Shown here one piece after another: positions 1 through 64,000 of a stretch of DNA of 64,000 nucleotides. The stretch comes from an uncultured Prevotella sp. (GTDB lineage Bacteria; Bacteroidota; Bacteroidia; Bacteroidales; Bacteroidaceae). Under the pieces are notes generated by a model. It was not told the DNA's origin and made no database searches. It saw only the letters and a list, made by a program, of their open reading frames with translations. How positions within the stretch are numbered: position 1 is the stretch's first letter; each line of letters starts with the position of its first letter. The stretch spans positions 1 to 64,000 of the forward strand of contig CAJODF010000001.1 in NCBI GenBank assembly GCA_905233555.1. The letters are read 5' to 3'. The position numbers were made by a program, and so were the translations under genes.

Positions 1-205
1 ACTTTCTCTTACCAATAACTAAAAACCTAAAACTATAAATATTACTACTAACCTAAAACAATCTATTAACCTTTTGACGATGCAAAGATATATCTTTTTC
101 GGATAACTTGCAATACTTTTTTGATAATAAGTGTATAAAAGCCCCTCATTCTTGACATAAATCAAGCGATTGTGTGCGGAAACACTAAATATTTACTCAT
201 TTTCC

Positions 206-236
206 TTTGTTTTTTGCAAAACTTGCAGTACCTTTG
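206..236 (+). promoter_or_regulatory. Bacteroidota-type promoter: TTTG (206-209), N19, TACCTTTG (229-236)
   Basis: Exact match to the TTTG-N19-21-TAnnTTTG consensus, 27 bp upstream of the ATG at 263. Confidence 0.7.
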
Positions 237-262
237 CGGGCAAAAATAATAAGGTATAAGAT

Positions 263-850
263 ATGAAGAAACTTTTAGCAGTTATTATCGTCTTGCTTGT
301 GGCGATTCTCATGGCATTGACTGTGCCAGACAAGCAGAAACACAAGGACGCCATGATGGAGGCCGTCAATGAGTATGTCGAAGAAGAGGCCGTTGATAAG
401 TTGGGTGACAATGTCCTGGCCAAACTGGGCAAGAGTGTTGTGGTGAAGGCTGTCCAGACAGCACTTAACTCGAAACTCAAGGTCGATAACTATTACCTCT
501 TTAATACGACGCACGTGCGCCTGAAGGGGGAAGACCAGATCTTGTCGCTTGGTATGTTTGGTCATGTGTTTACCTTCGACAAGGAAATGCTCCGTGATAA
601 GTTGAACGAGGCGTTGAATGCCAAGGAGGAGGCTGAGAGCGAGAAAGAGGCTGCCAAACAGAGTGCCAAGGAACTGAAACGACTTCAAAAGGAACAGAAG
701 AAACGTGAGAAGGAATTGGCCAAGGAACAGAAGAAGCGTGAGGAAGAGGCTGCCAAGGAAGCCAAACGTCAGGCTAAGGAAGCCAAGCGTAAGGCCAAGG
801 AGGCTGCCAAGGAAGCCAAACGCAGGGCTAAGGAAGCAGCCAATAACTGA
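263..850 (+). CDS. Small secreted/membrane-anchored protein (DUF4359-like core) with Lys/Glu/Ala-rich helical C-terminus
   Basis: N-terminal hydrophobic segment MKKLLAVIIVLLVAILMAL; core ...NYYLFNTTHVRLKGEDQILSLGMFGHVF; C-terminal AKEAKRxAKEAKR repeats. Domain name is from memory. Confidence 0.7.
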   Translation: MKKLLAVIIVLLVAILMALTVPDKQKHKDAMMEAVNEYVEEEAVDKLGDNVLAKLGKSVVVKAVQTALNSKLKVDNYYLFNTTHVRLKGEDQILSLGMFGHVFTFDKEMLRDKLNEALNAKEEAESEKEAAKQSAKELKRLQKEQKKREKELAKEQKKREEEAAKEAKRQAKEAKRKAKEAAKEAKRRAKEAANN

Positions 851-2103
851 TGCGGGTACTGATTGTCAACACCAGCGAACGGACGGGTGGGGCTGCTGTG
901 GCCGCCAATCGTCTGATGAAGGCACTTATCAACCATGGTGTCAAGGCCAAGATGTTGGTGCGTGACAAGGAATCAGATTCATTGACCGTCGTCGGCCTCC
1001 CGAAATCGCCAATGCTTCATTGGCATTTCCTCTGGGAACGGTTGGTCATTTTCGTCCGGAGCCGTTTTTCACGGAAACATCTCTTTGAGATCGACCTTGC
1101 CAACACTGGTTCCGACATTACCGGACTTCCGGAATTCAAGGAGGCTGATGTCATCCATCTGCACTGGATCAATCAGGGTATGCTCTCATTAAGCAACATC
1201 CAGAAGATTCTGCGGAGTGGCAAGCCCGTTGTGTGGACCATGCATGACATCTGGCCCGCTACAGCCATCTGTCATCTCACATTGGGATGCAGAAGTTTTA
1301 CGTCGGCCTGTAAGTCGTGCAGACTGTTGTCAGGCGGCAGTGCCCTTACCCAGAGTGTCTGGCGCAAAAAACAACGGTTGTTTGAAGACGGGGACATCCA
1401 CTTTGTGGCGTGCAGTCACTGGCTGGAGTCGGAAGCCAAGTCGAGTGCACTGTTGAAGAGACATAAGATCACGAGTATCCCTAACCCGATAGATACACAT
1501 ATATATAATAATAGGTGTAACAAACAAGAGGTTCGCCAACAACTCGGATTGCCTGCTGACAAGAAACTGGTCTTGTTTGTCTCGCAACGGGTGACGAACC
1601 CCAACAAGGGTATGGACTATCTTGTTGAGGCTTGTGGGCTGTTAAAGGATATCGATCAGTTGGGTATTGTCATCTTAGGCGGTCATGCGGAGGAAGTGGC
1701 AGACCAATTGTCTTTCGAGACCTACCCATTAGGCTATGTCAACGATGAGCACCGTATTGTGGATATCTACAATGCCGTCGATGTCTTTGTCTTACCGTCG
1801 TTGTCTGAGAATCTGCCTAACACCATCATGGAGGCCATGGCCTGTGGTGTGCCCTGTGTCGGTTTTAGGGTAGGGGGCATCCCTGAAGAGATCGATCACA
1901 AGCAAAACGGCTATGTTGCCGACTACCGCAGTGCAGAGGACTTGGCATGGGGCATCCGCTGGATACTCACCGAGGCCGACTATGAGTCGCTCAGCCGGCA
2001 TGCTGTCCAGAAGGTAGCCCAAAACTACTCCCAGCAGAGTGTCGCTCTCAAATACCTTGATGTCTATCAGCAGGCGATGGCCTTTAAGCATTACGGCCTA
2101 TGA
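850..2103 (+). CDS. Glycosyltransferase family 4
   Basis: MRVLIVNTSERTGGAAVAANRLMKAL N-terminus; HDIWPAT; SLSENLPNTIMEAMACGVPCVGFRVGGIPEEI nucleotide-binding motif. TGATG overlap with upstream gene. Confidence 0.93.
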   Translation: MRVLIVNTSERTGGAAVAANRLMKALINHGVKAKMLVRDKESDSLTVVGLPKSPMLHWHFLWERLVIFVRSRFSRKHLFEIDLANTGSDITGLPEFKEADVIHLHWINQGMLSLSNIQKILRSGKPVVWTMHDIWPATAICHLTLGCRSFTSACKSCRLLSGGSALTQSVWRKKQRLFEDGDIHFVACSHWLESEAKSSALLKRHKITSIPNPIDTHIYNNRCNKQEVRQQLGLPADKKLVLFVSQRVTNPNKGMDYLVEACGLLKDIDQLGIVILGGHAEEVADQLSFETYPLGYVNDEHRIVDIYNAVDVFVLPSLSENLPNTIMEAMACGVPCVGFRVGGIPEEIDHKQNGYVADYRSAEDLAWGIRWILTEADYESLSRHAVQKVAQNYSQQSVALKYLDVYQQAMAFKHYGL

Positions 2104-2870
2104 TCAAGATCACCTACGTCACCATCACCTATCAGGCAGCGAAGGTGTTGCAACGCACCCTCGACAGTGTGTTGCAGCAGGACTATCCTGAGATTACGCA
2201 CCTGATTATTGATGGTGCCTCGACGGATGGAACGTTGGAGATGGTCAACGACTATATCGAGCGCTCGAATGCAACCGGTAACGGACATAAGGTTTTGCTT
2301 ATGTCGGAGCCCGACAATGGCATCTACGACGCCATGAACAAGGGCCTCCGCTCCCTCGATGGCGACTATGTCTGTTTCCTCAACGCCGGCGACTTCCTAC
2401 CCGCCTCCGATATTGCCTCTCGCATCGTCGGAGCAATAGACGGTCAATCTCCCGCCGTTCTATACGGTGATACCGACATCGTCGATGCCGATGGTCATTT
2501 CCTCCATCCTCGCCGTCTTTGCCCCCCAGAGCACCTCACATGGAAGTCCTTCCGTCACGGTATGCTTGTCTGCCATCAGGCCTTCTATGCCCGAACCGAC
2601 TTCGCCATTGCCACTCCCTATAGTCAGAAATACCGCTATTCGGCCGATGTCGATTGGTGCATCCGTATCATGAAGGCAGCCGCCAAGGAGAACGTGCCCC
2701 TGCTGAACCTGCACATGGTGGTGGTCAACTATACCGAGGAGGGACAAACAACGCTCCACCACCGCGAGTCGCTCCTTGAGCGCTATCGGGTGATGGAGAG
2801 TCATTACGGCCGCCTCAGCACATTCTTCATGCACTGCTGGTTCGTCGTCCGTTCGGTTATTTCACGATGA
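2100..2870 (+). CDS. Glycosyltransferase family 2
   Basis: ITYVTITYQAAKVLQRTLDSVLQQDYPEITHLIIDGASTDGT and DNGIYDAMNKG GT-A motifs; ATGA overlap with upstream GT4. Confidence 0.93.
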   Translation: MIKITYVTITYQAAKVLQRTLDSVLQQDYPEITHLIIDGASTDGTLEMVNDYIERSNATGNGHKVLLMSEPDNGIYDAMNKGLRSLDGDYVCFLNAGDFLPASDIASRIVGAIDGQSPAVLYGDTDIVDADGHFLHPRRLCPPEHLTWKSFRHGMLVCHQAFYARTDFAIATPYSQKYRYSADVDWCIRIMKAAAKENVPLLNLHMVVVNYTEEGQTTLHHRESLLERYRVMESHYGRLSTFFMHCWFVVRSVISR

Positions 2871-4632
2871 CCTTCTTCTTGTTGACGATGTAGAGACCCT
2901 TCGGCAGTTGCTGGAGGTTGCCGTCCGTGCGAACGAGTCGTCCGTCGAGGGTGTAGATCTTATCGTCATTGGCTGCATCGGTGAGGATAGTACTGATACC
3001 GGCAACAATACCTTGTAAGGCTCCTGCTTGGTTGTAGTAACCACTGTTTTTGAAGTCGAGGTCTGAAGTCTGCCCACCGTTATTATCGTTGTTGAAGATG
3101 ATGAAGGTGGGTTGTCCGCTTGGGGTCATCTCTGTGGTGCTATTCGGCTTGTAACTCTTGCCGTCCCAAGTCCATTTCCACACACTTTTATCATTATTCG
3201 TTCCCACTTTGGTACAAGTGGCGCCTGGCCAACTGCCTGTAGTATAGTTTTGCGTGTCGTTCCACGCCCAGCATTTTACTGTGGTCCAGGAGGCGGGCGC
3301 TTCGAAGAATGCGCAAATCTCACCATCATTCACTTGACAGAAGTCTGGTACCTTGAAGGAACTTTCCTCTTCATCAATGGCCTGAACGGCAGACAAGTCA
3401 ATACCGTTGCTGACATAGAGTTTGTAGAGAGTGCCTTCTGTGGCTAACTGATAGCCGCTGGTGTCTGTTGTTGCATCGCCCAACAGAAGCATCAAATTAC
3501 CTTTCTGGCCTTTGACTATGAGTATATAGCCATTGTCTTTGACACCCTTCTCTATGATCTCACTCTGATTGGTGAGCCCTACAGCTTTACGCACGGCTAT
3601 CAACTTTTTGATGGCTTTCTTGTAGGCCATCCAATGACTGAGCCATACGCAGGGAGTACCAGGCATTGAGAGGATGTAGGCATTGGCAGCCTCTACATTG
3701 GCATAGAGGGGACTTTCGCCTTGTCGGCCAGTATCATGATTATCGACAAAAGTCACAGAATAGCGGTCATATCCCTGCTGTGTCGTCAGGTCGGCATCAT
3801 CGAGTTTGCTCCAATTGCCGCCGTTGGAGAAGGCTTCGTTGATGTTGAATTTCATCGGAAAGTCAAAGGCGGCACTTTGGATTACACCGTCCACTTTGGT
3901 TCCCTCAATCCATTGTTTGATGGTACTGAGTTTTTCCCAACACTCCATTACTGAGAACTGAGGACTTGTGACAGTATTGTATAGACCGATATATTCGGGT
4001 GCATAGCCTAACACGAAGTCATAGCGGAAACCCGTATAACCCAGGTCATTGAGCAGGAAGTCGAGATAGGCCATCACATTTTTCTGCACATTGGCACTGG
4101 TGTGGTCCAAATCGCGTGCACCGCCCCATCCTTTACCTGTATCTATGGCCCCTGTGGGGTTGAAGCCATTGTCTTTCGACTCATCATCCTGACAGATGTC
4201 GGCTGCCGTCAACTGATATGTTTCACCTTTCCAGGTCTCTGCGGGGAAATTGAGCCAATTGGCATCCACACTGGCTCGGTGGTTGATGACAATATCTTCA
4301 ATGATACCAACGTTCTTGGCCTTGAAGGTGTTGATCATACTGCGTAATTCTGCCTCAGTACCAAAAGCACTCTTATGGTCGAACCAATAGACAGGGTGAT
4401 AACCCATATTATTCTTCAAGTCATTGGCGTATGCAGAGTTAGGTACCCAGATGAGGCTGAAATATTGGGATAATTCGTCAGCCTGACTTTCCAACGTTGT
4501 CCAGTTGGAGTCGGCATAACCGTCCCAATAGAATCCCTGCAGCATCACGCCGTTGTAATTTGCAGGCCAGCCTTGGGCTGATACCACAATGGTGGTGATG
4601 AAGGCAATAAGTGTGGTGTAAAGTCTTCGCAT
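2857..4632 (-). CDS. Secreted GH13 alpha-amylase with C-terminal starch-binding (CBM26-like) module and T9SS type A-like sorting domain
   Basis: GH13 motifs (IVINHRA, GFRYDFV, FVDNHDTGRQ); C-terminal VKCWAWNDTQNYTTGSWPGATCTKV and IYTLDGRLVRTDGNLQQLPKGLYIVNKKKVIVK. Confidence 0.92.
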   Translation of the reverse strand: MRRLYTTLIAFITTIVVSAQGWPANYNGVMLQGFYWDGYADSNWTTLESQADELSQYFSLIWVPNSAYANDLKNNMGYHPVYWFDHKSAFGTEAELRSMINTFKAKNVGIIEDIVINHRASVDANWLNFPAETWKGETYQLTAADICQDDESKDNGFNPTGAIDTGKGWGGARDLDHTSANVQKNVMAYLDFLLNDLGYTGFRYDFVLGYAPEYIGLYNTVTSPQFSVMECWEKLSTIKQWIEGTKVDGVIQSAAFDFPMKFNINEAFSNGGNWSKLDDADLTTQQGYDRYSVTFVDNHDTGRQGESPLYANVEAANAYILSMPGTPCVWLSHWMAYKKAIKKLIAVRKAVGLTNQSEIIEKGVKDNGYILIVKGQKGNLMLLLGDATTDTSGYQLATEGTLYKLYVSNGIDLSAVQAIDEEESSFKVPDFCQVNDGEICAFFEAPASWTTVKCWAWNDTQNYTTGSWPGATCTKVGTNNDKSVWKWTWDGKSYKPNSTTEMTPSGQPTFIIFNNDNNGGQTSDLDFKNSGYYNQAGALQGIVAGISTILTDAANDDKIYTLDGRLVRTDGNLQQLPKGLYIVNKKKVIVK

Positions 4633-4727
4633 AATCGTTTCTGTAATTGTGATTGCTGATTTTGAGTAGAAAGCAGGTCGTTCCTCGTTGGGAGGAGCGG
4701 CCTGCCTATCGTTACTAGAGTATCTGT

Positions 4728-6536
4728 TTATTCTACTGTGCAGTAGATGTTGTCAGAGGTCTTACGGGTCGGGTAAAGTTTAATCGTGGTTCCCACAGCC
4801 GTGAGATTATCTCCATTTGCTTCTAGGTTGTCAAGGGTCTTGCCGCCGAGGTTGATGGCCCAGTCGGCATTGACACGGAACTTCCAGCCTGCATCTGTGA
4901 TACCTGCATCTGTTGCCTCGAAGCAGTAGTCGGTAGGATTCCAGGTCATATCGACATCACCACCCCAACTGTTGAAGTCACCGATAATACCCATCTTTTC
5001 GACCTTCACGGCATCCAGTGTGCCTGCGGCAAGATTGAGTGTGACATAATAGACACCTTCTCCGGCAGTGGCCTTGAAGTTGCCGCCACCATCTGCAAAG
5101 TCGCCGGTGATGCCGCCAGTCATGTGACCGCTGTTGATTTCGGTACCCCAGTCTCCAGGAACTTTCTGGAACTTAAACTCGTTGCCCCATCCGTTCGGGT
5201 CAGCACAGTAAAGGAAGCCTGTATAGACACCATCGTAGTTAGGTGACTCTAACTTCTGCTCTGCATTAGCCCAGCCATCGGTGGCACCGATGAAGTAAAC
5301 GAAGCGTTCGAAACTGAGAGGCTTGATTTCATAAGTCATCTCCTTCATATTGATGGTGACACTGATGAACTTGGCGCCAGCCTCTACCTTGAATGAGCCG
5401 TCACCCTGCTTGTCGCGGTCTTCGAGTTGGTTACGACGGCAGAGTGTTCCGTCGGTGCCATTGTTGCCATTACCCTTGGTGGTAGCATACAGCAGATCCC
5501 AGGCCCCATCCTCGCCGTTGGCAATGGCATCGCAAGCCTTATCGTCACCGATGGCGAACCAGGTATCACCCTCAGCGGCTGCTGGGAATACGATGGTATA
5601 GACAGGTATGTCGATATTGGCCTGATTGAACTTCAGTTCTTTAGTAGAGCAAGAACCAGCCCAGTCATTAGGACCACCGACAATGTAGTAGTTGACAGCT
5701 TGACGAACGACCTTATAGGTCAGGTTGTTCATGTCGAGCGTAATCTTGTAGATATTACCCTTGTCACCATTGATGACTGGTGTCTGAACACCCTGATCGT
5801 CGCCTTTGTAGACAATGAAGTTCTCAAGTGAGTTGTCGCCATTGACGGCACATCCCATCTCACCGAGATTGACCTCGTCCCAGTTGCCGTTCTCATAATG
5901 AGAGCCTTCATAGAACTTGTACCAGGCATCACCGTCTCCAGACAGTGTCACAACAGCGGTATAGACTCCTTCACTCTCCTTTTCCATCCAGATGGGCGTT
6001 GCGAGGTCCCAGCCGTTACCTTCGAAGTTACCAAGGATATAATAGCCCTTGGGGTCGATAGCCGGTGTAGGCTTGGCGGTGAACGTACCCGTTGTCTGTC
6101 CCTTGACATCTGTTGTCACAGCATCACCATTGGTGAGAATCAGTGAAACGGTTGACTCCACATCGAGTGTGCGTGCAATGGAAGCGCGGGAGTTGAACTG
6201 CTTTTGTATCAATTCGTTCAAGGCTGTGGCAGATACCACGATGTTACCCTTGTCGACAGAGGCATTGATGGGCTCACCATTGATCGTCAGGCTCGTCACA
6301 ACAAAGTCTGCCACCTTCTCACTGGAAGCATTGAGTGCCACCAACTTGACATTGTCATCACGTACAGGCATCACGATGTTGGCATTCTCACCAGCCACGA
6401 TGGTGACACCATATTTCTCGGCAGGATTCTCGGCAGGATTCGTCTGAGGACTTGCCCAGTCCGTGTAGTCGCCTGTGCAGCCGGCGAGCACAAGGCCCAC
6501 CAACGCTGCAACGCTATATTGAAATATCTTTTTCAT
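4728..6536 (-). CDS. susF: SusF-like outer-membrane starch-binding lipoprotein
   Basis: Lipobox LVLAGC; four tandem modules (YYILGNFEGNGW, YYIVGGPNDWAG, VYFIGATDGWAN, GIIGDFNSWGG); position after susE. Confidence 0.82.
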   Translation of the reverse strand: MKKIFQYSVAALVGLVLAGCTGDYTDWASPQTNPAENPAEKYGVTIVAGENANIVMPVRDDNVKLVALNASSEKVADFVVTSLTINGEPINASVDKGNIVVSATALNELIQKQFNSRASIARTLDVESTVSLILTNGDAVTTDVKGQTTGTFTAKPTPAIDPKGYYILGNFEGNGWDLATPIWMEKESEGVYTAVVTLSGDGDAWYKFYEGSHYENGNWDEVNLGEMGCAVNGDNSLENFIVYKGDDQGVQTPVINGDKGNIYKITLDMNNLTYKVVRQAVNYYIVGGPNDWAGSCSTKELKFNQANIDIPVYTIVFPAAAEGDTWFAIGDDKACDAIANGEDGAWDLLYATTKGNGNNGTDGTLCRRNQLEDRDKQGDGSFKVEAGAKFISVTINMKEMTYEIKPLSFERFVYFIGATDGWANAEQKLESPNYDGVYTGFLYCADPNGWGNEFKFQKVPGDWGTEINSGHMTGGITGDFADGGGNFKATAGEGVYYVTLNLAAGTLDAVKVEKMGIIGDFNSWGGDVDMTWNPTDYCFEATDAGITDAGWKFRVNADWAINLGGKTLDNLEANGDNLTAVGTTIKLYPTRKTSDNIYCTVE

Positions 6537-6557
6537 AATTCTGTTACCTTTTATTTG

Positions 6558-7724
6558 TTATTTTACTTCACCAGTCATATAGTCGAAGTCTACATAGAGT
6601 TTCTGACCGGCAGATACACTTACAGAGTAGTCTGCACCAACGTTCTCTGCCCAGTTGCTTGGGATATCGACAGTACGCCAATAGACATTGCCCTTGTAGA
6701 GTGTGAACTCCGTGCGCCACCAGTCGAAGCCTGGTACCTTTACATAGGCACGCAACTCACCAGCACCTGTAAATGCGGGAGACTCCCAAATGCTGTTGTC
6801 AGCAGGTGTGGTAAACAATGTAGCACCTTCAGTCCAGTCACCGCCTGTGCATGCACCGATGATACCGGCCACGCCTGGTTCTACCTTCAAGGTGAACTGC
6901 TGGGCGTTGTCAACGATATCGCAGGTGAAGTGGAGCACATACCAGCCGCCGTTGGCCACCTTGATGTTGCTCATGTCGCCCTCACTGATACCAGCACCGG
7001 CATTGTCCTCAAGGTTCTTGATGCGGTCGTATCCACGCCAGTCACCATTCTCAAGGCCCCACTTGAACTCACCGCCTGCGGGAACATAGATCATGGTGAA
7101 GAACTCACCGGAGAGTCCATAGACTGGTGTCAGTGGCTTCCAACTGTTCCAGGCCTCCTGAATAGAAGAGCCAACGACAAAGATCTGTGTCGGCAATGTG
7201 GCAGGTGGCGTGATGTAGGTTACCAGCACGCTGGGCAGGGTGATGATGTTTGAGAAAGACTCACCAGTGCCTGTTGCATCCATGATCGCACGAAGGCGGA
7301 TGGATACCTGACGGGGTACTGACTGGAACGCTGCATCGGGATTAGCCTCCTTGAAGAGGTCTACGATGGCATCGTTGAGTTCGCTTGCGGGAACGGCAAT
7401 GTTCGATGCATCGGTAGAGGTTGAGATCAGTTCCTTGAAGGCTCCTGTAGCGAAGTCGCCTTCGGCAAGGGCCACCTGTGTGAAGTAACGGGTCACATAG
7501 GGAATGCCGCCATAGTTTGGCTGATTGCATGTCAGTACGACATTATCAGCATTGATCAGGTCGTATGTGTTGTTGACCGCATTGCCCGGCATGTTCAGCG
7601 TGAATGGTGTGCTGGCCTGACTCAGGTCGAGTGTCGGATTGCTGTCGCGGTCTTCTTCGCAGGATGTCAGCATCAGCGGCAGAACCAGTGCGGACAGCAA
7701 TATGGCTTTAAATATATGTTTCAT
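6558..7724 (-). CDS. susE: SusE-like outer-membrane starch-binding lipoprotein
   Basis: Start at MKHIFKAILLSALVLPLMLTSC (lipobox LTSC) rather than the ORF-track start 7769; SusE-type N-terminus TLDLSQASTPFTLNMPGNAVNNTYDL; two starch-binding-like modules. Confidence 0.82.
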   Translation of the reverse strand: MKHIFKAILLSALVLPLMLTSCEEDRDSNPTLDLSQASTPFTLNMPGNAVNNTYDLINADNVVLTCNQPNYGGIPYVTRYFTQVALAEGDFATGAFKELISTSTDASNIAVPASELNDAIVDLFKEANPDAAFQSVPRQVSIRLRAIMDATGTGESFSNIITLPSVLVTYITPPATLPTQIFVVGSSIQEAWNSWKPLTPVYGLSGEFFTMIYVPAGGEFKWGLENGDWRGYDRIKNLEDNAGAGISEGDMSNIKVANGGWYVLHFTCDIVDNAQQFTLKVEPGVAGIIGACTGGDWTEGATLFTTPADNSIWESPAFTGAGELRAYVKVPGFDWWRTEFTLYKGNVYWRTVDIPSNWAENVGADYSVSVSAGQKLYVDFDYMTGEVK

Positions 7725-7755
7725 AACTATTGTCATTTTTAAATCGTTCATAAAA

Positions 7756-9456
7756 TTAATAGCCAGCATTCTGAGTCATGTTCGGGTTGTTGCTGACATC
7801 GGTAGCAGGGATGGGATAGACGTTGAAGCGCTTATCGACGGATGTGCCAGTAAAGATACCACCCTTGAAGTCCCATATGTACTTGCTTCCTGTGAAGAGG
7901 CCGAAACGAACCAAGTCACTACGACGGCGACCTTCCATATAGAACTCACGGCACCACTCGTCAATCAGCGTATTCATATTGATTGAAGTAATCGGTGTAG
8001 CGTGTGCACGATTACGGAGCACGTTCACATCCTCGATAGCCTGTGCATCATTGCCACCCAGACGATACTGAGCCTCTGCACGGGTCATATACATCTCTGC
8101 CAGACGGAACAGGGGGATGTCGGTATCAGAGAAAGTAGCATCGCTCGGTGAGGTGTTGTCTGAACGACGGTTCTGCCATTTCACAATTGACAGACCGTTG
8201 AGGAAACCTGTAATCTGCTTGGTGGTCAGGGTACGGATACCACCGCCTACACCAGCATAGAACATGGCGCGGTCATCACCAGCGGCAGCGATAATCTTCG
8301 CTGTAGAACCACCCAGTACCTCATCGGCTGCAATGACTTCTGCTTCAGTACTAACACTGTGTGACTGTACATAGTCCTCGTAAGCATCTTTGTCAGCCAT
8401 CGGGACCTTGGATAGGTCGCTGAAGAATTTCTGTACCAGTGCCTGGCGGGCGAAATTACAACTCCAGTAGGAGGAGATGGCGCTGTAAGGCATGCCTGTA
8501 ACACGCATCGAACTGACCAGATAGGTAGAACCAGAATATTCCTCGGTTTTCTTGCCATCTTGGCGGATGGGGAAGATGATTTCCTTCATGGCCTGCTGGT
8601 TCACGTCATTGTCGCCCATGAACACCTGCTCATAGCCGGTATAGCCGTTGGCATTTGTGGCTGTGGAGATGGCGTACTTGCCGCTGTTGATAACCTTCGT
8701 GCAGTAATCGATGGCTTTCTGGTAATCCTTAGTTGCACCGTCGGTATAAATTTCAGAGTTAAGAGCTAGACGGGCATGAAGAGCGTAAGCAGCACCTTGG
8801 TCAGCGCGACCGAAGTTGGTAGTGTTGTTATAATCACCAATGGGTGCCAGCAGACCTTCAATCTCTGTGAGTTCCTGGTCAATCCAGTCATAGAGTTCCT
8901 TTCCACCTTTCTCAACAGGCAGGATGCTGGGGTCGTATTCCAACTTAAACGGAGCCTTGTGGTAAAGGTCGAGGTAATAATAGAAGTGGAGGGCGCGGAG
9001 GAAGCGTACCTCAGCCAAATAGTGAGGCCATTCACCTTCGGTACGGTCGGCATTGTCTGTCAGGAAGGAGTTAAAGAGGGTGATGTCGAAGGCCAGACGC
9101 ATGTAGGCCCAGCGGGCACGCTTACTATCTTTACTCCAGGCGATGTTGGTAATGGCGGGGATGTCATCATCGTTCTGCCAAGCCCAGATACACTCGTCGG
9201 AGCAGAGGGTCTCCAGATTGAAGATGGTACGGTAGAAACCGCTCTCTCCTTCATCATCACTGATATCACCCTTTCCGGCAGGACCAGCCTGACCAGTGAC
9301 GGCCAGTGTGGCATATTGTTTTGCTAACAGTTCAATAGGGTCAGCGGTCGTTGACGACTGAGGATCCACGGAAGTGATGTTCAGTTCGTCAGAGCAAGCG
9401 GTGAGGCCTGCAAGCATCAGACCGGCAACGGCTGTTTTGATCATTATCTTTTTCAT
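7756..9456 (-). CDS. susD: SusD/RagB family nutrient-binding outer-membrane lipoprotein
   Basis: Lipobox LTAC; EVRFLRALHFYYYLDLYHKAPF; EMYMTRAEAQYRLGGNDAQAIEDVNVLRNRA; DEWCREFYMEGRRRSDLVRFG. Confidence 0.96.
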   Translation of the reverse strand: MKKIMIKTAVAGLMLAGLTACSDELNITSVDPQSSTTADPIELLAKQYATLAVTGQAGPAGKGDISDDEGESGFYRTIFNLETLCSDECIWAWQNDDDIPAITNIAWSKDSKRARWAYMRLAFDITLFNSFLTDNADRTEGEWPHYLAEVRFLRALHFYYYLDLYHKAPFKLEYDPSILPVEKGGKELYDWIDQELTEIEGLLAPIGDYNNTTNFGRADQGAAYALHARLALNSEIYTDGATKDYQKAIDYCTKVINSGKYAISTATNANGYTGYEQVFMGDNDVNQQAMKEIIFPIRQDGKKTEEYSGSTYLVSSMRVTGMPYSAISSYWSCNFARQALVQKFFSDLSKVPMADKDAYEDYVQSHSVSTEAEVIAADEVLGGSTAKIIAAAGDDRAMFYAGVGGGIRTLTTKQITGFLNGLSIVKWQNRRSDNTSPSDATFSDTDIPLFRLAEMYMTRAEAQYRLGGNDAQAIEDVNVLRNRAHATPITSINMNTLIDEWCREFYMEGRRRSDLVRFGLFTGSKYIWDFKGGIFTGTSVDKRFNVYPIPATDVSNNPNMTQNAGY

Positions 9457-9476
9457 AATCTCTGTTCCTTATTAAA

Positions 9477-12449
9477 TTAGAAGTTAAGATTGAGTCCGAG
9501 TTGTACGCTCAGAGGACGTGGGTAAGGATTAGAGTCGATACCAGAGGATACCTCCGGATCGATACCCTTGTACTTAGTGATGATGAACGGGTTCTGCACA
9601 GTTGCAAATATACGTCCGTTCAGATAGTTGTCATACGACTTGAAAGAGTAACCGAGCGTGATGTTCGTACACTTCAGATAGGAAGCGTTGCGGACGAAAT
9701 AGTCACTCTTATAGTTCTCGTTAGAATAGGTGTTGGCTGCGGCGGTCCATCCCAGTGCAACAGCCTCAGGGCTGGTATTGCGCCATGCGCTGTTGGCGAA
9801 TAGGCCGGGACCTACGTTGGCATTACGTGAAAGGAAGTCGTAATAGACATAGTTGCCGAGAGAGGCATGGAAAGCAGCACTCAGGTCCCAGTTCTTGTAG
9901 ATGAACTTGGTGGTGGCACCCATGATGACATCTGCAGCAGGGCTCTTGTAATAGTAGCCGTCGTCAGAGTTGATCTGTCCGTCAGCATTACGGTCAACAA
10001 ATACGCCCTCCAACGGATTGCCGTTTTCGTCATATACCTGCTGATATACGAAGAAGGAGTTGATGGGCTCGCCTACTTTGTGACGCTGGATCTTGGTGTT
10101 GTTACCACGGGAGATACTGCCTCCGGCTGTAACGTAGTCCACGCTACCGGTGTTCAATTCGGTAATCTCATTGTGGTTCCAGCCTACGTTATAAGTCAAC
10201 TGCCAAGTGAAATCGTTTGTGACGATGGGCTTTACATCGAAAGCCAACTCAAGACCGTAGTTCTTCAGCGATCCGATATTGCGGAGTTGCTGATCACCGA
10301 AGTTGGTTCCTGCGGGAATGTCAACAGTAGCCAACAGGTCTTTTGTCTCACGGAGATAAGCGTCGAGGTTGATGCCAAAACGTCCGTTCAGAACCGTCAG
10401 GTCGAGACCGGCATTGTAAGTAGTAGTCTTCTCCCAAGTCAGTTCTGGATTATAGTTGTTCGGGCGGGTAGTATAATAATAGGTATCACCAAAGGGATAC
10501 TGTGCATACATGTTACCGCGTACATAAAGTGGCAGATAGTAGAAGTCGTCGATACCGTTCTGCTGACCGGTCTTACCCCAGCCCAGACGGAGTTTCAGTT
10601 CATCGAGCCAGTTGGCATTCTTCAGGAAAGGCTCATTGTTGATCTTCCATGCGAGGGCCACAGAGGGGAAATAACCCCATTTCTTACCTTTAGCAAAGCG
10701 TGAGGAACCGTCGGCACGGAAAGTGGCTGTCAACATATAGCGGTCAAGCAGATTGTAGTTCAGACGACCGAAATAAGAGAGCAGTGAGTTGTGGGATGCC
10801 CACTCTGACTCTGAACGGAGCCTTGGGTTGTTGGCATTGCCGTTATAAGGGTCAGTACCCTGTCCCACGTCATAGCCATTTCGGTGATAGTGACTCTGCT
10901 CGGCACCAGCCATGATATCGATGTTGTGTATGCCGATTTCCTTGATATACTGGGCATAGGCACTGCCTACGATGTTGTACTTCCAGTAGTTAGTGATGCC
11001 TTCCCATCCGAAATAGTTGGCTCCATAAGACTCGTGAGCACTCCAGTCATCCTGATGAGAGTCGGTATATTGTGCACCGAGGTTAGCGTGGATGTGAAGA
11101 TCCTCCAGGAACGGAAGGATATAGTCTGCCTCAATATTGCCTGAATAGTCGTATGCACGAGCCTTACAGGTGACTAATTCCAAAAGCGCTACAGGGTTTT
11201 GGGGAGCATTTGAGTTTGTGGTTCTTGTCCATGTCGGGTCTGAAATGGCGTCTGATGCGCCTTGCAGCGTCTGATAGAAACCGCCTGTGAAACGACTGTC
11301 AGGACCTTCAATGTAGACGGGCTGGGTAGGATCCATAGCGAGAGCACTACCGATAGCGCCACCGGAATCAACATAATTATTCTTCTCATACATGAACTTC
11401 GTCGTGATGTTCAGTTTCAGTTTGTCATTCAACAGACTGGGAGCCAGATTCAGTCCGACGTTGGCACGGTTCATTTTTGATTCCTTGATGATACCCTTTG
11501 CAGTGTTCACACCAACAGAGAAACGATAGGGCATGTTCTTGAGACCACCGGAAACAGAGATGGTGTGCTGGGTGCTTATGGCAGTGCGGAAGATTTCATC
11601 CTGCCAATCCGTATCAGCATTGCCGAGCAGGCTGGCGTCCAGTCCGTCGATACTGGAAATCAACTTCTTGTATCCAGCAGCATCAAGTACATCATATTTC
11701 TTGGCAATCGTAGAAATGGTGACGTCACCATTGTAACCGATCTTGGGGGCTGTGCCGCCTTTGCCCTTCTTCGTGGTGATGATGATGACACCATTTGAGG
11801 CACGGCTACCATAGATAGCAGTGGCAGAAGCATCTTTCAACACCGTGAAGTTCTCAATGTCGTTCGGGTTGACCATAGCAAGGATGTTGGTCATACCTTT
11901 GGCCGTATTGTTGTCTATCACAAGACCGTCGATAACGTACAAGGGGTCGTTGGAAGCGTTCAGTGAGGCACCACCGCGAATACGGATTTGTGCACCTGCA
12001 CCCGGCGCACCGCCACTGGTAATAACATCAACACCTGCCACCTTACCGACGAGCATGTCGCTGGCGTTGTTGGTAATACCCTTTGACATTTCATCGGGCT
12101 TCATAGAGGTTACTGAACCGGTCAGGTCAGATTTCTTGGCGCGACCGTAACCGATGACCACCACGTCGTTCAGGACGGTCTGGTCGTCTTGTAACGTTAC
12201 TTCAATAGTCGGCGCAGCCTTCACCGTTGCGGTCTGGTAACCGATGAACGAGATGGTGATGTCTGCACCCTGGTTTGCCTGCAGCGCGAAATTACCTTCG
12301 AAATCAGTCACGGTTGCGGTCTGTGTACCGACAACGCGGACAGTTGCGCCGATAACATCTTCGCCTGTAGCATCTTTCACATGGCCTCTGACGTCAATTT
12401 GCGCAAAGGCACCTACCGATAGGAACAAGCCTAACAAAAGGCCGAGCAT
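9477..12449 (-). CDS. susC: SusC/RagA family TonB-dependent outer-membrane transporter
   Basis: Carboxypeptidase-like N-domain (GHVKDATGEDVIGATVRV), DVVVIGYGRAKKSDLTGSV, GGASLNASNDPLYVIDG plug motif, C-terminal beta-barrel. N-terminus may be affected by a 1-nt indel (see findings). Confidence 0.96.
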   Translation of the reverse strand: MLGLLLGLFLSVGAFAQIDVRGHVKDATGEDVIGATVRVVGTQTATVTDFEGNFALQANQGADITISFIGYQTATVKAAPTIEVTLQDDQTVLNDVVVIGYGRAKKSDLTGSVTSMKPDEMSKGITNNASDMLVGKVAGVDVITSGGAPGAGAQIRIRGGASLNASNDPLYVIDGLVIDNNTAKGMTNILAMVNPNDIENFTVLKDASATAIYGSRASNGVIIITTKKGKGGTAPKIGYNGDVTISTIAKKYDVLDAAGYKKLISSIDGLDASLLGNADTDWQDEIFRTAISTQHTISVSGGLKNMPYRFSVGVNTAKGIIKESKMNRANVGLNLAPSLLNDKLKLNITTKFMYEKNNYVDSGGAIGSALAMDPTQPVYIEGPDSRFTGGFYQTLQGASDAISDPTWTRTTNSNAPQNPVALLELVTCKARAYDYSGNIEADYILPFLEDLHIHANLGAQYTDSHQDDWSAHESYGANYFGWEGITNYWKYNIVGSAYAQYIKEIGIHNIDIMAGAEQSHYHRNGYDVGQGTDPYNGNANNPRLRSESEWASHNSLLSYFGRLNYNLLDRYMLTATFRADGSSRFAKGKKWGYFPSVALAWKINNEPFLKNANWLDELKLRLGWGKTGQQNGIDDFYYLPLYVRGNMYAQYPFGDTYYYTTRPNNYNPELTWEKTTTYNAGLDLTVLNGRFGINLDAYLRETKDLLATVDIPAGTNFGDQQLRNIGSLKNYGLELAFDVKPIVTNDFTWQLTYNVGWNHNEITELNTGSVDYVTAGGSISRGNNTKIQRHKVGEPINSFFVYQQVYDENGNPLEGVFVDRNADGQINSDDGYYYKSPAADVIMGATTKFIYKNWDLSAAFHASLGNYVYYDFLSRNANVGPGLFANSAWRNTSPEAVALGWTAAANTYSNENYKSDYFVRNASYLKCTNITLGYSFKSYDNYLNGRIFATVQNPFIITKYKGIDPEVSSGIDSNPYPRPLSVQLGLNLNF

Positions 12450-12539
12450 CCTAAGCGGTGCTTCATCATTACATTTAATTAGAGTTAATTATTATACTTT
12501 TTATTCGTTTTGTTTGCAATTAGGCATTCTTTCACGGTG

Positions 12540-12547
12540 CAAAATTA
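12540..12547 (-). promoter_or_regulatory. susC -7 box TAATTTTG (minus strand)
   Basis: Matches TAnnTTTG; upstream of the susC start. Confidence 0.65.
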
Positions 12548-12600
12548 TAAATCTTTCGCCTACCTTATACTTTTTTTTAATTAAAATCGTTATTAGGATA

Positions 12601-12616
12601 ATGCAAACGTTTGCAT
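12601..12616. promoter_or_regulatory. LacI-type operator, perfect 16-bp palindrome ATGCAAACGTTTGCAT
   Basis: Perfect palindrome with central CG in the divergent susC/lacI intergenic region; same core repeated upstream of malQ. Confidence 0.75.
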
Positions 12617-12669
12617 TGACATACATCAACTTAATGAATGAATAGTGAATAGCGAAAAGTGAAAAGTAG

Positions 12670-12677
12670 TAACTTTG
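12670..12677 (+). promoter_or_regulatory. lacI-type regulator -7 box TAACTTTG
   Basis: Matches TAnnTTTG, 22 bp upstream of the ATG at 12699. Confidence 0.65.
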
Positions 12678-12698
12678 CACCAGAAACTAAAAAACGTA

Positions 12699-13724
12699 AT
12701 GGATAAGAACGCCCCAATGACCATGAAGGATATCGCCCGGGAATTAGGAATTTCCGTGGCGACAGTATCTCGTGCATTGAAGGATTCGCCCCGAATCAGT
12801 GAGGAAAGACGTAAGTCGATCCAGGCGTTTGCACGTGAACATAATTTCTATCCCAATGCCATTGGCGAGGCCCTGCGTCACAGTCGGGTGATGCCTATCC
12901 GTGTCATCGGTGTCATCGTGCCGGAATTTACGCATTATTATTTCTCTTCCATCCTGACGGGTATCGAGGAGGCTGCTTCCGCGCGCGGGTATAATATTAT
13001 GGTGGCGCTGAGCGATGAGAAATATGAGCGCGAGGCCCGTATCTGTGATAATTTCCATCGCAGCAAGGTTTGTGGAGTCATCGTGTCGCAGGCAAAGGAC
13101 ACACGTAATTACGACCATTATCAGAAACTCATCGATGCCGGTATTCCTCTGGTGTTCTACGACCGTATCTGTACGGGGGTGAATGCCAGTCGGGTAGTGG
13201 TTGACGACTATATGGGGGCCTATAATGCCGTGACGCATCTGATAGAGTCTGGATGCCAGCGTATCGCCTTTTACGGCAGTCCCATGCAGTTGGAGATTTC
13301 CAAGAACCGCTATAATGGCTATAAGGATGCCCTCCTGAAACACGGACTGGCAGTGGATGAGCAGATTGTACGGGTCTGTGACAACCGTGGGGATGCCGAG
13401 ACCATCACCCCAGAGATCCTGGCGTTGGATCATCGTCCTGATGCTTTCTTTGCTGTGAACGACGATACGGCCATTGGAATTCTCTATACCGTGAAGCGGG
13501 CAGGGTTCAAGGTGCCTGATGATATCTCTATCTGTGGTTTTACCAATGGTCAACGTGCTATTGCCTGCGACCCGATGCTCACCACTGTTGAACAACGTGG
13601 ACGCATGGTGGGAGAGGAAGCTGCAGAGATTCTGATGGATAAGGTGGAAGGTCTGTCACCCATCGAGAAAATCGAGAAGCGCGTGGTTCGTACCCGTCTT
13701 ATCATCCGTGGAACAACGAAGTAA
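12699..13724 (+). CDS. LacI family transcriptional regulator
   Basis: N-terminal HTH MTMKDIARELGISVATVSRALKDSPRIS; periplasmic-binding-type effector domain. Start placed at MDKNAPMTMKD rather than the TTG at 12675, which overlaps the -7 box. Confidence 0.95.
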   Translation: MDKNAPMTMKDIARELGISVATVSRALKDSPRISEERRKSIQAFAREHNFYPNAIGEALRHSRVMPIRVIGVIVPEFTHYYFSSILTGIEEAASARGYNIMVALSDEKYEREARICDNFHRSKVCGVIVSQAKDTRNYDHYQKLIDAGIPLVFYDRICTGVNASRVVVDDYMGAYNAVTHLIESGCQRIAFYGSPMQLEISKNRYNGYKDALLKHGLAVDEQIVRVCDNRGDAETITPEILALDHRPDAFFAVNDDTAIGILYTVKRAGFKVPDDISICGFTNGQRAIACDPMLTTVEQRGRMVGEEAAEILMDKVEGLSPIEKIEKRVVRTRLIIRGTTK

Positions 13725-13758
13725 AGGTGAAAAAGTAAAAAGGTAAAAAAGTAAAAAT

Positions 13759-15060
13759 ATGAAACAGAAGCCGGATTTAAGTTTTTGGAAGTTATGGAAT
13801 CTGAGTTTCGGATTCTTTGGCGTACAGATTGCCTACGCCTTACAGAGTGCAAACATCTCTCGTATATTCGCTACGTTGGGTGCAGATCCGCACAATCTTA
13901 GTTATTTCTGGATCCTGCCCCCGTTGATGGGTATCTTAGTGCAACCGATTGTCGGAACACTGAGTGACAAGACCTGGACCCGTTTCGGACGTCGTATTCC
14001 CTATCTGTTCGTAGGTGCTGCAGCGGCTGTACTGGTCATGTGTCTGTTGCCGAATGCCGGTTCGTTAGGTCTGACTATCAGTGCCGCCATGATCTTCGGA
14101 CTCATTGCCTTGATGTTCCTTGATACGAGCATCAATATGGCTATGCAACCATTTAAGATGCTGGTGGGGGATATGGTCAACGAGAAGCAGAAGGCCAAGG
14201 CCTACAGTATCCAGTCCTTCCTCTGCAATGCCGGTAGCGTGATGGGGTATGTGTTCCCGTTTGTCTTTACGTTTATTGGTATCAGTAATGTGGCCGAGAA
14301 GGGTGTTGTGCCAGATTCGGTCATCTGGTCGTTCTATATCGGTGCCGCCATTCTGATCCTTTGCGTCCTCTATACTACGTCGAAGGTCCGGGAGTGGAAT
14401 CCGCAGGAGTATGCGGAGTATAATCCTGTTTCTGAAGAGAAGAAGGATAGTGCCAACTGGATTACGCTTCTGAAAAATGCACCCTCCACGTTCTGGAAAG
14501 TCGGTCTGGTGCAGTTCTTCAGTTGGGCAGCCATGCTTTATATGTGGAACTACACGACAGGCGCCATTGCCGAGGTAGTGTGGAATACGACCGATCCTGC
14601 CAGCGAGGCGTTCCAGGAGGCTGGCAATTGGGTAGGCATCCTCTTTGCCGTACAGGCGGTGGGCTCTGTCATCTGGGCTGCTCTGCTCCCGCAGTTCAAG
14701 AACACGAAACTGGCTTATTCCCTGAGTCTGGTGATTGGTGCCATCGGCTTTGTGATGGTGCCTTATATCCATGACCAGTACTTGCAGTTTGTGCCCTTCC
14801 TGATGATAGGCTGTGCTTGGGCTGCCATGTTGGCCATGCCTTTCACCTTTGTGACGAATGCTCTGCAGGGCTATGGTCACATGGGTGCCTATCTGGGACT
14901 GTTTAACGGTACCATCTGCATCCCGCAGATCGTGGCTGCCATCTGTGGCGGAGCCATCCTCTCGCTTGTTGGTCACCATCAGTCTACGATGATGATTGTG
15001 GCAGGCGTCAGTTTCCTCATCGCCTCAGCATGCGTATTTGTTATTAAGGTGAAGAAGTGA
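13759..15060 (+). CDS. MFS sugar transporter (SLC45/GPH-like, probable maltose/oligosaccharide uptake)
   Basis: About 12 hydrophobic segments; FWKLWNLSFGFFGVQIAYALQSANISRIFATLGA and GTLSDKTWTRFGRRIPY; location in starch locus. Confidence 0.9.
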   Translation: MKQKPDLSFWKLWNLSFGFFGVQIAYALQSANISRIFATLGADPHNLSYFWILPPLMGILVQPIVGTLSDKTWTRFGRRIPYLFVGAAAAVLVMCLLPNAGSLGLTISAAMIFGLIALMFLDTSINMAMQPFKMLVGDMVNEKQKAKAYSIQSFLCNAGSVMGYVFPFVFTFIGISNVAEKGVVPDSVIWSFYIGAAILILCVLYTTSKVREWNPQEYAEYNPVSEEKKDSANWITLLKNAPSTFWKVGLVQFFSWAAMLYMWNYTTGAIAEVVWNTTDPASEAFQEAGNWVGILFAVQAVGSVIWAALLPQFKNTKLAYSLSLVIGAIGFVMVPYIHDQYLQFVPFLMIGCAWAAMLAMPFTFVTNALQGYGHMGAYLGLFNGTICIPQIVAAICGGAILSLVGHHQSTMMIVAGVSFLIASACVFVIKVKK

Positions 15061-15061
15061 T

Positions 15062-15349
15062 ATGGACCAGAGTGTGTTTTTCGAGGTTTGTGGTTGGGTG
15101 GCCAGCATCACGATGATTCTGGGTTATCTGCCACAGGCCATCCATACTATCCGCACACGTGATACTGACGGCATTGCATTGCCAACTTTCCTGATGATGG
15201 CTATTGGTGGCTTATGTTTTATGCTGCAGGGCATTCTGCATAAACCCGACATACTTTGGGCATTGTTCCTTACCAATCTCATCACGACCTCATGCAGTCT
15301 GATTGTGTTCGGCATCAAGATATACAACGACTATTTCAAGAAAAAATGA
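15062..15349 (+). CDS. SemiSWEET/PQ-loop sugar transporter
   Basis: 95 aa, three hydrophobic helices, PQ-loop motif GYLPQAIHTIRTRDTDGIALPTF. Confidence 0.88.
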   Translation: MDQSVFFEVCGWVASITMILGYLPQAIHTIRTRDTDGIALPTFLMMAIGGLCFMLQGILHKPDILWALFLTNLITTSCSLIVFGIKIYNDYFKKK

Positions 15350-15381
15350 TGCCTTGAATGGATCTGTTTGCATGCTTTGGG

Positions 15382-15395
15382 TGCAAACGTTTGCA
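15382..15395. promoter_or_regulatory. LacI-type operator upstream of malQ, TGCAAACGTTTGCA
   Basis: Same palindromic core as 12602-12615, followed by ATTGATAAATATCAAT. Confidence 0.75.
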
Positions 15396-15411
15396 TTGAT
15401 AAATATCAATA

Positions 15412-15442
15412 ATCCCGTCGGTTGTGCAAACACCGACGGGAT
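15412..15442 (+). terminator. Strong hairpin ATCCCGTCGG-TTGTGCAAACA-CCGACGGGAT (terminator of upstream operon or leader/operator element)
   Basis: Perfect 10-bp inverted repeat; downstream sequence only weakly T-rich; loop contains the half-site TGCAAAC. Confidence 0.5.
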
Positions 15443-15450
15443 ATATTTTG

Positions 15451-15458
15451 TAATTTTG
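15451..15458 (+). promoter_or_regulatory. malQ -7 box TAATTTTG
   Basis: Matches TAnnTTTG, 29 bp upstream of the ATG at 15487. Confidence 0.65.
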
Positions 15459-15486
15459 CGACAAAGAACAATAAAAATTACAGTCT

Positions 15487-17941
15487 ATGAAGTTACAATT
15501 CAATCTTGAATACCAGACTACCTTTGGTGAAGAACTGGTATTGAGCGTTATCCACGAGGAAGGTAAATCCTCAGTAAAGTTAGAGCAGTATAAGATGTCC
15601 ACACTCGACGGTCTTCATTGGACTTGCGAACTGAGCAAGTCGGTGAAAGCATGCTCTTACATGGATTATTTTTATAGTGTGTATCGTGGTGATGAACAGA
15701 CACGCCATGAGTGGTCCGTCGTGCCTCATCGCTTGGAGTTCGCTGCCATCAGAGGCATCCGCTATACCGTCTATGACCACTGGATCGACATCCCCGAGGA
15801 CAGTTATATGTACTCTTCGGCCTTTACGGATTGTGTGTCGGCCCGTCATCGTAAGATGAGTGAACAGGAGGAGTATGGCAAGACCATCCGCATCAAGGTT
15901 CGTGCCCCGGAGTTGCGAGGTTATCAGCGTCTGACAATTGTCGGCGGTGGTGCTGCACTCGGTAACTGGGAGACCAAGCATGCACTCCCCATGTATGAGC
16001 ATGAGAGCAACGAATGGGTGGTCAGCCTCGATGCCGACAAGTTGCCACAGACGTTCGAGTTCAAGTTCGTGGCGATGTCCGAAGGCAAGGATACGGCTCC
16101 CGTCTGGGAGAATGGTGGAAACCGCACTATCTGCAGGCCGGAGATGGAAGTGGGTGAAGTGGTGGTCTATGAACTGTCGCAGGCTTTCTTCCCCGTCTAT
16201 CCCTGGAAGGGTGCCGGTACCGTTATACCCATCTTCTCTCTCCGTAGTGAGGGGAGTTTCGGTGTGGGTGACTTCGGTGACCTGAAGATGATGATCGACT
16301 GGTGCGACAAGACCAAGCAACGTGTGCTACAGGTGTTGCCCATCAACGATACCATCAACACCAAGACGTGGCAGGATAGTTATCCCTACAATGCCATCAG
16401 TATCTATGCCCTTCATCCGCAATATACGGACTTCCGTCAGTTGCCGCCACTGAAGGATGAACAGAAGAGGAAGGCATTTGAAGAGGTCCGTCAGGAACTG
16501 AATGCCTTGCCGCAGATTGACTATGAGAAGATGATCACGGCAAAGATGAACTATCTCAACGAACTGTTCACTCAGGAGTGGGCTACCGTCAGGAAACGTG
16601 CCTCCTATAAGCAGTTCTTCGAGCAGAACAAAGACTGGCTGGTGCCTTATGCCGCCTATTGTTTCTACCGTGATCAGTATGGCACTGCCGACTATACCCA
16701 ATGGCCCAAGGAGGCAACGGTACAGAATACCCAGAAGCCGAGTTTCAAGGGAAAGAAAACGTTGGAGTTCTGGTATTTCGTGCAGTATAACCTCGATGCC
16801 CAGATGCATGAGGCGCATGCCCATGCACGTGCACATCGCGTGATTCTGAAAGGTGACATCCCCATCGGTATCAGTCGTGAGGGCGTCGAGGCTTGGGTAG
16901 AACCGAAATACTTCAACCTCAATGGACAGGCTGGTGCACCGCCCGATCCTTTCTCTGCTGATGGTCAGAACTGGGGCTTCCCCACCTACAACTGGGATGA
17001 AATGCTCAAGGACGGCTGTTCGTGGTGGGTGCGTCGTTTCCGTAAGATGGCGCAGTACTTCGATGCCTATCGTATCGACCATGTACTCGGTTTCTTCCGT
17101 ATCTGGGAGATTCCCGTACCTTATAAGTCTGGACTGATGGGACAGTTCTCACCGGCCCTCGGCATGAGCCGTGAGGAGATTGAGGCCTACGGTGTGCAAT
17201 TTAACGACGGACTATTCCTCGTTGACCATAAGCGCAATGACCGCTGGCATCCACGTATCGCCGTACAGTATCAGGAGGCTTACGAACAACTTAGTGAGGA
17301 GCAGAAAACGAACTTCAACCGTCTTTACAATGACTACTTCTACCGTCGTAACAACCAGTTCTGGTACACCGAGGCGATGAAGAAACTGCCGCGTCTGATC
17401 CAGGCTACACGGATGCTTGTCTGTGCCGAAGACCTTGGTATGGTACCCGATTGTGTACCCTGGGTAATCAACGAACTGCGTATCCTCTCCTTAGAGATCC
17501 AGTCGATGCCGAAGGACCCGAACATCCGTTTTGGTAAACTGTCGCATAACCCGTATCGCAGTGTGGATACTATCTCCACACACGACATGCCTACACTGCG
17601 TCAGTGGTGGGACGAGGACGAGGAGCGCTCACAGAGTTATTACAATACGACCCTGCGTCGCGGTGGAGAGGCACCACGTCCGTTGCCGGGATGGCTGGCA
17701 AAGGATATCGTGAGCCGTCATCTCACATCGCCTTCCATGCTCTGTCTGCTGTCCTTCCAGGACTGGCTGAGTATCGACGAGAAACTGCGTCTGCCTGATG
17801 TGAACGGAGAGCGCATCAATATCCCCGCTAATCCCCGCCATTACTGGCGTTATCGCATGCATCTCACCATCGAGCAACTCTTGACTGCTGATGCTTTGAA
17901 CAATGAAATCAGCACCCTTATCGTCCAAAGCGGACGAAAAT

Positions 17942-17943
<2 letters not shown>
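15487..17943 (+). CDS. malQ: 4-alpha-glucanotransferase (GH77) with N-terminal CBM20-like module
   Basis: IPIFSLRSEGSFGVGDFGDLKMMIDW; RVILKGDIPIGISREGVEAWVEP; FDAYRIDHVLGFFRIWEIP; CAEDLGMVPDCV; STHDMPTLRQWW. Confidence 0.95.
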
Positions 17944-20270
<2,327 letters not shown>

Positions 20271-20291
20271 AAAGTGAATAGTGAAAAGTGA

Positions 20292-23279
20292 ATGGAAAAG
20301 AGATTATTGACTAAGATATTGAGAGAGGTAAGGTGTTTTTTACCTTTTTACCTTCTTATTTTCTTACCTTTACCAGCCCTGGCAGATGAGTCAGTAGATC
20401 TAGATGCCCTTTATCAGCAAATAGATGATGCCATCAGTCAGTCACCCGCATACGTTGCTGGACGTGAGCGTCAGATTGCTGATTGGCGGAACCGCCTGAA
20501 TAAGGAGAAAGATGTGGAGAAGAAGGTACAGTTTGCCGAAGAACTCTTCCGACTCTATGAGCCTTATAGAAATGACTCGGCTCTCCATTATGCTGAGGTA
20601 TGCATCAGTCTTGCTGATTCGCTCCGTCGCCCTGATCTCGTTGGACGGTTTCGTTCGATGCTGGCTTATCAGTGCTCGAATGCTGATATGTACACGGAGT
20701 CAATAGAAGAACTCCGTGCCGTCAACAAGTCTGTTCTCGACAGTATAGGACTGGTCGATTATTACCATGCGTGGATGCATGTCTATGGGGAGATAGGATC
20801 CTATACCCAGCGCAATGACGTGCGACTCAAGTCTTTTAGTCAGCAGGATGCTTACCGCGATTCCGTCCTGACTGTGGCGGATGAGGACAGCGAGGAATGG
20901 ATCCATCTGAAAGTGGATATCCTCTGCGCCCGACAACTCTATCAGGACGCTTTGGAACTCAGCAGTAAATGGCTCCAGAAAGTGACTGATGGTACGCATG
21001 AGAGTGCATACGCTGCCTTCTACCGCTCTATGATCTATGACAGACTCAAGAACCACGATCAGACCTGCTATTGGATGGGCAAGTCGGCTCTTGATGATAT
21101 CAAGTGTGCGGTGATGAATCAGGCTTCGTTGCTCTTCCTGGCTGAACGTCTTGCTGAGGATGGTGACATCAGTCGTGCCTACCGTTATGCCGAGTTTGCC
21201 AAGGATTGTAACCTGACCTTCTGTCCTCGTTTGCGGGCCTATCAGGTTAATTCTGTCGTCAATGTGATTGAGAAGTACAATCAGGCGAGCCGGGCCCAAG
21301 TAAACAGAATCCTCATCATCGCTTCCATCGCGATAATCCTGCTCATGATAGCTTTGATATTCGCTTTCTTCCGATTAAAACGTTCCTTTTTTATCATGAT
21401 GGTGTCAATGACTGCAATCGTCGTTCAATCACAAGATTTCCGTTTCGACGAAGTGACCTATACCCCAGAGGCTACCACCTTCAAACTCTTTGCCCCTGAC
21501 AACGCAAAGAAGGTGACAGTCCGTATCTATAAGAAAGGTATGGACGGGAAGGCGGCTAAGACCGTCAAGATGACCCGTACTGCCCCCGAACAGTGGACGG
21601 CTACGGTGAAGGGTGACCTCATGGGACAGTTCTATACCTTCGACGTGGGCAAGGGCGAATGTCCGGGGGTGTTTGCCAAGGCTGTCGGTGTGAATGGCAA
21701 GCGAGGCGCTATCATCGATATGGCTAAAACGAACCCGACGGGGTGGGAGAGCGACAGCCGTCCTGTGATGAAGTCGCCCACCGACCTCGTGGTCTATGAG
21801 ATGCACCATCGCGACTTCTCCATTGCCCGCAAGGATGCGAAGTACCCGGGCAAATTCCTGGCCCTTACCGAACCTTGGGCCATCGATCATCTGAAGTCAT
21901 TAGGCGTGAATGCCATCCATATCCTGCCCAGTTACGATTACGGTTCTGTGGATGAAACGCGCCTCAGCGACAATAAATACAACTGGGGCTATGACCCTGT
22001 GAACTATAATGTGCCGGAGGGTGGTTATTCCACCGATCCCTATCAGCCGGAAGTGCGCATCCGTGAGTTCAAGCAGATGGTGCAGACGCTCCACAAGGCG
22101 GGTATCCGTGTGATTCTCGATGTGGTCTATAACCATACTTACGACATCGAGCACTCCAACTTCCAGCGCACCTATCCCGATTATTATTATAGGAAGAATG
22201 CCGACGGCACTTACTCCAATGGCTCTGGCTGTGGTAATGAGACCGCGAGCGAAAAACCGATGATGCGACAGTTCATGATCGAGAGCGTAAAGTACTGGAT
22301 CAACGAATACCATATTGACGGTCTCCGCTTCGATCTGATGGGCTGCCATGATATCGAGACAATGAACCTGATCCGTCAGGCGGTCGATGAGATTGATCCT
22401 TCTATCTTCATCTATGGTGAGGGATGGAGTGCCGGCTCGTGTGCCTATCCGCAGGAACAACTCGGCATGAAGGCCAATATCCCGCAGATGCCTCGTATTG
22501 CTGCTTTCAGCGACGAGATCCGTGATGCCCTCCGAGGCCCCTTCGACGATGACACAAAGGCTGGTTGGCTCGGTGGTAAACCAGAGAAAGAGAGTCTGAA
22601 GTTCGGTATTGTCGGTGCCATTGCCCACCCGCAGGTGGATATGACGAAGGTGAATTACGCCAAGGCACCTTGGGCCACCGAACCTACTCAGATGATGTCC
22701 TATGTGTCCTGCCATGACGATATGTGTCTGGTGGATCGTCTCCAAGCCAGCATTCCCGGCATCAGTACAGCAGAACTTATCCGTCTCGACCTGTTGGCAC
22801 AGACGGCTGTCTTTACCTCACAGGGTGTACCCTTCATGCTCAGTGGTGAAGAACTGCTCCGTACCAAACTGGGTGTGCATAACAGTTTTGAGTCGCCTGA
22901 CAGTATCAACCACCTCGACTGGTCCAACAAACAGAAATATCCGCAGGTGTTCGACTACTACAAGAACCTGATTGCCCTCCGCCAGCATCATCCGGCCTTC
23001 CGACTCGGCAATGCCGACTTGGTCAGGAAGCATCTGGAATTTCTGGATACGTCGGATAAGATCGTGGCCTTCCGCCTGAAGAATTATGCGGGACGGGACG
23101 ATTGGCGGAACATCATCGTCATCCTCAATGCCAATAAGGCCGATACGGAGGTAGCTATCCCCAAGGGTACCTACACCATTGTCTGTTGTGACGGGGTCAT
23201 CAACGAAAACGGCCTCGGCACCCTTCAGGGCGACAGGGTCGTGGTCGATGCTCAGTCTGCGCTCATCCTACACGACTAA
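20292..23279 (+). CDS. Fusion protein: N-terminal TPR/SusR (DUF6377)-like sensor region, two hydrophobic segments, then type I pullulanase (GH13)
   Basis: N-terminal helical TPR-like region with CPRLRAYQVNSVVNVIEKYNQ then TM LIIASIAIILLMIALIFAFF; C-terminal pullulanase motifs YNWGYDPVNYNVPEGGYSTDP, VVYNHTYDIEHSNFQ, DGLRFDLMGCHD, YGEGWSAG. Confidence 0.88.
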   Translation: MEKRLLTKILREVRCFLPFYLLIFLPLPALADESVDLDALYQQIDDAISQSPAYVAGRERQIADWRNRLNKEKDVEKKVQFAEELFRLYEPYRNDSALHYAEVCISLADSLRRPDLVGRFRSMLAYQCSNADMYTESIEELRAVNKSVLDSIGLVDYYHAWMHVYGEIGSYTQRNDVRLKSFSQQDAYRDSVLTVADEDSEEWIHLKVDILCARQLYQDALELSSKWLQKVTDGTHESAYAAFYRSMIYDRLKNHDQTCYWMGKSALDDIKCAVMNQASLLFLAERLAEDGDISRAYRYAEFAKDCNLTFCPRLRAYQVNSVVNVIEKYNQASRAQVNRILIIASIAIILLMIALIFAFFRLKRSFFIMMVSMTAIVVQSQDFRFDEVTYTPEATTFKLFAPDNAKKVTVRIYKKGMDGKAAKTVKMTRTAPEQWTATVKGDLMGQFYTFDVGKGECPGVFAKAVGVNGKRGAIIDMAKTNPTGWESDSRPVMKSPTDLVVYEMHHRDFSIARKDAKYPGKFLALTEPWAIDHLKSLGVNAIHILPSYDYGSVDETRLSDNKYNWGYDPVNYNVPEGGYSTDPYQPEVRIREFKQMVQTLHKAGIRVILDVVYNHTYDIEHSNFQRTYPDYYYRKNADGTYSNGSGCGNETASEKPMMRQFMIESVKYWINEYHIDGLRFDLMGCHDIETMNLIRQAVDEIDPSIFIYGEGWSAGSCAYPQEQLGMKANIPQMPRIAAFSDEIRDALRGPFDDDTKAGWLGGKPEKESLKFGIVGAIAHPQVDMTKVNYAKAPWATEPTQMMSYVSCHDDMCLVDRLQASIPGISTAELIRLDLLAQTAVFTSQGVPFMLSGEELLRTKLGVHNSFESPDSINHLDWSNKQKYPQVFDYYKNLIALRQHHPAFRLGNADLVRKHLEFLDTSDKIVAFRLKNYAGRDDWRNIIVILNANKADTEVAIPKGTYTIVCCDGVINENGLGTLQGDRVVVDAQSALILHD

Positions 23280-23290
23280 TAGCAAAAAAA

Positions 23291-25738
23291 ATGAGACTGA
23301 AAGTATTTCTCGCAACACTTGTGGGCTGTCTGATCTCAATGACATCCCCAGCAGAAAACGTCCGTGAGACGGTCTGCCTCGATAAGGGGTGGAAGTTTGC
23401 CATGGGCCATGCCACCGATCCGCAAAAGGATTTCGGTTGTGGCACAGAGTACTTCAACTACCTGACGAAGGCCAACTCCATCCACAACGAAGGGCCGTAC
23501 GCTGCAAAATTCGACGACTCTGCATGGCAGGAGATACAGATACCGCACGACTGGGTGACAACCCTGCCATACGCCCCTGGGGCCAGTCATTCCCACGGCT
23601 ATAAGACCGTAGGGTGGAAATATCCTGAAACGAGTGTAGGTTGGTATCGGAAGGTATTTAGGATCGATGCAGCAGACTTCGGTAAACACCTGATGCTGCG
23701 CTTCGATGGCATCTTCCGTAACGCCACGGTATGGTTCAATGGTTTCTATATGGGTACGGAGCCCAGCGGCTATGTGACCCAACTCTACGATATCACACCT
23801 TATATTAAATATGGAGAGGACAACCTGATCTGTGTGCGGGCGGATGCCTCGCTCGAAGAAGGGTGGTTCTACGAGGGAGCGGGCATCTACCGCGATGTGT
23901 GGTTGGAGAAGTCGGCGGAGGTGAGTGTAGCCCCCTTCGGCACATTTGTCTATGCGGACATGCAGGCACCATATTCACAAGCGAAACTGACGATAGAGAC
24001 CGAGGTGACCAACAGCAGTTTGAAAGCGCAACAGTGTGAGGTGACGCAACGCCTGCTCAATGCTGAAGGAAACGAAATCGGAAAGAGTGAGCCATCGACG
24101 CTGACGCTGAAATCCAAGCAGACACTGACGATCCGACAGGGCATCGTCGTCAATCAGCCACATCTGTGGCGTACCACCGACCCCTATCTGTATCAGATAG
24201 AGACCATTGTCCGACAAAAGGGTGAGGTGACGGATATCTACAAGACCACCACGGGCATCCGCGATATCGCCTTCGATGCCGAACGGGGTTTTCTCCTGAA
24301 TGGCAAGCCCCTGAAACTGAAAGGCGTGAACATGCACCAAGACCATGCCGGAGTGGGTACTGCCATCCCTGATGCTTTGCAGGCGTGGCGCATCAGACAA
24401 CTGAAGGCTTTTGGTTGTAATGCCTACCGTGCCTCACACAACCCGATGACCCCGGCGCTGCTTGATATCTGCGACCGGGAGGGTATCCTCGTCATCGACG
24501 AGAACCGACTGATGGGCATCAACGAGGAACACCTGCGCCTCTTGGAACGGATGATCAAACGTGACCGCAACCACCCCAGCATTATCCTGTGGAGTGATGG
24601 CAATGAGGAATGGGGCCTGGAAAACACCATCCAAGGGACCTGTGTGGCGGAAGCGATGCGGGAATATACCCGCCTTTTCGACCCCACCCGTCCCAGTACG
24701 GTGGCCAATGCCGGCGGTGTGGAACTCATCAAAGGACTCGATGTGGTAGGCTTCAACTATATTGTGCAGAACGATGTGGATAACCGTAAGAAGGCCAACT
24801 CCACCTGGAAGATTGTGGGAACGGAGGAGACTACTGGTTGCGGGACCCGAGGTTGGTACTTCAATAAGCCCGAATTTCCCGGACGTATGGTTTCCATGAA
24901 TCGTGATAGCACGCACCATCACGTTGAAAACGTCATCGAACGGGGTTGGCAGTTCTATGCCGACCGCCCTTGGGCTGCAGGACTCTTCTACTGGACCGGC
25001 TTTGATTATCGTGGTGAACCCAATCCGCTCAGTTATCCTGCCCACGACTCCGAGTTCGGCATCCTCGACTACTGCGGTTTCCCGAAGGACGAGGCGTACT
25101 ATCTGAAGGCTTGGTGGACTGAGGAGCCCGCCCTCCACATCTTCCCCCACTGGAACCTGCAGGGACACGAGGGAGAGGAGATAGAACTCTGGGCCTATAG
25201 TAACTGCGACGAGGTAGAACTGACGGTAAACGGGAAGAAATTAGGCCGACAGAAGATGCCTCGTAACGGACACCTGAGATGGAAGACCACTTATCAGCCC
25301 GGGAAGGTGGTGGCAGTGGGCTACAAGAACGGTAAACGCATCCTCACCCAAACCATCGAGACCACAAAACCTGCTACCAAGACGGTTCTCAAGGCAGACC
25401 GACAGGTGCTCACTGCCGACGGACGCGACGTTGCAGTGGTGACCATCGAGGTACAGGACGAAAAAGGCCGCATCGTTCCAGACGCGTGTCCTTTGTTAAC
25501 CATCCAGTTGGATGGGGATGCTCATATCCTCGGTGCAGCCAACGGTGACCCCATGTACCTGGGCGAGGATCATCCCAAGGACCTCCACTGCAAGTCCTTC
25601 AGCATCCCCGCCTTCAATGGTCTCGCACAAGTCCTAATACAGAGCGCAGAGGAACCTGCGACAGTGACAGTGCGTTGTCTGGGCAATGGTCTCAAGACTT
25701 CAACCCTTCAGTTAGCAACGAAGAAGACAAATGAATAA
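23291..25738 (+). CDS. GH2 family beta-glycosidase (beta-galactosidase-like)
   Basis: Jelly-roll N-domain ETSVGWYRKVFRI...; AWRIRQLKAFGCNAYRASHNPMTPALLDICDREGILVIDE; DRNHPSIILWSDGNEEW. Confidence 0.92.
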   Translation: MRLKVFLATLVGCLISMTSPAENVRETVCLDKGWKFAMGHATDPQKDFGCGTEYFNYLTKANSIHNEGPYAAKFDDSAWQEIQIPHDWVTTLPYAPGASHSHGYKTVGWKYPETSVGWYRKVFRIDAADFGKHLMLRFDGIFRNATVWFNGFYMGTEPSGYVTQLYDITPYIKYGEDNLICVRADASLEEGWFYEGAGIYRDVWLEKSAEVSVAPFGTFVYADMQAPYSQAKLTIETEVTNSSLKAQQCEVTQRLLNAEGNEIGKSEPSTLTLKSKQTLTIRQGIVVNQPHLWRTTDPYLYQIETIVRQKGEVTDIYKTTTGIRDIAFDAERGFLLNGKPLKLKGVNMHQDHAGVGTAIPDALQAWRIRQLKAFGCNAYRASHNPMTPALLDICDREGILVIDENRLMGINEEHLRLLERMIKRDRNHPSIILWSDGNEEWGLENTIQGTCVAEAMREYTRLFDPTRPSTVANAGGVELIKGLDVVGFNYIVQNDVDNRKKANSTWKIVGTEETTGCGTRGWYFNKPEFPGRMVSMNRDSTHHHVENVIERGWQFYADRPWAAGLFYWTGFDYRGEPNPLSYPAHDSEFGILDYCGFPKDEAYYLKAWWTEEPALHIFPHWNLQGHEGEEIELWAYSNCDEVELTVNGKKLGRQKMPRNGHLRWKTTYQPGKVVAVGYKNGKRILTQTIETTKPATKTVLKADRQVLTADGRDVAVVTIEVQDEKGRIVPDACPLLTIQLDGDAHILGAANGDPMYLGEDHPKDLHCKSFSIPAFNGLAQVLIQSAEEPATVTVRCLGNGLKTSTLQLATKKTNE

Positions 25739-27698
25739 CAATATGAGGACTTTATTATTAGTAACCGCCATGCTGATGGCAAATGTGTTGACAATGAGTG
25801 CGGCAAAGAAACAAGTGATTGACCGGATAGAGCCTACCGACTGGTACGTGGGACTGAAAAACCCCTCCGTACAGTTGATGGTCTATGGTCAGGGCATCCG
25901 TGATGTGGCCGAGGTGACCACCGACTATCCCGGTGTCCGCATCGATAGTCTGGTGCGCCTCGACTCGCCCAACTATCTCCTTATCTATATGAACGTGCGT
26001 GATGCCCAGCCCGGTACCATGACCCTCACTTTTAAAGGTGGAAAAGTGAAAAGTGGAAAAGGTGAAAAAGTCCCTTTCACTCTCAAACCCCGTGAGATGA
26101 GTGGCGACAAGCGGATGGGCTTTACCAATGCTGATGTGCTCTATATGCTTATGCCCGACCGCTTTGCACAGGGAGCCAATCACAACCCGCAGGTTGCAGG
26201 AATGCGTGCCTACAAGGAAGACCGTACCCAACCCTCCCTCCGCCATGGTGGTGACCTCAACGGTATCCGTGAACACCTCGATTACTTCAAGGAACTGGGT
26301 GTGACGGCCCTCTGGCTGACGCCCGTCCTCGAGAACGACTCTCCGGACCAGGACAACGGTTTTTCCACGTATCATGGCTACGCCACCACCAACTACTACC
26401 GTGTCGATCCCCGTTTCGGTACCAACGAGGATTATAAGAACCTCTGCGACGAAGCCCATGCCAAGGGACTGAAAGTGGTGATGGACATGATCTTCAACCA
26501 TAGCGGCTTTGAGCATCCCTGGACCCACGACATGCCCTCCAAGGACTGGCTGAATGTGCCTGAATGGCTTAATGAGAATAATTCGGGGCGCGATCCTGTC
26601 ACAGGCTTTACGGCCAATGCCGACGGCTCTGAACCGGCCAAATCTGCCTATCTGCAGACCTCCTACAAACTCACGCCCGTCCTCGATCCCTATGCCTCGA
26701 AGGTGGATCTCAAAGAAACGACGGAGGGCTGGTTCGTACCCTCCATGCCTGATCTCAACCAGCGTAATCCCCACCTGATGCGCTACCTCATCCAGAACAG
26801 CATCTGGTGGATTGAGACTGTTGGCATCGACGGCATCCGCATGGACACCTATCCCTACGCCTACGCCGAGGCGATGGCCCAGTGGATGAAGGAACTCGAC
26901 GAGGAATACCCCAATTTCAATACCGTCGGTGAGACCTGGGTCACAGAACCCGCCTATACCGCCGCCTGGCAGAAAGACTCGAAACTGTCCGACCACAATT
27001 CTTACCTCAAGACCGTCATGGACTTCTCCTTCTTCGATAAACTGAATCAGGCCAAGAACGAGGAGACCGATGCCTGGTGGAACGGCTTGAATCGTCTTTA
27101 CAATTCCTTCGTCTATGACTATCTCTACCCGAACCCGTCGGGTGTGATGGCCTTCATCGAGAACCATGATACGGACCGTTTCTTGGGCAACGGCAAGGAC
27201 ACCCTCGCCCTGAAACAAGCCCTCGCTTTGTTATTAATTGTTAATCGTACACCACAACTCTATTACGGCACAGAAGTGCTTATGAACGGCACAAAAGAGG
27301 TAACTGATGGAAATGTCAGAAAAGATTACCCAGGCGGTTTCCCCGGCGACACCCATAACTGCTTCACCAAGGAGGGTCGCACCCAAGCCGAGCAGAGCAT
27401 GTTCTCCTGGCTCTCCCGCCTGCTCCACTGGCGTCAGGGTAACGAAGTCGTCATCAAGGGTAAGCAGATTCAGTTCATTCCCTACGACGGTATCTACGTC
27501 GTAGCCCGTCAATACAAAGGCAAGACGGCCCTTGCAGTCCTCAATGGTACCAGCAAGCCGGCGACCCTCGATGTAGCCCGCTACGCCGAAGTCATCGGTT
27601 CTGCCAAGCGTGTCAAGGACATCCTGACCAACCGCTATTACGACCTCTCCAAGAACTTCGAACTCAAACCCAGACAGTCATTGATTCTGGAGTATTAA
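25731..27698 (+). CDS. susA: GH13 neopullulanase/cyclomaltodextrinase-like (SusA-like)
   Basis: N-terminal IDRIEPTDWYVGLKNPSVQLMVYGQGI; MPDRFAQGA; MDMIFNHSG; GIDGIRMDTYPYA; FIENHDTDRF. 8-nt overlap with GH2 gene. Confidence 0.92.
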   Translation: MNNNMRTLLLVTAMLMANVLTMSAAKKQVIDRIEPTDWYVGLKNPSVQLMVYGQGIRDVAEVTTDYPGVRIDSLVRLDSPNYLLIYMNVRDAQPGTMTLTFKGGKVKSGKGEKVPFTLKPREMSGDKRMGFTNADVLYMLMPDRFAQGANHNPQVAGMRAYKEDRTQPSLRHGGDLNGIREHLDYFKELGVTALWLTPVLENDSPDQDNGFSTYHGYATTNYYRVDPRFGTNEDYKNLCDEAHAKGLKVVMDMIFNHSGFEHPWTHDMPSKDWLNVPEWLNENNSGRDPVTGFTANADGSEPAKSAYLQTSYKLTPVLDPYASKVDLKETTEGWFVPSMPDLNQRNPHLMRYLIQNSIWWIETVGIDGIRMDTYPYAYAEAMAQWMKELDEEYPNFNTVGETWVTEPAYTAAWQKDSKLSDHNSYLKTVMDFSFFDKLNQAKNEETDAWWNGLNRLYNSFVYDYLYPNPSGVMAFIENHDTDRFLGNGKDTLALKQALALLLIVNRTPQLYYGTEVLMNGTKEVTDGNVRKDYPGGFPGDTHNCFTKEGRTQAEQSMFSWLSRLLHWRQGNEVVIKGKQIQFIPYDGIYVVARQYKGKTALAVLNGTSKPATLDVARYAEVIGSAKRVKDILTNRYYDLSKNFELKPRQSLILEY

Positions 27699-27734
27699 AC
27701 AAGATAATGTAAAGTAATTTGGCGAGTTTTTATA

Positions 27735-27758
27735 GGGGGGGGGTAAAAGCCCCCCTTT
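27735..27758 (+). terminator. Rho-independent-like terminator after starch operon (G9...TAAAAG...C6 TTT)
   Basis: GGGGGGGGGTAAAAGCCCCCCTTT; at least a 6-bp G:C stem followed by T-rich sequence, 37 bp after the susA stop. Confidence 0.65.
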
Positions 27759-27831
27759 GTTAATTCGGTTAAATGATGTTAATAAATAGGGCTTTGTCGA
27801 TAAAAAATGCCGTTATATCCCAAAAAAGTCG

Positions 27832-27839
27832 TATATTTG
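27832..27839 (+). promoter_or_regulatory. -7 box TATATTTG of fimbrial operon
   Basis: Matches TAnnTTTG, 20 bp upstream of the ATG at 27859. Confidence 0.6.
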
Positions 27840-27858
27840 CATCAGCCATAAAGAAAAA

Positions 27859-29337
27859 ATGGATAGAAAGTTTGGTAATTATATGGTTCTTTTCCTGCTG
27901 ACGCTGATTATGATAGCGATGCCGGAAAGGTTGCAAGCCCGAGACCTTGCAGCCACAGAAGACCGTGCTGACTCAATATTGACAACTAATACTTATATCC
28001 GTTTCGTCGCTGAAGGCGAAACGATCAACCTTTCCGATGAGGAGTTTTTTGACAATGCAGGCAGGGTTGTCTTCCCTGTGAACGACTACCGGTTGCCACC
28101 GGATGCACCGTTGCTGAAGCAACTCGAGAGTGATGTCTTGCCTGCTATCAACCGTGAGGGCTATGCGCTTTCGCATATCTACATTCGCGGTGCCGCCTCG
28201 CCTGACGGTCCCTATGCCAACAACAAGAAGTTGGGTGAGAAGCGTGCGAAGGCGCTGACCGACTTTGTCGTGTCTCGCCTCAGTGTGCCCGTAAGCGACG
28301 ATAGTTTCAATCTCGACGTGGATTTCGAGGACTATCGTTCGCTCTGTCTTTTTTTGTCGCGCGCGCAGGATTCTAATTATGCGTATGTTAAGAGTTTATG
28401 CGACAAATACCTGCCCAGCAACAACGTTGCGCAACTCAAGAAAGAACTCCAGAAAGCACAAGGCGGAAAACTCTGGAAGCATTTGCTCACCAACTATTTC
28501 CCGAATCTCCGCACCGCTCGTATCATGTTGGTTTTCAAGCAGAAACAACCTGTTGAAACGATTGCACAACCGATTCAGGAACAGCCCGTTGAGCCCATCG
28601 TGGTTGAGCAGCCCGTTGAGGTACCTGCCACTGACGTTGTGGTGTATGAAGAGCCCGAGGTGCTGCCTCGTCGTGAATTCCTGTCGGTGAAGACCAACCT
28701 CCTGCTCGACGTGGCATACGTACCGGGCTATGACCGTTGGTGTCCCATCCCCAACGTCGCCGTCGAATATTATCCCAAGAAGGGTCATTTCACATTCGGT
28801 GCCTCCATCGACTTCCCCTGGTGGCAGGACTACGAGGCCCATAAGTATTTCCAGATACGCAACTACCAGTTGGAGAGCCGTTACTACCTGCGTCCCGGCG
28901 ATATGTCATCCAATCCTCCGGGTGAGGGTGCCGCCTTCCGTGGCCTCTACCTGCAGGCATACGCCCATGTGGCACTCTTCGGACTCTGCTTCGATGCCGA
29001 CCGTGGTTGGGTAGGCGAGGGAGCAGGTGCCGGTGTGGGTGTCGGCTATGTGATGCCAATTTCGAAGAATGGTCACTGGCGTCTGGAGTTCGGACTGCAG
29101 GCCGGCTATTTCCGCTGCAAGTACGACCCGTACCAGTATGAGAACCCGGTGGACCCTACTTACCGCGACCATCTGTACTACTACAAATGGTCGCTCGACC
29201 CGGAACTCTTCAAGAAGCGTCAGTACCGGTACAACTGGCTGGGTCCGACACGTGTCGGTATCACGCTGACTTACGATCTGCTCTACCGCAGGATCAACAA
29301 GAAGGGTGTGAGTTTCAAGAACCACGAAATGAGATAA
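27859..29337 (+). CDS. OmpA-like/DUF3575-containing outer-membrane protein of fimbrial locus
   Basis: N-terminal half with OmpA-like ASPDGPYANNKKLGEKRAKAL; C-terminal DUF3575-like EFLSVKTNLLLDVAYVPGYDRWCPIPNVAVEYYPKKGHFTFGASI. Confidence 0.82.
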   Translation: MDRKFGNYMVLFLLTLIMIAMPERLQARDLAATEDRADSILTTNTYIRFVAEGETINLSDEEFFDNAGRVVFPVNDYRLPPDAPLLKQLESDVLPAINREGYALSHIYIRGAASPDGPYANNKKLGEKRAKALTDFVVSRLSVPVSDDSFNLDVDFEDYRSLCLFLSRAQDSNYAYVKSLCDKYLPSNNVAQLKKELQKAQGGKLWKHLLTNYFPNLRTARIMLVFKQKQPVETIAQPIQEQPVEPIVVEQPVEVPATDVVVYEEPEVLPRREFLSVKTNLLLDVAYVPGYDRWCPIPNVAVEYYPKKGHFTFGASIDFPWWQDYEAHKYFQIRNYQLESRYYLRPGDMSSNPPGEGAAFRGLYLQAYAHVALFGLCFDADRGWVGEGAGAGVGVGYVMPISKNGHWRLEFGLQAGYFRCKYDPYQYENPVDPTYRDHLYYYKWSLDPELFKKRQYRYNWLGPTRVGITLTYDLLYRRINKKGVSFKNHEMR

Positions 29338-29345
29338 GTGAGAGT

Positions 29346-30521
29346 ATGAAGATATACGGCAGTCATAACAATCTACAGACAGTGACCCGCTCGGCAATCG
29401 TCGCAGCGGTTCTGTCCACGTTGGTCTGCTGTATCCGCGACCCGGAACTCCACCTCTTCGACGGTGGTGAGATCGACATCGACCTGCCTGTGGTGGAACT
29501 TGAACTCGATGCCTATTGGAACTACGAGATTTCATACGGTGTCTCCTACGACTGGAGGGCTGAGTGGCACTACGGCTGGGATGCTACCGACTACGAGATC
29601 TTCGGTGAGATCGGTTACACCGAGCCTACCACCTTCCACCTGCGCCGTTACTTCACGGGATCCATGCCTCTGGCCGAACATACCAGTGTGCTCGCCAATA
29701 CCATCACGGGTAACTCGTTCAATGGACAATATACCTGGGGCTTCTGGGACATCCTCGTATGGAACGATGTCAATACTATCGACGGTGTGCAGAGTCTGAA
29801 CTTCGACGAACAGACCTCGCTTGACTTCGTGGTTGCCTTCACCAACCAGACGATGGTGCCCTCCCGTTATGAGGCGAACTACACCCGGGCCTTCTACGAG
29901 CCGGAACCCCTCTTCTCCGCCTACGACCGTGGCATCGAGATCGACCGCGACCTCACGGGCTTCGAGTACGACTCCATCCATAATGTCTATGTCAAGAAAC
30001 TCGACATGGTGCTCGAGCCCATTACTTATATATACCTCACACAGGTCATCCTTCACAACAACCGTGGTAAGATCACGGGTGTGGATGGCTCTGGAAAACT
30101 CTCCGGTATGGCCCGATCCACGATGATCAATACGGGTATCGCCGGTGAGGATCTCATCACCGTTTATTTCAACACACGCTTCAAGAAAGACTGCGACATG
30201 AACGGTGAATCAGTTGACATTGCGGGCGGCCGTCTGCTCACCTTCGGGATGAGCGGCATGAACGCCAACCGCATCCAATATATAGAAGATGTCCAGGATA
30301 AGGCTAACCACTACCTCGACATCAACATGCACTTCAACAACGGTAACGACTCGACCTTCGTGTTCAATGTTACCGACCAGGTGCGCCAACACTGGAAGGG
30401 CGGCGTTATCACCGTCGAACTGGACATGGATACCATCGGTGTCCCCTCTCGTAACGGAGGCTCTGCCTTCGATGCTGTCGTGGAAGAATTCAAAGAAGAA
30501 ACCCACGAATTCGGATTATAA
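29346..30521 (+). CDS. DUF5119-like lipoprotein of fimbrial locus
   Basis: MKIYGSHNN... lipobox-like LVCC; RDPELHLFDGGEIDIDLPVVELELDAYWNYEISYGVSYDWRAEWHYGWD. Start taken as 29346 rather than 29187, which overlaps the upstream gene. Confidence 0.78.
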   Translation: MKIYGSHNNLQTVTRSAIVAAVLSTLVCCIRDPELHLFDGGEIDIDLPVVELELDAYWNYEISYGVSYDWRAEWHYGWDATDYEIFGEIGYTEPTTFHLRRYFTGSMPLAEHTSVLANTITGNSFNGQYTWGFWDILVWNDVNTIDGVQSLNFDEQTSLDFVVAFTNQTMVPSRYEANYTRAFYEPEPLFSAYDRGIEIDRDLTGFEYDSIHNVYVKKLDMVLEPITYIYLTQVILHNNRGKITGVDGSGKLSGMARSTMINTGIAGEDLITVYFNTRFKKDCDMNGESVDIAGGRLLTFGMSGMNANRIQYIEDVQDKANHYLDINMHFNNGNDSTFVFNVTDQVRQHWKGGVITVELDMDTIGVPSRNGGSAFDAVVEEFKEETHEFGL

Positions 30522-30577
30522 CAAAAATAAACTTAGAGATAGACAAAATGAATCAATTAATTAAAGTATTTGTAAAT

Positions 30578-32950
30578 ATGAAAAAGAATCTATTCCTTGT
30601 GGCATTGGCTGCACTTGCCTTTGCCGCCTGCAGCGACGATCTCGCTGAGGCCCCCCCTGTGGTAACTCCAGCCCCCGAGACCCAGGAGACCCCGATCGTG
30701 TTTAATTCCTCTTCCGACAACACGATTACTCGTTCTAACTACACTGGCGAGGTCGCTGCCGACATGCTGGGTCATCATTTCGTGGTGACTGGCTATAAAG
30801 GCAGCCAGACCCTTTGGGATGCGAATGACAACAGTAAGGTCTTTGACAATTTCCTCGTGGAATGGCGGAAGAACTCAGCCAACACCACCGAGTCGAACAC
30901 CAGCAACTGGGAGTATGTAGGCATTGCGCCCATCAAGCATGCTACCGACAACGGTGTCACCCGTCAGGCAGTCAAGTACTGGGACTATACGAAGGATCAG
31001 TACGACTTCATCGCCTGGTCAACGGGTAATGTGCCGGTGGTCTATGATGCCACCTCTTATGTGCCCGGATCCAACGTACTTGTTTCTTCCATCAATCCTT
31101 CTGCGGCTTTCGGTGCAGCAGGTACGGCTTTCACTATCCAAGGTAGGGCTGACGACCTCTCCCAGTGCTACATTGCCGATCTCGTGACGGTGACAAAGGC
31201 CAGTGGCAAATATGGCCAGCCCGTCACCCTCTCTTTCCGTAGCCTTGGTACCAAGGTGCGTCTCGGCGTCTATGAGACCATCCCCGGCTACTCCGTGAGA
31301 GACGTGGAGTTCTACTCGGCTGCCAAATCCGACGATGCGCAGGCTGCCCGTGCAAAACTCTTCACCACGACGGCCAACGACATCTACACCGAAGGTACAT
31401 ATACCGTTCATTATAAAACGGTTGACCTACCGGCAAGTGACGACAACAACCAGGCGCACATCCGTTTTGCTGGAACAGGTACCCAGTCAACCGTCGTAGA
31501 TTGGGGCAGCATGAACTACTCCATCGCCGAGGATGCCGAGAAGACAACGGGTGCCGTCTATCTGGGTCGCTCGTCCAACACGGCTACCTTCGCAGGTGAT
31601 CCCGGCAAGAACTACTACGAGTTCTACCTGCCCAATGAGTTGGGAACCAACCTCAACCTCCGTGTGAACTACACCCTCGAGGCTATCGACGGTACTGGTG
31701 AGGTCATCCATGTCTATGGTGCTACCGCACAGATTCCTTCTGTCTATGCACAGTGGCAGCCCGGCTTCGCCTATACCTATCTCTTTAAGATTAGCGACAA
31801 GACCAACGGCTATACCGGTTCTGGTTACGATCCCACGAATCCTGACATCGTGAATCCCCTCAACCCGGCCGGTCTTTATCCTATCACCTTCGACGCTGTC
31901 GTGGTCAACGCCGAGGATGCCGAACAAGAGACCATCACCACCGTCACCGTGCCCAGCATCACCACCTATCAGCAAGGTTCTGCTGTAGTGGACAACGACG
32001 AGTATCTGTACTCCACGGGTGATATCTTCATTACCGTCGGTGACGGCAATACCCTCCAGAACCTCAGCACCAAAGGTGCCCTCTATATCGTTCCGGATGG
32101 ATATACCGAGGCTGACGTGGTGGATGCCATGCAGATGCGTGATGACGACGATACTTATGGGACTGGAGCCTTCATGGCTCGCAGCGGGGATATAATCTAC
32201 GATGAGGCTTCTTATAGGACCGTCAACCAGATTGAATTTGGTGCCGATGGCAATGCCATCACCGTAGGTACCGATATGGCCATGCGTTTCTCTCCATATC
32301 CTGGAACCACCTATGCTTTCGTCTATACCAAGAACTCAGCCTCCACTACCGTCGCGAAATATGTGGAGTGCGACTATTGGAATGTCATGGGAGACCTTTA
32401 TCGCTATGCCTACCAGAACGCCACATCAGGCGATGTGCAGGAAGGTGTGGCCTATTTCACCGACGAGAACTCCGGTCAGGTGAATGTCTTCCTCGGACAG
32501 AACGTCAAAGGCCTGAAGGTACGCACGGGTGAAGGCACTGCCGAATCTCCCTACGTCTATACCGAGGCTTCTGGCTATGCCGTCTCCGGAACGATCGCTA
32601 ATCCTACCGTCTATTGCTACGGCATCACCAACAAGGTGGCCCGCAATATCGCTTATGGCAATCCCAAGACCCAGGGACTCTTCGAGGCGACCGCTGCTGG
32701 CGATTCTTTCGTGGCAACCAATGATACGGCTCCCGTCGTAGGCAAGGCCTACTACTATCAGGAACTCGACGGCACCTATACCTTCTGCGTCATGCTGCCT
32801 CAGCAGGCTGATGGCCTCAAGGTGCTCGACAAGACTTCTTACGTAAAAGTGACTTCAACTGAGTCAATTGGGCTCACAGGTGTAACTTACTTCGACAAGT
32901 ATTTCCAGAACGACGGTGAATACTACGCAAAGGTCATCAAAGTGCAGTAA
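30578..32950 (+). CDS. Fimbrillin family protein (lipoprotein precursor)
   Basis: MKKNLFLVALAALAFAACSDD; NWEYVGIAPI...VKYWDYTKDQYDFIAWS; Y.YLFKISDKTNGYTG shared with neighbours. Confidence 0.85.
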   Translation: MKKNLFLVALAALAFAACSDDLAEAPPVVTPAPETQETPIVFNSSSDNTITRSNYTGEVAADMLGHHFVVTGYKGSQTLWDANDNSKVFDNFLVEWRKNSANTTESNTSNWEYVGIAPIKHATDNGVTRQAVKYWDYTKDQYDFIAWSTGNVPVVYDATSYVPGSNVLVSSINPSAAFGAAGTAFTIQGRADDLSQCYIADLVTVTKASGKYGQPVTLSFRSLGTKVRLGVYETIPGYSVRDVEFYSAAKSDDAQAARAKLFTTTANDIYTEGTYTVHYKTVDLPASDDNNQAHIRFAGTGTQSTVVDWGSMNYSIAEDAEKTTGAVYLGRSSNTATFAGDPGKNYYEFYLPNELGTNLNLRVNYTLEAIDGTGEVIHVYGATAQIPSVYAQWQPGFAYTYLFKISDKTNGYTGSGYDPTNPDIVNPLNPAGLYPITFDAVVVNAEDAEQETITTVTVPSITTYQQGSAVVDNDEYLYSTGDIFITVGDGNTLQNLSTKGALYIVPDGYTEADVVDAMQMRDDDDTYGTGAFMARSGDIIYDEASYRTVNQIEFGADGNAITVGTDMAMRFSPYPGTTYAFVYTKNSASTTVAKYVECDYWNVMGDLYRYAYQNATSGDVQEGVAYFTDENSGQVNVFLGQNVKGLKVRTGEGTAESPYVYTEASGYAVSGTIANPTVYCYGITNKVARNIAYGNPKTQGLFEATAAGDSFVATNDTAPVVGKAYYYQELDGTYTFCVMLPQQADGLKVLDKTSYVKVTSTESIGLTGVTYFDKYFQNDGEYYAKVIKVQ

Positions 32951-33010
32951 AACATGAATCAAATTCGAGAAAATAAATATATAGTATTAATCAATAAAAA
33001 ATTTACAATT

Positions 33011-35251
33011 ATGAAAAAGAAATTATTCTTTGCAGCCGTGGCTCTCGTAGCGTTAGCCAGCTGCTCAAGCGACGAGATTATCGGCGACAGCCCGTCTCCA
33101 ACCCCCGAAAAGGCATCCAATGCCATTAACTTCGGTTTTGAAATGCAAAAGATGACTCGTGGTAGCATTTATGGTAAGGCTGCTGCAGACATCCTCGGTA
33201 ACAACTTCTATGTAACAGGTACTAAGGCTGATAATAATTTGGCGACTCCTGTACCAACGAATAGCCCAACAACAGCTCTCGTTTTTGACAACTATTTGGT
33301 ACACTATGGTATAAATACTGCAGGTACAACTGAGTCCAACACGGCAAACTGGGAATACGTAGGTGTAACTCCAGATGGAACTAACTATGTAAAGTTATCT
33401 TCTATTGCCGCTCAGTCTATAAAGTATTGGGACTACAGCACTGCTCAGTATGACTTCCTCGCTTTCTCAACGGGTACACACAAGGCTGTCAGTAGTACTA
33501 CTCCTTCTGCTGGTGAAATTGGTGTTACAGCCAGTAAGTATGGTGGGGACCTTGCAAGTAACGGAGTAGCCTACACTTTCTCTATCCCTGATAATGATGC
33601 TATTCAACAAGCATATATCACAGATATTACGACGGTATCAAAGGCAAACTATGGCAAGGAGGTGACTCTGAAGTTCAAGAACCTCGGTTCAAAGGTGCGT
33701 ATTGCTCTTTATGAGACCGTTCCTGGATACTCCGTAAAAGATGTAGTCTTCTATTCGGTAGATGGAACAAATGATTTCACAGGCAGCAAGTCTGCAACTG
33801 CAAAGTTGATTAGTGCGAATACCAATGGTATTCCTACCAATGGTTCGATTAAGGTTTATTTCCCGCATGTAGGTACTTCTAATGCTGGTGAACAGGACTA
33901 TAATATTGCTGCAGCAACGGTGGACTCTCCTGAAAGTGGTGCGACTTATGATAAATTTAAGGATTTTGGTTCTCTTGATAATTTAGTAGTCAAAGAAACT
34001 GCAGAAGATGCAACTACAGGTGAAGGTGCTACCGCCTACTATCTGGGACGTACACTCCCGACTGCAACATTTGCAGGTTCATCAGCTGCGTCATGGTACA
34101 AAACAGTATTCCCTGTTAGTACAAGTTCACCTCTTACGCTTCGCGTAGATTATAAACTTGTTTCTACCGATGGCTCTGGAGAGATAATCAATGTTTATGG
34201 TGCTAAGGCTGTAGTTCCTGCTACTTATACCAAGTGGCTGCCTAATTATGCCTACACTTACATCTTTAAGATTTCGGATAACACGAATGGTTGGACTGTC
34301 CCTGAAGTTTCTACGACAGATCCTGAGCCTGCAGGCTTGTTCCCCATTACCTTCGACGCTGTTGTGGCTGAGGCTACGGATGCAACTGCTGGGCAGACGA
34401 CTATTACTACCGTTGCTGCTCCAACTATTACAACCTATCAGCAGAATCACGCTTATACAACAAACGAGTATTCAATTGCTACTGGCAAGGATGTGTATGT
34501 TCAGGTTATGGACAACAGCGCTACCCCTGCATCGCTTAAGGAAGATTTGAATGGAACTGTTACTGGTGGTACAAATAAATCGCTTCTCTATGCTATAACA
34601 GGTACAGCACCTATTTCAGAAGCAACTGTAATGGATGCACTTGAGAATCAGTCTAGTGTAGCGGCTTCTGGTGCTATTACTGGTCGCAATGGTATGATTC
34701 TAACCCCGAATGACAATATCGATGCTACAGTTAATGAAATTAAGAATGGTGTGGACAACAATCCTATTTCAATAACTGCTGGTCAGGCTGCAATGATACC
34801 CCTCACTGGTGCTAATGCTCTTACCGCAGGTACATACGCATACGTCTATGACTACTCAACTGCTGCTAAGACGCCTGTGACAGAATATCAGCCAATTACT
34901 GTAACAGTTGGTACTACTGTTGTAGATGGTAAGTATTATATCGAAGAGAGTACTATAGGTTTAACTACTACTAAGACAGCTGATTCCGGTGAACCAGGAT
35001 CAGGTGAAGCAGTAGACAATACTTACATATATTTCTCTAAGACTACCAATGGTACAGGCACAACAACTTATTCGTATGTAAGTGTAGCAGGTAAGACCAC
35101 TCTTCCTGCAGGTTTGATTAAGGTTTTGAAGTCTTCTCTTACGACTGTCACAGGTACAGACGTAAAAGCAGCTGCTGGTACTTTCTATTTCGATACCTAT
35201 ATCACCAACGATGGTAAGTACGCTGTGAAGGTCATCAAGATCGTTGCTTAA
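33011..35251 (+). CDS. Fimbrillin family protein (candidate major subunit)
   Basis: MKKKLFFAAVALVALASCSSDE; NWEYVGVTP...QSIKYWDYSTAQYDFLAFS; YTYIFKISDNTNGWT. Confidence 0.85.
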   Translation: MKKKLFFAAVALVALASCSSDEIIGDSPSPTPEKASNAINFGFEMQKMTRGSIYGKAAADILGNNFYVTGTKADNNLATPVPTNSPTTALVFDNYLVHYGINTAGTTESNTANWEYVGVTPDGTNYVKLSSIAAQSIKYWDYSTAQYDFLAFSTGTHKAVSSTTPSAGEIGVTASKYGGDLASNGVAYTFSIPDNDAIQQAYITDITTVSKANYGKEVTLKFKNLGSKVRIALYETVPGYSVKDVVFYSVDGTNDFTGSKSATAKLISANTNGIPTNGSIKVYFPHVGTSNAGEQDYNIAAATVDSPESGATYDKFKDFGSLDNLVVKETAEDATTGEGATAYYLGRTLPTATFAGSSAASWYKTVFPVSTSSPLTLRVDYKLVSTDGSGEIINVYGAKAVVPATYTKWLPNYAYTYIFKISDNTNGWTVPEVSTTDPEPAGLFPITFDAVVAEATDATAGQTTITTVAAPTITTYQQNHAYTTNEYSIATGKDVYVQVMDNSATPASLKEDLNGTVTGGTNKSLLYAITGTAPISEATVMDALENQSSVAASGAITGRNGMILTPNDNIDATVNEIKNGVDNNPISITAGQAAMIPLTGANALTAGTYAYVYDYSTAAKTPVTEYQPITVTVGTTVVDGKYYIEESTIGLTTTKTADSGEPGSGEAVDNTYIYFSKTTNGTGTTTYSYVSVAGKTTLPAGLIKVLKSSLTTVTGTDVKAAAGTFYFDTYITNDGKYAVKVIKIVA

Positions 35252-35260
35252 TCTCTCACA

Positions 35261-35288
35261 AGCCGGGCGGGGGTTGCTCCGCCTGGCT
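35261..35288 (+). terminator. Hairpin AGCCGGGCGG-GGGTTGCT-CCGCCTGGCT after fimbrillin gene
   Basis: 10-bp inverted repeat with one G:T position, 10 bp after the stop; followed by AT-rich sequence but no clear U-tract. Confidence 0.5.
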
Positions 35289-35487
35289 ATATATAAATAA
35301 ATATAATAAAAATAATAATATATAATGTACGCGCGTAAGCGCAAACGCTCTTTAGAGCAAACGCTCGTTCTTTGAGACGACATTCGTTCTTTAACTTACT
35401 GACACACCCCCTTCGAAGGTTCCGGATGGCGACGACACAAAAGGGACTATCCCTCATGTGACATGCTTCGGAAATGCGTTTCAAATC

Positions 35488-35575
35488 GCGTATAGGCGCA
35501 CAATCGTTTGCGTATAGGCGAACGATCGTTTGGGTATAGGCGCACAATCGTTTGGGTATAGGCAAACGATAGAAA
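35488..35575. repeat. Four tandem copies of a 22-bp unit (GCGTATAGGCGMACRATCGTTT) with palindromic core
   Basis: Copies at 35488, 35510, 35532, 35554; exact 22-bp period; copy 2 contains AACGATCGTT; last copy degenerate. Confidence 0.9.
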
Positions 35576-35764
35576 GGTAGGGGTTCTTCCCCTTTTTCCC
35601 TTAGGCCTTTCCCCTGCGAGCCTTAGTGCTCCCCCCTGCAAAGCCCTTATGCGGTCCATCTGTAACAGTTTCCCTTTGTGAGGGGGTGTGTTTAGTGAGT
35701 GAAGACCTCTGGCTGAGCCTAACGGCAAGGCCGAACAAAAAAAACGAAAAAAGATAGTAAGACA

Positions 35765-37993
35765 GTGAAAAGGAAATTACTATATTTAACAACCATCATT
35801 CTGACGCTCGCAGGCTGCGCCAGCGAGGACTACGTCGGCAATGAGGAACTGCACGAGGTGAATGAAAATGGACGCCCCGTGACGTTCAACCTTATCGCCG
35901 CTCCCAAAACCAGAGCCGTAGGTGGAAGTGCTGCCGCCGATATGCTTAATAGCAGTTTCGTGGTGTATGCACAGAAGAAGTTCACAAGTCCGGCATCGAC
36001 ACAAAAGGTGTTCGACAATTACCTTGTGCAGTATGCCGATAACTCCGCCAGTACCACCACATCCAACTCCGCCGGTTGGGAATACGTAGGTTATTACAAC
36101 CTGCCAGACGGAACAATAACAAACCATGCGGGTATTCCCGCAGCCACCACTGGTCGCGTTGAGCAGTCCATCAAATACTGGGACTTCTCTGCTGACCATT
36201 ACGAATTCCTTGCCTATTCATTAGGTAAGGGCGATAAACCCGAAGATTCTGATAATACTAAATATGCCAATGCAACAGCATTATACTATGACGATAAAAC
36301 ATCTGCCAATGACCCATCTGATGATGATTATACAGGCTACAAATATAAACTCACAGGCAGTGCTGACCAACTTCAGGCCTGCTATATCTCTAACTTGGAG
36401 AAGGTTGCACCGAGTTATTCCAATACTCAGGTGCAGTTGAAGTTCCGCAAGTTAGAGTCGAAAGTAAGGATCGCTCTCTACGAGACCATCCCGGGCTATT
36501 CTGTAAATGACGTGAAGTTCTATGCGACCAGTACGGCTGAGACATCAGGCAATGAAGCCTACCTCTATGGCTCTGCTAACTTTATACACACTGATGGCTC
36601 TTTCACCGTCACCTATGATGACGACCCCAATTCCACAAGCATTAATCCGAGCCTTACGTGGGAAGCAGGCAGTTCCGATGCCCCCGCTGCCAATTTGTCC
36701 TTTGGTAACACGACTGGCGCTGGCTCCACATGGACGGGCTGGGCTTCTAAAGAATACCTTGAAGCCACAGGGAGTTATCTCGGACGTACCTCGAATACTG
36801 CTACGATGTCGGACTATCAATATGTACTCCCGAATCCGTCGAATACGGCCAACCTCAACCTGAAGATTGACTACACCTTGGTGTCACGCGACGGTTACGG
36901 TGAGGAGATTAAGGTGAAAGGCGTCACGGCAGCGGTTCCAGCGACCTATGCCCAGTGGCTGCCCAACTACTCTTATACATACATCTTTAAGATAACAGAC
37001 GAGAATCTCTATCCCATCACCCTCGATGCCATTGTGACCCAGAATGTCGATGGTAAGCAGGAGACAATCACAACGGTATCCGAGCCGAGTATCACGACCT
37101 TCGGTGTAGTGAATAACAAGTACTCCGTTGGCAAGTCTGAGTATGAGGCCGGTGCAGACATCTATGCAACGATCGTAAAGGGTAACGAGGTGATGACGCC
37201 TGTATTATCTGGTGCTGACGCAAATGTGAAGGTCTATAGAGTGGCTTATAAGTCAGGTGCAACAGCCGAGCAGATTGCGGCTAATCCGATCACGGAAACC
37301 AATGTGGCTAATAGCATTGCTATGGAAAATGTTTCCGGTTTGATACAGGCTACCGCTTACACTACGGGAGTCTCTGTGGTGACCTCTGTTCCTGGAGAGA
37401 ATGGCTCTTCCAAGACCATCGATGCCTTGAAGTTGCAGAGTGTTCCTATCGGCTCCTATGCCATCCAGTACAAATATAAGGATGCATCAGATATAGACCA
37501 GTATGTCTATAAGATCGTCAGAGTGCAGCCCTCGATTTCTGTCTATCAGGCACCAAATGGCTTTGATGAAGTAGATGAATATGCGGCAGGAAGTATCTAC
37601 GTATTACTGGATAATGGCTCTACGTCGTTTACGAGCACGCCATCTCAAAACACTTGGCTTTACACTGTATCGATGGATCAAAATGGCAGTTCTTCAGAAG
37701 CACCTGCGGAAATCACCCAGGCAACTGCGGCTGAAGCCGCTACCAACCTCAGTACGGGTGCGGTTGATGACAATGGTTGGAGGATTACGTTCACGAAAGT
37801 TGCAGGAGGCTTCCTTAATGCAAGCACTAGTAGCATACCAGATACAGATATTTCTTTCACTGGAGCCAATAAGGTGGGTGTGTTTACCGGCGCAGCAGGA
37901 ACGACTTATGTATTTGAGTATATCTATACCGATCCTGCGGACAATACGAGCAAGAAATTCTACAGGGTCATCAAAGTAGCCTCTGGTTCTTAA
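35765..37993 (+). CDS. Fimbrillin family protein (GTG start)
   Basis: MKRKLLYLTTIILTLAGCASED lipobox; GWEYVGYYN...QSIKYWDFSADHYEFLAYS; YTYIFKITDENLYPITLDAIV. Confidence 0.85.
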   Translation: MKRKLLYLTTIILTLAGCASEDYVGNEELHEVNENGRPVTFNLIAAPKTRAVGGSAAADMLNSSFVVYAQKKFTSPASTQKVFDNYLVQYADNSASTTTSNSAGWEYVGYYNLPDGTITNHAGIPAATTGRVEQSIKYWDFSADHYEFLAYSLGKGDKPEDSDNTKYANATALYYDDKTSANDPSDDDYTGYKYKLTGSADQLQACYISNLEKVAPSYSNTQVQLKFRKLESKVRIALYETIPGYSVNDVKFYATSTAETSGNEAYLYGSANFIHTDGSFTVTYDDDPNSTSINPSLTWEAGSSDAPAANLSFGNTTGAGSTWTGWASKEYLEATGSYLGRTSNTATMSDYQYVLPNPSNTANLNLKIDYTLVSRDGYGEEIKVKGVTAAVPATYAQWLPNYSYTYIFKITDENLYPITLDAIVTQNVDGKQETITTVSEPSITTFGVVNNKYSVGKSEYEAGADIYATIVKGNEVMTPVLSGADANVKVYRVAYKSGATAEQIAANPITETNVANSIAMENVSGLIQATAYTTGVSVVTSVPGENGSSKTIDALKLQSVPIGSYAIQYKYKDASDIDQYVYKIVRVQPSISVYQAPNGFDEVDEYAAGSIYVLLDNGSTSFTSTPSQNTWLYTVSMDQNGSSSEAPAEITQATAAEAATNLSTGAVDDNGWRITFTKVAGGFLNASTSSIPDTDISFTGANKVGVFTGAAGTTYVFEYIYTDPADNTSKKFYRVIKVASGS

Positions 37994-38013
37994 ATGAATA
38001 ATGTTTGTGTGAG

Positions 38014-39252
38014 ATGAAAAGATGGGAACATACTATAGGAAGTAGGATGTCAGGCCTGATGAGGTCTGCCGGCATCCTGCTGCTGTCGGCTATGTCGGCA
38101 GTAGTCCTCCTGTCGTGTGGCGGCAGCGGTGACGAGCCGGGAGGTGATCCCACGCCCGTGCCCAATGGACCTATGCCCATCTTCTTCTCCGGCAGCCTGG
38201 CCGAAAGCCATAGCGAGAGCCATGCCCGTACCCGTGCCACGACGCAATACTTGAAACTGACGCATGAGACATTCTATGCATGGGCCTATAAGAACCCGAC
38301 ATCCGGCAGTGCCGAAACTGTGATGCAGGATTACACTGTCAACTGGCTGACAGGCTCCGAGGGCACCACCGCCAGCAACTCCAGCGGTTGGGAGTACGTA
38401 AACCAACAGCCTTCCGGAGGCGTGGAGCAGAGCATCAAGTATTGGGACTTCGATGCCGCAGACTACCGTTTCTTCGGTTATGCTGGCCCGAAGACATCGG
38501 ATGAGTACCCGAACTATTCATGTACGATAGGCTCGGATAATGTGGCGATTTCCTTCGGGGTAGATGTCTCTAAGGTGGTTTCCGGCAATCCGCTGAAAGA
38601 CCCCAGTCTGGCCCTAAAGGACGGTGAGACGCCACTTCCCATCTTCTCGAAACTCTGGTACAAGGCGAAGGCATCCCTGCCTGCTCAGAAGAACAATCCA
38701 GTCATTCTGGAGTTCCTCCAGCCTTACAGCAAGGTGCGCTTCATGTTCCGTCAGTCGGAGCCGGAGACCACGAGGTTCATCCTGTCGGAAATACACTTCA
38801 AACCGTCGAGTGGTGCAAAAATCTATACAAAAGGAACCTTTAAGGTGACCTATCCCACGACAGGTGAGGAAACCGCTGAGACGTGGACTATTGAGAATCC
38901 TGATGATGCGACGGCTTTGCCCGATCTGGACAAGTACTACTATGAGGTTGCATCCGGCGAAACAGATCCGGTCAAAATTGCTGGTGAGAAGATGTGGTAC
39001 GTCGTCCTGCCCGCAAAGGACCAGGGTACTTACACCCTCTCACTGAAGGTGAACGGCAAGGAAAAGAATGTCGTTCTGCCCGCCAAGTATATGATTTGGC
39101 TGCCGTGCTACGAATATACCTATATCTTTAAGATTACGGAGAACGGTGGTGTCGAGATTGCTGCCGTGCAGTCGGCCTTCACGCCGTGGGTCACCCACGA
39201 ATATAGTGATAGCGATGAGCATCCTAATATGTATGAGGTTTATAACTGGTGA
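38014..39252 (+). CDS. Fimbrillin-like lipoprotein
   Basis: Lipobox VVLLSCGG; GWEYVNQQPSGGVEQSIKYWDFDAADYRFFGY; YTYIFKITENGGVEI. Confidence 0.8.
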   Translation: MKRWEHTIGSRMSGLMRSAGILLLSAMSAVVLLSCGGSGDEPGGDPTPVPNGPMPIFFSGSLAESHSESHARTRATTQYLKLTHETFYAWAYKNPTSGSAETVMQDYTVNWLTGSEGTTASNSSGWEYVNQQPSGGVEQSIKYWDFDAADYRFFGYAGPKTSDEYPNYSCTIGSDNVAISFGVDVSKVVSGNPLKDPSLALKDGETPLPIFSKLWYKAKASLPAQKNNPVILEFLQPYSKVRFMFRQSEPETTRFILSEIHFKPSSGAKIYTKGTFKVTYPTTGEETAETWTIENPDDATALPDLDKYYYEVASGETDPVKIAGEKMWYVVLPAKDQGTYTLSLKVNGKEKNVVLPAKYMIWLPCYEYTYIFKITENGGVEIAAVQSAFTPWVTHEYSDSDEHPNMYEVYNW

Positions 39253-40523
39253 TGAGAATAGTGAAAAGTTTTGACTATAGTACGATGAGATGGCTGCTGC
39301 GCCTGATGATGGTTGCAGCAGTGATGTGGGTGGTATCCTGTTCCGAAGATTCGGAGCGGGACGAGCATCGCGAGCCTGCTGTCGCCATCGAATTGATCCC
39401 CGGTTTCCCAGCCTATGGTGAGGAGTGGCCCGCCTCGGCAGCCGCCACCCGTGCCGATGATCCGGTAACTTGGAGTCCGGGAACGACGCCGGCCGGTTAC
39501 TATCTCTATAGCGATTCACGTATCAATGGCCTGTTTGTGAAGCAGAAAGACCTGACCAACAACTCCATCGGTATCTTCTTCACCAAGGATGACGGCATTC
39601 CTGAGGTGATGCAGGGCTATTTCTCCTGTCAGGACCCGTTAGGTGTGACACCGACAGACCAGGCCTGGCGTTCGAGTGTGGAAATCAAGACTATTGGCAC
39701 CTATCAACTCTACGGTTATATCCCGCTTGAGGAGGCCACAGCCACTATTTCGAAAAACCCAACCTATGCCGATGGTGCCGTACTGACTCTGAGGGGTCTC
39801 AAGGCTGTGACGACGTCTGATGTCTGTGTGGTAGTAGGTGCCAAGGAGGGCGTGAGCGCGACGCAGGTCGCATACCCGGGCATCAGAACCGGTCAATTTG
39901 ATTATGTGGCACAGAGCACGGATGCGAATAATTTCGTGTATCTGCTCTTCGACCATATCTACTCCGCCATGCGCTTCCGCTTTACCGTTGCTGAAAGGTA
40001 CGACGAAGTGCGTACCATCAAACTCCGCAAAGTGGTTATCAAGGGTACTGAGGATGGGTTAATGGCCAACTACAATGCGGTCGTTACCCTCAGTAAAAGG
40101 ACGAATGGCCAATCCCCCATCACAGACATCTCCTTTAATTCCGACGATTATACGACGCCTGCGACCTGGGAGGAACTTTATAGTTGGAACGAAAAACCGA
40201 TAGAGGAAAGCGGGAGCAATGAGGTGATACTGAAGTATGGTGAATTGACACATTTAATGGGTAGATTCATGCCCGGGTGGAGTACGCACTACACCTCTAA
40301 CTTCACACTCCAAAGCACCTACGATGTCTATGACAAGCAGGGCAACCTCGTCCGCAAGAACTGTGTTGCCGAAAATAAGATTAATCTCACCAGTCTCTTT
40401 AAGACTTCGGTTATAGAGAGAGGCCACATGTATTCGCTCACCTTGCTGGTGGAGCCCACCTACCTCTATATGCTCTCCGAGCCGGACTTGGACAATCCGA
40501 CGGTGAAGTTGAAAAAGGAATAA
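39249..40523 (+). CDS. Fimbrillin-like lipoprotein
   Basis: Lipobox-like WVVSCSEDSE; fimbrillin-like layout; 4-nt overlap with upstream gene. Confidence 0.68.
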   Translation: MMRIVKSFDYSTMRWLLRLMMVAAVMWVVSCSEDSERDEHREPAVAIELIPGFPAYGEEWPASAAATRADDPVTWSPGTTPAGYYLYSDSRINGLFVKQKDLTNNSIGIFFTKDDGIPEVMQGYFSCQDPLGVTPTDQAWRSSVEIKTIGTYQLYGYIPLEEATATISKNPTYADGAVLTLRGLKAVTTSDVCVVVGAKEGVSATQVAYPGIRTGQFDYVAQSTDANNFVYLLFDHIYSAMRFRFTVAERYDEVRTIKLRKVVIKGTEDGLMANYNAVVTLSKRTNGQSPITDISFNSDDYTTPATWEELYSWNEKPIEESGSNEVILKYGELTHLMGRFMPGWSTHYTSNFTLQSTYDVYDKQGNLVRKNCVAENKINLTSLFKTSVIERGHMYSLTLLVEPTYLYMLSEPDLDNPTVKLKKE

Positions 40524-40536
40524 TGAATAGAAGACA

Positions 40537-43500
40537 GTGAAGACGAAATATATCATAATAAGCGCATTGATGTTCCTGGCTGCTACGGTGGCACAGGCGC
40601 AGGTTGCTGAGGATAAACCGGTCATCAATATTCAGGGCAAGGTGTTTGGCGGTGCCCGTCAGGCTGATGTCGAGGGACATACCTTCGTCTCCATCGCTGC
40701 CGAGAACTTTGATGTTGTCATTGATGAAGTCTTTGGCGGCAATGATATCTCTGGATCGATAGGCTCTGGAACGTCTGTTCAAACTGCTCCACCAGCTGCT
40801 CCACCAGAAATGTCTGGAGCACCGGATATTAGTGACGACTGCAATGTCTATATCTCTACCAATAAGGAGGCAACGGGCAAGCACCTCTTCATCGGCCAAC
40901 TCTTCGGTGGCGGTAATGGCGACTATACATATACGAATGCAGAAGGTGTTGACCTTACAGACGGGACGGATAGTGAAGGTCATACCATTTATAAGGTCAT
41001 GGATGGTGACACCAAGGTTGCCACCAGCATAAAGAAATTCACTAAGCCCGAACTCAGCAAAGTCTATCTTTCGCTGAAAGGAGGCACCTTCGGCTATGTC
41101 TATGGTGGTGGTAATGCTGCTACGGTGGTGAATCAGACAGATATCTATATCAACAATAAAAGTGAAATCACCAAGAAAAAAGGTACCAAAGACAGCGAAA
41201 ACAACGATATAGGCTTTGAGTATCTGACTTCAACCGACATAACGAGGATGGGCATCACATCCGACTATAACGACACTTACCAGTTCTCACGTGTCTTTGG
41301 CGGTAACAACAAGGCCGCCATGGCCGCTCAGCCCACATGGCATCTCGTTGAAGGCAGTATTGAGAACCTCTATGGTGGTGGCAATGCAGGCGATATGACC
41401 CGTACCCAGGGTATCTCGTTGAATATTGACGGCGCAGATATGAGGGTCCATAATGTCTATGGCGGATGCCGTAAGGCCGATGTCCACCACACAGCCTCCG
41501 TGGGCATCTATAACGGTAATATTGACTATGTCTATGGCGGTAACGATATCTCGGGTACCGTCAGACAAGGCACGAGTGTCGTGATTAAGAGTACCATCAA
41601 CCATGATGTCTATGGCGGCAGCAATGGTTCTTATCTATACACAAACAGCGATGCAAGCAGCGACCTCTATTTCCAGATTCCAACGGGGATGAATGCTGCA
41701 GAGGCGCTGACAAATCACCGTCCGAATGTGCCGAGTACGTCCGTTTTGTTACAAGGTACGGCAGAGCATCCCGTGAGCATCGGCGGTGCCGTCTATTGCG
41801 GTGGTAACAGTGCGACGCTGAAGACGAACTCAGAATTTACCGGAACGCCTAGTGCGACGCTGACCCTTGGTTCCTATGTCAAGGCCTGTCAAGTCTTTAT
41901 GGGCTGTAACGGTGAGGATATGGTTAAACCGGAGGCACTCACTCACTTTAGTAGCGCTCTCGACCTGAAAACACCGGCTAATATGGCCAAATACATGGAG
42001 GGCGTGGAGATGCAGATAAAGCCTAGCGTTAACTTTGCCAATCCGTATAGTGCCGAGGGCGTTGTTGATAGAGCGTCCAATGCCCATATCGGGGAATTCT
42101 ACTGTGGCGGTAACGTGGGTAGTGTCTTCGTGAAGGGTAAGAATGAATTCCACTTTTCGAAGAATGTCTTTATTCATGAGAAATTGGTTGGCGGCTGTAA
42201 TAATGCATACGTGGCAGCGGTTAGTGAACGTAATGCAGAATATAAGGGTGGCATGATTGAAGGTAAGACTGTTGACGGAGCCATTGATCAGGCATCCAAA
42301 GCCTCTCCCAAGGTGCAGTTGAATCTTACGGGCTTGCGCCTGGAACCACGTAAGATGGTGTTCGACGAGAACACAAGAGCATGTAAGTACGAATATTCGT
42401 GGACAGAGGGTACTGGGGGGAGTGCCGTGACGCAAACCAGCGAATGGTTCTTGACCAACGAGGATAATGATCCTACTACTAAAGACAACCTGCTGAAATG
42501 GGGTAATGTCTATGGCGGCTGTTTCAACACGGGCTATGTGATGGGTGACGTGGTGATAAACATCTCCTCCAGGACCTCCGAACCGACAGACATCTTCAGA
42601 CAGTCTGGTACTAATAATAAAAACGATGCAGGTTGGAACACGGGTATCTGGGAATCGGTTCAGGGCCAGGACGTGTTCTGTAAGACGCTGACCATCTTCG
42701 GTGGCGGCTATGGTGAACATTCGGTTATTGAAGGTAATACCCAAGTAAATATTAATTCTGGAGGTGTTGCCTTCCAGGTGTTTGGCGGTGGCGAGAAAGG
42801 CCCTGTCAACGGTAATACAGAAATCAATCTCTACACAGGCGGAGAGTGCCGTGAGATCTATGGTGGCGGTTTTGAGGGTGATGTCAATGGACATACGACG
42901 GTCAACCTTATTGGTGGTAAGTTCTACGATGCCTTCGGAGGTGCTTGTAATGCCGATGTCCGTGACTATACGGAGGTCTATATAGGTCGCAGTAGGGCTG
43001 TTGACGGCACTGGCAGACCCTTGCTGACCGGTTACCCGGAGGGTGCCAACATCTATGGCGGCAACGACTTCGGTGGTGAGGTCAAAGGAATTGGAACGGG
43101 AACGGAAATGGAACCGGACACGGAAATTGGAAAACATAAGCAGTCGGCCTATGAATTCAACGCAACTACCAGACAAAAGGATGTTACCACCATCGAGACG
43201 AACGCATACGTGGAGTATTATCATGGCAAGGTAGATAGTATTGCCGGTGGTAACTATGGTAACTATGAATACGAGACATATTACAATAGGAAAAAAGGTA
43301 CCAATGGCGTAGATGACCCAGGAGGCGTCGCAGCACAACTACATGCAAAAGATCCTGATACTTATGGTGCTACTTTTGAGTTCAAAAAGCCTAAGGTTGG
43401 TTCATCTTTCCTGAATATCCAGACACCGCAAATCAGCGCTAACGACAGAGTGCTCTATTTCCTTGGTGGCAGTGAGGGCGCATCCGATGAGGCAGACAAC

Positions 43501-46500
43501 GATGAGATGCAGAGCAATAGTTATGTGCTTGTGGAAGCCCCGGGATTGAATATGCCGGAAGATCTTGCTAATAACTATCATGGCGCAAATGTCTATGGTG
43601 CCGGAGCCCATGCCGGACTGAAAGGCGGTACAACCCAGGTATGGTTGTTGAAGGGTCATGTGAAGAATGTTTTCGGTGCCAGCCTAAATGAGGGATGCAC
43701 CGAGAACGCCCATGTCTATGTGCCTGTCGGCTCCACCATCCATGCCAATGCCATCTTCGGCGGTGCTGACGGCAGCATTGTCAAGGAGCATTTCGAAAGC
43801 AATGCTGATTATAATGACCGTCTGAGTGAGTTTAATTCCAATATCAACAAGATTCCCTGCGATGCCACAAATGCTTTTGTGGAGTTTGCGAGCAATCAGG
43901 CCATCATCGACGATGCCATTTATGGCGGTAACAACTTCCAGCGCCGTACGGTGAATAGCACCGTCAACATCAGTGCTCCGGTGAAGAACAAGGACATTGT
44001 CGCGGAAGAGCTTACAGACCTGTGCGATGTCTATGGTGCCGGCTATGGTGGATTCACGTGGGCTACCTGTACTAAGGTCAATTTGCTCTCCGGTGCCCAG
44101 GTGCTGGACCTTTACGGCGGAGGCCGCGATGGTAAGGTCTTTGAGACGAGCAGTGAGTATCATCGCATGATGGTGAATCATACAGAAACGTTTTGGGATG
44201 GAAATACCGATCCGCGTCAATATGAAAAGTATGATGGAAAAAATCCTGTCCACTCTGAAACGGGTTGGGCAGCAGAAGGAAAATTTAACACCAACGTCGT
44301 TATCAATCAAGGTGCTATAGTCGTAGGTAATGCCTTTGCCGCAGGCAAGGGCGCAGATGCGAATGTCTCAGGCTCTTCGGGTCTGACCTTAAATGGCGGT
44401 ACAGTAATAAATAACATCTATGGCGGTGGCGAGGAGGCTCCCGTCCGTGACCGGTATAAAGTGGGACATGACCCGCAAACGATAGGTGATAATACTATCC
44501 CAGGGATCACGTGCTCGACAAACGTCAAGATATTAGGCGGTAGAGTCACTGAGGTCTATGGTGGTGGTCTCGACGGTGACGTGGGGCGTGGCGATGTGGC
44601 CAATAAGGATGTGTCAGGCTTTACCAATATCACTATCGGCAAACTCCATCAGGCCGATCCCACCTTCTACAACGGTGATCCTACGGTGGAGCGCAGTCTC
44701 TATGGCGGCGGCTATCGCGGCAAGGTCTATGGTACGGCTACTACCCAAATGAACAATGGCCACATCGGCTATAAGTATGTGGAGACAACCAATTCGGAAA
44801 CGAGTGAGGTGACAGGCAGTTACGTGGAGAACCTGGACTACGACAACGATACCCGTAAGTTGTTGAAACAGAATGGTAACCTTTTCGGTGCCGGCTATGG
44901 TGAGGGTGCCACTGTTGACTACACCGTGGTGAAGATGTATGACGGCGTGATCCGAAACAGCCTCTATGGTGGCGGTGAGATCTCGGCCGTGGGTCGCGGT
45001 GTGAAATACAACACCACAACGGGAAAATATGACATTTTGGATAACGATGAAGACGATTTCCATGCCGGTGGTACGCAAGTGACGATGTATGGCGGTCTGG
45101 TGCAGCATAATGTCTTTGGTGGTGGACGTGGTTATGCCATTGATGCCTATGGTAACACGACGTCGGGTGAGATTGGCTATTCCGACGGATATACCTTTGG
45201 TAGCACCGATGTGAAAATCCATGGCGGCACCATCGGTACCGTTAATGCGGTGGCAGAAGGCGACGGTAACGTCTTCGGCGGTGGTAACATCGGTCATGTC
45301 TATACAGGTAAAGGCCGGAAGGGTTTAGATGGCCCCAACGGTGAAGATAATTTATACTATCGTGATCCCGATGTTACCAGCACATCTGGTGATGATGGCT
45401 TTAATTTAAAGACAAAAGACTGCTGTGTTATCATTTCACCTTATTGTAAAGTCAAAAGTGCTGCTCAGGAATCCCTTGTTAAACTGTTGAAGGATATCAC
45501 AAAAACAGGAGAAGGAGAACCTACAACGTTGTACACTGCCGGTACAATTATAACTTCTGTACAATTGGCTGCACTGGAAGCCGACGCAGATGTATCTATC
45601 GGTACATCCGACTATGTTAATGTCACAATGATCAACGGTGAATACTTTGATACGGAAGGTCCGAATGCTTATGTCAGTACCGACAAACTTAATCTGCTTA
45701 CAGCTAACAGTGCCGATTGGGACAAACTTGAAAGAGAGGGTATCAAGATTGGCAATGCTGTGTTTGCCGGTGGTAACGTGTCGCGAGGCTCTGATAAGAT
45801 CTATGCCAACACCGTCACTGTACACGGCAATGCCGTTGCTTCGGTGGAAGATGTCTTTGCCAAGGACCTCATCACCCTCGGTGAGGATGGTATCGGCGGT
45901 CTCTATGGCGACGGTAACTTGACCTTGGTGGATGGTTATCGCGGTCTGAACATCACCAACTACGGCACAGACTACTACAACCTCAGTGACGCCATTGACT
46001 ACGACAAGTATCTGGAGATGACCGACCGTGAGCGTGCATACTTTGAACTGGAGTATGAGGCTAAAGAAGCGCATACTTATGAATACTGGGAGTGTAAGCA
46101 CACCCATACTTACCGAATGCCGGATGGTAATGGAGGTTATAAGGAGATATCATTCAAACACGGACAGAAACTGCCTGCATCTGAAACTACTCCTACTGTG
46201 GTAAGTGGGGAAGCAATCTCGTACGGTTCTCTGGACTATAACCGTGATGATGCTGTCAGTGTTAACGAATTGACTGAAGCAATGAAGGCGAAATCCTATT
46301 GGTGGAAACCTACGAAGCAATCTACTTCTTATACTGATAAGGAAACCATCAAGGAAGACAAATATAACCTGATGGATGATCACGAAAAGCAAAATTGGGA
46401 GCGCAAGGGCTTCTGCCGACTCTATGCCGGACGAATGATCAACACCATTCAGCGTGCTGACTTCTGCGGCGTCTTCGGCAGCCGCGTGGTGATGCGTGGC

Positions 46501-49500
46501 GCACAGGACCGTGTCACCGATGGTAAGTCTGCCGACTATACCGAATATACCATCAACCGTATTGGCGAGGTATCGCTGAACAAGAAAGTAGTGAATAATG
46601 ATCCGCACGGTAACTACTTCGGTATTTACAATGTGGTGAACTACCTCGGTGCCCTGACTAGCGATGTTCCCTTTGTCCCTAGCAGTTTCTATAGCCAACT
46701 TGCTGCTCATAATATGAGTGCGGCAGATGCTAAGCGTACCACAGATAATAGTCAGTCAGGCTATGAACCCAATGGCGACTCCTACTACGAATGGAAGCAG
46801 GACAATCTGAACACCCGTAAGCGTAACGATGGAACCTGTCATAACGACGTGGCCATGGCCTCTGGTGTGTGGTTGGAGATTGTGGAGGAACCGACTGATA
46901 ACAGTACGGAGAAGAAATACGGTCCCATTACAGGTGTGGTGGAACTGGCCTTGATCAATGTGGCTACCGGTGAGGGTGGTGGCTATGTCTATGCCAAGAA
47001 CGAACATGGTGTACTGAAACAAATAAAATCGTCTGACGAATTGTTCCTTTTGGACTCCAACTACGGTGCCGTTACCTATAAGCAGTTCAAATATGACACT
47101 CCTGAGAATGTAGTGACTGCCGAGGAGACAAACAGACAGCATCTGATCCCCGACAAAAATGGCAAGACCCCGGAACAAGATGGTTACATAACTACTTATG
47201 GCATATTAGTAACTGATGCGAATGGCAAAGAACCGGGAACGGAAGGCTATATACCTACAGCACAACTCGATGAGCATGGTGAACCAGTCACTTGGCACCC
47301 CATCACGCCGAAGATGGAGAGTTCGGGTAACTTTATCAATAGTGACAAGCGAATTGTCGATGATTGCTATCCGTTGAGCGGTGCCTATATGGGAGCCGAT
47401 CCTTCACCCGCCCACTACTGGTACATCCGAGGCGACTTCTATGTCTATGATCAGTATATCTCAGCCTATACGGGTTCGGCACAGGCCTATGCAGAGAAGA
47501 TTACCATCCCGCTGACCATCACAGCTGAAGCACAGGGACGGTTGACGCTGAACTCCGTGAACAAGAACCTCTATGCCTACTGGAATGGAGACTTGAGCGA
47601 TACGACTCATCCTGCCACGAATGCTGATGGAGAAACCATTGCCGACTCGTATAAGAGTAAAATCGACGACAAGGCGGTTGTCGTAGGTGGTCGCAGTTAC
47701 CATAAGAACGACCCCATCACCTACTGGGATTGGTCGCGACTGAGCGAGACGGAGCAGAATTTCTTCGTGGATGAGACCTATACCTGCACCACGACCATCA
47801 CCGACCATTATGCCAAGGGTGATGCCATCCTGCCTACTACCTATGAGACCCTTTCTACAAGCAACTACGTCGTAAGGGAGGAGATCAAGATCGTTGACAC
47901 GAGTCATGATGACCAGATAACGGTATATGCTGCTGGTAGTTACCTGCCGGCAGGCGTATATGCGACTTTGAGTGCCAAGGACAAGGAGAGGTGCATCACC
48001 GAGAAGGAATGTTTCAACATCAGTAATGCCATTTCCCATGACAATGGCTTCCTGCTGACGCTCGACTGGGATAATCCGGAAGAGTGGAACAAATATTATC
48101 GGGATCCCAGTGGAAACCGCGTAACGAGTAAGATCTATGATGGACTCACTGAAAGTCAACAATTGGATTATACACCGTGTCCGACCTTCCGCTGTGCGAC
48201 AACAGGTATTTATGGCCTACAAGAATGTGTTGTGGGCGATATCATCGATCAAACCACTTTCCTTACGAAGACAAAGTTGGATACGGATGTTAGTACTTAT
48301 ATGAGCAATCATCCTGAAGAAACTGATCCTACAAGTGGTAAAGTCTTCGGTGAATTCCAGAGAGCCTATGTGGCAATTGACGATTGCGTATTGTCTAATG
48401 GCCATCAGTACCTGAAGGAAGCCTGTATCTCAGCGGGTGAATGGGGAGGTCTCTCCGTTGAAGATAAATCCAAGTTTGGAGAGGCTTATATCTGTACGAG
48501 TAGTTACCTTGAGGACAAGACAAAGGAGTGCTTCCACGGTACGGTGATACCATATTCTGTCTATTCCACTTATCCTGCAAGCGAAAGGGATGAGTACTTC
48601 CAGCCGGCCTATATCTGTACCAGTGGTACTGTTGATGAGGAACACAAGAAGTGGTGGGGCGGAGAATTGTTCGTTGCTGGTACGAACAATGCTGCCGTCA
48701 AGTATTGTAACCTCCCGGCAAGTGAGCGTGCAGCATTCACCTATAACTACGATGCCTTCGACTTGCTCTCGGAGGATTTCAAGCCGGGCAACGAGAACTA
48801 TCCGTCAGATATTATCGCAGACGGTGTGATACCACTTTCTTGGTACGAGGGAGATCCTGACGATTCGCATCATGTCGTCAATGGGGAGAACCGCAGCGTT
48901 AAATCGGGAGAGGATCAGATTCCTTATGCCCATGAGCATCTCATCGATTATGATGCGACCTATACGGGTAGTACCATGACGGGTGATAATAAACTGAAAG
49001 AGAAAGTTTGGGTAACCCGTGCAGAAGAAACTACAAGCATAGAAACCGACCAATTGAAGTCTGGTGATATATTGAGCAATGAGCAATTCGGCAGTCTGAC
49101 GAATGAACAGTTCAAATATACGCCCATCATCGTAACGCCCGAGGATATTGCCAATGCAGATAAGGAGTATTACTACGTGGTGAAGAAGGAATTCGGCGTC
49201 GGTGAGACCTGGTATGCCCCAGGCAACCAGATCTCAGAGGCTACGTTCGAGAATCTGACGAGTACGCAGCAGGCCAATGTGGCTCAAGTGCCTAAGTCCA
49301 CTCTTGTTGCTAGCGTTGGCTCTGGCGGCGGACGAGTCTATTTCTGCACCAAGAAATATGAGCCGATTACTCCTGTGACAGACATCCTGGGTAACTATAC
49401 TTCGGGAGAAGTGTCTGTCGGTACGGTCATCACAGATGGAAATTATACTGGTCTTATCAACGAGCAGAAGAACTTCAGCATCGACGGTAAGATACCTAAC

Positions 49501-52500
49501 ACCACCTCGACATTCTATGTGGCACGTGAAGCGGACATCGACCAACTGCAGCAGGATAAGGTGGTGACGGTGATGTACTGGTATGAGTATATCGAGAGCG
49601 ACGAGGACGGCCGCAGTTACGAGACCATCCGTGAGCGTCACGTCATCAATGTGCATATCCACTTCGAGAGCGGTGTGCCGACCATCGGTACCCTCCTCCC
49701 GCCGTCAACCGTATTGCCCGGACAGAAGGTGGGTCTGAACCAGCCGACGGTGAGCGAAGGTGCCTTCGAGGTCATCGGTGGTGGATGGGAAATCTACACC
49801 AATGAGGTGGATGCCACCACTCACCAGAACGGTAGGGACTACGAGAGCGGAAAGACGCAGGTTTATTGGTATCAGGACGGCCACTATCTGGCCTACTATG
49901 CGAAGACCTCGAACAAGAATGTGGGACGCGTCTATTCCAACTCCGTTCCGTTGTCAGTGGCCAACTACCACCGTATGGAGGATGTGATGAACAGTACGCA
50001 CAAGGAGATGGTGGATGACGGAAACGGTGGACTCACTGAAACGGAGGTGCACGACTATATGTACGTCAACAAGGCTGCAGCGGATGTGAACAAACGCGAC
50101 TCCAAGATTTATATCGGCAGTAGCGATGAACTGGAAGCATTCAAGTCGCTCTATGACTTGTCGAAGCAAACGGCAAACACTGCTGGTTTTGAGAATATCC
50201 GAAACTGCCAGAATCTGGACTTCTATCTCGACAATGAGATTAAATATACCGGAGCAACACCTTGGACTTCCATCGGTAATAATCAGACGAATTGCTTCGA
50301 AGGTGACTTCCACGGCGACGGACATGCCATCACGGGCCTGCAGAACTCGCTCTTCAACTGGCTCTGCGGCGATGTCTATAACACTGGTGTGGCAGGCTCG
50401 TTCACTGGAGCCGGTATTGCAGAGAATGGTGACGGTTATGTGCAGAACTGCTGGATTAAGACTACCGGAACACCCACAACGGGTGCTGGGCATTATCCTG
50501 TCTTTGGCAATCCTGTGAGAGATGCCGCTGCTATTGCAGTACACGGAGTGGTCCAGGTGGAGAACTGCTACTATCCGGAGAGCAATGATTACTACGTGAC
50601 TTATCCGGACGGCTACAGCCGAGGCAAGGCTATCCAGAAGCCCGACGCTGCTTTCATCAATGGTGAGGTGGCCTACAACCTGAACAGTTTCTATCTGGCC
50701 CAGCGCTATTCGGACAATAGTGGAAAGGGAACAGCAGGCAACGCCTACTGGAAGCTTGAGGATGCCGGCGTGGATGGCAAGACACCTACATCCGTCAAGT
50801 ATCCGGCAGAAAACCCAGAAGACATCAATAGGTATGTGGAGAGTCGCTATGATAATGTGGACTTCCTCTATGCCGATGGTATAGTACCCGATGTGGGTGC
50901 CGTGAACATCCGCTACAATGCCACCAATGGCAAGTATTATCCTATCTATCCGGACGACTATATCTTCTTCGGACAGAACTTGACCTATGGACTCGTGACG
51001 GGTGGCGGCGCACACGATGAGCACCCGACGGCTGTCCTAAAGTATAAGGCTACCGAGGAAAACAAGAACAGTAACCATCTGCTGATTCCTGGTAAAACGG
51101 GTACTCGCGTCTATCGCGCTCCGGGTTACTATCGCAGTTCAGATATGGAACAGGTGTTCTTCAACCCGGATGCAGCCTTCAAGGATAAATATACCCCCAG
51201 GGCTGATGGTATCTTCGGATCGTCTGCCCAGACAATTGACATCCACAACCGCCTGACGGCTATCGACTTCACGGGCTATCATGATAGAGGCGCTTGGTCT
51301 GATGGCACGTCGCAGGACAACTACTTCAGGCATGTGCTCGATTACAACGGTTTGAGCAGTTTCACTACCAGTGGCGTGACCCGCAACCTGCTGGTCTATG
51401 CCAATAACGTGGGCGGTGCAGACGCGACTACCATGCAGGTGTTGCAAAATGCTTTGCAGCAGTATGAGCCAGTCTATAGCGAATCTTATTCTAATGACAA
51501 GTACAAGAAGGTGATTAGTAAGATTGACAACAATGATGTGAAGGGCCATCTGGTGGCGCAGGTAGAGGAGTGGACACAGGCTAATCCCTACAAGAGCAGC
51601 AGTGATCACTTCCTGGTGGATAAGCAGGACTTCAATGCACCGATCCCATACAAATTCAATGACGACAAGCGGATGTGGTATCAGCGCATGCCGGATAATT
51701 ACGTGGGTGAGTTGAAGAACTCGGATGGTACCTATAACCGTCAAGCAGGTTGGGAAGGTATCAGCATTCCATTCAAGGCCGAACTCGTCACCACAAACGA
51801 CAAGGGTGAGATTACCCACTTCTACAGCGGCAGCGAGGAGAGTAAGAACGATACTCATACAAAGATCGGCCACGAGTACTGGCTGCGTCATTACACAGAC
51901 CTGTCGGCGGAAGCCGATGCTAATGGTGTCCGTACTGCCACCATGCGCTATCCCGATGCTATCACGGATGGCCCTGAAAAGGAGGTGACTAACACCTTCC
52001 TCTGGGACTACTATTACAACGAGACGGTTTCACCACACCATGAGGATCAGAACAACGACACCTATCAGACGTATTACAACAGTACGCGCACCTATAGTAA
52101 ATACCCGCGTCTGACCAACGGTAGGCCGTATATCATCGGCTTCCCGGGTGAACGGTATTACGAGTTCGACCTGAGCGGCAAATTCCAGGCCGAGACGACT
52201 GCCGATCCGGATCCTGCCAAACTCGAAGCACAGACCATCAGTTTCGTTTCGGCCCCAGGCATAACCATCGATGTGAGCGACAATGAGAAGGCAGGTGAGT
52301 CAGAGGTAATTACGGAAGAGGGTAAGAAAATCACCTACACCTTCAAGCCGAGTTATCTGAACGAGGAATTTGAGGTTGGTAAGGCTGTCTATACCCTCAA
52401 TAGCCAGGGCAGCAGTTACGACAAGGTGCCAGAAACGGGTGAAGACAAGACTAAGGTTGCTGCCTTCCGTCCGTACTTCGAGGTAACGTCTGCTACGGCT

Positions 52501-52809
52501 GCCCGTCCCGTCACCCGCAGCATCGTCTTCAGCAACGATAACTCGCAGTTGAAGGGTGTCGAGGAGAAGGGTGATTCGAACAGCGAGGATCCGGGCCGTC
52601 TGAGCATCTATGCCAAGAAGCATAAGATCATAGTCGAGTCGGCCTTGACCCGCGATGTCGATATCCGTATCGTCAACGCAGCGGGTATCACCATCACCAC
52701 CTTCAATATCGAACCGGGCGAGACCGTCGAGACCCGCATCAACAGCGAGGGCGTCTATATCGTCCAGTCCGCCGACGGCCGCTATACCAAGAAACTCGCC
52801 GTGAGATAA
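40537..52809 (+). CDS. Giant (4090 aa) secreted [YF]GGG-repeat protein, predicted beta-solenoid adhesin, with T9SS-like C-terminus
   Basis: GTG start; signal peptide MKTKYIIISALMFLAATVAQAQ; at least 12 [YF]GGG motifs in the VYGGGNxGxV context; C-terminal VDIRIVNAAGITITTFNIEPGETVETRINSEGVYIVQSADGRYTKKLAVR. Confidence 0.85.
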   Translation: MKTKYIIISALMFLAATVAQAQVAEDKPVINIQGKVFGGARQADVEGHTFVSIAAENFDVVIDEVFGGNDISGSIGSGTSVQTAPPAAPPEMSGAPDISDDCNVYISTNKEATGKHLFIGQLFGGGNGDYTYTNAEGVDLTDGTDSEGHTIYKVMDGDTKVATSIKKFTKPELSKVYLSLKGGTFGYVYGGGNAATVVNQTDIYINNKSEITKKKGTKDSENNDIGFEYLTSTDITRMGITSDYNDTYQFSRVFGGNNKAAMAAQPTWHLVEGSIENLYGGGNAGDMTRTQGISLNIDGADMRVHNVYGGCRKADVHHTASVGIYNGNIDYVYGGNDISGTVRQGTSVVIKSTINHDVYGGSNGSYLYTNSDASSDLYFQIPTGMNAAEALTNHRPNVPSTSVLLQGTAEHPVSIGGAVYCGGNSATLKTNSEFTGTPSATLTLGSYVKACQVFMGCNGEDMVKPEALTHFSSALDLKTPANMAKYMEGVEMQIKPSVNFANPYSAEGVVDRASNAHIGEFYCGGNVGSVFVKGKNEFHFSKNVFIHEKLVGGCNNAYVAAVSERNAEYKGGMIEGKTVDGAIDQASKASPKVQLNLTGLRLEPRKMVFDENTRACKYEYSWTEGTGGSAVTQTSEWFLTNEDNDPTTKDNLLKWGNVYGGCFNTGYVMGDVVINISSRTSEPTDIFRQSGTNNKNDAGWNTGIWESVQGQDVFCKTLTIFGGGYGEHSVIEGNTQVNINSGGVAFQVFGGGEKGPVNGNTEINLYTGGECREIYGGGFEGDVNGHTTVNLIGGKFYDAFGGACNADVRDYTEVYIGRSRAVDGTGRPLLTGYPEGANIYGGNDFGGEVKGIGTGTEMEPDTEIGKHKQSAYEFNATTRQKDVTTIETNAYVEYYHGKVDSIAGGNYGNYEYETYYNRKKGTNGVDDPGGVAAQLHAKDPDTYGATFEFKKPKVGSSFLNIQTPQISANDRVLYFLGGSEGASDEADNDEMQSNSYVLVEAPGLNMPEDLANNYHGANVYGAGAHAGLKGGTTQVWLLKGHVKNVFGASLNEGCTENAHVYVPVGSTIHANAIFGGADGSIVKEHFESNADYNDRLSEFNSNINKIPCDATNAFVEFASNQAIIDDAIYGGNNFQRRTVNSTVNISAPVKNKDIVAEELTDLCDVYGAGYGGFTWATCTKVNLLSGAQVLDLYGGGRDGKVFETSSEYHRMMVNHTETFWDGNTDPRQYEKYDGKNPVHSETGWAAEGKFNTNVVINQGAIVVGNAFAAGKGADANVSGSSGLTLNGGTVINNIYGGGEEAPVRDRYKVGHDPQTIGDNTIPGITCSTNVKILGGRVTEVYGGGLDGDVGRGDVANKDVSGFTNITIGKLHQADPTFYNGDPTVERSLYGGGYRGKVYGTATTQMNNGHIGYKYVETTNSETSEVTGSYVENLDYDNDTRKLLKQNGNLFGAGYGEGATVDYTVVKMYDGVIRNSLYGGGEISAVGRGVKYNTTTGKYDILDNDEDDFHAGGTQVTMYGGLVQHNVFGGGRGYAIDAYGNTTSGEIGYSDGYTFGSTDVKIHGGTIGTVNAVAEGDGNVFGGGNIGHVYTGKGRKGLDGPNGEDNLYYRDPDVTSTSGDDGFNLKTKDCCVIISPYCKVKSAAQESLVKLLKDITKTGEGEPTTLYTAGTIITSVQLAALEADADVSIGTSDYVNVTMINGEYFDTEGPNAYVSTDKLNLLTANSADWDKLEREGIKIGNAVFAGGNVSRGSDKIYANTVTVHGNAVASVEDVFAKDLITLGEDGIGGLYGDGNLTLVDGYRGLNITNYGTDYYNLSDAIDYDKYLEMTDRERAYFELEYEAKEAHTYEYWECKHTHTYRMPDGNGGYKEISFKHGQKLPASETTPTVVSGEAISYGSLDYNRDDAVSVNELTEAMKAKSYWWKPTKQSTSYTDKETIKEDKYNLMDDHEKQNWERKGFCRLYAGRMINTIQRADFCGVFGSRVVMRGAQDRVTDGKSADYTEYTINRIGEVSLNKKVVNNDPHGNYFGIYNVVNYLGALTSDVPFVPSSFYSQLAAHNMSAADAKRTTDNSQSGYEPNGDSYYEWKQDNLNTRKRNDGTCHNDVAMASGVWLEIVEEPTDNSTEKKYGPITGVVELALINVATGEGGGYVYAKNEHGVLKQIKSSDELFLLDSNYGAVTYKQFKYDTPENVVTAEETNRQHLIPDKNGKTPEQDGYITTYGILVTDANGKEPGTEGYIPTAQLDEHGEPVTWHPITPKMESSGNFINSDKRIVDDCYPLSGAYMGADPSPAHYWYIRGDFYVYDQYISAYTGSAQAYAEKITIPLTITAEAQGRLTLNSVNKNLYAYWNGDLSDTTHPATNADGETIADSYKSKIDDKAVVVGGRSYHKNDPITYWDWSRLSETEQNFFVDETYTCTTTITDHYAKGDAILPTTYETLSTSNYVVREEIKIVDTSHDDQITVYAAGSYLPAGVYATLSAKDKERCITEKECFNISNAISHDNGFLLTLDWDNPEEWNKYYRDPSGNRVTSKIYDGLTESQQLDYTPCPTFRCATTGIYGLQECVVGDIIDQTTFLTKTKLDTDVSTYMSNHPEETDPTSGKVFGEFQRAYVAIDDCVLSNGHQYLKEACISAGEWGGLSVEDKSKFGEAYICTSSYLEDKTKECFHGTVIPYSVYSTYPASERDEYFQPAYICTSGTVDEEHKKWWGGELFVAGTNNAAVKYCNLPASERAAFTYNYDAFDLLSEDFKPGNENYPSDIIADGVIPLSWYEGDPDDSHHVVNGENRSVKSGEDQIPYAHEHLIDYDATYTGSTMTGDNKLKEKVWVTRAEETTSIETDQLKSGDILSNEQFGSLTNEQFKYTPIIVTPEDIANADKEYYYVVKKEFGVGETWYAPGNQISEATFENLTSTQQANVAQVPKSTLVASVGSGGGRVYFCTKKYEPITPVTDILGNYTSGEVSVGTVITDGNYTGLINEQKNFSIDGKIPNTTSTFYVAREADIDQLQQDKVVTVMYWYEYIESDEDGRSYETIRERHVINVHIHFESGVPTIGTLLPPSTVLPGQKVGLNQPTVSEGAFEVIGGGWEIYTNEVDATTHQNGRDYESGKTQVYWYQDGHYLAYYAKTSNKNVGRVYSNSVPLSVANYHRMEDVMNSTHKEMVDDGNGGLTETEVHDYMYVNKAAADVNKRDSKIYIGSSDELEAFKSLYDLSKQTANTAGFENIRNCQNLDFYLDNEIKYTGATPWTSIGNNQTNCFEGDFHGDGHAITGLQNSLFNWLCGDVYNTGVAGSFTGAGIAENGDGYVQNCWIKTTGTPTTGAGHYPVFGNPVRDAAAIAVHGVVQVENCYYPESNDYYVTYPDGYSRGKAIQKPDAAFINGEVAYNLNSFYLAQRYSDNSGKGTAGNAYWKLEDAGVDGKTPTSVKYPAENPEDINRYVESRYDNVDFLYADGIVPDVGAVNIRYNATNGKYYPIYPDDYIFFGQNLTYGLVTGGGAHDEHPTAVLKYKATEENKNSNHLLIPGKTGTRVYRAPGYYRSSDMEQVFFNPDAAFKDKYTPRADGIFGSSAQTIDIHNRLTAIDFTGYHDRGAWSDGTSQDNYFRHVLDYNGLSSFTTSGVTRNLLVYANNVGGADATTMQVLQNALQQYEPVYSESYSNDKYKKVISKIDNNDVKGHLVAQVEEWTQANPYKSSSDHFLVDKQDFNAPIPYKFNDDKRMWYQRMPDNYVGELKNSDGTYNRQAGWEGISIPFKAELVTTNDKGEITHFYSGSEESKNDTHTKIGHEYWLRHYTDLSAEADANGVRTATMRYPDAITDGPEKEVTNTFLWDYYYNETVSPHHEDQNNDTYQTYYNSTRTYSKYPRLTNGRPYIIGFPGERYYEFDLSGKFQAETTADPDPAKLEAQTISFVSAPGITIDVSDNEKAGESEVITEEGKKITYTFKPSYLNEEFEVGKAVYTLNSQGSSYDKVPETGEDKTKVAAFRPYFEVTSATAARPVTRSIVFSNDNSQLKGVEEKGDSNSEDPGRLSIYAKKHKIIVESALTRDVDIRIVNAAGITITTFNIEPGETVETRINSEGVYIVQSADGRYTKKLAVR

Positions 52810-52833
52810 AGCCACTGATGACACAGATTTGAA

Positions 52834-55800
52834 ATGAAAAGTAGATATATGACACAAGATATGAAGAAGGATACGATATTACATACCGAAAAAGGAACAT
52901 ATGTTCATCGGCTCATTAACATATGTTCATCGGCTCACGAACATATGTTCATCGGCTCACGAACATATGTTCATAACCAATCCAAGCAGATAGTCCGCCC
53001 GGGGCGGACTGGGAGTCCCCTTGAAGCGGACTGGGAGTCCGCTTGGGGCGGACTGCGAAACAGCCTCACACTCCTACGCAGTCTGCTGCTTCTCGTAATC
53101 CTCACCCTCGGCCCCACCACCGCCTGGGGACAGACGGGAACGAACCATTCGGGTATTTTTTATTTTGCAAACGGCGGTAGCGGAAAATCTGGTGATCCCG
53201 CGATAACAGGAGGCACAAGTTCTGATAATTATTTCTATCTTGTTCCGGCAGATAACCCTCAACAAGGCAATAAACGCGATGCATGGTACTCAAGCGATTA
53301 TAGCGCGGCTGATGGTGATCGCGAAAAGCCTTACATAACAACCTATAAGACTAAAAAGGATGCTGCTGAAATCCCCTCAGGTGTCACTGAACGCCCGCAC
53401 AACTCTGTTTGGATTGTGAAATTTGCCAGCACTGACTCTGGAACAGACTATTACTATCTCATTCATGCCGCCACAGGCAAATATGTGGTGTATGAGCCGC
53501 CTTATTCTAATAATTGGAATCGTAAGTCGGTGCACCTGCTGACAACAGACAGTCCTGGAGAGAATGCCAAATTTGAAATTACTACCAATCAAATTACCAT
53601 CAATTCTATCAATTATGACTGTTACAACTTCCGACCTAAGAGTAGAACTTCTGGAAATAGATATTTAAATGCAGCAAACGCAAACACAAATTATTACTAT
53701 TCTTCTGAAAATAATTCCGATGGTGCTGCTGATTATTTTCGAGGTCTTGTTGGCCTTTGGTCAGCTGTTGGCGGTGGCTCTGACTGGAAACCTGAGGCAA
53801 CCTTACTTGACGCTCCTACCATCAGCGCTGTGGATGCGAATAACAAAGTAACTATTACCGATGCTAATAGCCTGCCTTCAGGTTACGAGATACGCTACAC
53901 CACCGACGGCTCGACGGAACCGACGGCATCCACTGGCGAGGTTTATAGCGGGCCAATCTCCATAACGGCCTCCGTCACCATCAAGGCTGTGGTGGTACGC
54001 TACGGCATGGTGCTCACAGAGGTGGCCTCTGAAGCACGCGAGCCTGTACCCTGTGCCACACCTGTTATCAGTTTCGATTATACCACTTCGGAGGTTTCTA
54101 TTACTTGTGCCACTGATGGCAGCACCATAAAATTTAGTACTGATGGCGGTGAGCCAACTACAGATTATGACGGTCCGTTCTCTATCTCCGGCCCCACTAC
54201 GGTGAAAGCAATTGCCACCCGTGCGACTTTTGCCCCCTCCGCTGTGGCCGAGTTAGCCATCTCCCAAGTTGCCACACCGACAATACAGAATAATGGTAGT
54301 AATGCCATATCTATAACAACGACCACTTCAGATGCAACCATCTACTACACCACTGACGGTAGCACTCCAACGACCTCGAGCACCGAATACACCGATCCTC
54401 TCACGGAAAATGTCAGCAATGTGACCATCAAGGCCATCGCTGTTAAGGAGAACATGATCACTTCTGCTGTGGGCAGCGGCAAGGTGAAACTTCAATGCGC
54501 CACTCCTGTCATTACAAGAGACGGCATGACATTTACCCTTTCTTGCAGTTTTCCTACAGGCGCCAACCTATATTATAAATTGAATGGCGGATCTGAAGTT
54601 GCTTATGATGGAACACCTGTTTCCTTCATGGCCCAACAATTGCCTATAACAGTAACAGCTGTGGCCAGACACAGCAACTATACGGAGTCAGAGACCGCCT
54701 CCTTTGAACTTATAAACGGTTCAGGAACGTCTGATGACCCATACTTGATTTACAGTGCCACAGACCTTGCTACCTTTGTAGCGAATGTAAATAACGGAAC
54801 TACTGCTTCAAAATGCTACAAACTGGAGATAGATGTGTCAGGCAGCGGTATCGATGCCATTACCACTGACTTCACAGGCACTTTCGATGGTGGTTTGCAT
54901 ACCATCAGTAACCTTGGACATGCCCTGTTCAACACCGTCGATGGTGGTGTGGTAAAGAATGTCATACTTGATAATGTCAAGATAACTAGTGGTACCAATG
55001 TCGGTGCCATTTGCAATGAAGCCACTGGTGCAAGTCGCATCTATAACTGTGGTATATTGGCAACAAGCAGTACCATGGAAAAAGATGAGGACGGCTATGA
55101 CCATATCTCTTCTTGTAGTAGTTCTATTAGCGGTAGCGGTTACGTAGGCGGTATAGTGGGATTGCTTGATGGTAGTTCGCGCGTTATCAACTGTTTTAGT
55201 TACGCCAATGTTTCCGGAGGTAGTTATGTTGGCGGCATTGTGGGTTATAATAACGTGGCATCTACTAATCCTGCTACAGAGCTCAAGACCATGGTGATGA
55301 ACTGTATGTTTTATGGTGAGGTCAGTGGATCTTCGATAGCACCAATATACAATGGTAATATTATCACCAATATAGATAACAATAAAGGTGTTGGCAACTA
55401 CAATTATTTCCGTCTCGAAGCTTCGTATGTACAGCCAACGGGCATCACCTATAACTGTGCCCTTGGTGCTGAAGACCGTTATCTACAGCGTTTCGAGTTC
55501 TTCCGCAACCTGCTTAACAGTCACAGAGAACTGGCTGGTTGGTGGGCTACTGGCACCTATAGCAGTAGCGAGATGATGAAATGGGTGTTGGAACCCTCGC
55601 AGTTGGGCACTTCCACGCCTTATCCCATCCTCAAGGTTCCAGGCAAATATCTGTCGGTGGTGAACATCGATGCGGAGAACGCTCCCCTTGCCTTAGAACG
55701 CAACAAAGGAGGCAAATTAGGAACGCTGTCAGTAACCATTAGAGGTACTGGAGGTGGTGCTGTGTACAGCGCACCAGACGGAGCCTCTATTTCAACCGGC

Positions 55801-58800
55801 AGTCTTACTCTCAACATCACCGATAAAGATCCAGACCACTTCAACTTCAACTATTACAAGGTTCAATTGCCTTATTATAACGACGTAGGTACTGGCAACT
55901 ACACTGGCAATCGCGTAGTGACAGGATGGAAGATTGTCGGGATAACTGGAGGTACGCCTGGCGAATTTAAAAAAGAAGATACTGACAAGGGCTATAATTT
56001 TGCCGACCGTAACTGTACCAACAAGGATTTGTATAGCGTAAGTGGTCGCGTCTTTAATCAGGGTGCCTATTGGGACGTACCCGAAGGCGTCACTGACATC
56101 ACCATCGAGCCTTATTGGGCCAAATGCGTCTATCTAGCCGACCAAAATGCCGACAAGGTATATAATACGGAAATGACAACCGGATACGATGTACCCTACG
56201 TCGGTGGCGGACAGAAATACACCAACGGCAACAGCTATTCCATTGCAGGAGAAAACCAAGTGGTTTTCACCGCTATAGGCGATGCTATCGCAAGTTCGGG
56301 AACAGGAACGGCACTTTTTCAGGGAGTGAATAATTTTGCGAATCACACCGTTTATGACTATGCCGTGGTGCTTGTGGGCAATTATCATCATTATTATAAC
56401 CAGAATATAGATAAAAGCAAGCCTTACACGGTTACCTCTATCGACCTTGATGGCGACAACGAGCCCGACTACTCCTATATCCTGCGCTACAATGGTCGTT
56501 GCGAGACCCACCCTGTGAGGGCCGACTTCATCAATATTCCCGGCCTCGGTATGGCTCAGAAATCCACAGGTGGCACGGGTTCGTATAACTTCGGTATCAT
56601 GATTCCCACAGGATGGTTTGAGAGTACCAATACCTCGCTCTTCCGGTTCACCCAGTTCGAGTATGAGCACTCTAGCAGAAGCGCAACCGATGCCATCATC
56701 GTGCAGGGCGGTGTCATTGAGCAATGGGTGAGTTACAACCAAAAAGGTAGATCAAACAATATACCTTACATCCATGTAGGAGGTAACGTGTGGTTCAAGG
56801 AATTCCACACGGGCTGTCACCAAGATAAGAATATAACAACCGGATTCCAACCAACTAAGCACTCTCCTATATCGGTTACTGGTGGCGATTTCGATGAGTT
56901 CTACCTCACGGGACTTTATGTAGCCAATGTCGGTCTTAACAATTACGCAGACAACGCCGAGTGCTACATCAATGGTGGTCGCTTCGGCACCGTCTGCGGT
57001 GCTGCTATGGAGGGCATTGGCAAGGCTAATGGCGCCGACAACACAGGCAACATCACCTGGCTCATCCAAAATGCTGACATCCACGAGTTCTACGCCGGCG
57101 GCCTCAATGCCGCCAAACCGGTGACGGGCAACCTCTCCACCACTATCGTCGACAGCCACGTGGACATCTTCTGCGGCGGTCCCAAGTTCGGTGACATGAG
57201 TGCAAACAAAACCGTCGTCACCAACGCTACCGGCTGCACCTTCGGTACCTTCTTCGGTGCAGGCTACGGTGGTAACTCCTACAGCCGCGACGCACCAAGA
57301 AACCACAACAACATAGTGAATTTCCCCCACAACGATGGTGAAGGCGCCGGTAACCACGCTTCTTGGAATGCATGGTTGGCGGATAAATACAAGAAGAACT
57401 ATGACGCCGCTAAAGGTGGTATATCCACCCAGTTCGACTATCAGTTCTTGCCCATGTCGAACAACACTAATAACGTGGCACGAATCTTTGTCGATTACGT
57501 AGCCTTCTCGTTGGCAACCACACACGATGTCACTTCTTCTTTGGAAGATTGCACCATTACAGGTAATTTCTATGGTGGGGGTAGTCTGGGAAAGGTTGAA
57601 GGAGATGTCACTTCAACGCTCACCAACTGCACGGTAAACGGTAGTGTGTTTGGTGCAGGCTACTCGGCATCTCTGCCCACTGTGGAGGTGATGGGTGATG
57701 GTTTCCAGACAGAACCTTATTACTATACAGACCTCGGTACTTATCGTCAGGGAGTCTTTCCTGCTACAACTACATACCATTGGGAACAAGCGACTGCTAC
57801 AGAATTCAGTAGTAAGCAGGTGGACAATGAAGCACATATCCTCTATACTACTGCAGACCTTACGGCTTTGGGAACTGTTGCGGGTACAGCCACCCTAACT
57901 ATTGATGGCACGACGACCGTTGTTGGGGAAAGTGTCTATGGTGGTGGAGAAGAATCTTCTGTGAATGGTAATACCGTGGTTGCTGTAAATGACGGTACTA
58001 TTGGTGTGATTCCTGCTGGTCAAACGGGTGGTGCCACGTATGGCAACGTCTATGGCGGCGGAAAAGGAAAATATAAAGAAATAAAAGATGTAAATGGAGT
58101 TGAAACAGAAGTCGAACTTGCAGGCGATAAAGCCGTTGTATTAGGCCTCGTTAAGGGTAACACCAATGTCACTATCAATGGTGGCTCCATCATGCATAAT
58201 GTATATGGTGGCGGTGCCTATGGATCTGTAGGAACCTACACCTACGATACTTCTGGAAATATCTCTGCATATACTTCAGGTGGCGCTGCTAATGTCACCA
58301 TCAAAGGCGGTACCATAGGTACCACTGGTAAGGACAACGGTATGGTGTTTGGTTCGTCGCGTGGTGATATAGATGCTCTAGGTGCAATCCATGACCGTCT
58401 GGCGTGGGTATATAATACTAACGTTATTATTGGCACTTCGGCAACGGGGACTTATGGTGAAGAAGGCTATGTCGCAGAATCTGGCCCCACCATCAAGGGT
58501 TCTGTCTATGGTAGTGGTGAGAATGGTCATACTTATACAGATGCCAATGTGACCGTCCATGGCGGTATTATCGGCATACCTTCAGGTGACAATGAAGTTG
58601 TGCAGGGTGTAACTTATGCGGCCTATAATTATCCGTCACGTGGCAATGTTTATGGTGGCGGCTGCGGTACGGATAAGTATTATTCATCTTCATCCTTAAT
58701 CACAGGAACTCATACTGCCAATGATGGTATGGGTGACATGTATAACCCGTTGGCAGGTATCGTGTTAGGTACTGCTACCGTCCTCATCGACGGTGGCCAA

Positions 58801-61800
58801 GTGGTGCATAATGTCTATGGAGCAGGTGCTATGGGCTCGGTGGGTACAATGGAGAAGAACACTACTACTAATGACATTACCATTACCAATGGTGGTACGA
58901 CAAATGTTACTATCAGTGGTGGTACAGTGGGCGTTACTGTAACTGTAGATGAGACTCATCCAGAACCGACGGGTGGTAATGTCTTTGGTGCAGCCCGTGG
59001 TGATGCAAATAATACACAAACCGATGTCGCTTTGGTCAAGACAACGAATGTTACCATCAGTCAGGCTGAAGGGAAGACCACAACAATCTATGGTAACGTC
59101 TATGGTGGCGGTGAGTGTGGCGATGTAGGTACATATCATACTGTTACAGAAGAAGGAAATGATAAAGGCAATAATAATTATCTTGGCGGTGAAACCAGTG
59201 GCGTTTGTGTAGTTAATATGACTGGTGGTACGGTTAATGGCCATGTGTTCGGAGCAGGCAAGGGTGATTATAGCACATACGAGTGTAAGAAAGCCATGGC
59301 GAAGTCAGCGACTGTCACTATCACGAATGGCGCGGTTGGTGGTAACGTCTATGGAGGCGGTGAGGTCGGCCGAGTGGAGAAAAATACAATAGTGGAGATA
59401 GGTGACGGAGAAGGAGCAGAAACCGGCGGTACAAGTACACCAGTAATTACTGGTAATGTCTTCGGTGCTGGTAAGGGTGTAGATACACATGGCTACTCGG
59501 CTCTGGTACGTGGCAACAGTTCTGTCACCATTGAGGGTAATGCCAAGGTGGGAATGAACGTCTATGGCGGCGGTCAGATAGCAACGGTGGGTAAATATTG
59601 GGTTTCTAAATTTTTGCCGGAGCCTGGAAATCCTGCACCTGATGGTATGCCTGATGGTATGCCTTATAAGACGAGAGACGGTGGAGTATGTACCGTCATC
59701 GTTCAGGGCTATGCCCAAATTGGACCTGATGGAGAGGCAACAGCAACAGAAACCGCTGGACACGTGTTTGGTGCTGGTAAGGGAGTTACGCCTAATTATC
59801 AATCAGGCGTGTCGCACCGTATGGATAACAATAACCAACCGGATGTTTTTGACAGTGCGGATGAATATTATGAATTCCTTGAAACGCTGGCCTTAGCCTC
59901 CTTGACCTCTGTGACCATCGATGGGCATGCCACAGTCAAGGGTTCTGTCTATGGCGGTAGCGAGAATGGTTTCGTACAGGATGATACCAACGTGGAGATT
60001 AATGATAACCTCATGATTGGTACGCCAGGTACAACAACCTATGGTAAAATCTATGGCGGTGGAAAAGGTTATCCGGGATTTGACGCTGCCGGACGAGTGG
60101 GCAGAAGCACTATTGTCAATGTCAATAACGGTACCATGCATGGCTCTGTCTATGGTGGCGGCGAGTTAGGTATCGTCAAAGGTGCCGTCATTGTAAACAT
60201 CAATGGTGGTGAGATTAAGAAGGATGTCTATGGCGGTGGTGCACTGGCCAATACGAATACCAACAACTGGAATGGCTCAACATTGTCGGAAACCTATGTT
60301 GAGGTTAGTGGACTCACTGTAGAAGAGTCCTCTGTCGTTGGCTATTACACGGAGTCGAATGGTACTTATACCGAGGCCACGGGCGAAGCGGTAGCAAACA
60401 CAAAATATTATAGAAAGGTTAACACCACTGTCAATCTCCTTGGTGGTCTCATCAACGGTGATGCCTACGGTGGCGGTCTGGGACGATTAGCCGTTGGGCC
60501 ACAGGCTGCTGTCTATTACACTCAAGCTGAGGCTGATGCATATAATCAAGAACATAGCCTTTCAAGTGGAGATGAGGGGTTTGTGACAACAGCGTCGATA
60601 AAGACTCCTGCAGTTGAGGGTCTTGAGGCTATTCCAGCTAAAGTTTATGGCGATGTGCTGGTGGATTTGAATGGAACGACTACTTCGACAGAAACTAATA
60701 CGGGTACGCCTAAGAATAGGAATACCAAGGGTTGTGTCGTCAACGAAGTGTTCGGTTGTAACAATATCAATGGTTCGCCCAAGGGTAACGTGACGGTTCA
60801 TGTGTATGGTACGCAGCATGGAGCAACTTCGATGACTAAAATCGTCGATAAATACACTCCGCCTTATTACGATCGTGATAAAGGTACAAGTGAAGGTTTG
60901 AAGGCTTATCTGGGAAGACTGATTACTCAGGCTAATGCTGTCCCAGTACGTTCAGGAACAGAAGATAATGGTATATCGGCAAGTGTTATCACCGATGCAA
61001 ATACGCTCTTGAATACAACATTAGCAGAGGTGGCAGAGGCTGATTTGACAGACGAGCAAAAGGCATCGTTGCAAGAGAAAATTGATGCAGTCTTGGCAGA
61101 GTTGGACGGTCTTTATGACGTTCATGCTGTGTATGGCGGTGGCAATAATGCGGCATACGAACCTACGATACCGTATCATCCGACCACGGCAGCAACAGGC
61201 TCTAAGAGCCAGGTTATCATCGAGGGCTGTGATTATACCAGCATTCAGTTTGTGTATGGTGGCGGTAACGCTGCCCCCGTGCCCGAGACTAATATCCTGA
61301 TTAAGGGTACAAAGATGATCGACTACTTGTTTGGAGGAGGTAATGGAACCAGAGTCCATGCTAATGTGGGGTACCTAGGAGATAATACCACTAGCCAAGG
61401 CACTGGTAATGTGACGATGCAACTGAGGGGCGGTAAGATCCACAATCTCTTCGGTGGTAGTAACTCGAATGGTAATATCCGAGGAAATGTCAGTAGAAGA
61501 ACTTTAACTGCAACGGAAATGCCAGCCGGAGAATATGGTGACTGCTGTGCGACTCTAGAGATTAACAGAATCTATAGCGCCGGTAAGAATGCTGATATCG
61601 ACGGAGATCAGATTGATGTACTTGACTGTATGTCAGGTAGTTGGGTTGATGAGTACTATGGTGGTGCTGAGAATGCCAACGTGAAAGGAAATGTGGAATT
61701 GACCATTACCGGTGGTTATTTCAGAAAGGTGTTTGGCGGTAACAAGACCAGCGGTGCCATCTTTGGACATATCAAACTGAACATTGAGGAAACCGCCAAT

Positions 61801-64000
61801 TGTAATCCAATTGTGATTGATGAATTGTATGGTTGTGGTAATGATGCACCCTACTCGGTTTATGGATATAAACAGACAGGAACGGATGAAAATAACAAAC
61901 CTATCTATGCTATCAGAACTAGTTCATCAGATGGGGATCCTGTTCATTTTGGTGATGGTGGTGAAGATGATCATACAATGCCACCTTATGACAATCCAGA
62001 GGTCAACATCATTTCCTGCACCCGTATTGGGCAGGTGTATGGTGGTGGATATGGATCGAATGCCGTGGTCTATGGCAATCCGACGGTGAACATCGACATG
62101 ATTCAGGGATCTTTTGTTGGAAGTTTAACAGGTACTAGCAAACTTGGTGAAATAGGTGGTTCATATACCGATGCTAGTAGCCAAGAGGTCGAAGGTGGTG
62201 TCTTCGGGGGTGGTAATGCTGCTGATGTATATGGTGATGCAACAGTGAATATCGGTACGAAGACGACGGTCAAACTGCACCAAAAGGCTGCGGATGGCGT
62301 CATTTCGATGGGCAATGATAATCCTGTATTGGGTGCCAACATCGCGGGTAACGTATTTGGTGGCGGTAACTTGGCTAACGTCACTGGCAATACATACGTG
62401 AATATCTGTGCCGTTAAAGACGATAACAATACAACAGCCGATGTGATAGAATACTCTGCCGTTTCTCTTGGTAGTGGTACAGGCGTCGAAGGCGTGGTTA
62501 TTAAGGGTGATGTGTTTGGCGGTGGTAAGGGTGTCACTGAAAATGCTAATGTTACAGGAGCATTCGAGTGCGCTAAAGCCATGGTGGGTGTTGTTAATTC
62601 TAATGATGGCTCGATTGATATAATGCATGAAGTGACTGGTGACGGTACGAGTAAAGGAACGAGAGTCAGCATCGGTAACGGTACGATTGATGGCACTGTC
62701 TATGGCGGCGGTGAGGTTGGTCGAGTCGAATGGAATGGTGTGGTGACGATTGGACTTCCCGTTGGAAGTGATGAGACAAGTCAGCCCCAGATTACCGGTA
62801 GCGTATTCGGTGGCGGTAAGGGCGTAGAGCAATACGGCTATGCGGCGCTGATGCGTGGTAACACCTTTGTCACCGTTCAGGGCAATGCCAAGGTAGGAAA
62901 GAGCGTCTATGGCGGCGGCGAGATTGCTTCGGTGGGCAAATATCAAATTGCTTCAGAGGATAACATAAAAGATGATGATTTTATGGCAGCACATCCTGGA
63001 ATAGAAGTAGGTATGCCTTATTCGTTAGGAAACGAAAAAAGTGGATATTGTACCGTCATCGTCCGAGGCAATGCCGAGATTGGTCCCGACAATATGCAGA
63101 TGACTAAAGCAGGTGGTCCCGATGACGAAGGCCACGTCTTTGGAGGCGGTAAGGGTATTCTGCCATACGAAAATGAAAACACATTTAAATGTCAAGCCTC
63201 AGGCCATAATGGAGCAAAGCATCCCGGACGTATGTCAAAAGGTAATCAATGGCAATGTTATTATAATGAGGCAGATCCGGATGATGATAGCGCTTACTTG
63301 AGGTTTATTGAGACTCAGGCATTGGCGACCCATACTGAAGTACTTATCGACGAAAATGCTTTCGTCAAGGGCTCCGTCTATGGCGGTAGTTTGAGCGGCC
63401 ACGTGCAGCACGATACGCATGTGACGATTACTGGTGATTGCCAGATTGGTGCAGGTGAAGACATTAATGAGCGCTATACGGATCATTATAGTGTCACAGA
63501 ATGGCCAACAGATACTAAGGATATTACAACAAGTTGGGCTGAATGTGCCCACTGGACTTTTGATGCTGCGAGCATGCCATACGACCCGTATGCTAAATAC
63601 TCTAAAACGGTTAATGGTAAGGTAAGGTATTATTATGATGCGGAATGTACAGAAGCAAATTATGCGAACGGCGGTTCTTCTGTAGCTACGGACGGCCATA
63701 CCTACTACGGCAACGTGTTTGGTGGTGGTAGTGGCGTTATACCGTATAAGCCAGGCAAATGGCATCGCGAGGCCGGTACTGTAGGTGGTAATACGGTGGT
63801 GGACATCACTGGCGGCCATATTCTGACCAGCGTCTATGGCGGTAATGAGCATACCGACGTGGGTACATATGACCCCACCACCCGCGCTCTTGTTGCGGGA
63901 ACGGGCAAGTGTACCATCAATATGACAGGTGGAACGGTCGGTGTGCCTCGTATTAAGGACGATATTGCCGCCCATCCCGTGACTTGTTATGTCTTCGGCG
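52834..64000 (+). CDS. Second giant secreted [YF]GGG-repeat protein, 3' truncated by the window end (not in ORF track)
   Basis: I read the frame (ATG 52834/52849/52861) by hand through the N-terminus and checked it at 57121, 60001, 62101 and 63961, always in register. More than 20 [YF]GGG motifs; hydrophobic SLTLLRSLLLLVILTLGPTTAWGQ; ends ...DIAAHPVTCYVFG at the window edge. Start codon uncertain. Confidence 0.85.
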   Translation, partial: MKSRYMTQDMKKDTILHTEKGTYVHRLINICSSAHEHMFIGSRTYVHNQSKQIVRPGRTGSPLEADWESAWGGLRNSLTLLRSLLLLVILTLGPTTAWGQTGTNHSGIFYFANGGSGKSGDPAITGGTSSDNYFYLVPADNPQQGNKRDAWYSSDYSAADGDREKPYITTYKTKKDAAEIPSGVTERPHNSVWIVKFASTDSGTDYYYLIHAATGKYVVYEPPYSNNWNRKSVHLLTTDSPGENAKFEITTNQITINSINYDCYNFRPKSRTSGNRYLNAANANTNYYYSSENNSDGAADYFRGLVGLWSAVGGGSDWKPEATLLDAPTISAVDANNKVTITDANSLPSGYEIRYTTDGSTEPTASTGEVYSGPISITASVTIKAVVVRYGMVLTEVASEAREPVPCATPVISFDYTTSEVSITCATDGSTIKFSTDGGEPTTDYDGPFSISGPTTVKAIATRATFAPSAVAELAISQVATPTIQNNGSNAISITTTTSDATIYYTTDGSTPTTSSTEYTDPLTENVSNVTIKAIAVKENMITSAVGSGKVKLQCATPVITRDGMTFTLSCSFPTGANLYYKLNGGSEVAYDGTPVSFMAQQLPITVTAVARHSNYTESETASFELINGSGTSDDPYLIYSATDLATFVANVNNGTTASKCYKLEIDVSGSGIDAITTDFTGTFDGGLHTISNLGHALFNTVDGGVVKNVILDNVKITSGTNVGAICNEATGASRIYNCGILATSSTMEKDEDGYDHISSCSSSISGSGYVGGIVGLLDGSSRVINCFSYANVSGGSYVGGIVGYNNVASTNPATELKTMVMNCMFYGEVSGSSIAPIYNGNIITNIDNNKGVGNYNYFRLEASYVQPTGITYNCALGAEDRYLQRFEFFRNLLNSHRELAGWWATGTYSSSEMMKWVLEPSQLGTSTPYPILKVPGKYLSVVNIDAENAPLALERNKGGKLGTLSVTIRGTGGGAVYSAPDGASISTGSLTLNITDKDPDHFNFNYYKVQLPYYNDVGTGNYTGNRVVTGWKIVGITGGTPGEFKKEDTDKGYNFADRNCTNKDLYSVSGRVFNQGAYWDVPEGVTDITIEPYWAKCVYLADQNADKVYNTEMTTGYDVPYVGGGQKYTNGNSYSIAGENQVVFTAIGDAIASSGTGTALFQGVNNFANHTVYDYAVVLVGNYHHYYNQNIDKSKPYTVTSIDLDGDNEPDYSYILRYNGRCETHPVRADFINIPGLGMAQKSTGGTGSYNFGIMIPTGWFESTNTSLFRFTQFEYEHSSRSATDAIIVQGGVIEQWVSYNQKGRSNNIPYIHVGGNVWFKEFHTGCHQDKNITTGFQPTKHSPISVTGGDFDEFYLTGLYVANVGLNNYADNAECYINGGRFGTVCGAAMEGIGKANGADNTGNITWLIQNADIHEFYAGGLNAAKPVTGNLSTTIVDSHVDIFCGGPKFGDMSANKTVVTNATGCTFGTFFGAGYGGNSYSRDAPRNHNNIVNFPHNDGEGAGNHASWNAWLADKYKKNYDAAKGGISTQFDYQFLPMSNNTNNVARIFVDYVAFSLATTHDVTSSLEDCTITGNFYGGGSLGKVEGDVTSTLTNCTVNGSVFGAGYSASLPTVEVMGDGFQTEPYYYTDLGTYRQGVFPATTTYHWEQATATEFSSKQVDNEAHILYTTADLTALGTVAGTATLTIDGTTTVVGESVYGGGEESSVNGNTVVAVNDGTIGVIPAGQTGGATYGNVYGGGKGKYKEIKDVNGVETEVELAGDKAVVLGLVKGNTNVTINGGSIMHNVYGGGAYGSVGTYTYDTSGNISAYTSGGAANVTIKGGTIGTTGKDNGMVFGSSRGDIDALGAIHDRLAWVYNTNVIIGTSATGTYGEEGYVAESGPTIKGSVYGSGENGHTYTDANVTVHGGIIGIPSGDNEVVQGVTYAAYNYPSRGNVYGGGCGTDKYYSSSSLITGTHTANDGMGDMYNPLAGIVLGTATVLIDGGQVVHNVYGAGAMGSVGTMEKNTTTNDITITNGGTTNVTISGGTVGVTVTVDETHPEPTGGNVFGAARGDANNTQTDVALVKTTNVTISQAEGKTTTIYGNVYGGGECGDVGTYHTVTEEGNDKGNNNYLGGETSGVCVVNMTGGTVNGHVFGAGKGDYSTYECKKAMAKSATVTITNGAVGGNVYGGGEVGRVEKNTIVEIGDGEGAETGGTSTPVITGNVFGAGKGVDTHGYSALVRGNSSVTIEGNAKVGMNVYGGGQIATVGKYWVSKFLPEPGNPAPDGMPDGMPYKTRDGGVCTVIVQGYAQIGPDGEATATETAGHVFGAGKGVTPNYQSGVSHRMDNNNQPDVFDSADEYYEFLETLALASLTSVTIDGHATVKGSVYGGSENGFVQDDTNVEINDNLMIGTPGTTTYGKIYGGGKGYPGFDAAGRVGRSTIVNVNNGTMHGSVYGGGELGIVKGAVIVNINGGEIKKDVYGGGALANTNTNNWNGSTLSETYVEVSGLTVEESSVVGYYTESNGTYTEATGEAVANTKYYRKVNTTVNLLGGLINGDAYGGGLGRLAVGPQAAVYYTQAEADAYNQEHSLSSGDEGFVTTASIKTPAVEGLEAIPAKVYGDVLVDLNGTTTSTETNTGTPKNRNTKGCVVNEVFGCNNINGSPKGNVTVHVYGTQHGATSMTKIVDKYTPPYYDRDKGTSEGLKAYLGRLITQANAVPVRSGTEDNGISASVITDANTLLNTTLAEVAEADLTDEQKASLQEKIDAVLAELDGLYDVHAVYGGGNNAAYEPTIPYHPTTAATGSKSQVIIEGCDYTSIQFVYGGGNAAPVPETNILIKGTKMIDYLFGGGNGTRVHANVGYLGDNTTSQGTGNVTMQLRGGKIHNLFGGSNSNGNIRGNVSRRTLTATEMPAGEYGDCCATLEINRIYSAGKNADIDGDQIDVLDCMSGSWVDEYYGGAENANVKGNVELTITGGYFRKVFGGNKTSGAIFGHIKLNIEETANCNPIVIDELYGCGNDAPYSVYGYKQTGTDENNKPIYAIRTSSSDGDPVHFGDGGEDDHTMPPYDNPEVNIISCTRIGQVYGGGYGSNAVVYGNPTVNIDMIQGSFVGSLTGTSKLGEIGGSYTDASSQEVEGGVFGGGNAADVYGDATVNIGTKTTVKLHQKAADGVISMGNDNPVLGANIAGNVFGGGNLANVTGNTYVNICAVKDDNNTTADVIEYSAVSLGSGTGVEGVVIKGDVFGGGKGVTENANVTGAFECAKAMVGVVNSNDGSIDIMHEVTGDGTSKGTRVSIGNGTIDGTVYGGGEVGRVEWNGVVTIGLPVGSDETSQPQITGSVFGGGKGVEQYGYAALMRGNTFVTVQGNAKVGKSVYGGGEIASVGKYQIASEDNIKDDDFMAAHPGIEVGMPYSLGNEKSGYCTVIVRGNAEIGPDNMQMTKAGGPDDEGHVFGGGKGILPYENENTFKCQASGHNGAKHPGRMSKGNQWQCYYNEADPDDDSAYLRFIETQALATHTEVLIDENAFVKGSVYGGSLSGHVQHDTHVTITGDCQIGAGEDINERYTDHYSVTEWPTDTKDITTSWAECAHWTFDAASMPYDPYAKYSKTVNGKVRYYYDAECTEANYANGGSSVATDGHTYYGNVFGGGSGVIPYKPGKWHREAGTVGGNTVVDITGGHILTSVYGGNEHTDVGTYDPTTRALVAGTGKCTINMTGGTVGVPRIKDDIAAHPVTCYVFG
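52895..52972. repeat. Four copies of 22-bp-period repeat with palindrome GAACATATGTTC
   Basis: Copies at 52895, 52917 (T for first G), 52939, 52961; unit GAACATATGTTCATCGGCTCAC. Confidence 0.93.
52992..53057. repeat. Second 22-bp-period array, unit GCGGACTGGGAGTCCSCTTGRR with inverted-repeat core
   Basis: GCGGACT at 53004, 53026, 53048; AGTCC at 52992, 53014, 53036; GGACT-GGG-AGTCC hairpins. Confidence 0.88.

Follow-up and report, generated by a model that had tools for sequence, protein, structure and literature searches.

Results

A SusR-type sensor and a pullulanase share one reading frame in a starch cluster

The window (the whole stretch of DNA that was analysed, 64,000 nucleotides from an uncultured Prevotella) carries a starch cluster that begins with SusC/D-like and outer-membrane genes on the minus strand. 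Next, on the plus strand and with mostly short gaps between the genes, come LacI, MFS, a small SWEET-like protein, GH77, GH97, the fusion gene, GH2 and a SusA-like GH13. Where no profile test is named, the family names in the cluster are our own assignments from sequence inspection and general knowledge. The features are listed below, with the parts of the fusion following the gene itself.

12675..13724, plus strand: LacI-type regulator at the head of the cluster (open reading frame listing; usual LacI HTH in its first residues; also at L080-L082 and L084)
13759..15060, plus strand: MFS transporter, probable maltodextrin/maltose permease (sequence and general knowledge)
15487..17943, plus strand: GH77 4-alpha-glucanotransferase with no evident signal peptide (family presumed from general knowledge)
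17982..20270, plus strand: GH97 (SusB-like) alpha-glucosidase, directly upstream of the fusion (family presumed from general knowledge)
20292..23279, plus strand: fusion gene, sensor-only SusR/DUF6377 plus type I pullulanase, 995 aa (open reading frame listing, profile matches, copy in a second genome)
20292..20384, plus strand: putative N-terminal signal peptide, residues 1-31, site A29-L30-A31/D32 (read by eye, hydropathy)
20400..21305, plus strand: periplasmic all-helical TPR-like domain, residues 37-338 (NF058541 match, AlphaFold2, Foldseek)
21309..21371, plus strand: transmembrane helix, residues ~340-360 (hydropathy 3.28 over 340-358; modelled helix 316-367)
21372..21383, plus strand: fusion joint RLKR, a basic turn whose residues remain from the tail of the sensor and the n-region of the pullulanase (alignment with L064, a two-gene relative)
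21384..21431, plus strand: former pullulanase signal peptide, now internal, h-region 365-378 (alignment, hydropathy)
21450..23201, plus strand: type I pullulanase (GH13-type), residues 387-970 (TIGR02104, PF00128, PF21653)
23291..25738, plus strand: GH2 enzyme (family presumed from general knowledge)
25731..27698, plus strand: GH13 (SusA-like) enzyme (family presumed from general knowledge)

The frame at 20292-23279 is open throughout its 995 codons, with no interruption. In a profile search, residues 38-362 matched positions 1-326 of the 515 in NF058541 (NCBIfam SusR_regulator; E 6e-61), and residues 269-365 matched positions 1-97 of the 247 in Pfam DUF6377 (PF19904) with 59.5 bits, above the gathering score of 36.7. 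These matches bear out the SusR/DUF6377-type N-terminus that the initial annotation had proposed and had suggested checking by HMM search. The protein nevertheless scores only 207 bits against the curated NF058541 cut-off of 480; positions 327-515 are absent, and the search found neither the cytoplasmic coiled coil nor the C-terminal HTH of SusR regulators in the frame, as had been anticipated for the cytoplasmic regulatory part. Because this output domain was tested for and is absent, the fusion protein stands outside the SusR regulators. The expectation of a full type I pullulanase also held: residues 387-970 cover positions 13-601 of the 605 in TIGR02104 (E 2e-213; 709.7 bits against a cut-off of 504.5). 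Reading the translation by eye reveals GLRFD, YGEGW, VSCHDD and YNWGYxP in this half, the first three of which we take to be GH13 catalytic motifs.

AlphaFold2 modelled the sensor as an all-helical solenoid with one long final helix through the membrane (pLDDT 94), and the model of the full 995 residues was too poor (pLDDT 66) to decide on a hairpin at the junction. Foldseek searches with the sensor model returned only generic, mostly eukaryotic TPR superhelices (e.g., LGN, LapB) that gave no clue to a ligand, and a sequence search for a solved homologue of the sensor found none.

Between the GH97 and fusion genes, window positions 20262-20298 contain a heptad-type repeat, GTGAAAA. With at most one mismatch allowed, this pattern was found 64 times across the genome, but a reversed-pattern control is even commoner, and the repeat may reflect simple-sequence bias. 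The sensor start region in the window is unlike that of most relatives, in several of which the GH97 stop overlaps the sensor start. Further along, two giant open reading frames lie side by side (40537-52809, 4090 aa; 52834-63999, more than 3722 aa and running off the end).

A second genome carries an identical junction

We searched 398 genomes of the genus, together with 297 relatives, for the junction DNA and recovered one fused genome, G119, besides that of the window (G000), limiting the fusion to two known species. G119 encodes this fusion, joined at the same point, in 985 aa, at 92% protein identity overall and ~87% DNA identity, rising to 92% DNA identity around the identical junction. 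Both assemblies are fragmented (G000 in 110 contigs and 81% complete, G119 ~80-81% complete), a state in which an assembly or sequencing artefact might be suspected; however, finding the identical junction in an independently assembled sequence that is not a copy demonstrates that the fusion is not an assembly error and renders an artefact a negligible prospect. The region 20292-23279 is thus confirmed as a genuine SusR-type sensor/pullulanase gene fusion.

The fused sensors of G000 and G119 are not sisters in the sensor tree. This is because the G119 locus is mosaic: its upstream part matches the unfused G352 and G374, being 97-100% like G352 over much of that stretch, and the locus is nearer to G000 beginning roughly with the final quarter of the sensor. 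We read this pattern as probable recombination that moved parts of the locus, with the fusion junction common to both genomes by descent or transfer. Compared with the window, G119 has the downstream GH2 gene in inverted orientation (L079:4258-6705), so that the surroundings of the fusion rearrange although the fusion itself is kept.

The junction retains the signal peptide of the pullulanase

Directly after RLKR follows a second hydrophobic stretch, SFFIMMVSMTAIVV (residues 365-378), which is shorter than a transmembrane helix and has a mean Kyte-Doolittle hydropathy of ~2.3 over its 14 residues. Alignment with L064 identified it as the pullulanase's own signal peptide minus the start codon, which bears out the resemblance that the initial annotation had noted. 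The fused gene shows a net deficit of 37 nt relative to L064: the sensor has lost its final codons together with its stop, the pullulanase has lost its start, and the spacer between them is gone. The signal peptide is otherwise intact, with its basic residues, its hydrophobic core and a candidate signal peptidase I site, VQS/QDF, assigned after residue 380 with the (-3,-1) rule. Where relatives have two genes, the sensor gene is separated from the pullulanase gene by 22, 20, 17, 13 or 1 nt or overlaps it by 4 nt. The initial annotation had proposed checking relatives for two genes; they do have two, but the upstream gene is already truncated and not a full SusR.

The signal peptide, the transmembrane helix, the basic turn and the second signal peptide together predict that both domains are periplasmic, although 14 residues for the second stretch and 4 for the turn are few for a hairpin. 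The inner-membrane hairpin and the sensor-enzyme suggested in the initial annotation are likewise predictions. If the second stretch failed to insert, the protein would instead be a membrane-spanning receptor-enzyme with a cytoplasmic pullulanase. Such a topology could be argued from RLKR, a normal stop-transfer signal, and from the lesser length and hydropathy of the second stretch compared with the transmembrane helix; yet that stretch is a signal-peptide core, the homologous pullulanases bear signal peptides, and a cytoplasmic pullulanase would be cut off from its periplasmic substrate. We regard this arrangement as very unlikely.

A retained signal peptide also raises the possibility of a neutral polyprotein, in which signal peptidase I would cleave the chain into an anchored sensor and a free periplasmic pullulanase and the fusion would have no function of its own. 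After the start codon the signal peptide is whole in G000 and G119, with V377A as the single difference and VQS/Q intact, and in relatives the two proteins come from genes that nearly touch or overlap. However, selection on the cleavage site cannot be demonstrated from a mere pair of fused sequences, and an n-region just four residues past a transmembrane helix would be unusual for signal peptidase I. A search of the literature on internal signal peptides found nothing. We judge a neutral polyprotein unlikely on balance, if deserving of attention.

The truncation predates the fusion and the sensor is under purifying selection

Searching with the sensor half, we counted truncated SusR forms in ~27 of 399 sampled genomes of the genus, the named relatives among them being mainly ruminant Prevotella assemblies. 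Most stand-alone sensor-only genes encode 360-420 aa and nearly all are intact. Their tails after the transmembrane helix comprise 2-23 aa (28 distinct sequences) with no DNA-binding part, compared with 57-67 aa in two intermediates that retain a piece of the coiled coil and 177-218 aa in closed full-length relatives. A branch with 100/100 support divides the tree into full-length proteins and truncated forms, and among the latter the intermediates diverge first. Across 251 genomes of the family, sensor-only forms were seen only within the genus, the other matches being full-length frames. We found no description of truncated SusR proteins in the open-access literature (most subscription papers lay outside this scope), and as far as could be searched the sensor-only branch is previously undescribed.

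The sensor-only gene is often flanked by GH97 and pullulanase genes in a starch operon, and about half of the sensor-only lineages have it outside the starch cluster, beside unrelated genes; the link to starch is therefore not universal. Intermediates of ~410-430 aa with the coiled coil and no HTH were observed at L103:7603-8862, L104:5139-6404, G315:C74, G136:C92 and G025:C93, and some genomes carry both an intermediate and a sensor-only form. In other genomes of the genus (L007, L021, L024 and L030) the pullulanase gene and a gene for full-length SusR are transcribed divergently, and some of these genomes have the sensor-only gene elsewhere, next to housekeeping genes such as rplM-rpsI. A split regulator with its output in a neighbouring gene was ruled out: no C-terminal remnant of the lost domain was found within 1.5 kb downstream of the unfused sensor-only genes, and they have no constant neighbour.

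Fused and unfused copies of the sensor half show dN/dS values in a similar range, 0.10-0.26 (NG86). In the fused pair of G000 and G119, the sensor half gives 0.14 (NG86) or 0.22 (YN00) at a dS of 0.35-0.5 and the pullulanase half 0.04, and the frame is intact in both copies at a dS of about 0.35-0.7. By these estimates the sensor half is maintained by purifying selection and is not decaying. The initial annotation had considered the sensor a possible relic, i.e., a dead SusR still attached to the pullulanase since a LacI regulator took over. The loss of the output domain and the LacI gene at the head of the cluster would agree with that proposal, but it is hardly tenable given the purifying selection on fused and unfused sensors, the unbroken frames of both fusions and the stand-alone gene kept in many lineages: the truncation is old, has a single origin, and is carried by those ~27 of 399 genomes mostly as an intact gene.

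The positions conserved in full-length SusR are unevenly lost in the sensor-only clade, 6 of 9 near or in the transmembrane helix compared with 10 of 43 in the TPR domain (p 0.018, one post-hoc test on related sequences), and the TPR domain of the clade has a conserved set of its own that includes W161 and W227. This pattern fits a periplasmic domain that would still be in use after signalling was lost. It also bears on whether sensor-only proteins act as decoys, pairing with full-length SusR or taking its ligand and thereby damping its signal, in which case the fusion would scale the brake to the pullulanase. SusR proteins are predicted to be dimers (PMC3878776), and full-length SusR is present in 23 of 26 sensor-only genomes (24 of 27 with G000) compared with 17 of 26 controls (p 0.05, uncorrected for relatedness). 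This association is borderline, though, and full-length SusR was not detected in G119, which carries the fusion, or in G324 (both ~80% complete). As the window's sensor is, moreover, only ~31% identical to the SusR of its own genome and the transmembrane positions conserved in SusR are not retained, a decoy function seems doubtful to us, a good deal short of likely.

Discussion

The comparisons across the genus very probably record a two-step history of truncation followed by fusion. In the first step, a SusR paralogue in an ancestor within the genus lost its cytoplasmic coiled coil and HTH, leaving a product with the signal peptide, the periplasmic TPR domain, the transmembrane helix and, as an anchor, a few basic residues. 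In the second, a net 37-nt deletion in the G000/G119 lineage joined the two reading frames. The output domain was lost before the fusion and not in it, the fusion being a later and small event.

In order to rationalise what such a protein could do, we propose that the TPR domain no longer signals and that, on the periplasmic side of the inner membrane, it binds either maltooligosaccharides or a partner. The internal signal peptide would re-enter the membrane once past the RLKR turn, so that the pullulanase would also be periplasmic, tethered beside the TPR domain in a 1:1 ratio, and the neighbouring LacI regulator presumably controls the starch operon. The fusion protein is probably not a regulator, because it has nothing past the membrane to pass a signal on, and its predicted role is most likely that of a membrane-anchored periplasmic accessory to starch digestion. 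More specifically, the sensor module is a candidate inner-membrane periplasmic maltodextrin-binding or scaffold module that tethers the pullulanase, an assignment that we hold at slightly less than even confidence. Still more tentatively, beheaded SusR proteins may form a new class of extracytoplasmic glycan proteins, serving as maltodextrin binders or enzyme scaffolds, one lineage of which became fused to a pullulanase via a possibly cleaved internal signal peptide.

The series from full-length receptor through forms with the coiled coil only, sensor-only forms and near-touching or overlapping genes to the fusion can be traced in rumen bacteria, and it represents a route from a transcriptional receptor to something else. 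It also calls for caution in annotation, as matches to 'SusR-like' or 'DUF6377' in this genus are not necessarily regulators.

The periplasmic domain and transmembrane helix of the fusion resemble those of SusR (BT3705) of Bacteroides thetaiotaomicron, which is reported to bind maltose and activate sus transcription (PMC3878776), and of SusR-like proteins (NF058541, DUF6377), with 36 of the 52 positions conserved in full-length SusR-like relatives kept. Unlike SusR, the fusion lacks the cytoplasmic coiled coil and HTH, so that it could not bind DNA in the known way, and has an enzyme attached. Compared with the stand-alone type I pullulanases (TIGR02104) of Prevotella-type starch clusters, the enzyme domain is complete and 75-85% identical, but its start codon is gone and its signal peptide is internal, behind the sensor and transmembrane helix. 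The window's cluster shares a LacI regulator and an MFS transporter with the LacI/MFS-type sus clusters of B. fragilis and B. uniformis, which have no SusR homologue (PMC11633381); only the window's cluster, in contrast to these, has a truncated SusR relative in its operon. Finally, a 620-aa protein from another genus (L141:805-2667) has a SusR-type TPR sensor and transmembrane helix like the fusion, yet its output is by eye a histidine kinase (HisKA/HATPase-like) instead of an extracytoplasmic enzyme, and the SusR-type sensor module therefore also serves a different output.
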